From Marilutibacter aestuarii (GTDB taxonomy: Bacteria > Pseudomonadota > Gammaproteobacteria > Xanthomonadales > Xanthomonadaceae): 62,261 bases of DNA. The position numbers and the translations under genes are program-made. Below, one piece after another: positions 1 to 62,261 of the stretch. The notes under the pieces were generated by a model, which did not search any database, was not told the origin of the DNA, and saw only the letters and a list, made by a program, of their open reading frames with translations. The stretch covers positions 1-62,261 of the forward strand of contig NZ_VICE01000023.1 of the NCBI RefSeq assembly GCF_006546775.1, written 5' to 3'. Every line of letters begins with the position of its first letter. Position 1 is the stretch's first letter.

Positions 1-94
1 GCGCGGACGCGCCGCCCATCACCGCCAAAGAGACGGCAAGCAGGCTGACTGCGGCGACGCGGGACGTGAAGGCGGGGGTGGAAAAGTTGGTCAT
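1..94 (-). CDS. N-terminus of a secreted protein (partial)
   Basis: Reading leftwards from an ATG at 94-92, the frame is open to the window edge (31 codons). It encodes a typical Sec signal peptide: a short polar start, a hydrophobic stretch (VAAVSLLAVSLAVM) and a small-residue cleavage region (GGASA). The mature protein lies outside the window, so no function can be given. It is divergent in position from nothing nearby; 209 bp separate it from the next gene on the same strand. Confidence 0.6.
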   Translation of the reverse strand, partial: MTNFSTPAFTSRVAAVSLLAVSLAVMGGASA

Positions 95-303
95 GCGACT
101 CCGGGACGTGCCTCGCAGGCCACCGCTGGGACGGCGGAGGGGGAATGGGCTGCGGGCGTTGGGCTGCAGGGGCATTCTCTGAATCAGGCGGTGAATCCGG
201 TCTGAACTTTTCCGGTGCGGGACGAGGCCCATTCAGCCACGCATTCAGGTTATTGGCAAGTGCTGGCCTGCATTCAGTGTGAAAGACAAGTGATTGAGGA
301 CAC

Positions 304-1211
304 TCAGAAAATTTCGCCGACGCAGCAGCGCAGCGAGCCCCCGGCGGCCTCGATGGCGTCCAGCGGCACCTCACGCACGACGAACCCCGCCCGGCCCAGG
401 GCAGCGCGGTTCAGCGGGTCCAGGGCGCGCCCGGCGCGGGCGCTCATCCAGACCGTGCCGGCGTCCAGGGCCAGGCAGTTGGCGACGAACCCCTGGCGCT
501 CGGCCGCCGACAGGCGGATCGCATGCGGGGCGTACAGGTCCGCGATGGCCGCGGCCGCCGTCGGGGACGCGAAGCCGTCCTCGCACAGCAGCACGCAGCG
601 TCCGGCCAGCACGCTCATCACCACGTTGGCGTGGTATTCGCCCGGCGCAAGATCGAACACCAGGGTCGTGCGCAGGCCGAAGGCCTCGTGCATCAGGCGG
701 GCGCCGTCCTCGTCGCAGCGCTCGGACAGGCCGCAGTAGCCCAGTCCGCGCGCCCGGTCGATGACCAGCGAGCCCGTCAACTCGCAGGGGTGTGGTTGCC
801 CGGACAGGTCGATCGTGCGGGCGCCCAGGACCTCGCCGAAGAAGCGGCGGATGTCCTCGCGCGCGGTTTCGCGTTGCCGTACCGGGTGCCGCATGCGGCC
901 GACCAGCAGGCGGCCCGGCGCGCTGGCGAAGGCATTGTTGGGGAAGACCGCGTCGGGGGTGTCCGGGTCGCCGGGAAAGCACAGGACCGGGCAGGACGCG
1001 GCCAGCGCGGCGTGCAGGGCGCGGTGCTGGGCCAGCGCGCGCTCGGGTTCGAAGGCCGGGGCCTCTGCCATGTAGGCGTTGTCCAGCGCCGACTGCTCGG
1101 CCCGGCGGAAGCCCTCCGGCGCGACCAGGAAGGCCGCGCGCGCGGTCGCCGGCCCGAAGTCCGGCCCGCAGCCGCGGGCCAGCGCGAGGAAGGCCCCGGG
1201 GTCGCGGGTGA

Positions 1212-1215
<4 letters not shown>
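304..1215 (-). CDS. ctlX: CtlX/amidinotransferase-like hydrolase (citrulline/arginine-type)
   Basis: A 303-aa cytoplasmic protein of the amidinotransferase/arginine deiminase superfamily (pentein fold), close to the CtlX citrulline-utilisation hydrolases. Visible family features are FPNNAF (91-96), a CELTGS stretch (144-149), GYCGLSERC (159-167), EYHANVVMSV (193-202) with the likely catalytic His195, and the C-terminal SLRCCVGEIF with the likely nucleophile Cys297 or Cys298. The length fits CtlX (about 300 aa). The start is a GTG at 1215 whose bases overlap the dusA stop (GTGA), so translation is probably coupled to dusA. The family is confident. Whether the substrate is citrulline, arginine or a methylated arginine cannot be decided from sequence. 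Confidence 0.85.
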
Positions 1216-2255
<1,040 letters not shown>

Positions 2256-2495
2256 GGACGGCACGACGGGCTGGCGGTGGCCCGAATGCCCCATTGTCGC
2301 CGCTCGGCGGCGGGAGGTCTAACCCGTGCGGCTGATGGCGACGCCTTGACCGGGCCGTGCAAGCAGCCGGGCTGGCCACGAGGGCGCCAGGATGCACGAC
2401 TCGGCGTTCAATCGCCTGCGTTCCCATTTCCTTTTCAAGATGGGGCAGGGTCGGAAGCACAGCGCGCGAGGACCCCGGAAGCGCGCGCGCCTGGG

Positions 2496-3956
2496 TCACA
2501 GGGCCAGTTCGAGCGTCGTCTTGGCATTCAGCGTGGCCGACCAACGCTGTGCGCCCGTGGCGCGCAGTTCGTAGAGACCGAACGGCGTGGCGAGCGCGGC
2601 CCGCGACAGTGAGCCGTCCGCGACCAGCGAGACGATGCGCAGTCGCTGGCCGGGCCATTGGTAGGCGCTTGCAAAGAACGTGCGCAGCGGTTCGTCGGCG
2701 ACCAGTTCGCCGACGCAGCGGCCGTGCTCGATGCGGAACGAGGCCGGGACATGGAATCGCGCGCGCTCCAGCGTGCCGGACAGGCGGCCGGATGCGGGAC
2801 ACGCCGCCGCGACCAGTCCATCGGGCGCTGGCCGGAACGGCGCCGTCAGCAACCGGGCCGTTGGCTCCATCGCAGACACCCACATCGCGTTCGACAGCAC
2901 GCTGGTTGCCGTGTCCTGCTCGGGCCATACGACCAGCACGCTGCGGGCGCCGGGCGTGATACCGGCATGGTGCGCGATGCGGGCGCCATCGGCGTCGTGG
3001 CCGAGCCGCCAGCCAAAGCCGACCTCATAGTCGCGCTCATGCACGGGAGAGCCATCGGCCAGGCGGGTGGGCTGCTGCATCGCCTGCCAGCGCGCGGCGG
3101 AGACGATGTGATTCCCGAGGAGGCGACCACCGAAGCGCACCAGGGCCTCCGGGGTGGCAGCCAGTCCGCCGCCGGGCCAGGTATAGCTCATGTCGGTGTG
3201 CCGGACGCGGCGCGCTTCACCTTGTTCGATGTCGTAGAGCAGTGAGGCCTGCGTGGCCGGAGCGTCGCCATCGGCATGGATCGCCAGGCCCGGGGCGACG
3301 TGGCGGCGGACATAATCCAGGAAATGCTCGCCCGAACGCGCTTCGATCACCGCGCCCAGCAGCGTGTAGCCCCACGAAGAGTAGTGGTACGCCGTGCCGG
3401 GCGCCGACAGCAGCGGCCGGCCGGAGAAGATCCCGACGGCATCGCGCGCGGTCGGATAGCGGACGCGACTGAGCACCTGCAGGTCATTGCCGGCGTAGTG
3501 GGGCGCACCCGAGACGTGCGCGACAAGCTGGCGCACCGTCACCTGCGACCAGCTTTGCGGCAACCAGGGCAGCGTGTCGCCCACTGGCATGTCGATGTCG
3601 AGCTTCCCCTCCTCGGCCAGCTTCGCCGCTCCGGTGGCCGCTATGACCTTGGAAACGCTGGCCAGCCGGAACACGGTGTCGCGTTCCACGGGCGCGCGTG
3701 CCTCGACGTCGCGCCAGCCCGCGCAGCCGGTCCACGCCACGTGGCCGTCGCGCCATACCGCGGCGCCCATGCCCGGCACGCCGTTGGTGTCGACCAGCGC
3801 CTGCAGCAGGCGTTGTGACGTGGCACTGGCGGCATCGGACGATGTGGCACTGCAGGTGTCGGCGGCCATCGCGGGAGCGGTGCCGAACAGCATGGCCACG
3901 GCGCAAGCCGTCACCAGGCCGGCACCTGCAGTCGTGCGGGAAGGCGTGAGGGACAT
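2496..3956 (-). CDS. Secreted serine hydrolase, beta-lactamase class C / peptidase S12 family
   Basis: A 486-aa protein with a signal peptide (residues about 1-32, ending PAMAAD) and a beta-lactamase/penicillin-binding-protein-type domain (PF00144 family). The nucleophile motif SVSK (Ser100-Lys103) is present. The second motif reads YSS at 192-194, where YxN is more usual, and an HHAG stretch stands near the usual KTG-like position. The C-terminal 120 residues form an extra beta-rich domain, as in many esterase/D-aminopeptidase members. It could be an esterase, aminopeptidase or carboxypeptidase; a true resistance beta-lactamase is unlikely. An SD-like GGAG precedes the ATG. It stands alone between dusA and the two-component genes. 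Confidence 0.85.
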   Translation of the reverse strand: MSLTPSRTTAGAGLVTACAVAMLFGTAPAMAADTCSATSSDAASATSQRLLQALVDTNGVPGMGAAVWRDGHVAWTGCAGWRDVEARAPVERDTVFRLASVSKVIAATGAAKLAEEGKLDIDMPVGDTLPWLPQSWSQVTVRQLVAHVSGAPHYAGNDLQVLSRVRYPTARDAVGIFSGRPLLSAPGTAYHYSSWGYTLLGAVIEARSGEHFLDYVRRHVAPGLAIHADGDAPATQASLLYDIEQGEARRVRHTDMSYTWPGGGLAATPEALVRFGGRLLGNHIVSAARWQAMQQPTRLADGSPVHERDYEVGFGWRLGHDADGARIAHHAGITPGARSVLVVWPEQDTATSVLSNAMWVSAMEPTARLLTAPFRPAPDGLVAAACPASGRLSGTLERARFHVPASFRIEHGRCVGELVADEPLRTFFASAYQWPGQRLRIVSLVADGSLSRAALATPFGLYELRATGAQRWSATLNAKTTLELAL

Positions 3957-4075
3957 GAATGAACTCCGGCCGGGGGAGCTCTCACCCTAGTCGCGTGTCT
4001 CCGGGATGTCGTGCGGGATGCGGCAGGACGTGCATGCGCTGCGCCGCTCCGGTGCGGCTGCGCCCGCCACACGGA

Positions 4076-4825
4076 TCAACGGTGTGCCTGCAGCGCGCGA
4101 ATCAACGTGTCGATATACGTTCGACTGACGCGGACCGGCGTACCATCATGCAGCCGCAGCATGGCATCGCGATTGGTGAGGGGGTGCATCTCCGCCACCT
4201 GGTCCAGGCGCACGATCGAAGAACGATGCACGCGGACGAATCGCGAGGGGTCCAGCTGGAGTGCCAGCTGGTGCAGGGACTCGCGCACGATGTAGGTCCG
4301 TTCGCCGGCATGCAGGACGGCGTAGTCGCCGTCGGCGCCGATCCAGGCCACGCTGTCAACGCGGATGAACAGCGTGCGGTGGCCGATCCTGACCGAGAAC
4401 TTCTCCAGGTACCTGCGGGCCGGCAGGGCGGCAAGCTGCTTGCCGGGGTCATCGAGATCGCGCAGACGAAGAAGGGTGCGGACGCGCGACATCGCTTCCG
4501 CGAAGCGGAGGTCGTCGATCGGCTTGAGCAGATAGTCGACGGCATTCAGGGCGAAGGCCCTGACCGCGAAGCTGTCGTGCGCGGTAAGCAGGATCGCCAG
4601 GGGCCTCCGGGATGGCGTGAGCGCCGCCAGCACATCGAGACCGGTCATGCCGGGCATCTGCACGTCCAGGAACACCACATCCGGGCCTCGGGCCTGCAGG
4701 CCGGCGAGTGCCGCGGCGCCCTCCTCGTACTCACCGACGACCTCCACGTCATCGAAGGGCGCCAACAGCGAGAGCACGCCACGCCGGGCCAGGGGTTCGT
4801 CATCGACGACGCAGACGCGGATCAC
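4076..4825 (-). CDS. LytTR-family response regulator
   Basis: A 249-aa response regulator. The N-terminal CheY-like receiver (1-120) has acidic residues in VVDDEP (7-11), phospho-acceptor Asp54 in FLDVQMPG and the conserved Lys in LLKPI. The C-terminal LytTR DNA-binding domain (about 140-245) contains RVHRSSIV and the closing SRTYIDTLI. The GTG start at 4825 overlaps the kinase stop (GTGA), which rejects the longer frame that runs back into the kinase gene. It is the cognate partner of the upstream LytS-type kinase. LytTR regulators bind short direct repeats; no target could be located here. Confidence 0.93.
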   Translation of the reverse strand: MIRVCVVDDEPLARRGVLSLLAPFDDVEVVGEYEEGAAALAGLQARGPDVVFLDVQMPGMTGLDVLAALTPSRRPLAILLTAHDSFAVRAFALNAVDYLLKPIDDLRFAEAMSRVRTLLRLRDLDDPGKQLAALPARRYLEKFSVRIGHRTLFIRVDSVAWIGADGDYAVLHAGERTYIVRESLHQLALQLDPSRFVRVHRSSIVRLDQVAEMHPLTNRDAMLRLHDGTPVRVSRTYIDTLIRALQAHR

Positions 4826-5916
4826 GGAGCGGGCTCCAACGAGGTCCGCGCCGGCAGCACCAACCGGACGTGGTAGCAACCGTCCCGGACGCCCGCCTCC
4901 ACGTGGGCCGTGCCGGGGTAGAGCCGCTCGATGCGGCCGCGCACGTTGTCCAGCCCGACCGCCGGGCGGCTGCCCTCATGTGCCGGCGCATCGTCAGCCT
5001 CTGGCAGGTCATTGCTGATCCGGATATCGAGTTGCGCGCCGTCGCGGGCGATGCGGATGCTCAGACGTCCCGGTGCACTGCGGGGTGCGATGCCGTGTCG
5101 GATCGCGTTCTCGACAAGGGGTTGCAGCAGCAGGTACGGAACATGCGCGGCGAGCACGCCATCACCGAGCTGCCATGAGGGAAGCAGGCGTTTTCCCAGC
5201 CTGGCTTTCTCGATTTCCAGATACGCTTCGGTCATGGCGACCTCTTCGGCCAGCGTAACCTCGTGGCCGTTGCGGGTGTCCAGCACCGAACGCAGGAAAT
5301 CACCGAGGCGCGCGAGCATCTGGCGGGCCTCGCCGCTGCGTTCTTCCGCCACCAGCGTGGAAATGGCGTTGAGGGTGTTGAACAGGAAGTGCGGTTGCAA
5401 CTGGTAGCGCAGGGCACGCAGCTCGGCGTCCCGTGCCAGCGCGCGTGCTTCGAGATGCCTCGCCTGTTCGTACCGCAGCTCCGCGTAGTACATGACCACC
5501 GCGTGCACGGCGCAGTACGCGACAAGCACCAGCCATGCGCCCTCCAGACCACGGAACAGCAGCGGCACGTCGACCACGCCCGGAGTCGCGAGCCGCATCA
5601 GGTCGCCGGATAGGAAGGCCTGCAGCGCGACACTCAACAGACGCGTGGACAGCGCCATCGCATAGGTCGCGGCGAGCAGCAACCCAGCGATCCGCCAGGC
5701 GGCCATCCCACGCCGCCACAGCGCACGCTGCAAGGCGGTCAGCGGCAGCACCCACAGCACGAACGCGGACAGGTACAGCGTGCGCGACAGTGTCGCGTTG
5801 CCGTGGCCGAGGATGGGCATCGCCATCACCAGGAGGCACGCGCCCAGCGGCAAGCCGGCCAGCACCGGCAGCCAGAAGGGAGGAGAGGCGTGCCGGGCGG
5901 CGCGAAGCGGTTTCAT
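4822..5916 (-). CDS. LytS-type sensor histidine kinase (PF06580 family)
   Basis: A 364-aa membrane kinase with about four N-terminal transmembrane segments (residues 14-145), a short coiled linker (146-168) and a His_kinase domain. The phospho-accepting His176 lies in LQPHFLFNTLNA, the family signature, and the N-box Asn270 in PLVENAIRHG. The C-terminal ATP-binding part has VGLDNVRGRIERLYP. No periplasmic sensor domain is evident, so the stimulus is unknown. The GTGA overlap with the LytTR regulator indicates one transcript and a cognate pair. The SD upstream of the ATG is weak. Confidence 0.93.
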   Translation of the reverse strand: MKPLRAARHASPPFWLPVLAGLPLGACLLVMAMPILGHGNATLSRTLYLSAFVLWVLPLTALQRALWRRGMAAWRIAGLLLAATYAMALSTRLLSVALQAFLSGDLMRLATPGVVDVPLLFRGLEGAWLVLVAYCAVHAVVMYYAELRYEQARHLEARALARDAELRALRYQLQPHFLFNTLNAISTLVAEERSGEARQMLARLGDFLRSVLDTRNGHEVTLAEEVAMTEAYLEIEKARLGKRLLPSWQLGDGVLAAHVPYLLLQPLVENAIRHGIAPRSAPGRLSIRIARDGAQLDIRISNDLPEADDAPAHEGSRPAVGLDNVRGRIERLYPGTAHVEAGVRDGCYHVRLVLPARTSLEPAP

Positions 5917-6319
5917 GCGTGGGGGGCCTGGACAGGTTGCGGCTACGCTAGCTCACCACGGGAGCCCGCGCCATCGCCAGCCCGCTGCGCCGGAGCGGTG
6001 GCGCGGTGCGCCGGATCGGCAGGGAAAATCCTGGAGATGCGCCCGCAAGCGCTGCCCTGCTTCGGGAAAAGGGGCCGCGTTCGTCTGGCGCGTGGTCGCT
6101 TGAACAACTGGACGGCTCGCCGGGCTGGCGGCGGCGTGAATGCCCGGTAGTCCGCGCGTGGCCGCGAGAGCCATGAACCGCCCCGCAGACCCGCGACGGA
6201 CCCGGAAGTGCCTGGGCACGCGATTGGGCCGTCGGGTCCGGGATACGGAGTCCGGCAGCAGGTGGCCCCGCTTTTCCTGGGCTCGAGGCCGGCACAGCAG
6301 GACCCAGGGCGTCGTCGAA
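5917..6319. other. Intergenic stretch, no gene recognised
   Basis: About 400 bp between the kinase start and the end of the last gene of the xylan operon. Open frames here have no plausible start with SD and no family resemblance. It must hold the kinase promoter and the 3' end of the xylan transcript, but no U-tract terminator was found. Confidence 0.6.
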
Positions 6320-7339
6320 TCAATCCGGCGCCGGCACGGAGATCCCCGCTTCGGTCTGCAGTACGGGCTGCATGCTGCCATCGGGGTTGTACTGCAGGTG
6401 CTCGACGGTGACGGCGCGCCTGCCGATGGCGCCGTTCTGGTCGCCGATGGTGAGCGCGGCGTTGTGCAGGAACAGGTACCAGTGGCCCTTGAACTCGACG
6501 ATGCCGGGGTGGATGGTGAAGCTGTACTTGCCCGAGCCGGTGAGTTCGCCGCGGTAGGTCCAGGGGCCCTGGAGTGATGGCGCGGTGGCGTAGGACACCT
6601 TTTCGTCGCGATGCGTGCTGCGGTCGAGCGAGGCGTAGGTCAGGTAGTAAAGTGCGCCGCGCTTGTGCAGCCACGGGCCCTCCTCGAAGTGCGGCGGCGT
6701 GATCTCGGTGATGTCGCCGTCGATCTCGATCATGTTGGGCTTGAGCCGCGCGATGTAGCACTGGCGGTTGCCCCAGGCGATCCAGGTGGTGCCGTCCTCA
6801 TCGGTGAACACGGTCGGGTCGATGTCTTCCCAGCTGTGCGTGCCCCGCGGCGTCATCGCGTTGGTGACGAGCGCCGCGCCCTTGGCGTCGACGAAGGGGC
6901 CGGTGGGGCTGTCCGACACGGCGACGGCGATGGCCTTGCCCGGCCGGGTGTCGTCGTGCTCGACGGCGGCATAGAACCAGAACCGGCCGTCTTTCGCGAT
7001 CGCCTGCGATGCCCAGGCATCGCCCTTGGCCCAGGCGAAGTCGGTGGCCTTCATGATCGGTCCGTGGTCGACCCAGGTCGCCATGTCCGTGGTCGAGTAG
7101 ACCAGCCACTCGCGCATGTTGAACATCTCGTCGCGCTGGGCCTCGTCGTGGCCGACATACAGGTAGAGGCGATCGCCGACGACCAGCGGCGCGGGGTCCG
7201 CGGTGAAGCGGTCGCGGAACAGCGGGTTGGCGCGCGGCGTCACGCTGTCCCGAGCCACGGCCGACAGCACGATCATGCTCGCCGCGATGGCGACCGTGGC
7301 GCGGAGGACCGGTAGCGTGGATCGGCGATTCAACTGCAT
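6320..7339 (-). CDS. Glycoside hydrolase family 43 (arabinofuranosidase/xylosidase type), secreted
   Basis: A 339-aa five-bladed propeller GH43 enzyme with a signal peptide (about 1-29). The GH43 acid triad is visible: base Asp48 in TADPAP, pKa-modulating Asp174 in EDIDPTVF, and acid Glu220 in EEGPWLH. Length fits a single-domain GH43 without a C-terminal beta-sandwich. The likely role is removal of arabinose or xylose from arabinoxylan fragments in the periplasm. It is the last gene of the operon, 39 bp after the epimerase, with a good SD (AAGGAG). Exact specificity cannot be read from sequence. Confidence 0.88.
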   Translation of the reverse strand: MQLNRRSTLPVLRATVAIAASMIVLSAVARDSVTPRANPLFRDRFTADPAPLVVGDRLYLYVGHDEAQRDEMFNMREWLVYSTTDMATWVDHGPIMKATDFAWAKGDAWASQAIAKDGRFWFYAAVEHDDTRPGKAIAVAVSDSPTGPFVDAKGAALVTNAMTPRGTHSWEDIDPTVFTDEDGTTWIAWGNRQCYIARLKPNMIEIDGDITEITPPHFEEGPWLHKRGALYYLTYASLDRSTHRDEKVSYATAPSLQGPWTYRGELTGSGKYSFTIHPGIVEFKGHWYLFLHNAALTIGDQNGAIGRRAVTVEHLQYNPDGSMQPVLQTEAGISVPAPD

Positions 7340-7378
7340 GGTGACTCTCCTTGTGAAGGCTGCAGGCGGGCGAGCCCG

Positions 7379-8227
7379 TCACCCGCTGTGTTCAAGGCGC
7401 CACGAAAGTTCGAAGGCCAGGTCCACCCGCTGGCCGGGCGACAGGACGCGGGGTGCCAGGTTGAAGGCATCGGGAGGTCCGGTCTGCGGTTCGACGCAGG
7501 TGGCGGACGGGTCGCCGTCGTAGACGACCCAGTGATCGGTATCGGCGCGCAGGCCGAGACGCTGGCCCTCGCGTTCGAGGACGATGGTGTCGTGGGCGAT
7601 GAAGCAGTCGTCCCACGGGCCGAGCCCGGGCGCCCCGGGGGGCGCGGTGGTGATGCCGGACGCGTCGCGCGGGTACATCGCCTCGGGCGCGAACAGCAGC
7701 CGCTCCGGTTTGCGGAACCACGGATGCCAGCCCAGGGTGACCGGCATTGCATGGTCCCCGGCCTGCACCGACAGCGCCAGTTGCAGCGAGGCATCGCCCA
7801 GCGTCACCGACTGCGTGGCGATGCCGCCGAACGGCCAGTAGTCGTCTCGCGGCAGGGACAAGGACAGCCGTGCCTGCCGCGGATCCCGCGCGCCGACCTC
7901 CCAGGGGCGCGAGTAGCCGATCCCGTGGATGGCGTGCGCGCCGAAGTTGCGCCGCAGCTGGTGGCTGCGGCCCCCGAGCTCGAAGCGCCCTCCCCTCAGG
8001 CGACCGGCCCAGGGCAGCATCGGATAGCAGCCCCACGCGATCGTCGCGGGCGCCTCTTCCGGGCCCAGCAGCCAGTCCACGCCGGCGAACCTGATCTGCG
8101 CGAGGCGGCCTCCGGCTTCCGGTGCCAGGGCGACCTCCAGCGGGCCGTGTCGCAACCGGCACAAAGGCCCCGGCGGCATCGGGGCCATCGCATCGTCCCA
8201 GGCGGCGCGGGCCGGATCAGCCGCCAT
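7379..8227 (-). CDS. galM: Aldose 1-epimerase
   Basis: A 282-aa aldose 1-epimerase family protein (galactose-mutarotase-like beta-sandwich). It shows NFGAHAIHGIGYSRPW (histidine-containing substrate site), LGWHPWFRKP with the second conserved His, and a late acidic CVEPQTGPPDAF segment where the catalytic Glu sits in the family. It interconverts alpha and beta anomers of free aldoses, so here it would speed entry of beta-xylose or arabinose into catabolism. No signal peptide is seen, so it is cytoplasmic. Its start overlaps the end of the upstream GH43 gene by 11 bp, which indicates co-translation. Confidence 0.88.
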   Translation of the reverse strand: MAADPARAAWDDAMAPMPPGPLCRLRHGPLEVALAPEAGGRLAQIRFAGVDWLLGPEEAPATIAWGCYPMLPWAGRLRGGRFELGGRSHQLRRNFGAHAIHGIGYSRPWEVGARDPRQARLSLSLPRDDYWPFGGIATQSVTLGDASLQLALSVQAGDHAMPVTLGWHPWFRKPERLLFAPEAMYPRDASGITTAPPGAPGLGPWDDCFIAHDTIVLEREGQRLGLRADTDHWVVYDGDPSATCVEPQTGPPDAFNLAPRVLSPGQRVDLAFELSWRLEHSG

Positions 8228-9254
8228 ACGGATCGATCGTGCGGATGCGACCGTCCGACTCGTGGTGCAGGACCGTGCACTTGGCCGAGCGCAGATGCGT
8301 CACGCCGCCCGAGTGCAGGGCGTCGTGGTAGAAGAGATACCACTGCCCGTCGAAGGCGCAGATCGAATGGTGGGTGGTCCAGCCGACCACCGGCTTCAGG
8401 ATCACCCCGCCATAGGTGAAGGGCCCATAAGGACTGTCGCCAATGGCGTAGCACAGCAGGTGGGTGTTGCCGGTGGAGTACGACAGGTAGTAGCGGCCGT
8501 CGTGCTTGTGCACCCAGGGGCCTTCGAAGAAGCGCCGGGCGTGATCGTCCGCCCGCAGGGGATGGCCCGCTTCGTCGAGGATCACCACCTCCCGTGTCGG
8601 CTCGGCCAGGGTCGTCATGCCGGCATCCAGGCGCGCGACCCGGGGCCCGAGCGCCGGATCGGCGCCGACGGGCTCCTCGTGCGAGAGGTCATGGCGGTTG
8701 TCGCGGTACTTCTGCAACTGCCCGCCCCAGATGCCGCCGAAGTACAGGTAGTGCGCCCCGTCCTCGTCCTCGAACACCGCCGGGTCGATCGAATAGGCGC
8801 CCGGGATCGGTTCGGGCTCCGCGCGGAACGGCCCTTCCGGACGTTCGGCGATGGCCACGCCGATGCGGAACATGCCCCCGGGGTCCTTGGCGGGGAAGTA
8901 CAGGTAGTAGCGGCCGTCGCGCGTGGCTGCGTCCGGCGCCCACATCTGACGGTCTGCCCACGGTACGTCGCGCACGTGCAGTGCCAGCCCGCAATCGATG
9001 GCGTCGGCGTCCGGCGCGTCCATCCTCAGCACGTGGTAGTCCTGCATGCCGAAATGCCCGCCCTCGTCGTCGAAGGGCGCGCCGCCGTCGATGTCGTGGG
9101 AGGGGTAGATGTACAGCCGGCCCTCGAATACGTGGGCGGAGGGATCGGCGGTATAGATGTGGGTCACCAGCGGCCGGGAGATCGCACGGGCGGCCAGCTC
9201 GTCCAGGCAGGGGTTGGCGGCAAGGGCGGCGTGGTGGTCAAGCGTGTCTGTCAT
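8217..9254 (-). CDS. Glycoside hydrolase family 43, predicted cytoplasmic
   Basis: A 345-aa GH43 enzyme: base Asp37 in YTADPSA, IDPAVFEDED with the second Asp, and FFEGPWVHKHDG with the acid Glu. There is no signal peptide, so it probably acts on imported arabinoxylo-oligosaccharides in the cytoplasm, which fits its position right after the GPH symporter. The ATG at 9254 has AGGAG 9 nt upstream; an in-frame ATG at 9275 would overlap the symporter and lacks an SD. It is related to arabinofuranosidase/xylosidase GH43 enzymes; the precise linkage is not predictable. Confidence 0.88.
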   Translation of the reverse strand: MTDTLDHHAALAANPCLDELAARAISRPLVTHIYTADPSAHVFEGRLYIYPSHDIDGGAPFDDEGGHFGMQDYHVLRMDAPDADAIDCGLALHVRDVPWADRQMWAPDAATRDGRYYLYFPAKDPGGMFRIGVAIAERPEGPFRAEPEPIPGAYSIDPAVFEDEDGAHYLYFGGIWGGQLQKYRDNRHDLSHEEPVGADPALGPRVARLDAGMTTLAEPTREVVILDEAGHPLRADDHARRFFEGPWVHKHDGRYYLSYSTGNTHLLCYAIGDSPYGPFTYGGVILKPVVGWTTHHSICAFDGQWYLFYHDALHSGGVTHLRSAKCTVLHHESDGRIRTIDPYGG

Positions 9255-9271
9255 GGCTGTGGCTCCTGGCG

Positions 9272-10819
9272 TCACGCCGGCGTCCCGGCGGCGCGCCTGC
9301 GCTCGCCCAGTTCCCGTTCGATCCGCGCCTCCATGCGCTTGTCGATCTCATAGGTGAAAAGCAGCGCCACGGCGACCAGGAAGGGGATCGCGCTGTAGAC
9401 GCTCACGGTCATTCGGATGCCATCGACGACCGCCGCCGATTGCTGGTCCGCGTCGGCCACGTAGCCGTAGTGCGCGAGGATGCCCGCGACGAGGGCGCCG
9501 CCGATGCTGAGCCCGATCTTCAGGCCGCACAACATGGCCGAGAAGACGATCGCAGTGGCGCGGCGACCGTTCTTGAGCTCGGAGTAGTCGGCGACGTCGG
9601 CGATCATCGCCCACAGCAGCGGGATCGTGATGCCGTAGCAGAAGCCATGCAGCATGAACGCGCCGAACACCATCGGGACCGCGGTCGGCGGGAATGCGTA
9701 GAACGCCAGCAGGAACAGCGTGGACGCGAACAGCGCCCCGCCGAACACGTCGCGCTTGCCGAAGCGATCGGCCAGCCGGCGCGACACGCCGATGCCCAGG
9801 ATCATGCAGATGATGCCGCTGCCGTTGAACAGGCTGAAGGCCGAGGTCGCCGGGTCCTCCGGCCACTGGAAACCCGCCAGGCCCATGCCGGTGAGCGCGG
9901 CGTTGAGTGCGTCGATCATGCCGTTGAAGCCGGTGTCCTGCAGGAAGCCGGCCAGCGCCGCCTCGCTCATGTAGTACTGGAAGTAGTAGATGTACGTACC
10001 GCCCTTCAGCGCCAGGTTGGCGAAGACCAGGATCGTCAGCGCCAGCATGACCTGCCACGGCCGGTTGGCGACCAGGTCCGACAGGTCCTGCAGCACGCCG
10101 CCGGACTGCGCCTTCGTCGGCACGATGCGCTCGCGGGTGGTGGCGAAGGTGATCAGGAAGAACACCGTGCCCACCACGGCGAACACGGTCATCACCCGCT
10201 CGAAGCCCTGCACGCGGTCGCCGTCGCCGAGGATCAGCACCAGGGGCATCAGCAGTACCTGGATGATGAACTGCGCGATCATCACCGCGACGAAGCGGTA
10301 GGCCGACAGGCTGTTGCGCTGGCTCATGCTGCCGGTCAGCACGCCACTGAGCGCCGAGTACGGCAGGTTGTTGGCCGCGTAGACCAGGACCAGCAGCGCG
10401 TAGGTGACCAGCGCGTACGCCACCTTGCCGCGCTCGCCCAGGTCCGGCGTGGTGAAGGCCAGCAGCGACAGCACGCCGAACGGGATCGCGGTGAACAGGA
10501 TCCAGGGGCGGAAGCGGCCCCAGCGCGTCGCCGTGCGGTCGGCCAGGATGCCGATCAGCGGCGTGAACAGGAATGCGCCGAGCATGCCGACCACGAAGAT
10601 GATGGTCGCCGCCGTCGACGCCGGCAGCCGGTAGACGTCGGTGTAGAAGAACGCCAGGTAGGTCACCAGCGTCTGGAAGATCAGGTTCGCGGCCAGGTCA
10701 CCCAGGCTGTAGCCCAGCTTTTCCCGGATCGACAAGGTGTGGTCGGTGCTGGCCATGCGAGGAATGTTCCCGGCGTCGTCGGCGGATGCAAGCGGAGTGG
10801 TGGAGGCGGTCGGGCTCAT
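9272..10819 (-). CDS. GPH-family sugar/oligosaccharide:cation symporter
   Basis: A 515-aa, 12-helix inner-membrane transporter of the glycoside-pentoside-hexuronide (MFS) family. It begins with the family-typical EKLGYSLGDLAANLIFQ; further landmarks are GILADRTATRWGRFRPW, NNLPYSALSGVLT and LLWAMIADVADYSELKNGRR. It probably imports xylo-oligosaccharides or substituted xylosides. Its ATG overlaps the GH3 stop (ATGA), and a cytoplasmic GH43 follows 17 bp downstream. The first about 25 residues are a polar extension; a second Met at codon 22 is an alternative start. Confidence 0.92.
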   Translation of the reverse strand: MSPTASTTPLASADDAGNIPRMASTDHTLSIREKLGYSLGDLAANLIFQTLVTYLAFFYTDVYRLPASTAATIIFVVGMLGAFLFTPLIGILADRTATRWGRFRPWILFTAIPFGVLSLLAFTTPDLGERGKVAYALVTYALLVLVYAANNLPYSALSGVLTGSMSQRNSLSAYRFVAVMIAQFIIQVLLMPLVLILGDGDRVQGFERVMTVFAVVGTVFFLITFATTRERIVPTKAQSGGVLQDLSDLVANRPWQVMLALTILVFANLALKGGTYIYYFQYYMSEAALAGFLQDTGFNGMIDALNAALTGMGLAGFQWPEDPATSAFSLFNGSGIICMILGIGVSRRLADRFGKRDVFGGALFASTLFLLAFYAFPPTAVPMVFGAFMLHGFCYGITIPLLWAMIADVADYSELKNGRRATAIVFSAMLCGLKIGLSIGGALVAGILAHYGYVADADQQSAAVVDGIRMTVSVYSAIPFLVAVALLFTYEIDKRMEARIERELGERRRAAGTPA

Positions 10820-13518
10820 TTGCGCGTCGCCTCCACCTTGAAGGTCGCGCGGGCCCGCGCATCGGCACTGGAGCCACCGACGCGGACCTCGTAGGCACCG
10901 GGCGCGACCGCGTAGTCGTCACGCGCCGCGTCGTACCGGCGCAATGCCTGCCCGGGCTCGAGCTCGAACTCGACGGTCCGCTGCTCGCCAGGGGCCAGGT
11001 GGATGCGCTGGAACCCGCGCAGCTCCTGCAGGGAATCGCCGGGGGCCGGACGCACGGGTCGCACGTAGAGCTGGACCACCTCGTCGCCGGCGCGCTGGCC
11101 GGCGTTGGCCACGTCCACCTGCACGCGCAGACGCCCGTCGGCCGCGACCTCCTGCGCGCTGGTGCGCAGGTTGCGGTAGTCGAAGCGCGTGTACGAGAGG
11201 CCATGGCCGAACGGGTAGAGCGGCGTGCCGCGGAAGTAGCGGTAGGTGCGGCCCTCCATCGCGTAGTCATCGAACGCCGGCATCACCTCGTCGGCCTTGT
11301 AGAAGGTGACGGGGAGGCGCCCGCCGGGATTGGTGTCGCCGAACAGCACCTCGCCCACGGCGGTGCCGCCGCGCTGGCCCGGGTACCAGCTCATCAGGAT
11401 GGCCGGCAGTGTCGCGTCCGCCCAGTCCACCGCGATCGCCGAGCCGCCGGTCAGGACCAGCACCACGGGCTTGCCCGTGGCCTGCAGGGCTTCCAGCAGC
11501 GTGCGCTGCGTCGCGGGCAGGCGCAGGTCGGTGCGATCGCCGCCGGCGAAGCCCGGATAGCTGACCGTCATTTCCTCGCCTTCGACGTCGCCGGTGAGGC
11601 CGCCGACGAACACCACGGCGTCCGCGTCGCGGGCGAGTTCCACGGCCTCCTCGAACGGCGGTTTCGCGCCGGGCATGCGCCACGCCAGGCGTACCGCGGC
11701 GTCACGCTGGTCATCGTAGTACTCCAGGCGCAGGTCGTAGGCGCGCCCTGCTTCCAGCTCGACGTCCACGCCGTCGCCACTCAGGCGATCGGCCTGCGTC
11801 CAGCGTTCAAGCACCCGCTTGCCGTCCAGGTACAGCCGGTATCCGTCGTCGGCCGCGACTTCGAGCCGGTAGCGGCCCGAGACCGGCGGCAGCAGCTGGC
11901 CGCTCCAGCGGATGCCGAAGCCATCGTCCGGGACATCCTGCCCCGGCGCGGCTTCGCCGCGCGCCAGCAGGTTGTCGGTCGGCGACCCGCGGTCCCAGCG
12001 GAAGCCGATGCGCGCGTCGGTACGCACGAGGGCCGGCGTGCCCGTCAGCTCGCGGTTCCTGAAGTATTCGCCGTGCAGGCCGCGCTCGCTGGAGTCGGCC
12101 GACGGACGCAGGTAGGCGGTGTCGATCAGCGGCGTGGCCGCCGGGTCGTCGCGCCCTTCGACCAGGTCGACCCCGCGCGCATAGGTGACGTCGACGGACC
12201 CCGCCGCGTCGCGGATGCCCTGCAGGATCGTCACCGGTGCGGCCGGCGTGCCGTAGTAGTTGCCGAGCAGGGCCATCGTGTCGTCCGCGGTGGGCCCGAT
12301 CACGGCGATGCGCTTGAGCTCGCGCGAGAGCGGCAGGACGCCGTCGTTCTTCAGCAGCACGAGGGAATCCCGCGCGGCCTCCAGTGCCAGCGCGTCGTGC
12401 GCGGGGGCCTGGTTCACCGAATACGGGATCCTCGCCCAGCGCACGCGCTCGGGCGGATCGAACATGCCCAGCCGCATCCGCGCGGCGAACAGCCGCGTCA
12501 CGGACGCGTCGATTTCCGCTTCGCTGACGAGGCCCTTGCGCACCGCTTCGGGCAAGGTGGCGTACTCTTCGCCACATTCGAGCTCGGTACCGCTTTTCAC
12601 CGCCAGCGCAGCCGCTTCTTCGCGCGTTTCCACGATGCGGTGGTGCTTCCACACGTCGACGATGGCCCAGCAGTCGGAGACCACGTAGCCCTTGAAACCC
12701 CAGTCGCGGCGCAACACGTCCTGCAGCAGGTACTGGCTGGCGCTCGCGGATTCACCGTACACACGGTTGTACGCGCCCATCACCGCGTCCACGTCGCCCT
12801 CCTTCACCAGGGCCTCGAAGGCCGGGAAGTAGGTGTCGTAGAGGTCGCGCCTGCTGGGCCGCGCATCGAAATGGTGGCGGTCGGCCTCCGGCCCGCTGTG
12901 GACGGCGAAGTGCTTGGCGGTCGCGTCCAGCTTGCGATAGACCGGATCGTCGCCCTGCAGGCCCTTGACGAAGGCCACGCCCATGCGCGCGGTGAGGTAG
13001 GGATCCTCGCCGTAGGTCTCCTGTCCCCGGCCCCAGCGCGGATCGCGGAAGATGTTGATGTTCGGCGACCAGAAGGTCAGGCCCTCGTAGCGCCCGTGCG
13101 AACCGTCGCGGATGAACTGGTGGTGCTTGGCGCGGGCCTCGTCGCTGATGGTCGTGGCGACCCGCCCCATCAGCGGCACGTCGAAGGTCGCCGCCAGGCC
13201 GATGGCCTGCGGGAACACCGTCGCCTGTCCGGCCCGCGCCACGCCGTGCAGGGCCTCGTTCCACCAGTCGTACGCCGGCACGTCCAGGCGTTCGATCGCC
13301 GGCGCGGCGTTCTGCATCTGCGCGACCTTCTCTTCCAGCGTCATCTCCGCGACCAGCGAGGCGGCGCGGTCCTCGAAGCTCCGCGAGGGGTCGAGCCAGG
13401 GCTCTTCACCGGCAGCCTGGGCGGAGGTGGCGAACAGCAGCGCGATGCCCAGCGCAGTGGCGCGCAGGCCGGACGCCGCACGCGGCGTCGCTGGAATGTA
13501 CGGGTTCGTGGCCATCAT
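10816..13518 (-). CDS. GH3 beta-xylosidase/beta-glucosidase with inserted PA14 domain
   Basis: A 900-aa secreted GH3 enzyme. Order: signal peptide (about 1-36), (beta/alpha)8 domain with KHFAVHSGPE (202-211) and nucleophile Asp282 in VVSDCWAI, (alpha/beta)6 domain from about 380, a PA14-like carbohydrate-binding insert (about 465-610, GEYFRNREL to DGYRLYLDGKRVLERW), the rest of the sandwich domain, and a C-terminal fibronectin-III-like domain (from about 790). SDCW rather than SDW and the closing PFGHGLSYT match plant/bacterial xylosidase-type GH3 enzymes. It would release xylose from oligosaccharides in the periplasm. The start overlaps the preceding GH43 stop (TGATG) and the stop overlaps the symporter start. 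Confidence 0.92.
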   Translation of the reverse strand: MMATNPYIPATPRAASGLRATALGIALLFATSAQAAGEEPWLDPSRSFEDRAASLVAEMTLEEKVAQMQNAAPAIERLDVPAYDWWNEALHGVARAGQATVFPQAIGLAATFDVPLMGRVATTISDEARAKHHQFIRDGSHGRYEGLTFWSPNINIFRDPRWGRGQETYGEDPYLTARMGVAFVKGLQGDDPVYRKLDATAKHFAVHSGPEADRHHFDARPSRRDLYDTYFPAFEALVKEGDVDAVMGAYNRVYGESASASQYLLQDVLRRDWGFKGYVVSDCWAIVDVWKHHRIVETREEAAALAVKSGTELECGEEYATLPEAVRKGLVSEAEIDASVTRLFAARMRLGMFDPPERVRWARIPYSVNQAPAHDALALEAARDSLVLLKNDGVLPLSRELKRIAVIGPTADDTMALLGNYYGTPAAPVTILQGIRDAAGSVDVTYARGVDLVEGRDDPAATPLIDTAYLRPSADSSERGLHGEYFRNRELTGTPALVRTDARIGFRWDRGSPTDNLLARGEAAPGQDVPDDGFGIRWSGQLLPPVSGRYRLEVAADDGYRLYLDGKRVLERWTQADRLSGDGVDVELEAGRAYDLRLEYYDDQRDAAVRLAWRMPGAKPPFEEAVELARDADAVVFVGGLTGDVEGEEMTVSYPGFAGGDRTDLRLPATQRTLLEALQATGKPVVLVLTGGSAIAVDWADATLPAILMSWYPGQRGGTAVGEVLFGDTNPGGRLPVTFYKADEVMPAFDDYAMEGRTYRYFRGTPLYPFGHGLSYTRFDYRNLRTSAQEVAADGRLRVQVDVANAGQRAGDEVVQLYVRPVRPAPGDSLQELRGFQRIHLAPGEQRTVEFELEPGQALRRYDAARDDYAVAPGAYEVRVGGSSADARARATFKVEATRK

Positions 13519-15266
13519 CAGTCGTTCCCCAGGTTGCGCTCGTCGCGCGCGAATGGTCCCAACAGGGCGCCGACGAAGCCGCCGGCGCGATCGGTGCTCA
13601 GTACGGTGCCGTCGACCTGGCCGGCAAGCGTCTGCCAGCCCGCGCCGTCGCCGGTGTCGAACGAGAAGGCATAGTCGCCTTCGTCGCCCTCGATCTTCAG
13701 GCGAAGGTCGTCAGCGGCCTCCACTTCGCGCGTGGCCAGGGTCCGCGTGGTGCCCGTGCCATCGCGGCCCTCCAGGAACACGCTCACGCGATCGCCGGGG
13801 GCGCTCCTGACGCCGAGGAAGTACCAGTAGGCCTCGCTCTGGAACGCGGCCAGGCCGGCGGCGACCCCCGGTGCAGGTCGCGACATCGAGGTGCTCGCCT
13901 CGAAGCGCAGGTGCTGCTGGCGGCGCCCGAGGAACGCGGGATTGCGCAGGGTGTCCAGGTCTTCGGTCAACGGATGCACGGCGAGGGCGCCCGGCTGCGT
14001 CGCCAGGTCGGCCCATGCCTGCCTGGGCACGCGTACGCGCATCCACTCCATCGACAGCGTGTCTCCGTCGAATTCGTCGCGTCGCACGAAGTTCCCGGTC
14101 GAAGGGGCCTGCGAGGCTTCGCCGCGCATCCACGAGGGCGCGCCGACGACATAGGGAATCGCCTCCCCCGGCGGCAGGATCTCCGGCCAGCCGTCGCGCC
14201 AGTGCACCGGCAGCAGATAGGTTTCGCGCCCGGTGTTGTAGTGGCGCGTCTGGTAATTGCGGCTCGCGAGGAACACTGCCCACCAGCTGCCGTCGGGCCC
14301 CTCCACCAGGTCGGCATGCCCGGCGTTGGTGATGGGCAGCGGGCGATCGGCCGGCAAGTCGCGCTGGGTCAGGATCGGATTCTTCGCGTAGGGCACGTAG
14401 GGGCCCCAAACCTCGCGGCTGCGCAGCACCACCTGCGAGTGCTGCGGGCCGGTGCCGCCTTCGGCGTCGGACAGGTAGTACCAGCCCTCGCGCTTGTAGA
14501 TGTGCGGCCCCTCGATCCAGATCGGGTTCTTTTCAGGCTCCACGCCACCGTCGATCAGGACCTTGCGCGGACCGATCGGCTCGAAGCGCTCCAGGTCGAT
14601 CTGCTGCATCCAGATGGCGCGGTGGCCGTCGTAGCGCGCCGGCCCGGGCGGCTCGTCGTTGTTGAGCAGGTAGACCTTGCCGTCGTCGTCGAAGAACAGC
14701 GACGGGTCGATGCCGCCGATGCCGGGCAGCCAGTGGGGATCGGACCACGGGCCGGCCGGATCGCTCGCGGTGGCGATGAAGTTGCCGCCGCTGTCGGTCG
14801 CCGTGGTGACCACGTAGAACGTGCCGGCATTGAACTCGATGGTGGGCGCGAAGATGCCCCGCGACACGCTGAGGCCGTCGAAGTCCAGCTGCGTGGGCCG
14901 GTCGATGACGTTGCCGATCTGCTTCCAGTGCACCAGGTCCTCGCTCTCGAACACCGGGATGCCGGGGAAGTAGGTGAAGCTGGAGTTGACCAGGTAGAAC
15001 CGGCCGTTGGCGGCGACGATGCTGGGATCGGCATGGAAGCCGGCCAGGACCGGATTGCGGTAGTGGCCGGCGGGCAGCGGCAGCTCGAACGCGGCATCGC
15101 GGCCGGCGTATTCGAACCAGTCGAAGAACACCGGGGGCGGCGAAGACGATGGCGTGGGCTGCGCGGCGGACGCCGGCAGCAGCGCGCTCGCCAGGACGCT
15201 GCAGGCCAGGCCCATGCAGGCAGTGCGACGAAGGCCGCCCAGCAGGCGATGCGGGAACAGGTTCAT
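13518..15266 (-). CDS. Two-domain GH43 beta-xylosidase/arabinofuranosidase (XynB-like)
   Basis: A 582-aa protein with signal peptide (about 1-34), an N-terminal GH43 propeller (about 60-360: NPVLAGFHADPSIV with catalytic Asp, FFDDDGKVYL, IWIEGPHIYKREGWYYL with acid Glu) and a C-terminal beta-sandwich (about 385-580) of the kind found in XynB-type beta-xylosidases. The length matches that subgroup. It is a good candidate for the main exo-acting xylosidase or arabinofuranosidase. The true start is the ATG at 15266 overlapping the esterase stop (ATGA); the much longer open frame upstream is an out-of-gene extension across neighbours. Confidence 0.92.
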   Translation of the reverse strand: MNLFPHRLLGGLRRTACMGLACSVLASALLPASAAQPTPSSSPPPVFFDWFEYAGRDAAFELPLPAGHYRNPVLAGFHADPSIVAANGRFYLVNSSFTYFPGIPVFESEDLVHWKQIGNVIDRPTQLDFDGLSVSRGIFAPTIEFNAGTFYVVTTATDSGGNFIATASDPAGPWSDPHWLPGIGGIDPSLFFDDDGKVYLLNNDEPPGPARYDGHRAIWMQQIDLERFEPIGPRKVLIDGGVEPEKNPIWIEGPHIYKREGWYYLSDAEGGTGPQHSQVVLRSREVWGPYVPYAKNPILTQRDLPADRPLPITNAGHADLVEGPDGSWWAVFLASRNYQTRHYNTGRETYLLPVHWRDGWPEILPPGEAIPYVVGAPSWMRGEASQAPSTGNFVRRDEFDGDTLSMEWMRVRVPRQAWADLATQPGALAVHPLTEDLDTLRNPAFLGRRQQHLRFEASTSMSRPAPGVAAGLAAFQSEAYWYFLGVRSAPGDRVSVFLEGRDGTGTTRTLATREVEAADDLRLKIEGDEGDYAFSFDTGDGAGWQTLAGQVDGTVLSTDRAGGFVGALLGPFARDERNLGND

Positions 15267-17245
15267 CGGGATACCTCGTTGGCCGTGAGGAGGATTTCGA
15301 AAGGACCGGCCGGATGCCCGGCCTCGTCGCGCAGCGTGCAGACCGGGCCGTCCGCCCAGCAGTAGCGCACGCGTTCGGGTGCGAGTCGCCGGCGGCCCTG
15401 GAGCAGGACCTGTTGCCCGTCCAGCGTCGCATCCGCGTATTCGCAGCGCCGTGCGGCATCGCAGAGTTCGAAGCCGATGGGACCGACGGCCCCGGTCGCC
15501 GCCAGGGCGCCGGCGACATCGTCGAAGGCGACCCGGATGCCGTCGTCCGCCTGCCATGCCGAGCGCACGACCGGACCCGAGGCCGCGACCACAGGCTCGC
15601 CGAAGACGACGTGGCGCGCGGCGCGCGCCAGGCGGCGCCCCAGTTCCTGCTTGTTCGGCGGGTGGATGTCGTAGGCGTCGCCGATGTCGATGGTCACGAC
15701 GAGGCCGGAATCCGGATCTTCGGCGGCGACACGGCGCTGGGCCTCGCGCACTTCCGCCCAGCCGCTTTCCGTGGGTGCGCGCGGGGGCATGCCGTATCCG
15801 GCCAGCTGCACCACCAGCATCGGCAGCGCGTCCCCGAACTGGCGGCGCCAGTCGCCACGCAAGGCGCGCAGGCGGCCGGCGTACGCGGCGCCCTCGCCCG
15901 TGTTCGACTCGCCCTGGTACCAGAGCATGCCGCGCATGCCGTAGCGGCCCAGTGGCGCGATCATGCCGTTGTACAGCGTGCCCAGGCCCGTCGCTGCCTG
16001 CCAGGGTGCGCGCGGCGGTTCGCCTGCGTCGGGTGAGGCCAGGTACGTCCAGGGTGCATCCAGGACCACGCGCGTGCCGTCGTCGAAGCGCAGGGCTTGC
16101 GCGTCCGCCGGGCCCGCAAGCCCGCCGTCGCGCCAGGTGTCCATCACGTTGACCACCACGGTGTTGCGGCCGGGCTCCAGCAGCCCGGGCGGCACGGCGT
16201 AGGCACGCGTGTCGCCGGGGCCGTAGAGGCTGCCGACGACGGTGCCGTTGACCCAGGTGATATCGGTCTCGTCGGCGGCACCCAGTTCCAGGGTGGCCGT
16301 GCGAGCGGCCTGGTCGGCAGTCAGGTCCACGTGGGTCCGATACCAAAGCAAGCCGTTGTAGTCGGCCAGCGCGGGGACACCCCAGCGCTCCCAGGCACCG
16401 AGGTCCAGCGGCGCGTCGTGCCAGCCCGACTCGTCCGCATCGGGTCGCCAGGGCGCGTCCCCGACCGGGGCACCGGCACGCGCGGTCCACCAGCGCTGCC
16501 AGTAGCCGCCCCACTGCGCGAGCGCGGACGCCGAGTCTTCGTCGTAGCGCGCCAGCGCGTCGAGCGCCTCGTCCATGCCGCCCTGGGCGCGCAAGGACGC
16601 AGCGCTGGTCCAGGCCTCGATGCGTGAGCCGCCCCAGGCCGCCTGGATCAGTCCCATCGGCACGTCGACGGTCTTGCGCAGCTCCCGTGCGAAGTAGAAG
16701 CAGGCGGCGGAGAAATCGCGGGCGCTGTCCGGCGAGGCCGGCATCCAGCGCACCGGCGCTGCGAAGCGCGCTTGCGGCAGCACCGCGCCCGCGCGCGGGA
16801 CCACCAGCAGCCGGATTTCCGGATCCGTCGACGAGGCGATCTCGTTGTCCGCGTCCAGCGCCAGCCACACCGGCAGCTCCATGTTCGATTGTCCCGAACA
16901 CAGCCAGACGTCGCCGAGGTGGACATCGTGCACGACCTGGACCGTTTGCCCCGCCCTGACCTCCAGCTCGTAGGGACCGCCGGCGGGACGGGCGGGGAAG
17001 CGCGCCTCCCAGCGACCATCCGCGCCCGCGCGGGTGGCGACGTCCTCGTCGCCGAACCTCACGTCGACCGGGACGCCCGCGCTGGCCTGTCCCCACAGCA
17101 GGATCGGGGTGTCCCGTTGCAGGACGGCGTGGTCCTGGAAAAGCGGGTGCAACAACGGGGCTTGCGGCGGTGCCTGCGCGTGGGCACCCAGGGCGACTGC
17201 CAGCCAGAGCACGGGCGCGAACATGGGGAGATGCATCCGCTTCAT
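15263..17245 (-). CDS. SGNH/sialate O-acetylesterase-family carbohydrate esterase
   Basis: A 660-aa secreted protein (signal peptide about 1-24). The SGNH-type nucleophile block is GDVWLCSGQSNMELPV (Ser in GQSN). Later family landmarks are GLIQAAWGGSRIEAW, a carbohydrate-binding-like jelly-roll insert around 250-400, and GMLWYQGESNTG. The catalytic DxxH-like segment reads IDIGDAYDIHPPNK. Annotated relatives are sialate O-acetylesterases. In this operon the more plausible role is deacetylation of xylan or glucuronoxylan fragments, which is an inference from context. It overlaps aguA (ATGA) and the next GH43 (ATGA). Confidence 0.88.
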   Translation of the reverse strand: MKRMHLPMFAPVLWLAVALGAHAQAPPQAPLLHPLFQDHAVLQRDTPILLWGQASAGVPVDVRFGDEDVATRAGADGRWEARFPARPAGGPYELEVRAGQTVQVVHDVHLGDVWLCSGQSNMELPVWLALDADNEIASSTDPEIRLLVVPRAGAVLPQARFAAPVRWMPASPDSARDFSAACFYFARELRKTVDVPMGLIQAAWGGSRIEAWTSAASLRAQGGMDEALDALARYDEDSASALAQWGGYWQRWWTARAGAPVGDAPWRPDADESGWHDAPLDLGAWERWGVPALADYNGLLWYRTHVDLTADQAARTATLELGAADETDITWVNGTVVGSLYGPGDTRAYAVPPGLLEPGRNTVVVNVMDTWRDGGLAGPADAQALRFDDGTRVVLDAPWTYLASPDAGEPPRAPWQAATGLGTLYNGMIAPLGRYGMRGMLWYQGESNTGEGAAYAGRLRALRGDWRRQFGDALPMLVVQLAGYGMPPRAPTESGWAEVREAQRRVAAEDPDSGLVVTIDIGDAYDIHPPNKQELGRRLARAARHVVFGEPVVAASGPVVRSAWQADDGIRVAFDDVAGALAATGAVGPIGFELCDAARRCEYADATLDGQQVLLQGRRRLAPERVRYCWADGPVCTLRDEAGHPAGPFEILLTANEVSR

Positions 17246-19425
17246 CGTCCGTCTCCCGGCGCGTGCGGGAACTGCAACGCCTCGTAGTACGCCAGTGGAT
17301 GTGGCGGCGGCAACTCCCCGGCCGGCAGCGGCAGGCCATTGATCGACTGGAAGTACGCGACGCTGGCATCGCGCCACCACTGCGCTTCGGCCCGCTGGAT
17401 GGCGAGGAAGGCGGCGACGTGCGCGTGGCGCGGTCCATCGATCCTGCCGCGAAGCGTTTCCCAGGTCGCCTGCATGGCGTCCACGTAGCGCACGCCGCGC
17501 GTGTAGCGATGCACCATCTCGTCCCACAGGGGGCGACCCGAGCGCATCGGGTGGTCCCAGGGGACATGGTGGAACCAGAGCAGCAGCGCTTCGGGCACCT
17601 GCTCGATGTCGTCGAAGGTCCGCGCCACCTCGGGCGCGTACTGCGACACCGCGTCGCTGCCCCGGGTGCTGCGGTCGAAGCCGATACCGCGGGCATCGGC
17701 CCGGTGGTAGTACACCGAGGTCCAGTCCGCGCGCGGTCCGCCGTCGACCCACGGCCCCGGTCCATAGTGGTGGCCGCGCGCCATCAGGTGGTGCAGGCCG
17801 AGCGGTGTCATGTAATCGACGGCGGCTTCGCGCGACCCCATCATCATGTCGACGATGGGCGCGACGACGCCAGGGTCTGGCGAGAAGGTCATGGCCACCC
17901 AGTCGGCCGCGATGTCGCGCGCCGACTGGCGGGGGTTCCACGCCAGCCTGCCGAAGGCATACCAGTTCGCCTGGTCGAAGTGCGACCCGCTCCAGGTCCG
18001 GTCGTCGCCGATGTTCGCCACGCCGGCGATGCCCGACAGCGCGTGGCCGTCCAGCGATCCGTCCACCACCTTCGCCACCGTGGACCCCGCACCCTGCGCG
18101 TGCGTGTCCGAGCGCAGCGCCTCTTCGTACAGGGGCCCCAGGTACACCAGGTGGGTGGCGAAGCCCAGGTATTCCTTGGTGACCTGGAACTCCATCATCA
18201 GCGGCGTGCGCGGCATCGCGCCGAACAGTGGATGGAAGGGCTCCCTCGGCTGGAAGTCGATCGGGCCGTTCTTGACCTGCACGAGCACGTTGTCGCGCAA
18301 CGCGCCATCGAGACCGGCGAACTCGTCGTAGGCCTGCCGGGCGCGATCCTCCGCGACGTCGGGCGCGTAGACGAACGCGCGCCACATGACCACGCCGCCG
18401 TGTGCTGCCAGTGCGTCGGCGAGCAGGTTGGCGCCTTCGGCGTGCGTGCGCGCGTAGTCCTGGGGTCCGGGCTGGCCTTCCGAATTGGCCTTCACCAGGA
18501 AGCCGCCGAAATCCGGGATGAGCGCGTAGATCTCATCGGCCTTGTCGCGCCACCAGCGCTGCACGCCGGGGTCGAGCGGATCGGCGGTAGCCAGCCCGCC
18601 CAGTTCGATCGGCGCGCTGAAGCGGGCACCGAGGTAGACGCGGATGCCATAGGGCCGGAACACGTCCGCCAGCGCGGCCGCCTTGCGCAGGTACGCGTGC
18701 GACAGGCTGAGTGCCTCGGCATTGACGTTGTTGAGGACGCTGCCGTTGATGCCCAGCGACGCGTTCGCGCGGGCATAGTCGGTATAGCGCGGGTCCCGCC
18801 AGTCGGGCAGCGTGTGCCAGTCCCACAGCGAGCGGCCGGCGTAGCCGCGCTCGACGTAGCCGTCCAGGTTGTCCCAGTGGTCGAGCACGCGCAGTTTGAC
18901 CTGAGGCACCTCGCGGACCTCGAGCCCGTCCAGTTCCACGCCGGTCTGCATCAGCCGCAGCAGGTGGAATACGCCGTACAGCACGCCGATGTCGCGACGC
19001 GCCGCGACCAGCAGGGTCTTCCGCCCGTCCACGCGCGTTTCGCGAAGCAGGAAGCCCTCCTCGCCGAGCCCGTCCAGTTCCCGTCGCATCGGTGCGATCC
19101 ATGGCGAGGAATCCGGCGTGCCCAGCACCAGCCCACCAGCCCCTCCGGGGCCCTCGCGGAACCGGGGCGCGCTGCCCAGCAGGCCTGCCAGTCCGCGGCG
19201 CAATTCATCGCGGGCGGCACGTTGGGTGGGCGTGGCACCGGGCGCGGTGACCTCGCCCAGGCCGATGCCCGTGTCCTCCATGTCGAGGGGGCGAGCCTCT
19301 GCGTATCGCAACCACAAGGCATGGCCATCCTCGGCCCGCGCGTGGGCCCCGATGGCCAGCCACACAAGCACGCCGGCCAGCACAGCCCTCCAACGTTCAC
19401 CGGAACGCGAGGTTAGCGGTAACAT
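17242..19425 (-). CDS. aguA: GH67 alpha-glucuronidase
   Basis: Removes (4-O-methyl-)glucuronic acid from the non-reducing end of xylo-oligosaccharides. The 727-aa protein has a signal peptide and the GH67 landmarks: VLDHWDNLDGYVERGYAG, NVNAEALS, GGFLVKANSEGQPGPQDY, NVLVQVKNGPIDFQPREP, QVTKEYLGF, and VYYHRADARGIGFDRS near the C-terminal end. Length is typical (about 700-730). The ATG at 19425 is the best signal-peptide start, but a LacI-type operator (19411-19424) lies directly on the first codons. A GTG near 19390 preceded by GGAGG is therefore a real alternative. It is the first gene of the long leftward operon. Confidence 0.93.
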   Translation of the reverse strand: MLPLTSRSGERWRAVLAGVLVWLAIGAHARAEDGHALWLRYAEARPLDMEDTGIGLGEVTAPGATPTQRAARDELRRGLAGLLGSAPRFREGPGGAGGLVLGTPDSSPWIAPMRRELDGLGEEGFLLRETRVDGRKTLLVAARRDIGVLYGVFHLLRLMQTGVELDGLEVREVPQVKLRVLDHWDNLDGYVERGYAGRSLWDWHTLPDWRDPRYTDYARANASLGINGSVLNNVNAEALSLSHAYLRKAAALADVFRPYGIRVYLGARFSAPIELGGLATADPLDPGVQRWWRDKADEIYALIPDFGGFLVKANSEGQPGPQDYARTHAEGANLLADALAAHGGVVMWRAFVYAPDVAEDRARQAYDEFAGLDGALRDNVLVQVKNGPIDFQPREPFHPLFGAMPRTPLMMEFQVTKEYLGFATHLVYLGPLYEEALRSDTHAQGAGSTVAKVVDGSLDGHALSGIAGVANIGDDRTWSGSHFDQANWYAFGRLAWNPRQSARDIAADWVAMTFSPDPGVVAPIVDMMMGSREAAVDYMTPLGLHHLMARGHHYGPGPWVDGGPRADWTSVYYHRADARGIGFDRSTRGSDAVSQYAPEVARTFDDIEQVPEALLLWFHHVPWDHPMRSGRPLWDEMVHRYTRGVRYVDAMQATWETLRGRIDGPRHAHVAAFLAIQRAEAQWWRDASVAYFQSINGLPLPAGELPPPHPLAYYEALQFPHAPGDGR
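19411..19424. promoter_or_regulatory. LacI-family operator-like palindrome at aguA
   Basis: GGTTAGCGGTAACA matches 10 of 14 positions of the perfect palindrome found at 35354. It lies between the divergent aguA and regulator genes, overlapping the proposed aguA start codon. The regulator bound here is inferred to be the adjacent LacI-family protein. Confidence 0.6.
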
Positions 19426-19535
19426 TGCTCGATCCGACGGACCGCGGGCGGCGACATGCATCATCATCCGCTCCTGACCGAGGTCCGCATCGGTCGGCCG
19501 CTGCGCGGCACCGTCATGGTCGCAGAAGGGAACGC

Positions 19536-20600
19536 GTGTTGAACAAGCCGAAGAAATCGATCCGCCGGAAGAGCAGTGGCGTGACGATCGACGAAGTGGC
19601 CGCGCTGGCCGGCGTGTCGCCGATGACCGTATCGCGGGTCATCAACAACCAGGGCAAGGTCCGCGACGCCACCCGCGAGCGCGTCATGCACGCGGTGCGG
19701 GAGCTCGACTACACGCCCAACCTGGCCGCGAGCTCGCTCGCGGCCGCGCAGCACACGCGCATCGCGCTCATCTACACCAACCCCAGTGGCGCCTACCTCC
19801 GCGAACTCCTGCTGGGCGTGCTGCGCGCCGCCTCGCGCACGGCGGTGCAACTGGTCGTCGATTACTGGGACGAGCTCGATGCCGACGCCGAGCGCAAGGC
19901 CGCCCGCGGACTGTGCAAGCGGGTCGACGGCGTGATCCTGCCGCCGCCGCTGTGCGAGTCGCGCGCGGCGGTGACCGAGTTCGTCAAGGGCGGCGTGCCG
20001 GTCGTCGCGATCGCGTCCGGCCGGCTCAGCGACGAGATCTCCTGCGTCCGCATCGACGATTTCCGGGCGGGCAAGGAGCTGGCCGAGCACCTGATCCAGC
20101 GGGGCCACACCCGCATCGGCTTCATCCGCGGCCGCACCGACCTGAACGCAAGTGCGCGCCGTTATGACGGCTTCCTTGCCGCCCTGCACGAGGCGGGCCT
20201 CGAGGTCGCCGACGATCTCGTCCAGCACGGGGACTACACGTACCGCTCCGGCCTCGCCGCCGCCGAGAAGCTGCTCGAGCACGCGGACCCGCCCACCGCC
20301 ATCTTCGCGAGCAACGACGACATGGCGGCGGCGGCCATCTCGGTCGCGCATCGCCGCGGCCTCGACGTGCCGCGCGACCTGTCGGTGGTGGGCTTCGACG
20401 ACACCTCGGCGGCGACCACGGTATGGCCCGAGCTCACCACCATCCACCAGCCCATCGCCTCGATGGCCGACACGGCGATCGACATCCTGTTGCGCAGCAT
20501 CAAGCGCAAGAACGACAGCACGCGCGTGTTGATGGACCATGTCGTGCCTCACGGCCTGGTCACCCGCGATTCGGTGGCGGCGCCGCTCAAGCGCAGGTAG
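19536..20600 (+). CDS. xylR: LacI-family transcriptional regulator, probable xylan/xylose repressor
   Basis: A 354-aa LacI/GalR regulator. The N-terminal helix-turn-helix is TIDEVAALAGVSPMTVSRVI with hinge helix NLAASSLAA; the periplasmic-binding-protein-like effector domain follows (about 75-345), with ASNDDMAAAAI and VVGFDDTS. The start is the GTG at 19536 (AAGGG 5 nt upstream), preceding a basic KPKKSIRRK tail; the longer frame crosses the aguA promoter. It is divergent from aguA with 110 bp between. Context and the shared palindrome at 19411, 27570 and 35354 suggest it represses the xylan regulon and is relieved by xylose or a xylo-oligosaccharide. The role is inferred, the family is certain. 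Confidence 0.88.
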   Translation: MLNKPKKSIRRKSSGVTIDEVAALAGVSPMTVSRVINNQGKVRDATRERVMHAVRELDYTPNLAASSLAAAQHTRIALIYTNPSGAYLRELLLGVLRAASRTAVQLVVDYWDELDADAERKAARGLCKRVDGVILPPPLCESRAAVTEFVKGGVPVVAIASGRLSDEISCVRIDDFRAGKELAEHLIQRGHTRIGFIRGRTDLNASARRYDGFLAALHEAGLEVADDLVQHGDYTYRSGLAAAEKLLEHADPPTAIFASNDDMAAAAISVAHRRGLDVPRDLSVVGFDDTSAATTVWPELTTIHQPIASMADTAIDILLRSIKRKNDSTRVLMDHVVPHGLVTRDSVAAPLKRR

Positions 20601-20614
20601 CGCGTGCGCGCTGC

Positions 20615-20631
20615 CGTGGCCGGGGGCCACG
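20615..20631. terminator. Hairpin between convergent regulator and GH3 genes
   Basis: A 7-bp stem CGTGGCC with GGG loop and GGCCACG sits in the 58-bp gap between the two convergent genes. No U-tract follows on either strand, so intrinsic termination is uncertain. Confidence 0.4.
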
Positions 20632-20658
20632 ATGGCGCGGGCATGCGCCGCGATGGGC

Positions 20659-23223
20659 TCATGCGTCGGGGCACGCCACGCTCGCCTGGGCTTCATTGAG
20701 CGCCCCCAGCGCCACGCGCGACACCGACAGGGTCATGGCCGCGGCGGTGCCGATGGACCACGGCCTGTCCAGCTTGCCCACGTCCGCACCCGCCTTGGCC
20801 AGGCACTTGAGCGGCACGCCGACACGCGTCCATTCGCCGACGGGCAGCTTCGCCAGGGTCGGCCCCAGTGCCACGCGACCCGCGCATCCCGGGCCGCAGC
20901 CCACCGACAGCCATGCCTCGCCACGCGGCGGCGCGTCCACGCGCAGCGTGGTCAACACCATCACGTCGCCGTTGCTTTCGCGCTGCACGTCGAGGGACAC
21001 ATGCGACTGCAGGGCCACGACGGCCTCGCCCGCACCCGACCAGGCCAGCCGGCGTGCATCTTCCTGCGCCAGATGGTCCACGCCGGTGACGCGCACGAGG
21101 TCGCCCTCGAGTGCCTCCGGCACCTTGGTGACGGTGACGCTCTGGCCGCCCGCGCCCTCGATGCGAAGCGCCATGCCGGATGCCGCTTCGCCGCGCGCGA
21201 AGTAGACGCCCCTCGCGCCGGCGTCGCCGACCGGTCCGGGGTCCTCCGGCAACGGGGCCAGCTCGCCGTCGTCGGCGTAGGCCAGGCCGAAACCGAAGGC
21301 GAAGAGCGGGTCATAACCCTCTTGCCCCGCGTTGTTGGCGTACTGCGTCGCGGTGCGCGGCCAGCTGAAGGAAAGCGTGCCGCTGAAGTCGTGCTGCACG
21401 CTGCCATCGGCCTTGCGCAGCAACACGTCCGCGATGCCCTCGCCTTCCGAGCCCGGCAGCCAGGCCGCGACGAACGCGTCGGCCGCATTGATCTCGCGGT
21501 TCACCCACAGGGGCCGGCCACTGAGGAACACCGCCACCACCGGGATCCCCTCGCCCTTCAGGCGCTTGATCAGCGCGAGGTCGGTGTCGTCGCCCGGCTT
21601 GTACAGCAGGGTCTGGAGGTCGCCCTGGAACTCCGCGTACGGGTCCTCTCCGAACACCACCACCGCGACGTCGGGCGTGTCGGCATACGTCCCGTCCTCG
21701 GACAGGACCGCTTCGCCGCCGGCGGCGCTCGCCTGCCGCGCGATCCCTTCGTAGATCGAGTCGGCGTTGGGGAAGTCCTTGCGCAGGGTACCGGTGCCCT
21801 GCCAGTTGAGCGTCCAGCCGCCGGCCTGCTTGCCGACGTCGTGGGCGCCGTCGCCGGCAACGAGGATGCGCTGGCCCGGTGCGAGGGGCAGCACGCCGCC
21901 GGCGTTCTTCAACAGCACCAGCGACTCGCGCACCGCCTGGCGTGCGACGGCCCGGTGCTCGGGCGAGCCGAGCAGGGCGAAGTCGCCGCCGATCTCGCGC
22001 GAGGACGGCTTGCCCGCCTCGAACAGGCCCAGCCGGAACTTCACCCGCAGGATCCGTCGCACCGCGTCGTCCAGGCGTTCCTGGCTGATCACGCCCGACT
22101 TCGCCGCCGCCAGCGCGGTTTCGTAGAAGCCCTTCCAGCTGTCGGACGCCATGGCCATGTCCAGGCCGGCGGTGATCGTCGCCGGGCAGTCGCTGTTCGT
22201 GCAGCCCTTCACCTGGCCGTGGCCGTTCCAGTCGCCGACCACGAAGCCGCCGAAGCGCATGCGGTCCTTCAGCACATCGGTCAGGTACGGCGCGTTGCCG
22301 TGCATCTTCTCGCCGTTGACACTGTTGAACGAGGCCATCACCGTCTGCGCGCCCGCGGCGATCGCCGGCGGATAGCCGGCGCCGTGGATGCGCGCCAGGT
22401 CGGACTCGCTGATGCGGGTGTCGCCCTGGTCCTTTCCGTCCACGGTGCCGCCGTCGCCGACGAAATGCTTCACCGAGGCGATCACGTGGCGTCCGTCGAG
22501 GAATGCCGGCGTGCCTGCCTTGCCCTGCAGCCCCTCGACCATGGCGCTGGCATAGCGGGCGACGATCTCCGGCGACTCGGAGTAGCCCTCGTAGGTGCGG
22601 CCCCAGCGGTCGTCCTGCGGCACCGCCACGGTCGGCGCGAAGGCCCACTCCATGCCGGTGGCGCGCGTCTCGAGCGCGGTGATCTCGCCGATCCGGCGGA
22701 CCAGTTCAGGGTTGCGCGCGGCGCCCAGGCCGATGTTGTGCGGGAACAGCGTGGCTCCGACAATGTTGCTCTGGCCGTGCACCGCGTCGATGCCGAAGAC
22801 CACCGGGATCGCCTTGCCACCCTGCGAGGTGTCCATCGACGCCTCGTAGAAGGCGTCGGCCAGCGCCAGCCACTCCGCGGGCGATGCGTCGTAGCGGCCG
22901 CCGGGATCGGAGTTGCCGCCCGCCAGGATCGATCCCAGGCGGTACTTGCGCACGTCCTCCGGCGTGAGGCTGGCGATGTCGCCCTGGACCAGCTGGCCGA
23001 CCTTCTCTTCCACGGTCATCGTGGCCATCAGCTCGCTGATGCGCTGTTCGAGCGCGGGGTCCTCGGCGAGTGGCCAGTCGACGCGCGGCCATGGGTTGGC
23101 ATCGGTCGCGACGGGCGCCACCGCCGGTTCCTCGCCCTTGCAGGCGCCCAGGGCCAGCACGACGGCAGCCACCAGCACGGCCGTCGGCCGACGCATCGCA
23201 TCGCGGTTCCTCATCCTGCTCAT
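20659..23223 (-). CDS. GH3 exo-1,4-beta-glucosidase/xylosidase-type lipoprotein (ExoP-like)
   Basis: An 854-aa GH3 enzyme with a lipoprotein signal (lipobox LGAC, Cys28). Catalytic domain: KHFVGDGGT (252-260), nucleophile Asp331 in FVVGDWNGH. The (alpha/beta)6 domain follows, with VVVFGEDPYAEFQGDLQTL; the C-terminal third carries a CBM-like beta-sandwich typical of ExoP/Cel3-type enzymes. It probably cleaves beta-linked gluco- or xylo-oligosaccharides in the periplasm. The ATG at 23223 overlaps the transporter stop (ATGA); Met4 or Met10 are possible alternatives. It is the last gene of the xylB operon, convergent with the regulator. Confidence 0.92.
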   Translation of the reverse strand: MSRMRNRDAMRRPTAVLVAAVVLALGACKGEEPAVAPVATDANPWPRVDWPLAEDPALEQRISELMATMTVEEKVGQLVQGDIASLTPEDVRKYRLGSILAGGNSDPGGRYDASPAEWLALADAFYEASMDTSQGGKAIPVVFGIDAVHGQSNIVGATLFPHNIGLGAARNPELVRRIGEITALETRATGMEWAFAPTVAVPQDDRWGRTYEGYSESPEIVARYASAMVEGLQGKAGTPAFLDGRHVIASVKHFVGDGGTVDGKDQGDTRISESDLARIHGAGYPPAIAAGAQTVMASFNSVNGEKMHGNAPYLTDVLKDRMRFGGFVVGDWNGHGQVKGCTNSDCPATITAGLDMAMASDSWKGFYETALAAAKSGVISQERLDDAVRRILRVKFRLGLFEAGKPSSREIGGDFALLGSPEHRAVARQAVRESLVLLKNAGGVLPLAPGQRILVAGDGAHDVGKQAGGWTLNWQGTGTLRKDFPNADSIYEGIARQASAAGGEAVLSEDGTYADTPDVAVVVFGEDPYAEFQGDLQTLLYKPGDDTDLALIKRLKGEGIPVVAVFLSGRPLWVNREINAADAFVAAWLPGSEGEGIADVLLRKADGSVQHDFSGTLSFSWPRTATQYANNAGQEGYDPLFAFGFGLAYADDGELAPLPEDPGPVGDAGARGVYFARGEAASGMALRIEGAGGQSVTVTKVPEALEGDLVRVTGVDHLAQEDARRLAWSGAGEAVVALQSHVSLDVQRESNGDVMVLTTLRVDAPPRGEAWLSVGCGPGCAGRVALGPTLAKLPVGEWTRVGVPLKCLAKAGADVGKLDRPWSIGTAAAMTLSVSRVALGALNEAQASVACPDA

Positions 23224-24635
23224 CCCTCCATCTCCTCGAGCTCCTTGCCGCGGGTCTCGTGCACGTACCTGAGCACGAAGACCACCGACAGCGCCGCGGC
23301 GACCGTGTAGATGCCGTACGCGCCCGCCAGTCCGATGCCGGCCAGCAACATCGGGAAGGTCCAGGTGACCAGGAAGTTGGCCGACCATTGCGCCAGTCCG
23401 GCAATGGCCAGGCCCGAACCGCGGATCTGGTTCGGGAACATCTCGCCCAGCATGATCCACATCACCGGCCCCCACGACATGTTGAAGAACACCACGTAGA
23501 GATTGGCGGCCACCAGGGCGAGCACGCCCATGCCGTCCGACAACTGCAGCGTGCCGGCGCCGTCCAGTTCGCCGCTCGCGAACGCGACGGCGACCAGTCC
23601 CAGGGTCACGGCCATGCCCGCCGAACCCGTCCACAGCAGCGGCTTCCGCCCCACCTTGTCCACCAGGAACATCGACACGATGCATGCGCCGATGCTGAGC
23701 GCGCCGGAGATCACGTTGATGAGCAGCGCGTCGCTCTCGGAAAATCCCACCGCCTGCCACAGCACCGCGCCGTAGTAGAAGACGACGTTGATGCCGACCA
23801 GCTGCTGGAACGTGGCCAGGCCGATGCCCACCCAGACGATGGGGCGGAGCCTGCCGGTGGTCCTGCTGACGACGTCCGACAGGCGCGGCACGTGGTGGTC
23901 GGAGGCGAGCGAGGCGTCGATCTCGGCCTGCTTGCGGCTGCCGCCCGCCGCGCCGTAGAGCCGTTGCAACACGGCCGTCGCCTGCGCCTTCCGGCCCCGG
24001 GCCACCAGGTAGCGCGGGCTCTCGGGGATGAACAGCAGGGCGAGCAGGAACAGGCCGGCCGGCAACATCTCCACCCAGAACATCCAGCGCCATGCCTCGT
24101 GTCCGCCCCACAGCGGCGTCACCGAACCGCCGGCCATGCGGGCCAGCAGGTAGTTGCTGAGGAAGGCCGCGAACAGGCCACCGATGATCGCGATCTGCTG
24201 CACCGTCGCCAGCCGGCCGCGGTACTGCGCCGCAGAGACCTCGCTGATGTAGGCGGGCGACATCACGCTGGCCGCGCCCACCGCAAGACCGCCCAGCACG
24301 CGGTACAGCACGAATTCCAGCGAGCCGCTGGCGATGCCCGAGCCCCATGCCGAGACCAGGAAGAACACCGCCGCCACGATCAGCACGTTGCGTCGGCCGT
24401 AGTGGTCGGCCAGCCAGCCGGCGAAGAACGCGCCCACCGCGCAGCCCAGCAGCATCGAGGCGACGTTGAACCCGGTGCCTACAGAGTCCGAATCAAAGGC
24501 CTGTTGCAGGCCGTCGACCGTGCCGTTGATGACTCCGCTGTCGAATCCGAACAGGAATCCGCCGATCGTCGCCACCACGCTGATCAGGATGATCAACCGC
24601 GTGTTCTCGCCCCCCGTCGCCGCCTGGTTGCTCAT
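23220..24635 (-). CDS. MFS sugar porter (SP family), xylose transporter-like
   Basis: A 471-aa, 12-helix sugar porter. The SP-family signatures are present: GFLFGFDSGVINGT, GWLADHYGRRNVL, PESPRYLVARGR, QQLVGINVVFYYG, VDKVGRKPLLW and, at the end, ETRGKELEEMEG. It probably brings xylose (or glucose) across the inner membrane by proton symport, feeding XylA. The start at 24635 has a G-rich SD only 3 nt away; ATG 24644 is a less likely alternative. It lies 40 bp after xylA, and its stop overlaps the GH3 start. Confidence 0.92.
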   Translation of the reverse strand: MSNQAATGGENTRLIILISVVATIGGFLFGFDSGVINGTVDGLQQAFDSDSVGTGFNVASMLLGCAVGAFFAGWLADHYGRRNVLIVAAVFFLVSAWGSGIASGSLEFVLYRVLGGLAVGAASVMSPAYISEVSAAQYRGRLATVQQIAIIGGLFAAFLSNYLLARMAGGSVTPLWGGHEAWRWMFWVEMLPAGLFLLALLFIPESPRYLVARGRKAQATAVLQRLYGAAGGSRKQAEIDASLASDHHVPRLSDVVSRTTGRLRPIVWVGIGLATFQQLVGINVVFYYGAVLWQAVGFSESDALLINVISGALSIGACIVSMFLVDKVGRKPLLWTGSAGMAVTLGLVAVAFASGELDGAGTLQLSDGMGVLALVAANLYVVFFNMSWGPVMWIMLGEMFPNQIRGSGLAIAGLAQWSANFLVTWTFPMLLAGIGLAGAYGIYTVAAALSVVFVLRYVHETRGKELEEMEG

Positions 24636-24675
24636 CGTCCCCATCCTCGATCGTCGTGTCGTTGGCCCGTGCCGC

Positions 24676-26010
24676 TCAACGCAGCAGGTACTGGTTGAGC
24701 AGGTTCTCGTACCGTTCCTGCTTGCCGCTGGCCTGGGTCGGCTCGCCCTGGCCGACGGCCAGTGCCGCCAGGCCGGCGAGGTCCAGCGCGCCGTCCTCGA
24801 ACGCCTTGCCCGGGCCCGCGTCGAAACTGGCGTAGCGATCGCGGCGCCACTGTTCCCACGGCGAATCGTTCAGCAGCGCATGCGCGACCTCCAGGCCACG
24901 CGCGAATGCATCCATGCCACCGATGTGGCCGATGAACAGGTCTTCCATGTCGGTCGACTCGCGGCGCGCCTTGGCGTCGAAGTTCAGGCCGCCCTCCAGT
25001 CCGCCCTGCCGCAGCACCACCAGCATCGCCCCGACGGTGTCGTACAGGTCGGTGGGGAACTGGTCGGTGTCCCAACCGTTCTGCGCGTTGCCGCGGTTGG
25101 CGTCGATGCTGCCGAGCAGCCCGTGGTCGGCGGCGACCTGCAGGTCGTGTTCGAAGGTGTGGCCGGACAAGGTGGCGTGGTTGGCTTCGATGTTGAGCTT
25201 GAAGTCCTTCTCCAGCCCATGCGCCTGCAGGAAGCCGGCCACGGTGGCGCTGTCGAAGTCGTACTGGTGCTTCATCGGCTCCATCGGCTTGGGCTCGATC
25301 AGGAAGTTGCCCTTCAGGCCGATGCTTCGGCCGTAGTCGCGCGCCATGGTCAGGAAGCGGGCGAAATGCGCGAGCTCGCGCTTCATGTCGGTGTTGACCA
25401 GCGAGGCGTAGCCCTCGCGGCCGCCCCAGAACACGTAGTGCTCGCCGCCCAGTTCGACGGTCGCCTCCAGCGCCGCCTTCACCTGCACCGCGGCGCGGGC
25501 GACGACGGCGAAGTCGGGATTGGTCGCCGCGCCGTTCATGTAGCGCGGATGCGAGAACAGGTTGGCCGTGCCCCACAGCAGTTTCATGCCGGTGGCGTCC
25601 TGGCGTGCCTTGGCCAGCCCGACCATGTGCCTGAGGTTCTTCTCGTACTCGCCGATGTCGTCGGCATCGGGCGCAAGGTCGACGTCGTGGAAGCACCAGT
25701 ACGGCACGCCGAGCTTGGTGAAGAATTCGAATGCGGCGTCGACCTTGGCTTCGGCCGTGGCCATCGGCGCGCCGGCGTCCCACGGGAAGTGGCGGGGCCC
25801 CGGGCCGAACGGATCGTGGCCGGCGTTGCCGAAGGTGTGCCAGTAGCAGACCGCGAAGCGCAGGTGCTCCTGCATGGTCTTGCCGCCGATCTTCTTGCCG
25901 GCGTCGTAGACCTTGAACGCCAGCGGGTTGTCCGAACCGCGGCCCTCGAACGGGATGCGGCCAATGCCGGGAAAGTACTCCTTGGCGCCGATGAAGGGCT
26001 GGGTGCTCAT
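24676..26010 (-). CDS. xylA: Xylose isomerase
   Basis: Converts D-xylose to D-xylulose. The 444-aa cytoplasmic enzyme has the class II length and all family landmarks: [12 protein letters not shown] with the catalytic His/Asp pair, [24 protein letters not shown] (metal and Lys ligands), [18 protein letters not shown], and GSIDANRG. An AGGA stands upstream of the ATG. It is the second gene after xylB (42 bp gap) in the operon controlled from 27570. Confidence 0.97.
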
Positions 26011-26052
26011 GGTGGGGTGTTCCTGTGGTTGAGCGGGATGTGGTGGGCGGCG

Positions 26053-27546
26053 TCAGCCGCGCTGGAGCGGCGTGACCGCGTCGAGGTACTGGAGGAACCG
26101 GCGGTACGCCGCCGCATAGGCGGCCGAGCGGGACGCGTCCGGCGTGGCGGAAAGGGCGGGGTCGACCGCAACATGCGCGCGCGCGATCCCGGCGATGGAC
26201 GTGTCGTCGCCGCGCGCGCGGCCCCATGCCCACAGCGCCTGGAGTGCGGCGCCGAACGCCGCGCCCTCGGACTGCGCGGGCACGTCGACCGGCAGGCCGA
26301 AGACGTCCGCGACCAGCTGCCGCCATGCCGCGCTGTTGCTGCCGCCGCCGGTCAGCACGATGCGCTCGAAGCGCATGCCCGCGCGAACGAACGCATCGTA
26401 GCCGTACTTCAGGCTGTAGGTCGCGCCTTCCATCGCCGCGCGGAAGACGTGCGCCGGCGACAGGTTGGTCGTGTCCAGTCCGGCCAGCACGCCCTTGCCC
26501 AGCGGCAGGTCGGGGGTGCGCTCGCCGTTGAGGAAGGGCAGCATCACCAGTCCATCCGCGCCGGGCGGCGTGGCTTGCAGGTGGGCATCGGCATCGCGCA
26601 CGCCCAGGCCGAACGCCTTGGCCACCTGCTCGGTGGCCAGGGTGCAGTTCATCGTGCACACCAGCGGCAGCCAGCCGCCGGTCGAGGAGCAGAAGGCCGC
26701 CCATGCACCGGTCGGATCGACCACGGGCGTGTCCGAATAGGCGAACAGCGTGCCCGACGTGCCCAGGCTCATTGCCAGGCGACCTTCTTCCACGCAGCCG
26801 GTACCGATCGCCGCCATCATGTTGTCGCCACCGCCGACGGCGACTTGCACCGTCGCTGGCAGGCCAAGCCGGGCGGCGGCGGCCGGGTCGATGTCGAACA
26901 GCGCATCCGGGGCGGCGATCGGAGGGAGGCAGGTGCCGAGGTCACGCTCCGGGTCCGTCGCTTCCAGCAGCTCGGCCGACCAGGTCCGGGTGCGGACATC
27001 CAGCCAGCCCGTGCCCGAAGCATCGCCATGTTCGCAGAAGCGCTGGCCGGTCAGCACGAAGTTGAGGTAGTCGTGCGGCAGCAGGATGCTGGCCAGGCGC
27101 GCGTAGGCGTCCGGGCGATGGGTCTTGGTCCACGGCAGTTTCGAGGCGGTGTAGCCGGTGAGGATGGGATTGCCGGCGAGGGCGATGGTGGACGCCACGC
27201 CGCCCACGGCGTCCATGATCCGGCTGCACTCGGCCGACGTACTGGTATCGCACCAGAGTTTGGCCGGTGCCAGCACCTCGCCCGCGGCATCCAGCGGCAC
27301 GAAGCCATGCTGCTGGCCGGACACCGCCAGCGTCGCGATGCGCGCACGCACTGCCGGGTCGATGCGGTCGAAGCAGGCGTGCATCGCCGCGACCCAGTCG
27401 GCGGGCTGCTGTTCGCGGCTGCCGTCCTCGCCACTGGCAAGGTCCAGCGGTTCGCTCGCCGTCGCCACGAGGGCACGGGCGGCGGGGTCGTAGACCACCA
27501 CCTTCAGGCTCTGCGTGCCCGCATCGATCCCCGCGGCAAAAGCCAT
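26053..27546 (-). CDS. xylB: Xylulokinase
   Basis: Phosphorylates D-xylulose to xylulose 5-phosphate for the pentose phosphate pathway. The 497-aa FGGY-family kinase shows GIDAGTQSLKVVV (phosphate 1 loop), SGQQHGFVPLD, LWCDTST, HDYLNFVLTG, MSLGTSGTLFAY and VLTGGGSNSAAWRQL. The ATG at 27546 has GGAGG 8 nt upstream; an in-frame GTG three codons earlier lies inside that SD spacing. It is first in the xylB-xylA-transporter-GH3 operon. Confidence 0.96.
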   Translation of the reverse strand: MAFAAGIDAGTQSLKVVVYDPAARALVATASEPLDLASGEDGSREQQPADWVAAMHACFDRIDPAVRARIATLAVSGQQHGFVPLDAAGEVLAPAKLWCDTSTSAECSRIMDAVGGVASTIALAGNPILTGYTASKLPWTKTHRPDAYARLASILLPHDYLNFVLTGQRFCEHGDASGTGWLDVRTRTWSAELLEATDPERDLGTCLPPIAAPDALFDIDPAAAARLGLPATVQVAVGGGDNMMAAIGTGCVEEGRLAMSLGTSGTLFAYSDTPVVDPTGAWAAFCSSTGGWLPLVCTMNCTLATEQVAKAFGLGVRDADAHLQATPPGADGLVMLPFLNGERTPDLPLGKGVLAGLDTTNLSPAHVFRAAMEGATYSLKYGYDAFVRAGMRFERIVLTGGGSNSAAWRQLVADVFGLPVDVPAQSEGAAFGAALQALWAWGRARGDDTSIAGIARAHVAVDPALSATPDASRSAAYAAAYRRFLQYLDAVTPLQRG

Positions 27547-27569
27547 CCAACCCACCTCCGAAGCAAAAA

Positions 27570-27583
27570 AGTTAGCGCTACCA
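27570..27583. promoter_or_regulatory. LacI-family operator upstream of xylB
   Basis: AGTTAGCGCTACCA matches 12 of 14 positions of the perfect palindrome at 35354 and keeps the TAGCGCTA core. It is 24 bp before the xylB start codon, where a bound repressor would block initiation. Confidence 0.8.
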
Positions 27584-27595
27584 TTCCTCTCGCCA

Positions 27596-27624
27596 GAAAA
27601 AGGGGAATCGCTCGATTGCCCCTT
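27596..27624 (-). terminator. Rho-independent terminator of the SapC-halogenase unit
   Basis: On the minus strand AAGGGGCAATCG pairs with CGATTCCCCTT across an AG loop (one bulged C), followed by TTTTT. It lies 143 bp after the stop of the DUF6445-like gene and only 12 bp before the xylB operator, separating the two units. Confidence 0.85.
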
Positions 27625-27767
27625 CCACGGCGTGCCGGGTACGGCCCGGCTCGCCTTGGGGACACTCTACCCAGCGGCGCCCGAAAAAGCGTGCTGCACC
27701 GCGGAAATTCATTTGGGACAATCACTTACGGCAGCCCCCGCTGTCCCTGGCAAGCGGACACCCGACC

Positions 27768-28466
27768 TCAAGCCGCCACATCGATGAAGCTGTTGATCGA
27801 CAGGCGGCCGGTGGCGGGATCGGACGGCAGCAGGCGATCGTTGCCGATCCGGCCCGAGTGCAACGAGTTCCGCCGGTACACGATGAGCCGGTTGAAAACA
27901 CCTTCCACGCCCTCGATCCGCTCGAACAACGGGGTGTCCCCGTCGATGTAGCCCTGGACCCGCCCTGCGTCGCGGCGGCGCTCCTCCTCCGTGCACGCGA
28001 AGTAGGCCGCATGGCGCCCCTCGTCGACATACTCGAACCCCGTGGCCCGGTGCCGGTAGAAGTCCGTGCCGCCCCAATCCCCTCGAAACAGGTAGTGGAC
28101 GGTGGCCAGGCCGTTCCGGTGCACGGAGTCGATGTGCGGGATGCGCTGCAGGTAGTGCAGGCTCGACGGAGGCTGCGTGACCAGCGAGAAGTGGCACATC
28201 GGGAAGACGAACCGCCCCGGCGCCAGGTCGAAGCAATCACGCAACAGGGGATTGAGGATGGACTCCAGGAACTGGCCGTAGGACGGCGGCGCGGGGGCGC
28301 GGAGACCCGGGAACATCGAGGCCATCTTCGTGTACTGGCGGGTGCAGGCCTTGCCCACCATGCGCTCGGGGTCGGCGAGCAGCTGGTCGATGACCAGCAG
28401 CGGCGCCCGCTCGCGACCGATCAGCCTGCGACTGGCGCGTAACCCGGGATGCGTGTCCAGCAGCAT
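27768..28466 (-). CDS. DUF6445-like protein with a 2OG-Fe(II)-oxygenase-like motif set
   Basis: A 232-aa cytoplasmic protein resembling DUF6445 proteins that accompany TonB receptors and tryptophan-halogenase-like genes. Its biochemical role is not established. By eye it carries HID (His111-x-Asp113), a distal His203 in NSLHSGR and Arg221 in GRLSINSF. This spacing resembles the HxD...H...R set of prolyl-4-hydroxylase-type iron/2-oxoglutarate oxygenases; that is my inference. It follows the halogenase-like gene by 24 bp and is the last gene before the terminator at 27596. Confidence 0.75.
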   Translation of the reverse strand: MLLDTHPGLRASRRLIGRERAPLLVIDQLLADPERMVGKACTRQYTKMASMFPGLRAPAPPSYGQFLESILNPLLRDCFDLAPGRFVFPMCHFSLVTQPPSSLHYLQRIPHIDSVHRNGLATVHYLFRGDWGGTDFYRHRATGFEYVDEGRHAAYFACTEEERRRDAGRVQGYIDGDTPLFERIEGVEGVFNRLIVYRRNSLHSGRIGNDRLLPSDPATGRLSINSFIDVAA

Positions 28467-28490
28467 CGACCCGCCTCCTTCCCGGACGCG

Positions 28491-30020
28491 TCAGCCGGGC
28501 ACGGGCCGAGCGCCCCAGACTTCCGCGCTCGCCCTGCAGTAGCCATCGATGAACGCCTGCTGCGACGGCATCGTCGCCACGGCCTGGTCGATGGGCCGGC
28601 GGATCGAGGCCAGCAGCGACCGCAGACCGTCGTCCCCCAGCGCCCGCGCCAGGGGATGGGCCGGGCCGGGCTGGACCCCCTGCCCCAGCAGCACATGGGT
28701 CCAGGAGTCGACCCGGAAAAGCTCGTCGGGATCCTGCCAGGCATGGGCGCGCTCGCGCCAGGCGCGCAAACGGATCTCCAGCGAATCGGGAAGCGCCATC
28801 TCGCGGCAGGCCTTCCACATCGGTTCCTCGCGCTGCGTGGCGTGGTAATGGAGGATGATGAAATCGCGCACGTGCTCCATCTCCGCGCGACTGACGTCGT
28901 TGTACAGGTCCACCAGGGACGAGGCCATGCCATCGAACGGGAACAACTGGACCAGGCGCACCACCGCGCTGATGGCCAGGTGGATGCTGGTCGACTCCAG
29001 CGGTTCGATGAAGCCACTCGCCAGTCCCAGCGCCACCACGTTCCTGTTCCAGGCCTTCAGCCGCCGGCCGGTACGGAACGGCACCAGCCAGGGCTCCCGG
29101 ATGGCCGGCGCACCGACGTCGCGCAGCAGCTTGGCGCGGGCCTCGTCGTCGGACATGTGGCGGCTGGAGAACACCAGCCCGCATCCCACGCGATGCTGGA
29201 GCGGGATATGCCAGCGCCACCCGGCCTCGTGCGCGATCGCACGGGTGTAGGGAACCGGCGGCCCGACGGACTCGGTCTGTACCGCCACGGCGCGGTCGCT
29301 GGGCAGCCATTCGTTCCAGTCCTCGTAGCCGGTCTCCAGCGTCTGCTCGATCAGCAGGCCGCGAAAGCCGGTGCAGTCGATGAACAGGTCGCCTTCCAGC
29401 ACCGTGCCGTCCTCGAGCACCAGCGCGCTGACCGAACCGTCGTGGGCATGTTGCCTGACCTCGCGGATCTTGCCTTCAAGACGACGCAACCCGTGGCGCT
29501 CGGCAATGCGGCGAAGGAACTTCGCGTACAGGCTTGCATCGAAATGGTAGGCGTAATTGACCTGGGGCTTCGTCTGCAGCGAGAAGCGGTCGCCGCGCGA
29601 GGCGACCGTCTCCAGGCAGAAGTCGCCGAGCTCCGACGGCATGCCACGGCGGATGCTGTCCAGCCAGAAATGGTGGAACGCCGTCGCCCAGGTGCCCTGC
29701 CCGGTGATGCCGAACGGGTGTATGTAGCGCTCGCCCGGGCGGCGCCAGTTCTCGAACGAGATCGACAGCTTGAACGTGCCGGCTACCGCGCGCAGGAACT
29801 CCTGTTCGTCGATCTGCAGGAAACGGTGGAAGGTGCGGATGGGAGGCACGGTGGATTCACCCACGCCCACCGTTCCGATCTGTTCGGACTCCACGAGGGT
29901 GATCTCGAGCCGCTCGCGGAACTGGTGCGACAGCGCGCAGGCGGCCAACCAGCCCGCGGTACCGCCGCCGGCGATCACCACCTTGCGGACCGGGCCTTTC
30001 GGGGTGTCTGTGGCGTCCAA
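28491..30020 (-). CDS. Tryptophan-halogenase-family flavoprotein
   Basis: A 509-aa FAD-dependent protein of the tryptophan 7-halogenase family (PF04820). The dinucleotide motif is VVIAGGGTAGWLAA (14-27), then VGVGESTVPPI. Lys84 in GTFKLSISFENW aligns with the catalytic lysine of known halogenases, the halogenase signature WRWHIP is present (268-273), and the FIEPLESTSIHL stretch (338-348) carries the conserved Glu. The start is a TTG at 30020 with GGAG 8 nt upstream, 17 bp after the cupin gene. The key residues suggest an active oxidant-forming enzyme, but homologues in TonB-receptor loci have no proven halogenation substrate. Confidence 0.88.
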   Translation of the reverse strand: MDATDTPKGPVRKVVIAGGGTAGWLAACALSHQFRERLEITLVESEQIGTVGVGESTVPPIRTFHRFLQIDEQEFLRAVAGTFKLSISFENWRRPGERYIHPFGITGQGTWATAFHHFWLDSIRRGMPSELGDFCLETVASRGDRFSLQTKPQVNYAYHFDASLYAKFLRRIAERHGLRRLEGKIREVRQHAHDGSVSALVLEDGTVLEGDLFIDCTGFRGLLIEQTLETGYEDWNEWLPSDRAVAVQTESVGPPVPYTRAIAHEAGWRWHIPLQHRVGCGLVFSSRHMSDDEARAKLLRDVGAPAIREPWLVPFRTGRRLKAWNRNVVALGLASGFIEPLESTSIHLAISAVVRLVQLFPFDGMASSLVDLYNDVSRAEMEHVRDFIILHYHATQREEPMWKACREMALPDSLEIRLRAWRERAHAWQDPDELFRVDSWTHVLLGQGVQPGPAHPLARALGDDGLRSLLASIRRPIDQAVATMPSQQAFIDGYCRASAEVWGARPVPG

Positions 30021-30037
30021 GTCGATGGCTCCGTGCG

Positions 30038-31054
30038 TCAGCGGTTGAGGCGATTCAAGAGCATGGCGCGCATGCGCCGGGCCCGGGTTTCGTCGATGGG
30101 GCCCAGCATGTCGCGGGCCTGCTCGGGCAGATGCGCCCCCGCCCGCCCGGCCGGCCCGAACACGTAGTAGTCGAAGACATGGGCCCAGGCCTGCTTCTCG
30201 CGCTCGGGCAGGTCCCGCATCGTCCACAACGCATGATGGAGCGCCGGCAAGGGCGAGGACAGATAGTCGGGCGAGCGGCGCCACCAGTAGTTGACCAGGA
30301 CATTGAACGGTTCCAGGCTGCGTACGTGATGCCACCACATGCTGGGGATGAAGATCGCGTCGCCCGGTTCCAGCGTCGCGGTCCGCGCATGGGCGAGCGC
30401 ATCACGGAAGCGCGGATGACGCTCGAAGTCCGGCGCATCGAAATCGACCACGCTGACGACCTGCCCGCCCGGCGTCGGCTCGAGTGGCCCCGGATAGAGG
30501 TTCCCGACCTGGTCCGGCGGGAACAGGGTGAACTGGCGGCGCCCCACGGCACAGCAGGCCAGGTTCTCGGGCGCATCGAAATGGCAGGACGCAACGACCC
30601 GGTTCCCGATCCAGATGCTGGCCGGTGCGTCGATCCCATGGGCCTCCAAACCGAGTCCGTTGGCTTGCGAGAAACCGGGCAACGCGCGGTCGACCAGGAG
30701 CGAGGCCACGTAGTAGGTCGGCGGTCGTGGATCCTCCAGGTGGGCGCTGATCCCGTCGAGCACCTCGCCCAGGTGTCCGCGCCTCACTTCGAAGTTCAAG
30801 CGGGTGAAGTCGTCGTTGTAGAACGGCCGTCCGCCGATATCCGGATCGCCCCGGGAATACTGCACCGGCTGGCCCGCGTCCAGCCCGCGCAGGTAGTCCA
30901 TCGCGTCCCGCGTGGCGCGCAGGCCCGCCTGCACCAGGGGCCAGTCGCGCGCGACGCCCTTCAGGATGGCAGGCTGTCCATCGGCCAGGAGCGCATCGAG
31001 CGGCAGCGCTTCGCCACCGGCAAGGCGCATTGTCCTGATTGCCTCGCCTTCCAT
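30038..31054 (-). CDS. Cupin_8/JmjC-like protein (putative Fe(II)/2-oxoglutarate hydroxylase)
   Basis: A 338-aa protein of the cupin-like (PF13621-type) family related to FIH/JmjC hydroxylases. Metal-site residues are visible: His158-x-Asp160 in ASCHFDAPENLACC and distal His242 in IFIPSMWWHHV. GRRQFTLFPPDQVGNLY is the typical segment after the HxD. Family members hydroxylate proteins or small molecules; the substrate here is unknown. The ATG at 31054 (TGAGG 5 nt upstream) is chosen because the longer frame overlaps the SapC-like gene; Met9 (31030) is an alternative. It is the second gene of the SapC-cupin-halogenase-DUF6445 module. Confidence 0.85.
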   Translation of the reverse strand: MEGEAIRTMRLAGGEALPLDALLADGQPAILKGVARDWPLVQAGLRATRDAMDYLRGLDAGQPVQYSRGDPDIGGRPFYNDDFTRLNFEVRRGHLGEVLDGISAHLEDPRPPTYYVASLLVDRALPGFSQANGLGLEAHGIDAPASIWIGNRVVASCHFDAPENLACCAVGRRQFTLFPPDQVGNLYPGPLEPTPGGQVVSVVDFDAPDFERHPRFRDALAHARTATLEPGDAIFIPSMWWHHVRSLEPFNVLVNYWWRRSPDYLSSPLPALHHALWTMRDLPEREKQAWAHVFDYYVFGPAGRAGAHLPEQARDMLGPIDETRARRMRAMLLNRLNR

Positions 31055-31061
31055 CCGGGCC

Positions 31062-31817
31062 TCAGCTGTCGCCGGCCCGGGCGGTGTCCTGCTCACGCAG
31101 GCGACGCTGCTTCTCCGCCATCAACCGGCGCACGTTGTGCAGCGATGCCAGCATCAGGTAGGCCCCTTCCAGGTAGCCCGCGCGGTTGAGCTCGAGCAGG
31201 GTGGGTCCGTCCAGCGAGGCCAGTCGTTCGCGGGCGATGCCATGCAGGCCTGCGACGGCGACCCGGTGTTGCCCGTCCAGTTGCACGTCCAGGCTGACCG
31301 GCTCGATGAGCCCGGCTGCGTCCAGCGCGGCGAACATGGCCTTGCCGAAGGTACTGCCCTCGTGGATGCCTCGCAGGATGGTCGCCACGTGCTCGAGGTA
31401 CGGCGTATTGCCGCCTTGCGGCAGGAACAGCGGCTCGCCCTCCACCCGGCCCACGCGGGGATGCTCCACGTCCACGTGCACCACCGGCTCCAGGACCGGT
31501 TCGCCGCCGACCTGCTGCTCCTGGAATCCGATGAGGAACGGTCCCTTGGCCGAGGCACCCGGCAGGTAGGACGCATTCCAGCGGCCGTCGCGCAGGAACA
31601 GGTTCTCGCGCTGCTCGAACCCGAGCAACGCCACCGATTGCCACTCGCCGTCACCGGCGGCCTTCTTCAGGAAGATCGGGTACTCGCGCTGCAGCTCCGC
31701 GAACTCGCTGGGGAACGCCGGCACCATGCCCACGTCGTCGCCGAACTGCGGGCCAAACCCGGTGGCGACACGCAGGTCCTTGTGCGTCACGTTGTTGAGT
31801 AGCTCGTAACGGGCCAT
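31062..31817 (-). CDS. SapC-family protein
   Basis: A 251-aa protein of the SapC family (PF07277), named after an S-layer-associated protein but without a defined activity. Family features are the N-terminal YELLNNVTHKDLRV, FPSEFAELQREYPIFLKK, LLGFEQRENLFL, and the C-terminal LMLASLHNVRRLMAEKQRR. There is no signal peptide. The ATG at 31817 has AAGG 6 nt upstream. It follows the TonB receptor after a 145-bp gap that contains a strong terminator, and leads the accessory module. Confidence 0.88.
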   Translation of the reverse strand: MARYELLNNVTHKDLRVATGFGPQFGDDVGMVPAFPSEFAELQREYPIFLKKAAGDGEWQSVALLGFEQRENLFLRDGRWNASYLPGASAKGPFLIGFQEQQVGGEPVLEPVVHVDVEHPRVGRVEGEPLFLPQGGNTPYLEHVATILRGIHEGSTFGKAMFAALDAAGLIEPVSLDVQLDGQHRVAVAGLHGIARERLASLDGPTLLELNRAGYLEGAYLMLASLHNVRRLMAEKQRRLREQDTARAGDS

Positions 31818-31894
31818 CGTCGACCTTGGAGGGAAGCCTTCGGCCAATACTAACGCCGGCGCGTCATGCCGGCGCAGTACCCCGGGGCCCTGTC

Positions 31895-31925
31895 AAAAAG
31901 GGACCGCCACTTGCGCGGCGGTCCC
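31895..31925 (-). terminator. Intrinsic terminator right after the TonB-receptor gene
   Basis: On the minus strand GGGACCGCC and GGCGGTCCC form a 9-bp perfect stem with an 8-nt loop, followed by TTTTT. It lies 37 bp downstream of the receptor stop and before the SapC-like gene, so the downstream genes need read-through or their own promoter. Confidence 0.9.
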
Positions 31926-31962
31926 GCCCGGCGACACGCGGAGAGGGTATCAGTCGCCAAAC

Positions 31963-34900
31963 TCAGAACTTGTAGCGGACGCCCAGCATGTAGCGTGGAT
32001 CCTGGTCCGCCAGCTTGACGATCATCTCCTCGGTGCGCGCGCGCCAGCGCACGTCCTCGCCCGTCAGGTTGATGGCCTCAAGGCCGAACGACCAGTGATC
32101 GTTGAGCGTGTAGTTCACGCTCAGGTCCCACTGGTCGTACTCCTCCACGTAGTACGGATTGCGGCTGGAGCCCTGGTTGGCGAGGATCAGGTACTCGTCG
32201 CGCCAGTTCCAGGCAAGGCGGACCGACCAGCCGTACTTTTCGTACATGAACATCGCATTGGCCGTGTCGCTAAGGCCGGTGAGCGCGAACTGGTCCAGGC
32301 CGGGGTCGCCCCCGTCGTCGTAACCCACGTCGCCGTCGACGACGGTGTAGTTGGCGAGGATGCCGAAACCGCTGTCGCCGAAGAAGTACTGCCCGCCGAT
32401 CTCCCAGCCATGGAGCTTGGCCTTGTTCTGGTTGATCGGCCGGTTGACGTTGAACAGGTACAGCGGATCGTCCGCCTCTCCGTACAGGTCGTAGGCCGCC
32501 TCGGTGGTCAGCACCTGGGCACCGGTGCCGTCGTAGGCCGCCAGGCCTGCCGGGTCGTTTCGCAGGAGCGCCAGTGCGGTGAACAGCGAGGTGTCGTTGG
32601 CCGAACACGCGGCCGCGTTGGCGGCACCGACCTGTGCAAGGCAGGCCGCGCTCGTCAGGAAGTCGAGCGCCGCCTGCGCGTCGGGACCCGAGGTGGGGTC
32701 GCGCAGGCCGTACAGCGATTCCTGTCCCACCGTATTGCCGATGAAGTTGTCGACGGACTTGTTCCAGTACGTCACCGACACGTAGCTGGAATCGGCGAAG
32801 TACCACTCCAGGGCCAGGTCGAGGTTGTCCGATTCAAGCGGCTCCAGGCTCGGGTTCTGCGCGTTGCCGCTCGCCCGGGTCGAGGGATCTATCAGGACCG
32901 AACCGAACGGCTGCTGCGCACCCGGACCGGCGTACAGGTTGCCGTAGGGGGCCCGGGCGATGCTCTTGCCGAACGAGGCCCTGCCCTTGAGGTCCTCGGT
33001 GAAATCGATGCTGAAGTCGAGGTTGGGCAGGATGTAGCTGTAGCTCGCCCGCTCGCTGAAGGGCTGCTGCTCATCGGACAACACGATCCGGAAGTCGTTG
33101 TTGGCCTGCCATTCGATCGCCTCCGGGATCGCGATCACCGAAGTGGACACCACGTCGGTAGTCTCGTATCGGACGCCCAGGCGGGTATTGGTGCGCATGT
33201 CGCCGAGCGAACCGTCCAGCTCCACCTGGATGTAGGCGGAGTGCGTTTCTTCCTCCACCCGGTTGTCGGCGGCGCGCTGCGGGCTCACGCCCAGCCCGAC
33301 GCCGTACACGTCGGCTGCCCACTGCGCCAGTTCGCCCGCGTCACCGCGCCAGCCCGGCCAGCTGGACACGCTGAAGTCGTTGAACAGGTTGCCGATGTTG
33401 ACGGGGCGGAGCAGGTCCATCAGCCCGGCCGCCGTGTCGGAGTCGACGTTGGCCACGCCCCAGTCGCCCAGCGTCGAGTAGGCTTCCGCGGCCTGGATGC
33501 GATGGGTGCTGGACTCGTTGGTGTCGACGCCGAACTGGAAGCGCCCCTGGTCGAACAGCCACTCGCCGTCGATGCGGGCCTGCTTGATCTCGCTGATCTG
33601 GGTCTGCGCATTGATGCGCAGCACCTGCGAGCCGACCTCGCCTTCCACGAACCCGGGGTTGACCACGCCATTGGTGCCGGCGACGGCATCCGTGGTGGTC
33701 GGATACCAGGTCTGGATCCCGACGGGCAGGCCGTCGTTGAAGATCAGCTCCTGCACCCATGAGCCGCCGCAATGGGGTCCCGTCGTGCAGTTGTTGGTGC
33801 CGGCGATGCTCGAGAAGATCGAGCCACCGCCGGTCAACGGGTCGTTCGGCCGGCTCTCGTTCTTCGAATCGTGTGCGTCGAAGCTGAGGCGGAAATTGTC
33901 GTTGACGAACCATTCGGCATTGAAGCCCAGCGATCCCAGCTTGTACTTCTGCGCGCTGCGCTGCTGCTCCAGGCCGAAGTCCTTGGTGCCCGCGATCTCG
34001 CGGATGTAGATGGGCGTGGCCACGGCACCGCTGGTGTCGAACTCGACGTCGGTGTAATTGCTGTTCTGCAGCCACATCGCCTGCTCGCCGCGGTTCTCGG
34101 TGATCTCGTTGGTCGAGTAGGTGTAGTCCAGGGTGAAGGTCAGCGCGTCGGTCGGAGCGAACTGGACGACCGCCTGGCCATTCACACGCTCGCGTTCGAA
34201 CTCGGAGAAGGCATAGCGCAGGTCGTTGGGACGTGCGTAGAGCTCGCCGATCCCGGGCGCGTTCACCACCGTCGGGTTGCCGGGCATGGTCCCCGTCCAC
34301 GGCTGCACGTTCCAGTAGTTCTCGGTCGCCTGGACGGAGCCGCCCTTGCGCTTCTGCTGGCTCGCGCTCAGGCTCACGCCGAAGGTCTTGTCCGGGTTCG
34401 CGTAGCTGAAGATGCCCGACAGCTCCGGCGTGATGTCGTTGTCGAACGGCTGGCTCTTGTCGGACACCGCCTTGGCGCCTGCGCTCGCCACGATGCCGTC
34501 GTAGTTGAAGGGCTTCGCGGTGAGGATGTTGATGGTCGCGCCGATGCCGCCACTGGGCACCTGGGCCTGGCTGGTCTTGTAGACCTCGATGCCGTTGATC
34601 GCTTCGGCGGCGAGCTGCGCGAAGTTGAACGCACGGGTACCGCCGTCGACGCCGCCGATGGCGACCTGTCCGGATGCACCGAACGCATCGGCGCCCGGCA
34701 TCTGGCGGCCATTGAGCGTCACCATGTTGAACTGCGGGCCGAAGCCGCGGGCCGTCACCTGCGCGCCCTCGCCGTCGCGGCGTTCGATCGAGATGCCGGT
34801 GATGCGCTGCAACGACTCGGCGAGGTTGGTGTCGGGGAACTTGCCGATGTCCTCCGCGCTGATCGCGTCGACGACGCCGGTGGCATCGCGCTTGACGTCC

Positions 34901-35115
34901 ATCGCCTGGCTGAGGCTGTTGCGGATGCCCGTGACCACGACCGCGTCCAGGTCGGTCGCCTGGGCTTGCGCCTGCTCCTGCGCCTGCTCCTGCTCCTGCT
35001 GCGGCGCCGGGGCCTGCGTGGTTGCTTCCTGCCCGAACGCAGGGTTGATGACCAGCACGCCCCCGACAAAGGTGAACATGGCCTTCGATCTGAGTGTCGC
35101 CAACTTACGACTCAT
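31963..35115 (-). CDS. TonB-dependent receptor, predicted xylo-oligosaccharide uptake
   Basis: A 1050-aa outer-membrane receptor. Order: signal peptide (about 1-29), a Gln/Glu/Ala-rich spacer, TonB-box-like DLDAVVVTGIRNSL, plug domain (about 55-190: AEDIGKFPDTNLAESLQRITGIS is characteristic of the Xanthomonas/Caulobacter carbohydrate receptors, then GFGPQFNMVTLNGRQMPG), and a 22-strand barrel ending MLGVRYKF with the terminal Phe needed for assembly. The ATG at 35115 has GAGGG 7 nt upstream. The perfect LacI-type palindrome about 240 bp upstream ties it to the xylan regulon. The substrate is inferred from context. Confidence 0.93.
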   Translation of the reverse strand: MSRKLATLRSKAMFTFVGGVLVINPAFGQEATTQAPAPQQEQEQAQEQAQAQATDLDAVVVTGIRNSLSQAMDVKRDATGVVDAISAEDIGKFPDTNLAESLQRITGISIERRDGEGAQVTARGFGPQFNMVTLNGRQMPGADAFGASGQVAIGGVDGGTRAFNFAQLAAEAINGIEVYKTSQAQVPSGGIGATINILTAKPFNYDGIVASAGAKAVSDKSQPFDNDITPELSGIFSYANPDKTFGVSLSASQQKRKGGSVQATENYWNVQPWTGTMPGNPTVVNAPGIGELYARPNDLRYAFSEFERERVNGQAVVQFAPTDALTFTLDYTYSTNEITENRGEQAMWLQNSNYTDVEFDTSGAVATPIYIREIAGTKDFGLEQQRSAQKYKLGSLGFNAEWFVNDNFRLSFDAHDSKNESRPNDPLTGGGSIFSSIAGTNNCTTGPHCGGSWVQELIFNDGLPVGIQTWYPTTTDAVAGTNGVVNPGFVEGEVGSQVLRINAQTQISEIKQARIDGEWLFDQGRFQFGVDTNESSTHRIQAAEAYSTLGDWGVANVDSDTAAGLMDLLRPVNIGNLFNDFSVSSWPGWRGDAGELAQWAADVYGVGLGVSPQRAADNRVEEETHSAYIQVELDGSLGDMRTNTRLGVRYETTDVVSTSVIAIPEAIEWQANNDFRIVLSDEQQPFSERASYSYILPNLDFSIDFTEDLKGRASFGKSIARAPYGNLYAGPGAQQPFGSVLIDPSTRASGNAQNPSLEPLESDNLDLALEWYFADSSYVSVTYWNKSVDNFIGNTVGQESLYGLRDPTSGPDAQAALDFLTSAACLAQVGAANAAACSANDTSLFTALALLRNDPAGLAAYDGTGAQVLTTEAAYDLYGEADDPLYLFNVNRPINQNKAKLHGWEIGGQYFFGDSGFGILANYTVVDGDVGYDDGGDPGLDQFALTGLSDTANAMFMYEKYGWSVRLAWNWRDEYLILANQGSSRNPYYVEEYDQWDLSVNYTLNDHWSFGLEAINLTGEDVRWRARTEEMIVKLADQDPRYMLGVRYKF

Positions 35116-35834
35116 TGACGTGCCCTCGGGTCTGGAGTTGCACGGAAACTGCACGCGTTCATGGACTTCCCCTTTCGCTGCATCGATGGATGTTTCGCCC
35201 CCCAAGGGGGCACCCGCGGGCTTGGCCCGTCTTCCTGGCCGGGTATGGGTACGGAAACATCCGGCAGGCTTCCGTAGCGCGAGTTCCGGCTTCCAACGTG
35301 ACGAACGACTGCGCGGTGGACGGGCTCCCGCCGGCCCCTCCGGCCGGACATTGTGGTAGCGCTACCATCGCGATGGACGCAGACTAATCACGGGTCTCGG
35401 CACTTGTCACCGTGCAGCGCAACAAAGTGGCGCCGATCACCGAGCCACCCGGGCGGGTTCGCGCTGCCCGCACGGGCGTGGGAGCGACCCCGCAGGACTC
35501 TTCACGGGAGGTGCGCACATGCTCCGGTGACTGCCATCGAGCCGGACAGGCGGGGTCCGCAAAAACCGGCAGATCGCCGCGTGAGTTGAGGCGGCATGCC
35601 CACGCGTCCCGGTGTTGCCATCGCGCCCCTGTCCTGCAGGTCATCGGGCGGGGTGATGCACGCATGACGCTGCTGGCGCCCGGTCCGACATGGCAAGTAC
35701 GAGGCGCCCGCCGCCCGCCCCCGGGGACGTCGATGCCGTCTTAACCCGGGCGGTCGTACCTTCGACGCGTGTTCGGCCCTGATCGAGCGGGTGGGCGCGT
35801 GGCCTGTCCACTCCCTTTCCTACGGAGACACCCC
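35116..35834. other. Long intergenic region carrying the receptor promoter
   Basis: A 719-bp gap between the leftward TonB-receptor gene and the rightward lipoprotein gene. It holds the palindrome at 35354-35367 and must contain both divergent promoters. Short frames inside it have no SD or family features; nothing else was recognised. Confidence 0.6.
35354..35367. promoter_or_regulatory. Perfect LacI-family operator palindrome upstream of TonB receptor
   Basis: TGGTAGCGCTACCA is a perfect 14-bp palindrome, the best copy in the window, and matches the type of box bound by the XylR-like LacI regulator of Xanthomonas xylan genes. It lies 239 bp upstream of the receptor start codon, so a long 5' leader is implied if it acts at the promoter. 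Confidence 0.85.
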
Positions 35835-36323
35835 ATGAGAGTCGCCTGCCTGCTGTTGCCGCTGTGCCTGGTCGCCACTGCCTGCAGTGGTCCGTCCGAA
35901 ACGCCGGAGGCCGCGGCTCCGGCCGCCGATGCCACGCCCGAAGCCGCGACCCCGGCACCGGGTGCGCCGGAAGCCATGCCAGCGCCCGAAGCCAGCGCAA
36001 TGCCGGCCGCGCCGATGCCGGCACCCGAAGAGGCGAACGCGCCGCTCGACGCCCCCGCGCCCGCGGACGAACCGCCCAAGGCGAAGATCTCCATGTTCAA
36101 CGCAACCTGCCCCGGCGGGATCGACGTGCACGCCGACGACGGCGGCCCGGTCTTCGTCAACGGCAACGAAGCCGCGTACAAGTCCTTCAGCGAGAGCTAC
36201 TACGAGGCCCGTGACGACGCGTCCGGGGTGACGATCTCGGTGACGACCAACACCGACGGCAGCCTGTCCGTCAGCTACACCGGCAAGGGCGGCGCCAACG
36301 GCACCTGCACGCTCGCCAGCTGA
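35835..36323 (+). CDS. Pro/Ala-rich lipoprotein of unknown function
   Basis: A 162-aa predicted lipoprotein with lipobox VATAC (Cys about 19). A long Ala/Pro/Glu linker (about 22-85) precedes a small C-terminal domain (about 90-162) with two Cys (NATCPGG and NGTCTLAS) that could form a disulfide. GGAG lies upstream of the ATG at 35835. The linker suggests a domain held away from the membrane. I do not recognise the family. Confidence 0.7.
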   Translation: MRVACLLLPLCLVATACSGPSETPEAAAPAADATPEAATPAPGAPEAMPAPEASAMPAAPMPAPEEANAPLDAPAPADEPPKAKISMFNATCPGGIDVHADDGGPVFVNGNEAAYKSFSESYYEARDDASGVTISVTTNTDGSLSVSYTGKGGANGTCTLAS

Positions 36324-36330
36324 GCCAAGC

Positions 36331-36358
36331 GCGCACCGCGGGGACGCCCGCGGTGCGC
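36331..36358. terminator. Perfect 12-bp GC hairpin after the lipoprotein gene
   Basis: GCGCACCGCGGG, loop GACG, CCCGCGGTGCGC begins 8 bp after the stop codon. There is no U-tract on either side. It may stop or protect transcripts from both converging genes. Confidence 0.55.
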
Positions 36359-36422
36359 GGTGCCGGAACGAAGGGCCTGGCGTGGTGGGGTGTTGCGCTG
36401 CGCGCGCGTCGTGGCGACGGGA

Positions 36423-36977
36423 TCAGGACCCGGGCGTCGCCTTTTCCGCGGCGTTGTCCTCGACGGCCGCCGGAATGCGCTCGCGGCCGGGGAAGTCGCG
36501 CGCAAGCGCGTCATCGACGCGGATCGGCCGGCCCCAGCGGTCGTAACTGGGGACGAAGCCCTTCTTCAGGCGCATGAAGGCGGCCGAGCCGGGCTCGACG
36601 CCGAGTTCGACGGCGATCGCGCCCCAGCCTTCCGCGCCGCCGCGCTGCCACCTGTCGGCCACGTGGCGGCAGGGACGGCCGCTCACCGCGGCCAGGCCGC
36701 AGGCGTAATAGACGTCGCCGGGTCGCCACTTGCGTTCCACCAGCAGCTCGCGCACCAGCGCGCGTGGGGCTTCGTGGTAACGCACGATCTCGTCGATGAA
36801 CGCGTCGGGGTAGGCGCTCCCGTAACGGTTCATGTCGCCCAGCCAGGCGTCGACCCAGGCATCGCCGGTGCGCGGGTTCCAGTCATCCTGGCCCCAGGCC
36901 GGCGCGAGTGCGCTGGCGAGCACAAGGGCCAGCAGGCAGGAAATCGACGACGGACGGGCGGAACGGCGCGCCGGCAT
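36423..36977 (-). CDS. Secreted protein of unknown function
   Basis: A 184-aa protein with a signal peptide (about 1-29, ending PAWGQ). The mature part is Trp- and charge-rich (RTGDAWVDAWLGDMNRYG, ACGLAAVSGRPC with two Cys, WGAIAVELGVEPGS). This composition resembles small periplasmic proteins of Xanthomonadaceae, but I recognise no domain. It ends 65 bp before the hairpin at 36331 and is 8 bp from the next leftward gene, so the two are probably co-transcribed. Confidence 0.7.
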   Translation of the reverse strand: MPARRSARPSSISCLLALVLASALAPAWGQDDWNPRTGDAWVDAWLGDMNRYGSAYPDAFIDEIVRYHEAPRALVRELLVERKWRPGDVYYACGLAAVSGRPCRHVADRWQRGGAEGWGAIAVELGVEPGSAAFMRLKKGFVPSYDRWGRPIRVDDALARDFPGRERIPAAVEDNAAEKATPGS

Positions 36978-36985
36978 GGCCGCGC

Positions 36986-37423
36986 TCAGCGGGAAATCAC
37001 GAACTTGCCGAACGCCACGCCGATATCCCAGCCTTCGCCGGTACCGGCCAGGGCCAGGGAAACCTCGCCCTTGGTGACCACCTGGGCCTTGCTGGACTTG
37101 ACCGCGCCGGCGTGGGCCTCGGCGCTGGCATAAGTGCCGAGCAGTTCACTGATGCCATTGACGCCTGAGAACTCGCCGACGCCATTCTCGATCTTCGACT
37201 TGCCGAAACTGAGGCCGCCGCCGCGGGTCTCGATCTTGACGGCCATGCTCTGGCCGTTGTCGCAGGTGATCGTGCCGCTGCCGGAAGCGGTCTTGTAGAA
37301 CACCGACCAGCCGGACAGGTTGAAGCGCAGCTTGCAGTCCACTTCGCCGGCCTGGGCCGGGAGGGTGGCGAACGCGCCCGCGGCGGCGAGGCTGCCGATC
37401 AGTACGAGGCGATGCAGGGTCAT
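36986..37423 (-). CDS. Small secreted protein of unknown function
   Basis: A 145-aa protein with a signal peptide (about 1-25, ending PAQAGE). The mature domain is Gly/Ser-rich and beta-strand-like, with two Cys (VDCKLRF and TITCDNG). It ends with GWDIGVAFGKFVISR. No family was recognised. The ATG at 37423 lies after AGAAGCCC. It sits directly upstream of the gene ending at 36423. Confidence 0.7.
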   Translation of the reverse strand: MTLHRLVLIGSLAAAGAFATLPAQAGEVDCKLRFNLSGWSVFYKTASGSGTITCDNGQSMAVKIETRGGGLSFGKSKIENGVGEFSGVNGISELLGTYASAEAHAGAVKSSKAQVVTKGEVSLALAGTGEGWDIGVAFGKFVISR

Positions 37424-37546
37424 GGGCTTCTCCGGGACGGCGTTGGACGGATCGGCGTGCGCCAGGCGGCGCCAGGCGCACGTCGACAAGGGGGCTAGGC
37501 TAGCACCGGCCGGGGTCGATCCGGCGTGAGGGGATGGCCCGAAGGT

Positions 37547-38017
37547 TCAGCGGCCGCGATGGTGGCGATGGCCGCGGTCGTCGTCGCGGTAGCGGTAGCC
37601 GACGTCATAGCGACGGTCGTAACGGCGATCGTGGCGATCGCGGTAGCGGCGGTCGTCGTGGCGCGGGTCGTAGTAATGGACCTTGCACTTGCCGTGCGGG
37701 TTGCACTTGCGGTCGTAGCGCACCGCCGGATAGCGGTACACCACGCGCTGCGGCGGGCCCGGTCGATACATGTAGCGCGGGACGTCGCGGTAGTAGCGGC
37801 GATAGCCACGCGGATCGCGCACGACGATGACGCGGTCGTAGCGGCCGTAGTTGCCATGGCGGTAATACGGCTGTCCGCTGTGGTAGACCACGTCGGCGAT
37901 ATCGACCAGCACGCGGACCAGGTCGTCGCTGGCGCGTGCCGGTGCCGGGAGCAGCGAGGCGATGCCCAGGCCTGCGGCCAGGGCGGAGGGAATGAGCCAG
38001 CGGGGCAGAATCGTCAT
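37547..38017 (-). CDS. Secreted Arg/Tyr/Asp-rich protein of unknown function
   Basis: A 156-aa protein with a signal peptide (about 1-30). A short conserved-looking part (DDLVRVLVDIADVVYHSGQPYYRHG) is followed by a strongly basic, tyrosine-rich low-complexity tail of RYD/RRYD repeats ending in His/Arg. Such tails occur in RcnB-like and other envelope proteins, but no domain can be assigned. The SD region is weak. It is transcribed alone. Confidence 0.7.
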   Translation of the reverse strand: MTILPRWLIPSALAAGLGIASLLPAPARASDDLVRVLVDIADVVYHSGQPYYRHGNYGRYDRVIVVRDPRGYRRYYRDVPRYMYRPGPPQRVVYRYPAVRYDRKCNPHGKCKVHYYDPRHDDRRYRDRHDRRYDRRYDVGYRYRDDDRGHRHHRGR

Positions 38018-38168
38018 GTGTCGCGCTCCATGGTCAGGGTGGAGGCCAGGCCGGACCCCGGGGGGGGGACGGGTCAGGCTGGCGCGACTCCACCCTGCGA
38101 CGCGCTGGGTGAACCTTTTTTTAACCGCTGCGTGATGCGCCCTTCATGCATACCCGAGCCGTTCAGGT

Positions 38169-38891
38169 TCACCCGAGGGCTTCGGCCTCGCGCGCTGCGG
38201 ATGCCACCGCGGCGGGGATGCCGCGGGCATCGTCCACCACGCGCAGGCGCGGGGCATCGGCGGCGACCTCGGCCTCGGTCTCGTGCGCCCAGGTCAGGTG
38301 ATAGGGCACGTGGACGCCCCACCCGCCCAGCGCCAGGACCGGCGCGATGTCCGAACGCAAGGAATTGCCGATCATCAGGAACTCCGGGGCCTGGCAGTCG
38401 AACTCCTCGAGCAGGCGACCGTAGGTGCCGGTGTCCTTCTCGCTGACGATCTCGATGCGGCGGAACAGGCCGGCCAGGCCGCAGTCGCGGACTTTCTTCT
38501 CCTGGTGGAACAGATCGCCCTTGGTGATCAGCACGATGTCGAAGTCGCGCGCGACCGCCTCCACTGCCTCGCGCACGCCCGGCAGCAGTTCGACGGGGTG
38601 CTGGAGCAGTTCCTTGGCCAGCCCGACGATGCGGTGCAGGTCGCGGGCGTGGATGCGCGCATCGGTGATCTGCACCGCCGCCTCGACCATCGACAGCGCC
38701 ATGCCCTTCACGCCATAGCCGAACAGTTCGATGTTGGCCTTCTCGATCGCGTACAAGCGCGCACCGACGTCATCGAGGTCGACATAGGCGCCGACGATGC
38801 GTTCGAACTCGGCCTGCGCGGCGTGGAAGTAGTCCTCGCTTCGCCAAAGCGTGTCGTCGGCGTCGAAGCCGACCATGCGGATGCGTGTCAT
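38169..38891 (-). CDS. HAD-superfamily hydrolase (phosphatase)
   Basis: A 240-aa cytoplasmic HAD hydrolase. Motif I is GFDADDTLW (nucleophile first Asp of DADDT), motif II is VLITKGD, the motif III lysine is in the HQEKKVRDCG region, and motif IV is MIGNSLRSDIAP. The cap lies between motifs I and II (C1-type). Relatives include 5'-nucleotidase- and phosphoglycolate-phosphatase-like proteins; the substrate is not predictable. The ATG at 38891 starts the family-like MTRIRMVGFDADD; the longer frame adds unrelated residues. Confidence 0.85.
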   Translation of the reverse strand: MTRIRMVGFDADDTLWRSEDYFHAAQAEFERIVGAYVDLDDVGARLYAIEKANIELFGYGVKGMALSMVEAAVQITDARIHARDLHRIVGLAKELLQHPVELLPGVREAVEAVARDFDIVLITKGDLFHQEKKVRDCGLAGLFRRIEIVSEKDTGTYGRLLEEFDCQAPEFLMIGNSLRSDIAPVLALGGWGVHVPYHLTWAHETEAEVAADAPRLRVVDDARGIPAAVASAAREAEALG

Positions 38892-38929
38892 GCGTGCAGT
38901 ATGCCGGGCGCTCGCGGCTCCGGACAGGA

Positions 38930-38956
38930 GGAAGGGCGGCACGGGGCCGCCCTTCC
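38930..38956. terminator. Perfect 11-bp hairpin between HAD and EF-hand genes
   Basis: GGAAGGGCGGC, loop ACGGG, GCCGCCCTTCC. It lies about 100 bp after the EF-hand gene stop and upstream of the HAD gene, both on the minus strand. There is no U-tract, so it is a weak terminator or an mRNA end-protecting structure. Confidence 0.5.
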
Positions 38957-39057
38957 GGTCGCGTCCTGTCAGGGGAGAACAGGGGAATGGACGCGACTAC
39001 AGGCAATGGAGTGCCTGCATGCTGCCGGCCTGCTCGTCCCAGGCCGTCGTTGCGGGT

Positions 39058-39399
39058 TTACTGGCCCGAGGAGGCCTCGCCGCCCTGGGCCTTGGCCACG
39101 TAGGCCTTGTACTCGTCGGCGGTCAGGTTGCCGTCGGCATCGGCGTCGGCCTGGTCGAACACCTGGCTCAGGGCCGGCACGGAGGCGGCTTCGTCCTTGC
39201 TCACCGAGCCGTCCTGGTTGACGTCGATGTCGGCCCAGCTCTTACGCGGCGCCTCGGCGTCGTTCATGGTCGCGGTCTCGGCCTGCTGGGCACCCTCGGT
39301 GGCGGTCGCGTCCTGTTCCTGTGCGAAGGCCATCGAGCTGGACATGGCGGCCGTCAGGGCCAGGGCGACGATCAGCGGCTTGCGGTTGGACTTGTTCAT
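39058..39399 (-). CDS. Secreted EF-hand protein
   Basis: A 113-aa periplasmic protein: signal peptide (about 1-26, ending AFAQE), an acidic Ala/Thr-rich spacer, and two EF-hand calcium loops, DVNQDGSVSKDE and DADADGNLTADE, followed by a short tail. It probably binds calcium; the partner is unknown. A GGAGG-containing SD (CAGGAGGAAC) lies 6-10 nt before the ATG at 39399. Similar small EF-hand proteins are common in Lysobacter and relatives. Confidence 0.85.
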   Translation of the reverse strand: MNKSNRKPLIVALALTAAMSSSMAFAQEQDATATEGAQQAETATMNDAEAPRKSWADIDVNQDGSVSKDEAASVPALSQVFDQADADADGNLTADEYKAYVAKAQGGEASSGQ

Positions 39400-39662
39400 G
39401 GTGTTCCTCCTGGGGGATATGAAATGAACCGCACGGTCCTTGTTGTTTTCGTCAGTCGACCGTACGGGGCACACACTGCCAATCCCCGCATGAACGCAAA
39501 GACCGTCGCGAAACACTGCAAAACAAGTGTTTAACCCCTTCCCCGCACGACCGCGCTAGCGACGCGGCACAACGTGACCCCCGACCTGCGCGACGTGTGA
39601 TTGCGCGCCAGCTTCGCGCGCCGCGCGCGGATGAACGGAACACAACATTAACGCGCCGCGCG

Positions 39663-39851
39663 TCAGGCCTCGTCCTCCGCCGCGACGTCGACGTGCACTG
39701 CGCCGTCCTCGTCGACGCTGGCGGTGACGTTGATCGGGCGGCAGCAGACCTGGCAGTCCTCGATGTAGCGCTGCGTGCCCGAAGACACGTCGAGCAGCAG
39801 TTCCAGCGGTTCCCCGCAGTAGGGGCAGTGGACCTCGGCGGTGGGCAGCAT
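39663..39851 (-). CDS. CPXCG-motif zinc-ribbon-like protein
   Basis: A 62-aa cytoplasmic protein with paired cysteines CPYCGEP (9, 12) and CQVCCRP, as in the CPXCG-motif cysteine-rich protein family, which probably binds one metal ion. The ATG at 39851 is the conserved start (MLPTAEVHCPYCG); the longer frame is unsupported. Function unknown. Confidence 0.85.
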   Translation of the reverse strand: MLPTAEVHCPYCGEPLELLLDVSSGTQRYIEDCQVCCRPINVTASVDEDGAVHVDVAAEDEA

Positions 39852-39986
39852 GGCGGGGACTCCATCGGGATGCGCCGACTGTGGCACGGGCAGACCCCGG
39901 GCGCGAACGCGTTGCATCCGCCGGCACGGATGCGAGAATCGGGACATGCCATCGCGATGGCACCCGTCCGCTACCGGAGCCCCGCC

Positions 39987-41192
39987 ATGACCTTACGCCC
40001 CCTTCCCGCCGCCTGCCTCGCCGTGCTGCTCGTCGCATGCGGCCCGCGCAATGGCGATGTCACGGCCGCGACCACCTCGGCGGCGCCGGCAGCGGCCGCC
40101 ACCGGCCCGTTCGCCAGCCACGAAGTCGCGCGCTTCGATGAGCCCTGGGCGATGAGCTTCCTGCCCGACGGTCGCCTGCTGGTGACCGAGAAGGAGGGCC
40201 GCCTGAAGCTGCTGGCGCTGGAAGCCCGGCCTGACGGGACCCATGCAGCGGGCGCGCTCGGCGAGATCACCGGCCTGCCCGAGGTGGCCTACGGCGGCCA
40301 GGGCGGCCTGGGCGACGTGGTCGTGCACCCGGGATTCAGGAACAACGGCCTCGTCTACCTCAGCTACGCCGAGCCCGGCGACGGCGACACCCGGGGCGCC
40401 GCCGTCGCACGCGCGCGCCTGGTGCTGGACAACCAGGGCGGCGGGCGCCTGGAGGGGCTGAAGGTGATCTGGCGCCAGGTGCCGAAGGTGACTGGCCAGG
40501 GCCACTACAGCCATCGCCTGGCCTTCGGTCCCGATGGCCACCTGTGGATCAGCTCCGGCGAACGGCAGAAGTTCGATCCCGCCCAGGACATGGCCAGCAA
40601 CCTGGGCAAGATCCTGCGCCTGAACGACGACGGCAGCGTGCCGGCGGACAACCCCTTCCCCGACCAGGGCGAGGTCGCCGCGCAGGTCTGGTCGCTGGGC
40701 CATCGCAACGTCCTGGGCATCGCCTTCGACGCCGACGGCCAGCTGTGGAACCACGAGATGGGCCCCAAGGGCGGCGACGAGCTCAACCGCGTCGAGCGGG
40801 GCGCCAACTACGGCTACCCGATCGTCTCCAACGGCGACCATTACGACGGCCGTCCCATCCCGGACCACGACACCCAGCCGCAGTACAACGCGCCCGTGAT
40901 CACCTGGACCCCGGTGATCTCGCCGTCGAGCCTGGTGATCTACAGCGGCGACGCCTTCCCCGACTGGACGGGCAATGCCCTCATCACCGGGTTGTCTTCG
41001 GAATCGCTGGTCCGGGTGGCGTTCGACGGCGAGGGCGGCGCGCGCGAGGCCGAGCGCTTCGACATGGGCCACCGGATGCGCGAGATCGAGCAGGGCCCGC
41101 AGGGCCACCTGTGGCTGCTCGAGGACGGCGACGGCGCCCGCCTGCTTGAGCTGGTCCCGCCGCCGGCGCCGACGGCGCCCGCCGAGCCCTGA
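39987..41192 (+). CDS. PQQ-dependent sugar dehydrogenase-like lipoprotein (glucose/sorbosone dehydrogenase family)
   Basis: A 401-aa six-bladed propeller protein of the soluble glucose dehydrogenase/YliI family (PF07995) with a lipoprotein signal (lipobox LVAC, Cys about 17). Visible family features are FDEPWAMSFLPDGRLLVTE, GGQGGLGDVVVHPGF, GQGHYSHRLAFGPDGHLWIS with the putative catalytic His, GHRNVLGIAFD, NHEMGPKGGDELN and NYGYPIVSNG. Such enzymes oxidise aldoses with PQQ, passing electrons to the periplasmic chain; the substrate is uncertain. GGAG precedes the ATG. Confidence 0.87.
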   Translation: MTLRPLPAACLAVLLVACGPRNGDVTAATTSAAPAAAATGPFASHEVARFDEPWAMSFLPDGRLLVTEKEGRLKLLALEARPDGTHAAGALGEITGLPEVAYGGQGGLGDVVVHPGFRNNGLVYLSYAEPGDGDTRGAAVARARLVLDNQGGGRLEGLKVIWRQVPKVTGQGHYSHRLAFGPDGHLWISSGERQKFDPAQDMASNLGKILRLNDDGSVPADNPFPDQGEVAAQVWSLGHRNVLGIAFDADGQLWNHEMGPKGGDELNRVERGANYGYPIVSNGDHYDGRPIPDHDTQPQYNAPVITWTPVISPSSLVIYSGDAFPDWTGNALITGLSSESLVRVAFDGEGGAREAERFDMGHRMREIEQGPQGHLWLLEDGDGARLLELVPPPAPTAPAEP

Positions 41193-41301
41193 GGCCCGCC
41201 GCACCGGGCTTCTTCACCTTCACATCACGCTGCCGTCGCCTCCGGCAGGCTGGATCCGGGCCTCGGAGAGGCCGGCCGGAGCAGGGCTCCGGCCGCGCGA
41301 T

Positions 41302-41315
41302 TTGATCCATGTCAA
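41302..41315 (+). promoter_or_regulatory. Fnr/Anr box upstream of ccoN
   Basis: TTGATCCATGTCAA fits the Fnr consensus TTGAT-N4-ATCAA in 9 of 10 defined positions and is symmetric as TTTGA...TCAAA when extended by one base each side. A possible -10 (ACTAAG, 41336-41341) would put the box centre near -40, the usual class II activator position. The box is 140 bp before ccoN. Confidence 0.8.
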
Positions 41316-41454
41316 ACGCGGCAATCGACCCGGGGACTAAGCTGCGCGGCGACCACGGGCCCGAATTGCAGGCGCCGACCCGCGCGGGTCGGTCCGGCGC
41401 ACCCGGCCGATCGGTCTGAGTTGCCTGAACTCGCCTGGACTGGGGAACGTGCGG

Positions 41455-42894
41455 ATGCAAACGTCGGTGGAAACCTATAACGACAGGGTGGTGCGCCAGT
41501 TCGTGGCCGCGACCGTCATCTGGGGCATCGTCGGCATGGCGGTCGGCGTGTTCATCGCCGCCCAGCTGTACTGGCCGGCGCTGAACTTCGACCTCCCCTG
41601 GCTGAGCTACGGCCGCCTGCGACCGCTGCACACCAACGCGGTGATCTTCGCCTTCGGCGGCAGCGCGCTGATGGCCACCAGCTTCCACGTGGTCCAGCGG
41701 ACCTGCCACGTCCGCCTGTTCTCCGACAGGCTGGCCGCCTTCGTCATGTGGGGCTGGCAGGCGGTGATCGTGCTGGCCGCGATCACCCTGCCCATGGGCC
41801 TGACCCAAGGCAAGGAATACGCCGAACTGGAGTGGCCGATCGACCTGCTGATCACCGCGGTCTGGGTGGCCTACGCGGTGGTCTTCTTCGGCACCATCGC
41901 CAAGCGCCGGGTCAAGCACATCTACGTCGCCAACTGGTTCTACGGCGCCTTCATCCTGACCATCGCGCTGCTGCACATCGTCAACAACATGGCCATCCCG
42001 GTGACCATGGGCAAGTCGTATTCGCTCTACACCGGCGCGGTCGACGCGATGGCGCAGTGGTGGTACGGCCACAATGCGGTGGGCTTCTTCCTGACCGCCG
42101 GCTTCCTGGGGATGATGTACTACTTCGTGCCCAAGCAGGCGCAGCGGCCGGTGTATTCCTACCGCCTGTCGATCGTCCACTTCTGGGCGCTGATCGCGAT
42201 CTACATGTGGGCCGGCCCGCACCACCTGCAGTACACCGCGCTGCCGGACTGGGTGCAGTCGGTCGGCATGGTGTTCTCGCTGGTCCTGCTGGCGCCGAGC
42301 TGGGGCGGCGCGATCAACGGCCTGATGACCCTGTCGGGCGCCTGGCACAAGCTGCGCACCGACCCGATCCTGAAGTTCCTCATCGTCGCGATCTCGTTCT
42401 ACATGATCGCCACCTTCGAGGGACCGATGATGTCGATCAAGACCGTCAACTCGCTCTCGCACTACACCGACTGGACCATCGGCCACGTCCACGCCGGCGC
42501 GCTGGGCTGGGTGGCGATGATCACCCTGGGCTCGATCTACTCGATGCTGCCGCGCCTGCTCGGGCAGAAGGAAATGTATTCGGTCAAGGCGATCGACGTG
42601 CACTTCTGGATCCACACCATCGGCGTGGTGTTCTACATCGCATCGATGTGGATCGCCGGCGTCATGCAGGGCCTGATGTGGCGGGCGACCAACGACGACG
42701 GCACCCTCACCTACAGCTTCGTCGAAGCGCTCAACGCGACCTACCCGTACTACCTCGGCCGCCTGGCCGGCGGCCTGCTGATCGTGGCGGGGATGCTGCT
42801 GATGGGCTGGAACGTCGCCAGGACCTGGCAGCGCGCCCCCGCGCTCGATCCCACGCCGGTGCTGCCGCCGGACCGTGCCGAAGCGACCGCCTGA
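41455..42894 (+). CDS. ccoN: cbb3-type cytochrome c oxidase subunit I
   Basis: Catalytic subunit of the high-affinity cbb3 terminal oxidase: 479 aa, 12 helices, binding low-spin heme b and the b3-CuB centre. Visible ligands: [12 protein letters not shown] (heme b His), [11 protein letters not shown] (CuB His and the crosslinked Tyr region), [10 protein letters not shown] (CuB His pair), [13 protein letters not shown] (heme His pair). The ATG at 41455 (GGGGAA 9 nt upstream) is preferred; a GTG at 41449 is an in-frame alternative. It heads the cco operon behind an Fnr box. Confidence 0.97.
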
Positions 42895-42904
42895 GGACCG
42901 ACGG

Positions 42905-43522
42905 ATGAGCCATTCCCACGAGAAAGTCGAGACCAACGTCGGCCTGATGGCGGTGCTGATCGCTGTGGCGGTGTCCTTCGGCGGCCTGGCCGAGATCGTG
43001 CCGCTGATGTACCAGGCCGAGACGATCAAGCCACTGCCGGGCGTGAAACCCTACCCGCCGCTGGAACTGGCCGGCCGCGACGTCTACATCCGCGAGGGCT
43101 GCTACAACTGCCATTCCCAGATGGTGCGCACCCTGCGCTTCGAAACCGAGCGCTATGGCCACTACTCGCTCGCCGGCGAGTCGGTCTACGACCGCCCGTT
43201 CCAGTGGGGCAGCAAGCGCACCGGCCCCGACCTGGCCCGCGTCGGCGGCCGCTACTCGGACGACTGGCATCGCGTGCACCTGGTCAACCCGCGCGACCTG
43301 GTGCCGGAGTCGAACATGCCCGGCTTCCCGTGGCTGGCCGGCGCCCGGGTCGACGGCGCCCTGGTCGAGAAGAAGATGAAGGCCCTGCAGTCGATCGGCG
43401 ACCCCTACACGGACGAGGAGATCGCCGGCGCGCGCGAGGCGGTGTCGGGCAAGAGCGAACTGGACGCCGTGGTCGCGTACCTGCAGGGTCTGGGGCGGCA
43501 CGCACCGCGGGGAGGCGAGTGA
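42905..43522 (+). CDS. ccoO: cbb3-type oxidase mono-heme subunit II
   Basis: A 205-aa membrane-anchored c-type cytochrome that passes electrons to CcoN. One N-terminal helix (about 12-34), then heme-binding CYNCH, the [19 protein letters not shown] segment and the axial Met in [10 protein letters not shown]. It starts 10 bp after ccoN; the frame extension upstream of the ATG at 42905 lies inside ccoN. Confidence 0.97.
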
Positions 43523-43523
43523 C

Positions 43524-43682
43524 ATGGTCTCCGGCATCGTCACCCTGGTCCTGCTGCTGCTGTTCGTCGGTGGCTGGGTCCACCTGTGGAACCCGCGCCT
43601 GAAACCCGAGCTCGACGCGGCCGCGCGGCTGCCGCTCGAAGAAGACGCCCCCCTCGAGACGCCTGAGGAGACGCAGCGATGA
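43524..43682 (+). CDS. ccoQ: cbb3-type oxidase small subunit CcoQ
   Basis: A 52-aa single-helix protein starting at the ATG at 43524, one base after the ccoO stop. It has a hydrophobic segment (VTLVLLLLFVGGWVHLW) and an acidic C-terminal tail (PLEEDAPLETPEETQR). Position, size and topology are those of CcoQ/FixQ, which stabilises the core complex. Its stop overlaps the ccoP start (ATGA). Confidence 0.92.
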   Translation: MVSGIVTLVLLLLFVGGWVHLWNPRLKPELDAAARLPLEEDAPLETPEETQR

Positions 43683-44635
43683 GCGCTGGCTGGTCGTGGT
43701 ATGTGATCGCACTGATCGCGCTGAACATCTTCGGCTGCGTCTGGCTGCTGTGGTGGACGGGCAAGCGCCGTCCGGGCGACCCGGCGCCGACCGACACCAG
43801 CCACTACTGGGACGGCGACCTGACCGAGTACAACAAGCCGATGCCGAGGTGGTGGATCAACCTCTTCTACATCACCATCGTGTTCGCGATCGGCTACCTG
43901 GCCTACTATCCCGGCCTGGGCAACCTGCCCGGCATCGGCAACTGGACCTCGGCGGGCAAGCACCAACGTGACAAGGAGCGCTTCGACGCCACCCTCGAGG
44001 AGACTTTCCGCCCCTACGTGGGCCAGCGCATCGACGTCATCGCGCGCGACCCCACCGCGGTCGCGCTGGGCCGCTCCATCTTCAGCAACACCTGCGCGAC
44101 CTGCCACGGCTCGTCCGCGCAAGGCGCGATCGGCTACCCGAACCTGACCGACGACATCTGGCACTGGGGCGGCAGCCCCGAGCGGATCCTGGAGACGGTG
44201 ATGCAGGGGCGCGAGGGCGTGATGCCCGAGTGGGGCAAGGTCCTCACCGGCATGAAGGGCGACAATGCGGTCGACTACGTGATCGCCTACGTGCGCACCC
44301 TGTCCGAGCCGGCCTCGATGCAGAACAACTTCATGGCCGCCCAGGGCAAGCCGCTCTACGACGGCGTCTGCGTGGCCTGCCATGGCCCCGACGGCAAGGG
44401 CAACCAGGCACTGGGCGCGCCCGACCTGACCGACGGCTACTGGATGTACGGCACCAGCAAGGCCAGCCTGTACCAGACCATCGCCCACGGCCGCCATGGC
44501 GTGATGCCGGCTCACGGCGAGCTGCTCGGCGAGACCCGCTCGCGCCTGGTCGCCGCCTACGTGTGGTCGCTGTCCCATGGCGATGGCGACGACGCCGACA
44601 GCGGCGCCGATGCCGCCGCCCCAGGAGCCCGCTAG
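43679..44635 (+). CDS. ccoP: cbb3-type oxidase di-heme subunit III
   Basis: A 318-aa di-heme cytochrome c subunit. Two N-terminal helices (about 6-26 and 58-78) bracket the conserved HYWDGDLTEYNKPMPRWW; heme sites are CATCH and CVACH, each with a downstream Met in a GVMPEWG or GVMPAHG stretch. It accepts electrons from soluble cytochromes. The C-terminus adds an Asp/Ala-rich tail. The start overlaps ccoQ. Confidence 0.96.
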   Translation: MSAGWSWYVIALIALNIFGCVWLLWWTGKRRPGDPAPTDTSHYWDGDLTEYNKPMPRWWINLFYITIVFAIGYLAYYPGLGNLPGIGNWTSAGKHQRDKERFDATLEETFRPYVGQRIDVIARDPTAVALGRSIFSNTCATCHGSSAQGAIGYPNLTDDIWHWGGSPERILETVMQGREGVMPEWGKVLTGMKGDNAVDYVIAYVRTLSEPASMQNNFMAAQGKPLYDGVCVACHGPDGKGNQALGAPDLTDGYWMYGTSKASLYQTIAHGRHGVMPAHGELLGETRSRLVAAYVWSLSHGDGDDADSGADAAAPGAR

Positions 44636-44639
44636 CGCC

Positions 44640-44936
44640 ATGCCCGACTTCACCGCCCCGCGCTTCGACCATCCCCCGCGCCCGCTCGCCCAGCGGATCG
44701 GGGCAATCGTCTGGCCGAGCTTCTTTACCGCATGCGTGTGCACGATGGTCTTCTTCGCCCATGTCGATCCGCTCGAGCTGCGCGACCTGACCTTTCCCGG
44801 GCTCCCGCTGACACGGGCGGTGGGCTACAGCATCGGCTTCTTCATGTTCTGGCTGGCGACCGCTTCGTCGAGCCTGTTCACGTGGATCCTGCTGCGTCCA
44901 TCGAGCCGCTACAACAAGCCCCTGCCGCCGGAATGA
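44640..44936 (+). CDS. Small two-helix membrane protein between ccoP and ccoG
   Basis: A 98-aa protein starting 4 bp after the ccoP stop, with two predicted transmembrane helices (about 20-42 and 60-86) and a short C-terminal RPSSRYNKPLPPE tail. The tail echoes the YNKPMPRWW segment of CcoP, which may be chance. I recognise no named family. Tight placement inside the cco operon suggests a role in assembly or stability of the oxidase. It should be cytoplasmic-membrane located. Confidence 0.8.
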   Translation: MPDFTAPRFDHPPRPLAQRIGAIVWPSFFTACVCTMVFFAHVDPLELRDLTFPGLPLTRAVGYSIGFFMFWLATASSSLFTWILLRPSSRYNKPLPPE

Positions 44937-44959
44937 CGGCATCGGGATGAGCGCCGTCC

Positions 44960-46495
44960 ATGACTGACAAGATCCCCATCGACCTGCTGGACGACGGCGG
45001 AAGCGCGCTCTACGTCAGCGAGCGCAAGGTCTATCCGCGCGACGTCGACGGGCGCCTGCAGCGCCTGCGCAAGATCGCTGTGTTCGTGCTGCTGGGCATG
45101 TTCTACGTGTTCCCCTGGCTGTCCTGGGACGGCCGACAGGCGGTGCTGTTCGACCTGCCCGCGCGCAAGTTCTACGTCTTCGGGCTCAACTTCTGGCCGC
45201 AGGACTTCATCTTCCTGGCCATGCTGCTGGTCATCGCCGGCATGGCGCTGTTCTTCTTCACCACCCTCGCCGGGCGCCTGTGGTGCGGCTATGCCTGCCC
45301 GCAGACGGTGTGGACGGAGGTATTCCTCTGGATCGAGCAGTGGACCGAGGGCGACCGCGCCCGTCGCATGAAGCTCGACGCCGGTCCCTGGAACCGCGAC
45401 AAGTGGCTGCGCAAGGGCGGCAAGCACGTGCTCTGGCTGCTGTTCGCGCTTTGGACGGGCTTCACGTTCACCGGCTTCTTCACGCCCATCCACGACCTGG
45501 CCGCGCGCGCGCCGCTGGGATGGGGCGCCTGGGAGGTGTTCTGGGTACTGTTCTACGCACTGGCGACCTGGGGCAACGCCGGCTTCCTGCGCGAACAGGT
45601 CTGCAAGTACATGTGTCCGTACGCGCGCTTCCAGAGCGCGATGTTCGATCGCAACACCCTGCTGATCGCCTACGACCCGATGCGCGGCGAGCCGCGCGGG
45701 CCACGCCGGCGCGGCCTGGCCAGCGTGCTCGAGCGCGGTCGCGGCCTGCTCGGACTCGACGCCGCGACCGACTACGTGTTCCGCTTCGCGCACGCCACGC
45801 AGAAGGTGGCCAGCGCCGGCACGACGTCCTTCGTCGACGCGGGCCTCAAGGCCGAGCCCCTGCCGAAGTTCGAGCCCGAGGCGCTGGGCGACTGCATCGA
45901 CTGCACCCTGTGCGTGCAGGTCTGCCCGACCGGGATCGACATCCGCAACGGCCTGCAGATCGAGTGCATCGCCTGCGGCGCCTGCATCGACGCCTGCGAC
46001 CAGGTGATGGACAAGATGAACTACCCGCGGGGGCTGATCCGTTATTCCACCCAGAATGCGATCGACGGCAAGCCCTCGCGCGTGCTGCGGCCGCGCGTTC
46101 TCGTCTACGGGCTGCTGCTCGCCGGGCTCTGCGCGGCCTGGGCCTGGGGCGTCACCCACCGCAGCCCGCTGATCGCCGAGGTCCTGCGCGACCGCAACGC
46201 GCTCTACCGCGAGGTCGCCGGCGGACGCATCGAGAATGGCTATACGCTCAAGCTGGTCAACAAGAACGTCGATCCGCAAACCTACACCCTGGCCTTGCAG
46301 GCACCGGCCGGGATCGAACTGGTCGGCGGCGAGCGTCGCATCGAAGCGGCTGCCGAGCAGGTGATGGAGATCCCGCTGGCGCTTTCGGCCGACGCTTCGG
46401 TGCGCGGCCGCCAGCCGGTCACCTTCAGCATCGAATCCATCGACGGCCAGGCCCGCGAGGACGTCGAATCCAGTTTCTTCGGACCCGTCGAATGA
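44960..46495 (+). CDS. ccoG: Cytochrome c oxidase accessory protein CcoG (copper-reducing iron-sulfur protein)
   Basis: A 511-aa membrane iron-sulfur protein needed for copper delivery to cbb3 oxidase. Several helices carry WCGYACPQTVW and CKYMCPYARFQ; two ferredoxin-type clusters are visible as CIDCTLCVQVCP and CIACGACIDACD; the C-terminal part is an Ig-like periplasmic domain. A helical insert (about 250-310) before the ferredoxin motifs makes it slightly longer than the common about 470 aa. The stop overlaps the next gene (ATGA). Confidence 0.95.
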   Translation: MTDKIPIDLLDDGGSALYVSERKVYPRDVDGRLQRLRKIAVFVLLGMFYVFPWLSWDGRQAVLFDLPARKFYVFGLNFWPQDFIFLAMLLVIAGMALFFFTTLAGRLWCGYACPQTVWTEVFLWIEQWTEGDRARRMKLDAGPWNRDKWLRKGGKHVLWLLFALWTGFTFTGFFTPIHDLAARAPLGWGAWEVFWVLFYALATWGNAGFLREQVCKYMCPYARFQSAMFDRNTLLIAYDPMRGEPRGPRRRGLASVLERGRGLLGLDAATDYVFRFAHATQKVASAGTTSFVDAGLKAEPLPKFEPEALGDCIDCTLCVQVCPTGIDIRNGLQIECIACGACIDACDQVMDKMNYPRGLIRYSTQNAIDGKPSRVLRPRVLVYGLLLAGLCAAWAWGVTHRSPLIAEVLRDRNALYREVAGGRIENGYTLKLVNKNVDPQTYTLALQAPAGIELVGGERRIEAAAEQVMEIPLALSADASVRGRQPVTFSIESIDGQAREDVESSFFGPVE

Positions 46496-47079
46496 GCCCG
46501 CGCACGCCGCTTCGCGAACCCATGGTCTGGCTGGTCGTCGGCCTGCCCGTCGTCGCCGTCGTCGCCGGCATCGGCCTGCTGGTGGTCGCCACCCGCAGCG
46601 GCAGCAGCGACGCGGTCATCGACACGGTCGCACGCACCGCGCAGATCCAGACCACCGAGCTTGGGCCCGATGCCCGCGCGCAGGCGCTGAAGCTCTCGGC
46701 GGTGCTTCAGGTCGACGGCAACCGCCTGAGGCTGCTGCCGGCCAGTGGCGGATGGGTACGCGACACCACCGGCTCCTCGCCCGGGGAGCAGGCGACCGAC
46801 GACGCCGGCGGCGACGCGGCACGACGCAGGCAGGACGCGACCGCGCACGAGCAGTCGCTGCTGCTGGTGCTCTCGCACCCCACCGACGCGGACCGAGACC
46901 TGCGCCTGCGGATGCAACCCGAGTCCCTGGGCTGGCGCGTCGAGCTGCCCACGCCACTCGACGGCGACCACGACTGGCTGGTCCAGCTGACACCGCCCGA
47001 TACGCAGTGGCGCCTGCACGGTCGCCTGGTCGCTGGCCAGCAGGCCACCCGCCTGGGACCGTCGCTGGTGACGGAATAG
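46492..47079 (+). CDS. ccoH: FixH/CcoH-family assembly protein
   Basis: A 195-aa protein with one N-terminal transmembrane helix (about 11-33) and a periplasmic domain with LPASGGW, LRLRMQPESLGWRVELP and TQWRLHGRL. Its position between ccoG and ccoI is that of FixH/CcoH, which stabilises the oxidase during assembly. The Asp/Gly-rich loop around residues 92-118 makes it longer than typical. It is translationally coupled to ccoG. Confidence 0.87.
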   Translation: MSPRTPLREPMVWLVVGLPVVAVVAGIGLLVVATRSGSSDAVIDTVARTAQIQTTELGPDARAQALKLSAVLQVDGNRLRLLPASGGWVRDTTGSSPGEQATDDAGGDAARRRQDATAHEQSLLLVLSHPTDADRDLRLRMQPESLGWRVELPTPLDGDHDWLVQLTPPDTQWRLHGRLVAGQQATRLGPSLVTE

Positions 47080-47085
47080 ACCGGC

Positions 47086-49539
47086 GTGTCCGCCGTCCCA
47101 GCCGCTCCCGATACCTGCCATCACTGCGGCGAAGCGCTGTCGGCGACGGCGCTGCGCGGGGTCGAGGCCGACGTCGCCGGATCCCTGCGGCGCTTCTGCT
47201 GCGAAGGCTGCGCGGCCGCCGCGCAGTGGATCGACAGTGCCGACCTCGACGACTACTATCGCCTGCGCGAGGCGCCGGCGGGGTGCGTGGGCAGCGAATT
47301 GCCCGACTACGCCGCCTTCGATCGCGACGCGGTGCTCGCCGAGCACAGCCGGGCCGTCGCCGGCGGCCGCGAGATCACCGTACTCACCGACGCCATGCGC
47401 TGCGCGGCCTGCGCCTGGCTGGTCGATCGCGCCCTGCGCCGGGTGCCGGGCGTGCTCGACATCACCGCCAATGCCGTGACTGGACGCATCCGCCTGGCCT
47501 GGGATCCGGACGTGACCCGGCTGTCGCCGCTGATGACGCGCCTGGCCGCGCTCGGCTACCGCCCCTGGCTGGCCACCGGCGAGGCCCGCGAGGAAGCCCG
47601 CCGCCGCGAACGCCGCCGCTGGTTGCTGCGCCTGGGCGTGGCCGGACTGGGGGCGATGCAGGCGATGATGCTGGCCGAGGCGCTGTACCTGGATACCGAA
47701 CAGACCATGTCGCTGGCCACGCGCGACTTCTTCCGCTGGCTGACCTTCCTGGTGTCCACGCCCGTCGTCTTCTATTCCGGCTGGCCCTTCCTGGAAGGGA
47801 TGTGGCGCGAGCTGCGCGAGCGACAGCCCGGCATGGACACCCTGATCGCGGGCTCGACCCTGCTGGCCTACTTCGCCAGCCTGCTGGAGACGGTGCGCGG
47901 CGGCGTGCACGTCTGGTACGACGCGGCGGTGATGTTCGTCCTCCTGCTGCTGGTCGCGCGGATGCTCGAGCAGCGCGCGCGCGGCATCGCCAGCGCCCAG
48001 GTCGATGCGCTCGCCCGGGCACGACCGGCGCTGGCCGCGCGCGAGCGCCTGGACGCATGCGATGGCGCGCTTCACGTTGAGCAGGTCGCGCTCGGCGACC
48101 TGCGGCCGGGCGACATCGTCCGCATCGCGCCGGGCGAGGCGGTACCCGCCGACGGCATCCTCCTCGACGCCCCCTCGGCCTTCGACGAGGCCCTGCTGAC
48201 CGGCGAGTCGGAGCCGGTGCCGCGCCAGCCGGGCGAGGTCGTGCTCGCCGGCAGCCATTGCCGCGAGCTGCCGGCGCGCGTGCGCCTGGTCCGTACCGGT
48301 GGCGACACACGGCTCTCGCAGCTCACCCGGCTGGTCGATCGCGCCCAGGCCGACCGCCCCCGCCTCGCGCGTGCCACGGAGCGTATCGCCCGCCATTTCG
48401 TGAGCGGCCTGTTGCTGGTGGCGGTCGCCGTCTACCTGGGCTGGCAGCTGTACGATCCCTCGCGCGCGCTCGAGGTCACCCTCGCCGTGCTCGTGGTCAG
48501 CTGTCCCTGCGCGCTGTCGCTGGCCGTACCGACCGCGTTGACCACCGCCCATGGCGCACTCGCGCGAATGGGCGTGCTGGCGCTGCGCAGCGACGCGCTC
48601 GAAGCGCTGGCGCGGGCCGACTGCATCGTGTTCGACAAGACCGGCACGCTCGGCGATGGCCGGCCGGTGCTCGATGGCGTGGCGATCTTCGGCACGGCGG
48701 GCATCGATGCCGACGCTGCGCTGCGCATCGCGGCGGCGCTGGAGCGCGACAGCCGCCACCCGCTCGCACGTGCCTTCGCCCATGCCGGTGCGGTGCCGCC
48801 CGCCGAGGCGGTCCGGCTGCATCCGGGCGACGGCCTGCAGGGGCGCGTCGACGGACGCGCCTGGTACCTGGGTCGCGCCGGCTTCGCCTGCCAGGACCGG
48901 GTCGACGACGGCGGCCTGTGGCTGGGCGACGGCGAGGTCGCCGCGGCGCGCTTCGAGGTGCGCGAGACCCCGCGCGCCGATGCGGCCACGGCGCTCGCCT
49001 CGTTGCGCCGGCTGGGCCTCAGGGTCGGGATCTGCAGCGGTGACGCCGACGCGCCGGTGGCGCACTTCGCCGCGGCGCTCGGCGTCGACGCCCCGCTGGC
49101 GCGGCAGTCGCCCGAACGGAAGCTCGCGCACGTGCGTGGCCTGCAGGCCGACGGCCACGTCATGGCGATGGTCGGCGACGGGCTCAACGACGCCCCCGTG
49201 CTCGCAGGTGCCGACGTCTCGCTGGCGATGGCCGATGGCGCCGCGCTGGCCCAGCGCGCCGCCGACTTCGTGGTCACCAGCCCATCGCTGTCGCGCATCC
49301 CCGAAGCGATCGCACTGGCCCGCCGCACCCGCGCCATCGTCCGCCAGAACCTGGCCTGGGCACTGGCGTACAACGTCCTCGCGCTGCCGCTGGCCGCGGG
49401 CGGCCATGTCACGCCCTGGATGGCGGCGCTCGGGATGGCAGTATCCTCCCTGCTGGTGACCCTCAATGCGCTGCGACTCGCCCGCGGGCCACGCGCGGCC
49501 GCGGATGCGTCGGCGCGCCCCGCCACCGCCCTTCCCTGA
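47086..49539 (+). CDS. ccoI: P1B-type copper ATPase CcoI
   Basis: An 817-aa copper-exporting P-type ATPase that loads copper for the cbb3 CuB site. Order: N-terminal Cys-rich segment (CHHCGEAL and CCEGCAA, about 9-44), heavy-metal-associated domain with MRCAACAWLVDRAL, eight helices, CPC motif in SCPCALSLAV, phosphorylation motif DKTGTL, and hinge MVGDGLNDAPVLAGAD. The GTG start at 47086 follows ccoH by 6 bp. CcoI is preferred over a CopA-type detoxifying ATPase because of context and the N-terminal Cys segment. Confidence 0.94.
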   Translation: MSAVPAAPDTCHHCGEALSATALRGVEADVAGSLRRFCCEGCAAAAQWIDSADLDDYYRLREAPAGCVGSELPDYAAFDRDAVLAEHSRAVAGGREITVLTDAMRCAACAWLVDRALRRVPGVLDITANAVTGRIRLAWDPDVTRLSPLMTRLAALGYRPWLATGEAREEARRRERRRWLLRLGVAGLGAMQAMMLAEALYLDTEQTMSLATRDFFRWLTFLVSTPVVFYSGWPFLEGMWRELRERQPGMDTLIAGSTLLAYFASLLETVRGGVHVWYDAAVMFVLLLLVARMLEQRARGIASAQVDALARARPALAARERLDACDGALHVEQVALGDLRPGDIVRIAPGEAVPADGILLDAPSAFDEALLTGESEPVPRQPGEVVLAGSHCRELPARVRLVRTGGDTRLSQLTRLVDRAQADRPRLARATERIARHFVSGLLLVAVAVYLGWQLYDPSRALEVTLAVLVVSCPCALSLAVPTALTTAHGALARMGVLALRSDALEALARADCIVFDKTGTLGDGRPVLDGVAIFGTAGIDADAALRIAAALERDSRHPLARAFAHAGAVPPAEAVRLHPGDGLQGRVDGRAWYLGRAGFACQDRVDDGGLWLGDGEVAAARFEVRETPRADAATALASLRRLGLRVGICSGDADAPVAHFAAALGVDAPLARQSPERKLAHVRGLQADGHVMAMVGDGLNDAPVLAGADVSLAMADGAALAQRAADFVVTSPSLSRIPEAIALARRTRAIVRQNLAWALAYNVLALPLAAGGHVTPWMAALGMAVSSLLVTLNALRLARGPRAAADASARPATALP

Positions 49540-49560
49540 GCCGCCGGAACCGCCCCGCCC

Positions 49561-49770
49561 ATGACCGTCCTGCTGCTGCTCATCCCCCTCAGCCTGGGCC
49601 TGCTCGTCGCCGCGATCTGGGCCTTCGTCTGGGCCGTGCGTAAAGGCCAGTTCGACGATCTGGACACGCCGGCGCTCGACATCCTGCGCGAGGACCCGCT
49701 ACCCCGGCCGCGGAACACGCCCGAGGCGAACGCGACGCCCGACGGCGACCGGAACGACGGAGCCGCCTGA
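49561..49770 (+). CDS. ccoS: cbb3-type oxidase assembly protein CcoS
   Basis: A 69-aa protein with one N-terminal helix (about 3-27) followed by the CcoS signature KGQFDDLDTPALDILRED and a Pro/Asn-rich tail. CcoS is needed for maturation of cbb3 oxidase. It lies 21 bp after ccoI and 2 bp before the SafE-like gene. Confidence 0.94.
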   Translation: MTVLLLLIPLSLGLLVAAIWAFVWAVRKGQFDDLDTPALDILREDPLPRPRNTPEANATPDGDRNDGAA

Positions 49771-49772
49771 CC

Positions 49773-50519
49773 ATGCCGTTCGACTGGCTGACCCTGGGCG
49801 CGGCCCTGCTCAGCGGCCTGCTGGGGGGCCTGCACTGCGCGGCGATGTGCGGCGGCATCGCCACCGGCTTCCCGGCGCTGCAGGGCGCGTCGGCGGTGCC
49901 GGCGCGGGCACGATGGGCGCCCGCCCTGGACGCCAACCTCGGCCGCGTGGGGGGCTACGTGCTGGCCGGCGCCGTCGCCGGCGGGTTCGGCCAGGGCATC
50001 CTGCGCGTCGCCCAGGTCGAAGGCCTGGCGATCGGCTTGCGGATGCTGGTGGGCGCTGTGCTCGTGCTGGTCGCGCTGCGCCTGCTCAACCGCGGGGGCC
50101 GCCTCGCTTTCATCGGTCGGCTGGGACAAGGCTTCTGGCAATGGATCCGCCCGCTGCAGGTGCGCCTGCTGCCGGCCAACACGCGTCCACGCCGGCTGGC
50201 GCTGGGCATGCTGTGGGGCTGGTTGCCCTGCGGCCTGAGCACGACCTTGCTGCTGGCGGCCTGGCTGCAGGCCGATGCGCTGAACGGCGCGCTGACGATG
50301 GCCGCGTTCGGCCTGGGCACGTTGCCGGTGATGCTGCCGCTGACCTGGTCGGGCGCCCATGTGGGCCGCCACCTGAAGGATCCACGCTGGCGCGTCCCGG
50401 CGGCCCTGCTGGTGCTGGTGGCGGGCCTGTTGACGCTGGCGGCCCCCTGGCTGATGCAGGTGCCGGCCCTGCACGGGCTGCTGGCGGCGCTGGGCTGCGG
50501 CAGCCTGCCCGCGCCCTAG
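49773..50519 (+). CDS. SafE/TauE-type (DsbD_2-like) membrane protein, last gene of the cco operon
   Basis: A 248-aa protein with six helices of the urease-accessory UreH/DsbD_2 type (PF13386). The family signature LHCAAMCGGI is near the N-terminus, with a matching GWLPCGLSTTLLLA in the second half. Such genes often close cco clusters, where they may help copper or thiol handling, but the activity is not established. It starts 2 bp after ccoS and converges on fnr with a 25-bp gap. Confidence 0.87.
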   Translation: MPFDWLTLGAALLSGLLGGLHCAAMCGGIATGFPALQGASAVPARARWAPALDANLGRVGGYVLAGAVAGGFGQGILRVAQVEGLAIGLRMLVGAVLVLVALRLLNRGGRLAFIGRLGQGFWQWIRPLQVRLLPANTRPRRLALGMLWGWLPCGLSTTLLLAAWLQADALNGALTMAAFGLGTLPVMLPLTWSGAHVGRHLKDPRWRVPAALLVLVAGLLTLAAPWLMQVPALHGLLAALGCGSLPAP

Positions 50520-50544
50520 CCGGCACGGGCAACGGCGTACGGAA

Positions 50545-51315
50545 TCAAGCCTGCCGGCGCTTGCCCGGATCGGCCTCGGCGCAGCCCTCGCGCCCATGCG
50601 CGAGGGCGCTGAGTGCCTCCCTGTCGAGCACCTCCACGCGCCGCCCGTGCACCGCCAGCACGCCGTCTTCCTGCATGCGGGTGAGGCCGCGGCTGACGGT
50701 CTCCAGGGCCAGGCCGAGGTAGCGCGCGACTTCTTCGCGGCTCATCGGCAGGCGGAACTCGCGCGCCGACTGGCCGATCTGGGCATAGCGCTCCGACAGC
50801 CCCAGCAGGAACAGCGCCAGGCGTTCATGGGCCTGGCGTCGCACCAGCAGGTCGGTGTGCAGGTGGTCGCGGTCCATGCTGCGGCCGATGACGCGCAGCA
50901 GTTGCTCGTGCAGGCCGGGCAGTTGCAGGGCCACCGCGGTCAAGCGCTCCAGCGGCACCTCGCAGACATGGGAGTCGACCAGGGCGACCGCTTCGCAGCG
51001 ATGCGCGCCCTCGCCCAGTCCGTCCAGGCCGATCAGTTCGCCAGGCAGGTGGAAGCCGGTGACCTGCTCCTCGCCCGACTCGCTGAGGCTGGCGGTCTTG
51101 AAGGCACCGCTGCTGGCAACGTACACCGCGCCCAGGGGATCGCCGATGCGGTACAGGCGTTCGCCCCGGCGAAGCGTGCGTGGGCGGCGGACGATCGCCT
51201 CCAGGCGCGCCAGGGCATCGACGCCGATGCCCGCGGGCAGGCACAACTGCTGCAGGGAGCAATTCGCACAGCTGCGACGCAGGCGCGCCAGGTCGACGGA
51301 GACGGCTTCGTTCAT
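50545..51315 (-). CDS. fnr: Fnr-type oxygen-sensing transcriptional regulator
   Basis: A 256-aa Crp/Fnr regulator. The [4Fe-4S] cysteines are present: Cys16, Cys19 and Cys25 in CANCSLQQLC and Cys118 in SHVCEVP, at the spacing of E. coli Fnr (20, 23, 29, 122). The cyclic-nucleotide-binding-like fold (about 30-145) leads to a C-terminal HTH with MSREEVARYLGLALETVSRGLTRMQEDG, whose ExxSR recognition helix reads TTGAT half-sites. It is convergent with the cco operon and very probably activates it through the box at 41302. Confidence 0.94.
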   Translation of the reverse strand: MNEAVSVDLARLRRSCANCSLQQLCLPAGIGVDALARLEAIVRRPRTLRRGERLYRIGDPLGAVYVASSGAFKTASLSESGEEQVTGFHLPGELIGLDGLGEGAHRCEAVALVDSHVCEVPLERLTAVALQLPGLHEQLLRVIGRSMDRDHLHTDLLVRRQAHERLALFLLGLSERYAQIGQSAREFRLPMSREEVARYLGLALETVSRGLTRMQEDGVLAVHGRRVEVLDREALSALAHGREGCAEADPGKRRQA

Positions 51316-51406
51316 CGGTGGCTATTGTCGCACGGCCACCGCTCGGGCCGCGCTTGCCCATGCGGCTGTCTCGCGCGGGGTCGCCGGGGATGGCGGGGGC
51401 GGGCGC

Positions 51407-52201
51407 CTATCCGCCGCCCTCCAGGCGCTGGCGTTCGAGGTCATGGAGGATGTCGAGGTCGCCGGGCAGCCACTCGCCCCACGACGCGTTGCCGTCTTCG
51501 TCGAGGCGGCACTCGTGGGCGCGGAAACGACGCTGGAACGCGCAGCGCGCCGCCTCCGGGTCGGCAAGGTCGTAACCGACCAGGCGCAGGGCGCGCCAGG
51601 GGTCGAAGTCGTCCGGCGCCGGCGCGGGTGCGGGGCGCGGCCACAGGCCGAAGCCGGCTTCGGCCAATCGTGCCCACGGGAACAGCGCGCTGGGGTCACG
51701 CTTGCGCGACGGCGCCAGGTCGGCATGGCCGATGACCTGCGCGCGCGGGATGCCGGTGCGCGCGACGATGTCCTCCAGCAAGCGCAACAGGGCCTGGACC
51801 TGTGCGTCGGGGAAGGGTGACTGGCCGTCGTTGTCGATCTCGATGCCGATCGAGGCGGAGTTCAGGTCGCCCTGGCCCTGCCAGCGCCCGGCACCCGCGT
51901 GCCAGGCCCGCAGTTCTTCGGGCACCAGCTGGTACAGGCGACCGTCGCGGCCGACCAGGTAGTGCGCGCTCACCGGACCGCCGGAATTCCCGGTCTGCAG
52001 GGTATGCAGCGCGGCCTCCGCGCTTTCCATGTCGGTGTGGTGCAACACGACCAGGCGTGCGCGACGGACATCATGGTTGGGCGAGCCGCGCCATTCGGCC
52101 AGCGGATTGCGCGGGGGCGTGCTCGCGCAGGCCGCCAGCACCACGCTGGCCACGACGGCGGCGAGCAGGCCTCGACGGGGGACGGGACGGAACATGCGCA
52201 T
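51407..52201 (-). CDS. amiD: AmiD-like N-acetylmuramoyl-L-alanine amidase lipoprotein
   Basis: A 264-aa lipoprotein (lipobox LAAC, Cys about 25) with an amidase_2 zinc domain: LVVLHHTDM (first His ligand), SAHYLVGRDGRLYQLV, SIGIEIDND and VIGHADLAPSRKRDP (second His and the Asp/Lys end). A C-terminal helical segment (about 180-260) resembles the peptidoglycan-binding part of AmiD. It cleaves the MurNAc-L-Ala bond, for example in wall turnover. The ATG at 52201 or 52195 may be the start; both keep the signal. Confidence 0.88.
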   Translation of the reverse strand: MRMFRPVPRRGLLAAVVASVVLAACASTPPRNPLAEWRGSPNHDVRRARLVVLHHTDMESAEAALHTLQTGNSGGPVSAHYLVGRDGRLYQLVPEELRAWHAGAGRWQGQGDLNSASIGIEIDNDGQSPFPDAQVQALLRLLEDIVARTGIPRAQVIGHADLAPSRKRDPSALFPWARLAEAGFGLWPRPAPAPAPDDFDPWRALRLVGYDLADPEAARCAFQRRFRAHECRLDEDGNASWGEWLPGDLDILHDLERQRLEGGG

Positions 52202-52279
52202 GGCGGGATCGATGCGGGTGGGCCGGATGCCCACCCTACTTCATCCCGCGACGCAGGACGGCCCGTGCCGCGAGCGGGC

Positions 52280-52801
52280 TCAGCGCTCGATGTCGGCGCC
52301 CATGTAATCCAGTTTGCCCAGCCTGACGCCCGACTTGCGCAGCACGGCGTAGGCGATGCTGGCGTGGAAATAGAAGTTGGGATGGACGAAGCCCATCAGA
52401 TAGTCCCACCCTTTGAACTCGAGGGTACGCGGGCCGAACTTGAGCTGGATGTCGCGCGCCTCGCTGCCGTCCAGCTGCTCCGGCGACAGGCTGCGCAGGA
52501 AGGCGATGGCGCGGTCCAGGCGCGCGTACAACTGCGCGAAGTCGGTCTCGTCGTCGGCGAACGGAGGCGGCTCGAGCCCGGCCAGGCGGGCGGCGCCGTT
52601 CTTGACCATGTCGGTGGCGATCTGCACCTGCCGCACCAGCGGCAGCATGTCCGGGGCCAGCCGGGCCTGCAGCAGTGCCTCGGGTGCGTACTCGTGCGCC
52701 TGTGCGTGCGCCTCGCCCTTGCGCAGCACGTGCGCCAGGTTCTGCAGGCCCTGGATGAAGCCGGGCACCGACGCGGTGTACATGGAGATCGTCGTGGTCA
52801 T
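52280..52801 (-). CDS. DUF1993-family protein
   Basis: A 173-aa predicted cytoplasmic helical-bundle protein of the DUF1993/DinB-like type. Landmarks: MYTASVPGFIQGLQNLAHVL, APDMLPLVRQVQIATDMVKNG, FGPRTLEFKGWDYLMGFVHPNFYFH with the final His pair where DinB-like proteins bind metal, and a short LGKLDYMGADIER end. No biochemical function is known for the family. Confidence 0.87.
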   Translation of the reverse strand: MTTTISMYTASVPGFIQGLQNLAHVLRKGEAHAQAHEYAPEALLQARLAPDMLPLVRQVQIATDMVKNGAARLAGLEPPPFADDETDFAQLYARLDRAIAFLRSLSPEQLDGSEARDIQLKFGPRTLEFKGWDYLMGFVHPNFYFHASIAYAVLRKSGVRLGKLDYMGADIER

Positions 52802-52914
52802 GCGCCTTCCTGTTCGCCGTGGAGAGCGGCAAGGCTACGCCCCACCCACGCGCGCGAACAGGCGGCAGGCCGGGAATCAGCGTCCCGCGGCGCGGACAAT
52901 CCGCCACCCGGGGT

Positions 52915-53634
52915 TCACTCGGGCGGCGAGCCGTACTTGGCCTGCATGAAGTTGTGGTAGATCCAGCCGTAACGCTGGTACCAGTCCTCCTCGCCATAAT
53001 GCCGGGCCTCGCACTGGCCGAGCTCCTTCAGTGCGCCCTGCAGGCCGTCGAGGTACTGGCCGGCCTTGCGGGTGTAGGTCTGCTTGAGCTTGCCGACGGC
53101 CTGCTCGATCTGCGGCTTGCCCTGCAGCTGCCACGACAGGCCGGAGACGGCGTGGATGCCCGAGGCGCTGTCGCCGAAGGCCATCGCCGAGTTGGCCATC
53201 TTCACGTTGGCCGCGGTGATGCAGCGCGCGCGCTCGATGTAGAAGCGGTTGAAGTCGATCTTGCGCACCGCCTCCTCGTAGCACTGCCGGCAGGCATCGC
53301 CCTCGGCGCAATGCGAGGGCACGGTGGGGCCCGAGCTGTCGGTGTACGCCGAGCCGCAACCGGCCTCGGTCGCGTCGAGCGCCTCGAGGTCGTTCAACAA
53401 GGTGTTGGCATCGCGCGCCACGCCGATCGCGTCGCTGTCGACCAGCACGTCGATGATGTCGAGCGCGCGATCGCCATCCATGCCGTCGAAGAAGCTCTCC
53501 CAGTCGCCTTCCGTCGCAGGCGGCCCTTCGCCCGACTGCGCGGATGCGCCCAGCGCGGCCAGCGCGACCAGCGCCGCCATCGCCAGCACGACGGGGCGAA
53601 GCCCCGCCAGAATCCGTCCCCGTGCACGCGTCAT
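52915..53634 (-). CDS. Secreted cysteine-rich protein of unknown function
   Basis: A 239-aa protein with a signal peptide (about 1-32). The mature protein has six Cys, including EGDACRQCYEEA, and a helical C-terminal half ending YGWIYHNFMQAKYGSPPE. No domain was recognised. The ATG at 53634 overlaps the upstream stop (ATGA), so it is translated together with the membrane protein 53631-54215 and may work with it at the cell surface. Confidence 0.72.
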   Translation of the reverse strand: MTRARGRILAGLRPVVLAMAALVALAALGASAQSGEGPPATEGDWESFFDGMDGDRALDIIDVLVDSDAIGVARDANTLLNDLEALDATEAGCGSAYTDSSGPTVPSHCAEGDACRQCYEEAVRKIDFNRFYIERARCITAANVKMANSAMAFGDSASGIHAVSGLSWQLQGKPQIEQAVGKLKQTYTRKAGQYLDGLQGALKELGQCEARHYGEEDWYQRYGWIYHNFMQAKYGSPPE

Positions 53635-54215
53635 GCCCGCTTCCTCCGCATCATCAGGACCGCCATCACCGCGACCGCCAGCACCAGCAAGCCGATCACC
53701 GCCCAGGTCCAGGGGAACCCGCCACCGCCGCCATCGAAGGTACTGGCATCCACCACCACGGGGGCGAAATCGGGCTGGGTCTCCTCGCCCACCCAGACCA
53801 GCAGCCGGTACGGCGTGTCGGCCGCGTCGGCACTGACCGATACCTGGAACTCGCCCTCGGTGCGGAACAGGAAGCGCAGCGGCGCTTCGTCCGTGCTGCC
53901 CTCGCGCAAGGGCTGGTTCCAGGCGTACTTGGTGATCGACAAGGCGACCTCGTCGCCTGCCTCCACCGGCCGCAGGACCACCCCGACCGGGTTCATGTAG
54001 GAAATGCCCTCGAGCAGGAAGCGTTGCGGGGTGCGTCCAGCCCGCCCCTTCACGACCACCGCCTTGCCCGTGTCCACGCCCGCAAGCGCCTTGGGTTCGA
54101 GCCGGATGGTCATCGGCTTGCCCGCCTCCTGCGCCATCGCCAGCCCGGCCGGCATCGCCAGCAGCGATGCCACCACGCAGCTCCCGAGATACCGCCGGAT
54201 CCGTTCCTTCGTCAT
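53631..54215 (-). CDS. Periplasmic protein with C-terminal membrane anchor, unknown function
   Basis: A 194-aa protein: signal peptide (about 1-28, ending AMAQE), a beta-rich domain (30-150, including YMNPVGVVLRPVEAGDEVALSI), a Gly-rich stretch and one C-terminal helix (about 165-187, WTWAVIGLLVLAVAVMAVL) ending in RRKRA, i.e. type I topology. It has no recognised family. It shares an ATGA overlap with the secreted Cys-rich protein downstream. Confidence 0.72.
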   Translation of the reverse strand: MTKERIRRYLGSCVVASLLAMPAGLAMAQEAGKPMTIRLEPKALAGVDTGKAVVVKGRAGRTPQRFLLEGISYMNPVGVVLRPVEAGDEVALSITKYAWNQPLREGSTDEAPLRFLFRTEGEFQVSVSADAADTPYRLLVWVGEETQPDFAPVVVDASTFDGGGGGFPWTWAVIGLLVLAVAVMAVLMMRRKRA

Positions 54216-54401
54216 GTCGCCTCCACGGCGCAACCGCCCTGCATGCAATCACGAACGCGATCGGCGCGGAAATTCCGCCATCCGGCGATTGCGCGCCCCG
54301 CCCCGGCATCGCCACATCCGCGCGCGGAAGGCCTTGGGAATGCCCTGCGAACGGGCGCGCGGCTGCCGGACGGCCGCGCGGGACGCGCGGCACCCGGTCC
54401 C

Positions 54402-54947
54402 TCAGTCGACCTCGGCCATCATCACCAGTTCGTCGACGGGATACCCTCGCCGGGCGGCGCGCTCGCGCAGGGCATCGAAGCGTTCACGGTCCATCGTCGG
54501 CGTGCGCGAGAGGATCCAAAGGTAATCCTTGCCCGGCGACCCGACCACCGCCCACTCGTAGTCCGGCCCGGTCTCAAGCACCCAGTAGTCGCCCCAGACC
54601 ATCGGCAGCCAGGACAGCCACTCGGGCGCGAAGCGCACCTCGAGCTGGCCCTGTGCGTCACCGGCGGGCCGTGCGGTCCCTTCGGCGACATCCATGCTGC
54701 CATCGTCCGTGCGGCAGGCGTTGCGCACGCCGATGCGCCCGTCCTCGCGCGGGGTGTAGGTCGCGGTGACGTCACCGACGCACTGCTTCTGGAAGAACAT
54801 CGGCAGGTGGGCGATCTCGTGCCACTGGCCGCTGTAGCGCTGCAGGTCGAGTGTCTCGACCGGCACGTTGGGGAGCGGTTCGGCGGCGCGCAGGGGCGCC
54901 ACGAGCAGGGCCGGGACCAGACCAAGGGCAAGCAGGGATGTCCGCAT
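54402..54947 (-). CDS. blc: Bacterial lipocalin (Blc family)
   Basis: A 181-aa secreted lipocalin with a signal peptide (about 1-21). The family signature is DLQRYSGQWHEIAHLP; further landmarks are VTATYTPREDGRIGVRNAC, LPMVWGDYWVLETGPDYEWAVVGSPGKDYLWILSRTP. Blc binds lysophospholipids or fatty acids in the envelope. No lipobox is visible, unlike E. coli Blc. The ATG at 54947 with GGAAACC upstream is preferred. Confidence 0.92.
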   Translation of the reverse strand: MRTSLLALGLVPALLVAPLRAAEPLPNVPVETLDLQRYSGQWHEIAHLPMFFQKQCVGDVTATYTPREDGRIGVRNACRTDDGSMDVAEGTARPAGDAQGQLEVRFAPEWLSWLPMVWGDYWVLETGPDYEWAVVGSPGKDYLWILSRTPTMDRERFDALRERAARRGYPVDELVMMAEVD

Positions 54948-55023
54948 GGAAACCTCCGGGAAACGGAAACCCCGGACCTTCGTCGGTGTCGCGTCGTCGT
55001 CGCGTGATGCAGCCCGTCGCGGT

Positions 55024-55455
55024 TCAGCCAAGCCAGCCGCGCGCGGTGCAGCGGCGGGCGTACAGCCACAGGGCGACGCACACGACGATGATCACCACGG
55101 GCATCACCACGCTGCTCGGACCCAGCACGCTATAGGCATCGGTGAGCGCGAACACGCCGCCGAACTGCAGGACCGCGCCGATCGCGGACAGCAGGAACAG
55201 CGCCATCGCGATGCGCTTGCGCAGCAACAACGCCAGTGCGCCGAGCGCCCCACCGAAGACCGCGGCGGCATAGCAGGCCTCGACCCAGGCTGGCATCTGC
55301 GCATACAGCGCCTGCTGGTCGGGTGGCAAGGCCGCCAGCGTGGCCGGCGACATCGTCACCTGGCCGATGAAGGTCGCCACGCCCACCAGGTTCCAGGCGA
55401 GCGCGAGGGCGCCCACGACCCAGAACACCCTGGATGGCTTGCTCGATATCGTCAT
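55024..55455 (-). CDS. Four-helix membrane protein of unknown function
   Basis: A 143-aa protein with four hydrophobic segments (about 10-32, 58-78, 82-104, 112-134) and a short loop with PPDQQALYAQMPAWV. The sequence resembles small membrane proteins of the DoxX-like/DUF type, but I cannot assign it. It is followed leftwards by the lipocalin gene after 76 bp. Confidence 0.72.
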   Translation of the reverse strand: MTISSKPSRVFWVVGALALAWNLVGVATFIGQVTMSPATLAALPPDQQALYAQMPAWVEACYAAAVFGGALGALALLLRKRIAMALFLLSAIGAVLQFGGVFALTDAYSVLGPSSVVMPVVIIVVCVALWLYARRCTARGWLG

Positions 55456-55507
55456 GTCCCGCTCCCGCTCCGATCCTGCCGACAGCATACGCCGCCGCGT
55501 GCATGAC

Positions 55508-55939
55508 TCAATGCGCGAGCGGGGCCGCGCCTTCGGCGCCGCCGCCCGGCGCCGACTCCGACAGGCGCTCCACGCGCTCGGCCTCGAGCATGTCCAGGTA
55601 TTGCGGCAGCGACTGCCCTGCCGCGGTGGCCTCGTGCGTGGCCGCGGTGTCCAGCGCCGCCGACACGTGCAGCTCCAGGCTGCGGCCCGCGCGTTCCTGC
55701 ACCGCGACGGCGTGCTTGAGCATGGCCAGCATCATCGCCGGGCTTTCGGTGGCGGTCACGGACTTCCCGCCCAGGACCAGGACCCATTCCCCGTCGCGGA
55801 AGCCGGCCCCGCCGACCACGCCGCCGTCGTCGCCGACCAGTTGCGCATGCGGTTGCAGGGTGCCGCCCAGGCGGCGGATGGGACGCGCGGGAGCCTGCTT
55901 GCGGCGGATGTCGCGGCGCGCCTTGGACTGTCTGGACAT
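55508..55939 (-). CDS. Small cytoplasmic protein of unknown function
   Basis: A 143-aa protein with a very basic N-terminus (MSRQSKARRDIRRKQAPARP), a short beta-rich core with WVLVLGGKSVTATESP, and a helical C-terminal half. The basic start suggests nucleic acid or ribosome contact, which is only an impression. No family was recognised. It lies 52 bp upstream of the four-helix membrane protein. Confidence 0.65.
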   Translation of the reverse strand: MSRQSKARRDIRRKQAPARPIRRLGGTLQPHAQLVGDDGGVVGGAGFRDGEWVLVLGGKSVTATESPAMMLAMLKHAVAVQERAGRSLELHVSAALDTAATHEATAAGQSLPQYLDMLEAERVERLSESAPGGGAEGAAPLAH

Positions 55940-56069
55940 GGGGCCCCCTGCCGGCTCTGGATGGTGTGGGCGGTCGCTCGCGCCGCCCCGACCAGCTTAC
56001 CCGAGCCATGGTGGATGGCGGAGTCCACGCGCTGCGTGCGTTCAGCCGCCGCGCGCCGCGGCAGGGCGC

Positions 56070-56885
56070 CTAATCGGCGTCCGCCGCGTCCGACGGCGCG
56101 TCGGTACCGCTGTCGCCGGCTGCGGTCCCGGCCGGTGCGGCTGGCTCGTCCGCTGCATAGGCATAGTGCCAAGGTTCCCGCGGGCTGCGCAGCGGGCCTT
56201 CGAACGCGGGAGACTCGGCCATGACCTCCGCCAGCCTGCGCGCCCAGCCGCCGTGGATCCAGTCGGCGTCGATGCGCCGCGAGTCGGTGCCCGCGACCAG
56301 GACGTCACCCTGCATGACCTGGAAATCGAAGGCACGCCCCTGGCCATGCGCGGACAGACCGGGTGCGGCCAGGTTGGCCGGCGGATCGGGCCGCCAGCCC
56401 CGCGCCCAGTCCGCGAACTTCGCAGGCGACGACGCGCAGGCCCCTGGCGCGGCCTGCGCCATGGCCTCGGCCGCGACGCCGACCGAGGCATTCGTGTTCC
56501 AGCGCTCGACCTGGGTGTCCAGGCTGCGCACGCGGGTGTTCACGTACAGGCTGAAACCCGGATTGCGCTCGGCGAAACGCGCCTGCGCCCAGGCCAGGGC
56601 CGCGAGTGCTTCTTCGTGCGCCGGGGACTGTTCGTACGCCGCGATCTCGGCCTCCGTCCAACTCCAGCGCGCGTCGAGGTCACCGGCCCGCAGGTAGGAG
56701 CGCAGGGCCAGCAGCTGCCGCGGCAGGCCATCGATGTCACGCAGGGTGGAAGCGGGCTTTTGCGGCAAGTCCCGGGTGGCACGTTCGACGCAGGCCTGCA
56801 GGTCGCCAGCGGACGGTTGCGCAAGCACCAGGGTTGGCAGCGCGCAGCATGCGGCAAGCACGCCACGCATGGACTTGAACGGCAT
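56070..56885 (-). CDS. VanY-like D,D-carboxypeptidase (LAS/peptidase M15 family), secreted
   Basis: A 271-aa secreted protein (signal peptide about 1-22). The catalytic zinc set of the LAS/M15 fold can be read: SAHGQGRAFDFQV with His180 and Asp187, and EPWHYAY with Glu237 and His240. This is the SxHxxGxAxD...ExWHxxY pattern of VanY/VanX-type D-alanyl-D-alanine peptidases, suggesting a role in trimming peptidoglycan stem peptides. The N-terminal 110 residues are an extra domain. The ATG at 56885 (GGAGG 5 nt before) is preferred to 56897. A Pro/Ala/Asp-rich C-terminal tail follows. Confidence 0.82.
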   Translation of the reverse strand: MPFKSMRGVLAACCALPTLVLAQPSAGDLQACVERATRDLPQKPASTLRDIDGLPRQLLALRSYLRAGDLDARWSWTEAEIAAYEQSPAHEEALAALAWAQARFAERNPGFSLYVNTRVRSLDTQVERWNTNASVGVAAEAMAQAAPGACASSPAKFADWARGWRPDPPANLAAPGLSAHGQGRAFDFQVMQGDVLVAGTDSRRIDADWIHGGWARRLAEVMAESPAFEGPLRSPREPWHYAYAADEPAAPAGTAAGDSGTDAPSDAADAD

Positions 56886-57057
56886 CGTGACCTCCATCAC
56901 CCGGCAACGCTCACACGCTACCGGCTCGGGCTTGCCAGCGCACCCCCGCCGCGGGTGCGCACGCGGCTGGCGGGCGAACACCATCACCTGCCGTCAATGC
57001 CGCGCGTGCTACCCCATGGACACGACGCGGCATGGCCCGCATACGACGGAGGCACCC

Positions 57058-57966
57058 ATGGCAACACCCACCCGCAAGGCGGCGGCCACGAAGAAGGCCA
57101 TCAAGAAGACCGCAAGCAAGGCCGTGAGCACGGCACGCGCATCGCTGCGCAACGCCAGTGCAAGCGCCAAGAAGGAGGCCAAGGCCCTGAAGGCGAGCAA
57201 GCGCGCGCGTAGCGCCAAGGCCGGCACGCCCACCCCCGCGGCGAAGAAGACGGCAAAGAAGACCGTGAAAAAGACCACCGCCCCGGCACGCGCCGCCGGC
57301 ACGAAGGCCACGAAGAAGAGCACGACGCGGAAGGCCGCTACGAAGAAAGCCACGGCGAAGAAGTCCACCGCGACCAAGGCCCCCGCGAAGAAGGCGACGA
57401 CGAAGAAGCCGGCAACCAGCAAGGCGGTCGCCAAAAAGGCGGCGAGCAAGAAGGTCGCGGCGAAGAAGCCGGCAGCCCGGAAATCCGTGGCGAACAAAGT
57501 CGTTGCCAGCAATACGGCCGCGAAGAAGACCGCGGGCAAGGCCGTGGCAAAGAAGGCCGCCACCGCGAAATCCACCGCACGCAAGTCCGCCAGCGCGAAA
57601 CCGGTTGCCAAGAAGTCCGTGAAGAAGGCGGCAACGAAGAAGGTCGCCAACGCCAAACCGGCTACCGCCCGCAAGGCCCCCGCGAAAAAGGCGGCGAAGA
57701 AGACCCCCAAGCGCCGGATCACGCCACGCCAGGCCCTGGCCAACACCCGCAAGCTGCTGGCCGCCAAGCAGGAGCACGACCGGCAACCGGCGCCGTGGCA
57801 GGAGATCGGCGAGCACCATGGCCACGTCGACCACGCCGGCTACCAGTCCGACGCTGCGCGCAGCAAGGCCGTCGACCTGCATGCCGCGGAGAGCCGCGTC
57901 CAGGCGATCCAGGGCAGCATCAGCACCCATGACCGCCACAACCAGGGCAAGCGCGACAGCCGTTGA
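57058..57966 (+). CDS. algP: AlgP/histone H1-like lysine- and alanine-rich protein
   Basis: A 302-aa extremely basic protein. Residues 1-220 are KKAA/KKTA/AKKS-type repeats like the C-terminal tail of eukaryotic histone H1 and Pseudomonas AlgP, which bind DNA. The last 75 residues are non-repetitive, with RRITPRQALANTRKLL and HHGHVDHAGYQSDAARSKAVDLH. GGAGG lies 5 nt before the ATG at 57058. Repeats of this kind recombine easily, so length variation between strains is expected. Confidence 0.85.
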   Translation: MATPTRKAAATKKAIKKTASKAVSTARASLRNASASAKKEAKALKASKRARSAKAGTPTPAAKKTAKKTVKKTTAPARAAGTKATKKSTTRKAATKKATAKKSTATKAPAKKATTKKPATSKAVAKKAASKKVAAKKPAARKSVANKVVASNTAAKKTAGKAVAKKAATAKSTARKSASAKPVAKKSVKKAATKKVANAKPATARKAPAKKAAKKTPKRRITPRQALANTRKLLAAKQEHDRQPAPWQEIGEHHGHVDHAGYQSDAARSKAVDLHAAESRVQAIQGSISTHDRHNQGKRDSR

Positions 57967-57975
57967 GGGGAAGTG

Positions 57976-58002
57976 CCGCCGCCCCGGTTTCCGGGGCGGC
58001 GG
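57976..58002. terminator. 12-bp perfect GC hairpin after algP
   Basis: CCGCCGCCCCGG, loop TTT, CCGGGGCGGCGG begins 9 bp after the algP stop. There is no U-tract, so termination may need Rho or the hairpin may protect the 3' end. Confidence 0.6.
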
Positions 58003-58028
58003 TGCGTCGACGCTGGCTCGATGCCGAA

Positions 58029-58071
58029 GGGGGACTGTAAACGCCCCCTCGCCAAGGGCGATCCAGGGGGC
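58029..58071 (+). other. Overlapping alternative hairpins upstream of the MscS-family gene
   Basis: GGGGG (58029-58033) can pair with CCCCC (58044-58048), which can instead pair with GGGGG (58066-58070) around an inner TCGCC-AAG-GGCGA hairpin. The two folds are mutually exclusive. The span is 470 bp upstream of the channel gene. Confidence 0.35.
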
Positions 58072-58542
58072 ATGTGCCTGACCGCGGACGGCGCGCGCGA
58101 ACTGCAGTCGGGCAGATCGCATCGCCATTCCACCTGCGGCAAGAGCGCCAACCTGTACGGGATCACTTGAACAGCGCGCGCCACGTGTGCCTGTCCGTCC
58201 GGTAAACGGCGACATGGCCTCCGTGGTAGACGCACGGCCGCGGGCTTGCGGCCAGCACGCCATGACGGGCGACGACAAGCAGGGCAACGCCGCGGCGATC
58301 GCGTTGGGTGCCGCCGCCCTGCCCGGGATCGCCGCGCTGGCGCGCGAGCACCCCCACGACTACGAACGCCACACCCGGCCTCCACGCGGTCGCGGGTGCC
58401 GGTCAGGAGGCCATGGCAGCGCCGGCTACACGGCGCCCTTGCCGCCACTGCTAGACTCCCCGGCAGCACCGGGACACGGCGCGCGCGACCCACTCGCGTC
58501 GCGGCACCGGCGCCTCCGGCCATGCCAGCCCCGGGAGTCCAG

Positions 58543-61068
58543 ATGACGCGTCGTTTCGCCTTCCTTGCCTGCCTGCTCCTGTCCTGGGCACTTGCATCGG
58601 CGCCGGCCACCGCCGCCCAGGACATCGCCAGCGTCCTGACCGGCGAGGAGAAGGCGGCGCCCAAGGCGATCGAATTCGCCGATATTCCGGAGCAGGCCAA
58701 CGCCGACGAGCGCTTCGCGCAGTCGGTCATGCTGCAGGCCAGGCGGCGCGACGCTGTTGCGCCGTTGCAGGAGCGCCTGGCCGCGATCGAGGGCTCGACA
58801 CGGCAGAAGGTGCGGCTGGCCTCGGGTGAAGACCTGAAGACCCTGCCCGTGCTTCGGCTGGAGAGCCTGGACCGGCACTGGGGGTTCGATGCCCGCCTGT
58901 TCGAGCGCTGGCGCGCCGACCTCAAGCAGGCGAGCGCGCCCTACGTGGAGTCGGCCGCGGAGATCGCGACCCGGCGCGCGGCATGGGAGGCCACGCGCAC
59001 GGCCAACGCCGACGGCAGCATGCCCAAGGCGCTGTCGGACCGCATCGACGAGGTCCTGGTCTACCTGGGCCGGGCCGAAAGTGCGCTGTCCGCGCCGCTC
59101 CAGCAGTACATCGAGCTGGGGCGCCAGGCCAACACGCTGGAGGCCCAGATCGATGCGGGACGCCAGGAGGTGGCGGCGGCCATCGCCGACATCGACCGCC
59201 GGCTGGTGCACATGGACGCCCCACCCATCTGGGCACTGGGCGACGACGCGGGCGAATCCGACGCTTCGCTGGCGGCACTGAAGACCGGCCTCACGATCGA
59301 GGTCGACTTCCTCAAGCAGTACAGCGCCTCGAACGTCGACCACCAGCGCGTGCTCAACGTCGTGCAATTGCTCCTGCTGCCGCTCCTGGTCTGGCTGAGC
59401 GTGTACTACCGCCGCCACCAGGCCCGCCTCCCGGTCGAGCCCGCGGATGCCGGAACCCCAGCGCGGGCGTCGTTGCTGGAGGCCTCCGAGAAGGTCCTGC
59501 ACCGGCCGTTCTCGGCCTGGCTGCTGCTGTCGATGATGGCGGTGCTGGCGCTGGAACCGGATGCGCCCCTGCTGCTGCACCAGGTGATCATGCTGATCGC
59601 CCTGGTGCCCACCTTGCGCCTGCTGCCGGCCCGGGTGTTCGAGCTGTTCGGCCCCTGGCCCTACGTGGCGACCGGCCTGTACCTGCTGCAGCGCTTGGGC
59701 TTCCTGTTCATGGCCAACGCCCTGACCTACCGGGCGTACTCGCTGTCGATCACCCTGCTGGCCCTGGTGCTGACCCTGTGGCTGCTGTGGCGCTCGCGCC
59801 GCAAGGCGCCGACGAAAGGCCTGCAGGGTGGGGCCCGCACGGCGATCCATGTCGTCGGCTGGACCGCCGTCGGGATGCTGGCGGTGTCGGCGCTGTCCAA
59901 CGTGCTGGGCAATGTCTCGCTGGCGGAGATGCTCACCGGCGGCCTGCTCGACAGCGGTTACATGGCCTTGATGCTCTACGCCGCGGTGGCGGTGTTCCTG
60001 GCGCTGCTGCGCCTGACCTTCGCCCAACCGGGCCTGTCGAAGCTGCGCATGGCGCGGCTGCGCGACGGTTCGATGATGCGCGGCTTCAGCCGCCTGCTCG
60101 GCATCGCGGCGGTCATCGCCTGGCTCGGCTTCACCGCCAACCGCTTCCGCCTGTTCCGGCCGATCTATTCGACGATCAGCGGCATCCTGTCGCATGAGTT
60201 CACCATCGGCGCGCTCAGCATCAGCCTGGGGCACGTGCTGGTGTTCATCGTGTCGGTCGTGATCGCGTTCTGGGCGGCCAAGCTGGTGCGCTTCGTGCTG
60301 CATGAGGAAGTGCTGCCGAAGATGTCGCTGCCGCGTGGCGTCGACAACAGCGTCGCCTCGCTGTCCTACTACGCGGTGCTGCTGCTGGGCTTCGTGCTCG
60401 CCCTCACCGCGACCGGATTCGAGGTCAGCCAGCTGGCCTTCGTCTTCGGCGCGCTCGGCGTCGGCATCGGCTTCGGCCTGCAGAACGTGGTCAACAACTT
60501 CGTCTCCGGCCTGATCCTGATGTTCGAGCGCCCCATCCAGCCGGGCGACGTGGTCGACATCACCGGGACGTCGGGCAGCGTGCGCGAGATCGGGATGCGC
60601 GCGACCGTCATCAAGACCTTCGACGGCGCCGACGTGGTGGTGCCCAACGGCACCTTGCTGTCGGAGAACCTGGTCAACTGGACCCTGCGCGACATGTTCC
60701 GGCGCATCGAGATCAACCTGGGCGTGGCGTACGGCGCCGATCCCAACCAGGTCATCGAGCTGATGACCGGCGTGATCACCTCCGACGAGTCGGTGTCCCG
60801 CCACCCCGAGCCCACCGTCTTCTTCATGGCCTTCGGGGCCAGTTCGCTCGATTTCTCGATCCGCGCCTGGACGCGGGACTACGACAACTGGGTCGGCATC
60901 CGCAGCCGCCTGCTGACCCGGATCTACGCCGTGCTCAACGAGAACGGCATCGAGATCCCCTTCCCGCAACAGGACCTGCACCTGCGCAGCGTGTCCGAGG
61001 CTGCGCGGGCGGCGCTGAGCCCGCCGTCCGCTTCGAAGTCGGACGCCGGTCCGGGACCGGCAACCTGA
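58543..61068 (+). CDS. Large MscS-family mechanosensitive channel
   Basis: An 841-aa protein: signal peptide (about 1-25), a long helical periplasmic domain (30-280), about ten hydrophobic helices (280-650) and a C-terminal MscS core. The pore-lining helix and beta-domain are recognisable as FVFGALGVGIGFGLQNVVNNFVSGLILMFERP, QPGDVVDITGTSGSVREIGMRATVIKTFDGADVVVPN and LVNWTLRD. It opens under membrane tension to release solutes and resembles MscK/YbdG-type long channels. GGGAG lies 5 nt before the ATG at 58543. Confidence 0.92.
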   Translation: MTRRFAFLACLLLSWALASAPATAAQDIASVLTGEEKAAPKAIEFADIPEQANADERFAQSVMLQARRRDAVAPLQERLAAIEGSTRQKVRLASGEDLKTLPVLRLESLDRHWGFDARLFERWRADLKQASAPYVESAAEIATRRAAWEATRTANADGSMPKALSDRIDEVLVYLGRAESALSAPLQQYIELGRQANTLEAQIDAGRQEVAAAIADIDRRLVHMDAPPIWALGDDAGESDASLAALKTGLTIEVDFLKQYSASNVDHQRVLNVVQLLLLPLLVWLSVYYRRHQARLPVEPADAGTPARASLLEASEKVLHRPFSAWLLLSMMAVLALEPDAPLLLHQVIMLIALVPTLRLLPARVFELFGPWPYVATGLYLLQRLGFLFMANALTYRAYSLSITLLALVLTLWLLWRSRRKAPTKGLQGGARTAIHVVGWTAVGMLAVSALSNVLGNVSLAEMLTGGLLDSGYMALMLYAAVAVFLALLRLTFAQPGLSKLRMARLRDGSMMRGFSRLLGIAAVIAWLGFTANRFRLFRPIYSTISGILSHEFTIGALSISLGHVLVFIVSVVIAFWAAKLVRFVLHEEVLPKMSLPRGVDNSVASLSYYAVLLLGFVLALTATGFEVSQLAFVFGALGVGIGFGLQNVVNNFVSGLILMFERPIQPGDVVDITGTSGSVREIGMRATVIKTFDGADVVVPNGTLLSENLVNWTLRDMFRRIEINLGVAYGADPNQVIELMTGVITSDESVSRHPEPTVFFMAFGASSLDFSIRAWTRDYDNWVGIRSRLLTRIYAVLNENGIEIPFPQQDLHLRSVSEAARAALSPPSASKSDAGPGPAT

Positions 61069-61165
61069 ACCGTTGTAGCGTATTCAGCCAATTCTGGCCG
61101 AACATTCACGCCGCCCCGCCTAGGGTGGGCCCATGTCCACCGACGCCTCTGCAAGGAGGATTGCC

Positions 61166-61555
61166 ATGAACAACCGACGCACCCACATCGCCACCGCCAT
61201 CGCCGTGCTGGCACTCGCCGCCACGCCGGCCCTGGCCGGTAATGGCAACGGCCAGGGCAAGAACAAGGGTCACGGCGGTCCGCCCGCCCATGTCGAGCAC
61301 GGCCCGCCGGGCAATGCCCCGCACGACAGCGGCCGACACGACAACGGCAAGCACCTGGGCTGGTACAAGCAGCAGTGGAAGCGCGGCGATCGCGTCCCGC
61401 TGGCGTACATCGAGCCGCGCTACTACCTCGATGACTACCGCGACTACCACCTGCATGCGCCGCCGCGCGGCTACCGCTGGGTCCGCCCGATGGACGACCG
61501 CTACCTGCTGGTCGAGATCGCCACCGGCGTGATCAGCGAGGTGCTGGGCTACTGA
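61166..61555 (+). CDS. RcnB-family periplasmic protein
   Basis: A 129-aa protein: signal peptide (about 1-24), Gly/His/Asn-rich linker, and an RcnB domain (PF11776 type) with WYKQQWKRGDRVPLAYI, YLDDYRDYHLHAPPRGYRWVRPMDDRYLLVE, and IATGVISEVL. RcnB in E. coli affects nickel/cobalt homeostasis; here only the fold is predicted. AGGAGGA is 5-9 nt before the ATG at 61166. A terminator follows 30 bp after the stop. Confidence 0.88.
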   Translation: MNNRRTHIATAIAVLALAATPALAGNGNGQGKNKGHGGPPAHVEHGPPGNAPHDSGRHDNGKHLGWYKQQWKRGDRVPLAYIEPRYYLDDYRDYHLHAPPRGYRWVRPMDDRYLLVEIATGVISEVLGY

Positions 61556-61585
61556 CCCCGGCCACGTCGCGCATCGTGCAACACA

Positions 61586-61613
61586 AGGCCCCGCCAACGC
61601 GGGGCCTTTTTTT
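61586..61613 (+). terminator. Rho-independent terminator after the RcnB-like gene
   Basis: AGGCCCCGC, loop CAAC, GCGGGGCCT, followed by a run of T (61607-61613). A textbook intrinsic terminator for the plus strand. Confidence 0.93.
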
Positions 61614-61650
61614 GTGGTTCTTGGCCCAAGCGAGGGGAGAAACGCTCATG

Positions 61651-61680
61651 CCGTCATCCCAGCGAACGCTGGGATCCAGC
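61651..61680 (+). repeat. REP-like palindrome, copy 1
   Basis: A 30-bp unit with core ATCCCAGCG-AA-CGCTGGGAT (9-bp stem). It matches copy 2 in inverted orientation at 29 of 30 positions. Units of this CGTCATCCC...GGGATCC type are dispersed repeats in many proteobacterial genomes. Confidence 0.85.
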
Positions 61681-61773
61681 CTTTTCAGACAGGAACCGCC
61701 AGCCGACACGACACGCGATGTCGAGGCGCATCGAAACCCGCATAAGGATCATTGCAAGCGCACGAGCCCAAGA

Positions 61774-61803
61774 GCTGGATCCCAGCGTGCGCTGGGATGA
61801 CGG
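61774..61803 (-). repeat. REP-like palindrome, copy 2 (inverted)
   Basis: An inverted copy of the unit at 61651 with a single difference in the hairpin loop (TG/CA). The two units enclose a 93-bp spacer, so the pair resembles a REP doublet or BIME. Confidence 0.85.
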
Positions 61804-61838
61804 TGGGTGGTGTCGTAGCAACGCAGGATGGGTAGCGC

Positions 61839-61874
61839 AAAGCAAGACCCATCTCACGTCGTGCGTGCAGCTTC
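61839..61874 (+). repeat. Direct repeat, copy A
   Basis: 36 bp ending CGTGCGTGCAGCTTC; repeated at 62226-62261 with 34 of 36 identical. The repeat period is 387 bp. Confidence 0.85.
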
Positions 61875-61935
61875 GCGAAGGTGGGTTTCGCCTTCGGCTC
61901 CACCCACCCTGCGGCCCTACGGTCCTACGCGGCGT

Positions 61936-61981
<46 letters not shown>

Positions 61982-62225
61982 ATCTTGACCTTGCCCTTAG
62001 CGACTTTGAGGCTGCCGAGCACCGCAGGCCATGGCGGCCGTAGAGGCGCCCTTGTCCGAGCGAAGCGAGTTTGGGCGCCGTGCCGCCAGGGCCGAGGCGC
62101 GCAGGGGACCGGTGCGGCGAAGCCGTGCCGGCGGCCGATGGAGCCCGCGGTATTGGTTCCTTTTGGCAAGACAAAAGGGACCCGCCCAACAGGGCGGAAG
62201 CCTTTGACTTTGCCCTCCACATTTC

Positions 62226-62261
62226 GAAGCAAAACCCATCTCACGTCGTGCGTGCAGCTTC
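62226..62261 (+). repeat. Direct repeat, copy B (cut by window end)
   Basis: A second copy of the unit at 61839, running to the last base of the window. The match probably continues beyond, so the whole element may be longer. Confidence 0.8.

Follow-up and report, generated by a model that had tools for sequence, protein, structure and literature searches.

Four genes lie behind a TonB-dependent receptor in a xylan locus of Marilutibacter aestuarii, and the question they raise is what their products act on. In this study, the window refers to the whole 62,261-nucleotide stretch of DNA analyzed. Profile searches confirmed the arrangement described in the first-pass annotation: genes for SapC, Cupin_8, halogenase and DUF6445 proteins occupy 27768-31817 on the minus strand, behind a receptor of the TonB-Xanth-Caul type. 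No signal peptide was apparent by eye in any of the four module proteins. The features considered are as follows.

35354-35367, no strand: TGGTAGCGCTACCA, a perfect palindrome that presumably serves the receptor and module genes as a XylR-type operator (sequence match)
31963-35115, minus strand: TonB-dependent receptor, TonB-Xanth-Caul type, 1050 amino acids from the ATG at 35115 (profile match)
34072-34074, minus strand: codon of receptor Trp348, candidate halogenation site at the start of predicted extracellular loop 3 (putative topology)
31062-31817, minus strand: SapC family protein; ATG start, TTG at 31847 a possible alternative (PF07277 profile)
30038-31096, minus strand: Cupin_8/FIH-like oxygenase; translation from a GTG or possibly from the ATG at 31054; H172, D174, H256 (profile and motif)
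28491-30020, minus strand: flavin-dependent halogenase; TTG start; Lys84, WRWHIP at 268, Glu342 (profile and motifs)
27768-28466, minus strand: DUF6445 protein, predicted 2-oxoglutarate/Fe(II) oxygenase; H111, D113, H203, R221 (profile, motif and fold)
27570-27583, no strand: weaker copy of the palindrome in front of the xylulokinase-like gene, reading TGGTAGCGCTAACT on the minus strand (sequence match)
26053-27555, minus strand: FGGY carbohydrate kinase, presumed xylulokinase (profile match)
24676-26010, minus strand: xylose isomerase-like TIM barrel protein (profile match)
23220-24644, minus strand: sugar transporter, Sugar_tr (profile match)
19425-20600, plus strand: LacI-family regulator, presumably XylR (profile match)

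A xylan regulon with a perfect palindrome at the receptor

A TonB receptor, xylan enzymes and a conserved palindrome occur together in the window, as expected of a xylan CUT locus or XylR regulon. None of 100 shuffled sequences contained a match to the TGGTAGCGCTACCA that precedes the receptor, and a search of the whole 3.49 Mb assembly for TGGTAGCGCTAMCW returned only 35354-35367 and 27570-27583. The genome's sole perfect XylR-type palindrome is in the receptor promoter, in agreement with the earlier claim that the receptor carries the best regulatory palindrome. The proposed xylan regulon was likewise supported by this operator and by the xylan/xylose neighbors recovered in profile searches (GH67, GH43-like, GH3, isomerase and kinase). 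We take TGGTAGCGCTACCA to resemble the palindrome of the Caulobacter and Xanthomonas xylose genes. Such a conserved palindrome has been reported for the xylose genes of both genera (PMC1790865). The CUT loci of Xanthomonas share the TonB receptor, the xylan and xylose genes and a xylose-type palindrome with the window locus, whereas halogenase, SapC and cupin each have no occurrence in the main text of the CUT paper (PMC1790865).

Protein families and active-site residues

The halogenase matched Trp_halogenase (PF04820, E 3e-190) in Pfam and contains the GxGxxG, Lys, WxWxIP and Glu of flavin-dependent halogenases, in which such residues have catalytic roles. The Lys84 and WxWxIP described previously are indeed intact; the Lys84 numbering holds if translation starts at the TTG at 30020, and the WRWHIP motif starts at residue 268. 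All 102 SapC-linked main halogenases of the fetched loci had K, W, W and E conserved, and 37 of them had A or S in place of the P of WxWxIP. The best sequence matches were Xcc4156 (PDB 6y1w, 2e-161) and BrvH (6frl, 7e-132), which have Lys, WxWxIP and Glu in common with the window enzyme; their structures have been solved, and the natural substrate of neither is known. The module halogenase of locus L096 shares 93% identity with Xcc4156 across 101 residues, whereas the predicted halogenase of the window is 60% identical to Xcc4156 across the same residues. The available parts of the Xcc4156 and BrvH papers do not contain the word 'TonB' or place either enzyme in a receptor operon; in the same parts, the authors of Xcc4156 consider a peptide as substrate. 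For this halogenase group, our analysis supplies a genomic setting and a specific candidate residue.

The other two predicted enzymes appeared to be iron-dependent oxygenases, both with the previously noted HxD...H pattern (H172/D174/H256 and H111/D113/H203). The earlier view that the module encodes three oxidative enzymes is supported. The cupin matched Cupin_8 (PF13621, E 1e-72) in Pfam and has the iron ligands of Cupin_8/JmjC hydroxylases, which were retained in at least 105 of 108 sequences (ten commonest patterns). It is nearest to the protein hydroxylases FIH and JMJD5, and shares the Cupin_8 fold family and HxD...H with FIH, JMJD5 and JMJD7. However, its alignment with FIH covers only about 130 residues, and Arg187, an arginine maintained among the cupin patterns listed, stands at the column of the FIH 2-oxoglutarate lysine, which we take to be K214. 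The DUF6445 protein (PF20043, E 7e-78, Pfam) showed both the HxD...H...R motif and the double-stranded beta-helix fold of a 2-oxoglutarate/Fe(II) oxygenase, and H, D, H and R were retained in 37 of 38 sequences. OGFOD1 was the best fold match of its model (E 1e-4) and Tpa1 the tenth (1.5e-3). Both are ribosomal-protein prolyl hydroxylases that share motif and fold with the model, but at about 12% identity and a TM of about 0.5 the substrate class is not implied.

SapC was assigned by PF07277 (E 8e-66; 222 bits versus a cut-off of 28.9), and its fold search gave no match with E < 0.001.

Distribution of the module and of SapC

Among named SapC loci, the best 80, which represent near relatives only, all carried the receptor, SapC, cupin_8 and halogenase genes on one strand, accompanied by DUF6445 in 24; thus, this is not a chance neighborhood. 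The tie to TonB receptors suggested in the first-pass annotation also held in the co-occurrence analysis: a receptor was near every SapC with a strong halogenase, with L270 as the sole exception. Many halogenases of the family had no receptor within about 8 kb. The set is also present in other Gammaproteobacteria and in Alphaproteobacteria, beside genes for the use of beta-glucan, mannan, alpha-glucan and galactosides, and such varied sugar contexts argue against a xylan- or ferulate-specific task. Titles and abstract beginnings in the open-licence PMC literature yielded no description of the module that we recognized.

SapC also occurs outside this set. Among 41 loci with SapC and no receptor, cupin or halogenase, 26 had a frame of at least 1000 amino acids in the stretch, and giant exported proteins often adjoin SapC elsewhere; in one SapC locus (L041), OEP and HlyD secretion genes were present as well. 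One role suggested for SapC is that of a partner of large exported surface proteins. In the text available to us, the sapCDEF S-layer locus of Campylobacter fetus adjoins surface-protein genes (PMC4943207); its likeness to our module, compared by name and neighborhood only, lies in the SapC name and the company of surface-protein genes. No S-layer or type I secretion genes were found next to the window module, whose neighbors are the receptor and the enzymes.

Receptor lineage and a loop tryptophan

The receptor belongs to TIGR01782 (765 bits versus a cut-off of 310). The 30 receptors accompanied by SapC, cupin and halogenase formed one clade among 96 receptors; the description as one strict receptor clade was loosened once plasmid receptors were added. 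Where a predicted extracellular loop begins, a Trp was present in 48 of 52 halogenase-adjacent receptors versus 3 of 42 others, and in a larger count in 61/65 receptors beside a halogenase versus 7/57 without one. Four halogenase-adjacent receptors had no such Trp, and three Pseudoalteromonas receptors of the module lineage kept it with no module genes nearby.

The rule defining the Trp segment was fixed before the plasmid receptors were fetched, and their loop sequences were unseen at selection. Applied to these newly fetched receptors, it found Trp in 13/13 with a halogenase versus 4/15 without. This sample used 27 of the 60 plasmid records listed (H41-H46, H48, H49, H51, H56-H60, H62, H64-H67, H69-H72, H75, H79, H87 and H88); H47, H50, H52, H53 and H55 were omitted as evident near-duplicates, and H54, H61, H63, H68, H73, H74, H76-H78, H80-H86 and H89-H100 were omitted under no stated rule. 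Halogenase labels came from profile searches for all rows, including three plasmid records with one or two annotated features at most. According to the annotation lines of the halogenase search, the plasmids of the omitted records H73, H85 and H92 bear a halogenase.

After correction for lineage (7 pairs; mean 3.5 concordant, 0 discordant and 3.5 tied; median p 0.125), the link between Trp and halogenase in these sequences appeared suggestive, not significant. Moreover, in an all-residue scan with clades equally weighted, a ranking by clade-mean difference placed eleven windows, all of Tyr, Ser, Ile, Phe or Asp, above the top Trp window, which thus leads among Trp windows only.

Possible roles of the module

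The reading we favor, with a probability of roughly 0.4, is that the four genes form a receptor-dedicated protein-modification set acting on the receptor chain before export. It is based on the presence of one set beside receptors for different sugars, on the relationship of the cupin to FIH/JMJD5 and of DUF6445 by fold to OGFOD1, and on the likeness of the L096 halogenase to Xcc4156, for which a peptide substrate has been considered. The single clade of receptors accompanied by SapC, cupin and halogenase, the loop Trp counts and the long frames at SapC loci outside the set also favor it, as does a plasmid receptor that is followed by genes for a sulfotransferase, an aspartyl/asparaginyl hydroxylase and a further sulfotransferase. 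The lineage-corrected test, the eleven higher-ranking windows, the exceptions among Pseudoalteromonas and halogenase-adjacent receptors, and the many halogenases with no receptor nearby count against it. Under this reading, once the LacI-type repressor had left the palindrome in response to xylose, the receptor gene would be co-transcribed with those for SapC, cupin_8, halogenase and DUF6445, and all five products would be made. The four proteins would then act in the cytoplasm on the unexported chain: SapC may recognize or hold it, the halogenase may halogenate a receptor tryptophan, with Trp348 as the best candidate, and the two oxygenases may hydroxylate other receptor residues. Its most specific form is tentative and, in our judgment, somewhat unlikely: that sugar receptors are post-translationally halogenated, with bromine or chlorine placed by a cytoplasmic flavin halogenase on a conserved Trp (here Trp348) where extracellular loop 3 of the unfolded receptor starts, while SapC presents the chain, FIH- and OGFOD1-like hydroxylation elsewhere, and the same editing system reused, across Alpha- and Gammaproteobacteria, with receptors for many sugars. 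If halogenation and hydroxylation before export were true, outer-membrane proteins would bear chemistry absent from today's annotation, and this would affect glycan uptake and phage adsorption as well as enzyme engineering.

The Trp might instead simply stack against sugars in a single type of glycan receptor, with the enzymes modifying another protein or other residues and the correlation reflecting shared lineage. This is somewhat unlikely. A single large clade (55 rows) does contain most halogenase-adjacent rows, independent pairs are too few, and other residues correlate equally well; yet outside that clade Trp occurred in 14/18 halogenase-adjacent versus 3/50 other receptors by tree count, and several receptors without a halogenase adjoin sugar-degradation genes and have no Trp. 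As for the targets offered in the first-pass annotation, a receptor or surface protein is retained as one option, whereas a sugar-linked aromatic such as ferulate was not supported. That the enzymes modify a small aromatic or sugar-linked ligand imported via the receptor would fit the slow in vitro activity on free indole described for Xcc4156 and BrvH in the accessible parts of their papers, as well as the presumed co-regulation of receptor and enzymes. We consider it improbable, given the same enzyme set beside receptors for quite different sugars, the protein substrates of the oxygenases' closest relatives and the absence of feruloyl esterases among the 29 window proteins scanned (Pfam or NCBIfam; part of the window's genes).

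It is very improbable that the set matures a RiPP, with a precursor encoded elsewhere, that the receptor exports or senses. Halogenases and 2-oxoglutarate oxygenases are common in RiPP pathways, and peptide halogenases exist, MibH being named as one in the halogenase literature available to us; however, the intergenic gaps of the unit (145, 17 and 24 bases plus one near-contact) are too small to accommodate a separate, non-overlapping precursor gene. About as improbable is a modification that shields the receptor against phages or bacteriocins and does not tune sugar uptake, which would account for one set serving receptors for many sugars but fits poorly with the presumed control by a sugar regulator.

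Organization of the locus and its proposed function

On the minus strand of the window, the TonB-Xanth-Caul receptor (TIGR01782) gene is followed in order by genes for SapC, Cupin_8, a flavin-dependent halogenase, DUF6445, an FGGY kinase, a xylose-isomerase-like protein, a sugar transporter and a GH3 enzyme, and both this order and the family assignments are solid. The window also encodes GH67, arabinanase/GH43-like proteins, a GPH symporter, a xylosidase-like GH3 enzyme and a LacI regulator, which identify it as a glucuronoxylan locus.

Spacing of the genes, with the starts chosen here
Minus strand, receptor to SapC: 145 bases
Minus strand, SapC to cupin: overlap or near-contact
Minus strand, cupin to halogenase: 17 bases
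Minus strand, halogenase to DUF6445: 24 bases
Minus strand, DUF6445 to kinase: 212 bases

The receptor gene is preceded by a perfect TGGTAGCGCTACCA and the kinase gene by a weaker copy; in the whole assembly, the degenerate palindrome pattern occurred only at these two places. The module and the xyl genes likely form two transcription units under one shared regulator. Modification of the receptor appears to be the likeliest function of the module, with a probability of roughly 0.4 for the whole scheme, in which we infer the substrate, the location and the role of SapC.

Occurrence of the set

The four-gene observation of the first-pass annotation was right, and more general than could be seen from one sequence. 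Receptor, SapC, cupin and halogenase lay on one strand in all 80 best loci (out of at least 548 relatives) of a named-genome SapC scan, a sample of Lysobacteraceae that leans to near relatives, and DUF6445 was additionally present in 24 of them. Among 274 evenly sampled gammaproteobacterial genomes, 40 carried SapC, at 50 places, and every one of the 50 was inspected (L037-L084, L085 and the window). A halogenase was present at 10 of these places, each with a receptor in the cluster (that of L058 joined only across contig ends, on the opposite strand). A profile of the module receptors, run with an E limit of 1e-150 and three scored candidates per genome, identified 11 places in the same sample, and SapC and halogenase followed at nine; the other two were a split receptor in genome G205 and one that ended at a contig edge in G042, a genome with no SapC. 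A phylum search found SapC in 138 of 398 genomes, and among 40 further stretches hand-chosen from these, all 17 with both SapC and a strong halogenase had an adjacent receptor. The exception in this survey was L270:8775-16012, where SapC and a 963-residue frame containing a halogenase domain lie close to giant frames, with no receptor. For many members of this halogenase Pfam family, no receptor lay within about 8 kb. The receptor link is a property of sets that contain SapC and of some receptor-halogenase pairs, and does not extend to the enzyme family as a whole. On some plasmids, SapC and halogenase (L313, L315) or SapC and cupin (L312, L314, L317) were divergent from the receptor rather than downstream.

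The sugar context of the set was varied. A second module in the same genome (contig C45) lies beside a GH3 enzyme, a solute symporter, a LacI regulator and a glucokinase. One copy in genome G039 adjoins GH94 and GH130, and another adjoins GH1, a GlgX/alpha-amylase-type protein and glycogen phosphorylase. Plasmid SapC-halogenase sets, some of them missing the cupin, were near GH3, GH16, alpha- and beta-galactosidase, GH95, and GH115 with GH43. A task specific to ferulate, as had been suggested, or to xylan is therefore unlikely.

Module proteins

The window halogenase matched Xcc4156 (2e-161), PDB entry 9luq (3e-149) and BrvH (7e-132) best, with Lys84, WRWHIP and Glu342 intact. The cupin matched FIH first (3e-21), followed by JMJD5, C2orf60 and JMJD7 chains; H172, D174 and H256 are present, and Arg187 occupies the column of FIH Lys214 (FIH numbering). 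Neither DUF6445 nor SapC had a PDB match by sequence up to E 1. The DUF6445 model (mean pLDDT 90.9) resembled 2-oxoglutarate oxygenases, with OGFOD1 on top (E 1e-4); the SapC model, of middling confidence (82.6), matched no fold below E 0.001. Xcc4156 shares 93% identity over 101 residues with the module halogenase of L096; for the window enzyme the figure is 60%. The authors of the Xcc4156 study (PMC7336383) describe the native substrate of this enzyme and that of BrvH as unknown and a peptide as conceivable; the words halogenase, SapC and cupin are absent from the main text of the paper on CUT loci of Xanthomonas (PMC1790865).

An in-frame stop splits the module halogenase of genome G023 (L096:11311-13471). 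In many modules, the receptor and SapC genes are separated by a second, divergent halogenase gene (e.g., L045:10280-11959), and 15 of 17 SapC-linked lower-scoring halogenase copies retain K, W, W and E.

Receptor lineage and a candidate tryptophan

A quick tree of 96 receptors placed the 30 accompanied by SapC, cupin and halogenase together in one clade (SH-aLRT 97). Five receptors in a distant group had SapC and halogenase without cupin, and further groups had halogenase alone. When 28 plasmid receptors were added, three with SapC and cupin in divergent orientation fell outside the earlier 30-row clade, and three halogenase-less Pseudoalteromonas receptors fell inside the module lineage. The latter (L305, L307 and L309) keep the candidate Trp described below, have neither halogenase nor SapC nor cupin in the surrounding stretch, and offer a natural comparison case; GH16 genes adjoin the receptors in L307 and L309, and L305 is unannotated. 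On an Asticcacaulis sp. DW145 plasmid (L320:4384-10458), a TonB receptor is followed by sulfotransferase, aspartyl/asparaginyl beta-hydroxylase and sulfotransferase genes, perhaps another receptor-modifying set.

Comparison of receptors with and without a neighboring halogenase singled out Trp348, present in all 34 module-clade receptors and, from the short-turn/long-loop pattern, probably at the top of an outward strand. Within the segment 8-20 residues past the column of residue 337, Trp occurred in 48 of 52 halogenase-adjacent versus 3 of 42 other receptors, the largest difference for Trp among 634 anchor positions. When all amino acids were scanned and every clade was given equal weight, eleven windows of residues other than Trp outranked the best Trp window; Trp was therefore chosen on the known chemistry of the halogenase. 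The segment rule, written down before use on the plasmid receptors, gave 13/13 versus 4/15 (Fisher p 7e-5, kinship ignored). Pooled counts were 61/65 versus 7/57 (52-61/65 versus 3-12/57 with five other segment widths), and counting from the tree outside the 55-row clade holding the module receptors gave 14/18 versus 3/50. After lineage correction (seven independent pairs, 200 pairings), a mean of 3.5 pairs were concordant, 0 discordant and 3.5 tied; the commonest outcome was 4, 0 and 3, with a median p of 0.125. At least six informative pairs would be needed to reach 0.05. The boldest form of receptor modification that these data allow is halogenation of Trp348, which we consider rather unlikely.

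SapC outside the module

Among 41 SapC loci that have neither a receptor nor a cupin nor a halogenase, a frame of at least 1000 aa was found in 26 stretches (upstream on the same strand in 21) and one of at least 1500 aa in 20; the 80 named loci had 8 frames of at least 1500 aa across 1.58 Mb. All frames were called from stop to stop, and some of those from G+C-rich genomes could be spurious. Parts of 13 giant frames were scanned by Pfam, revealing TPS secretion domains (four), RTX repeats (one), cadherin domains (one), DUF5649 with weaker matches (one) and no match (six). The common partner of SapC seems to be a large exported or outer-membrane protein, which is why we propose that SapC may hold the chain of its partner.

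Giant TPS, RTX, cadherin or DUF5649 proteins lie beside such SapC genes at L038, L041, L052, L054, L065, L068 and L069, and OEP and HlyD secretion genes at one locus, L041. In Alphaproteobacteria, SapC directly adjoins ordinary TonB receptors of about 700 aa (L261:8748-11822 and L279:6595-9603).
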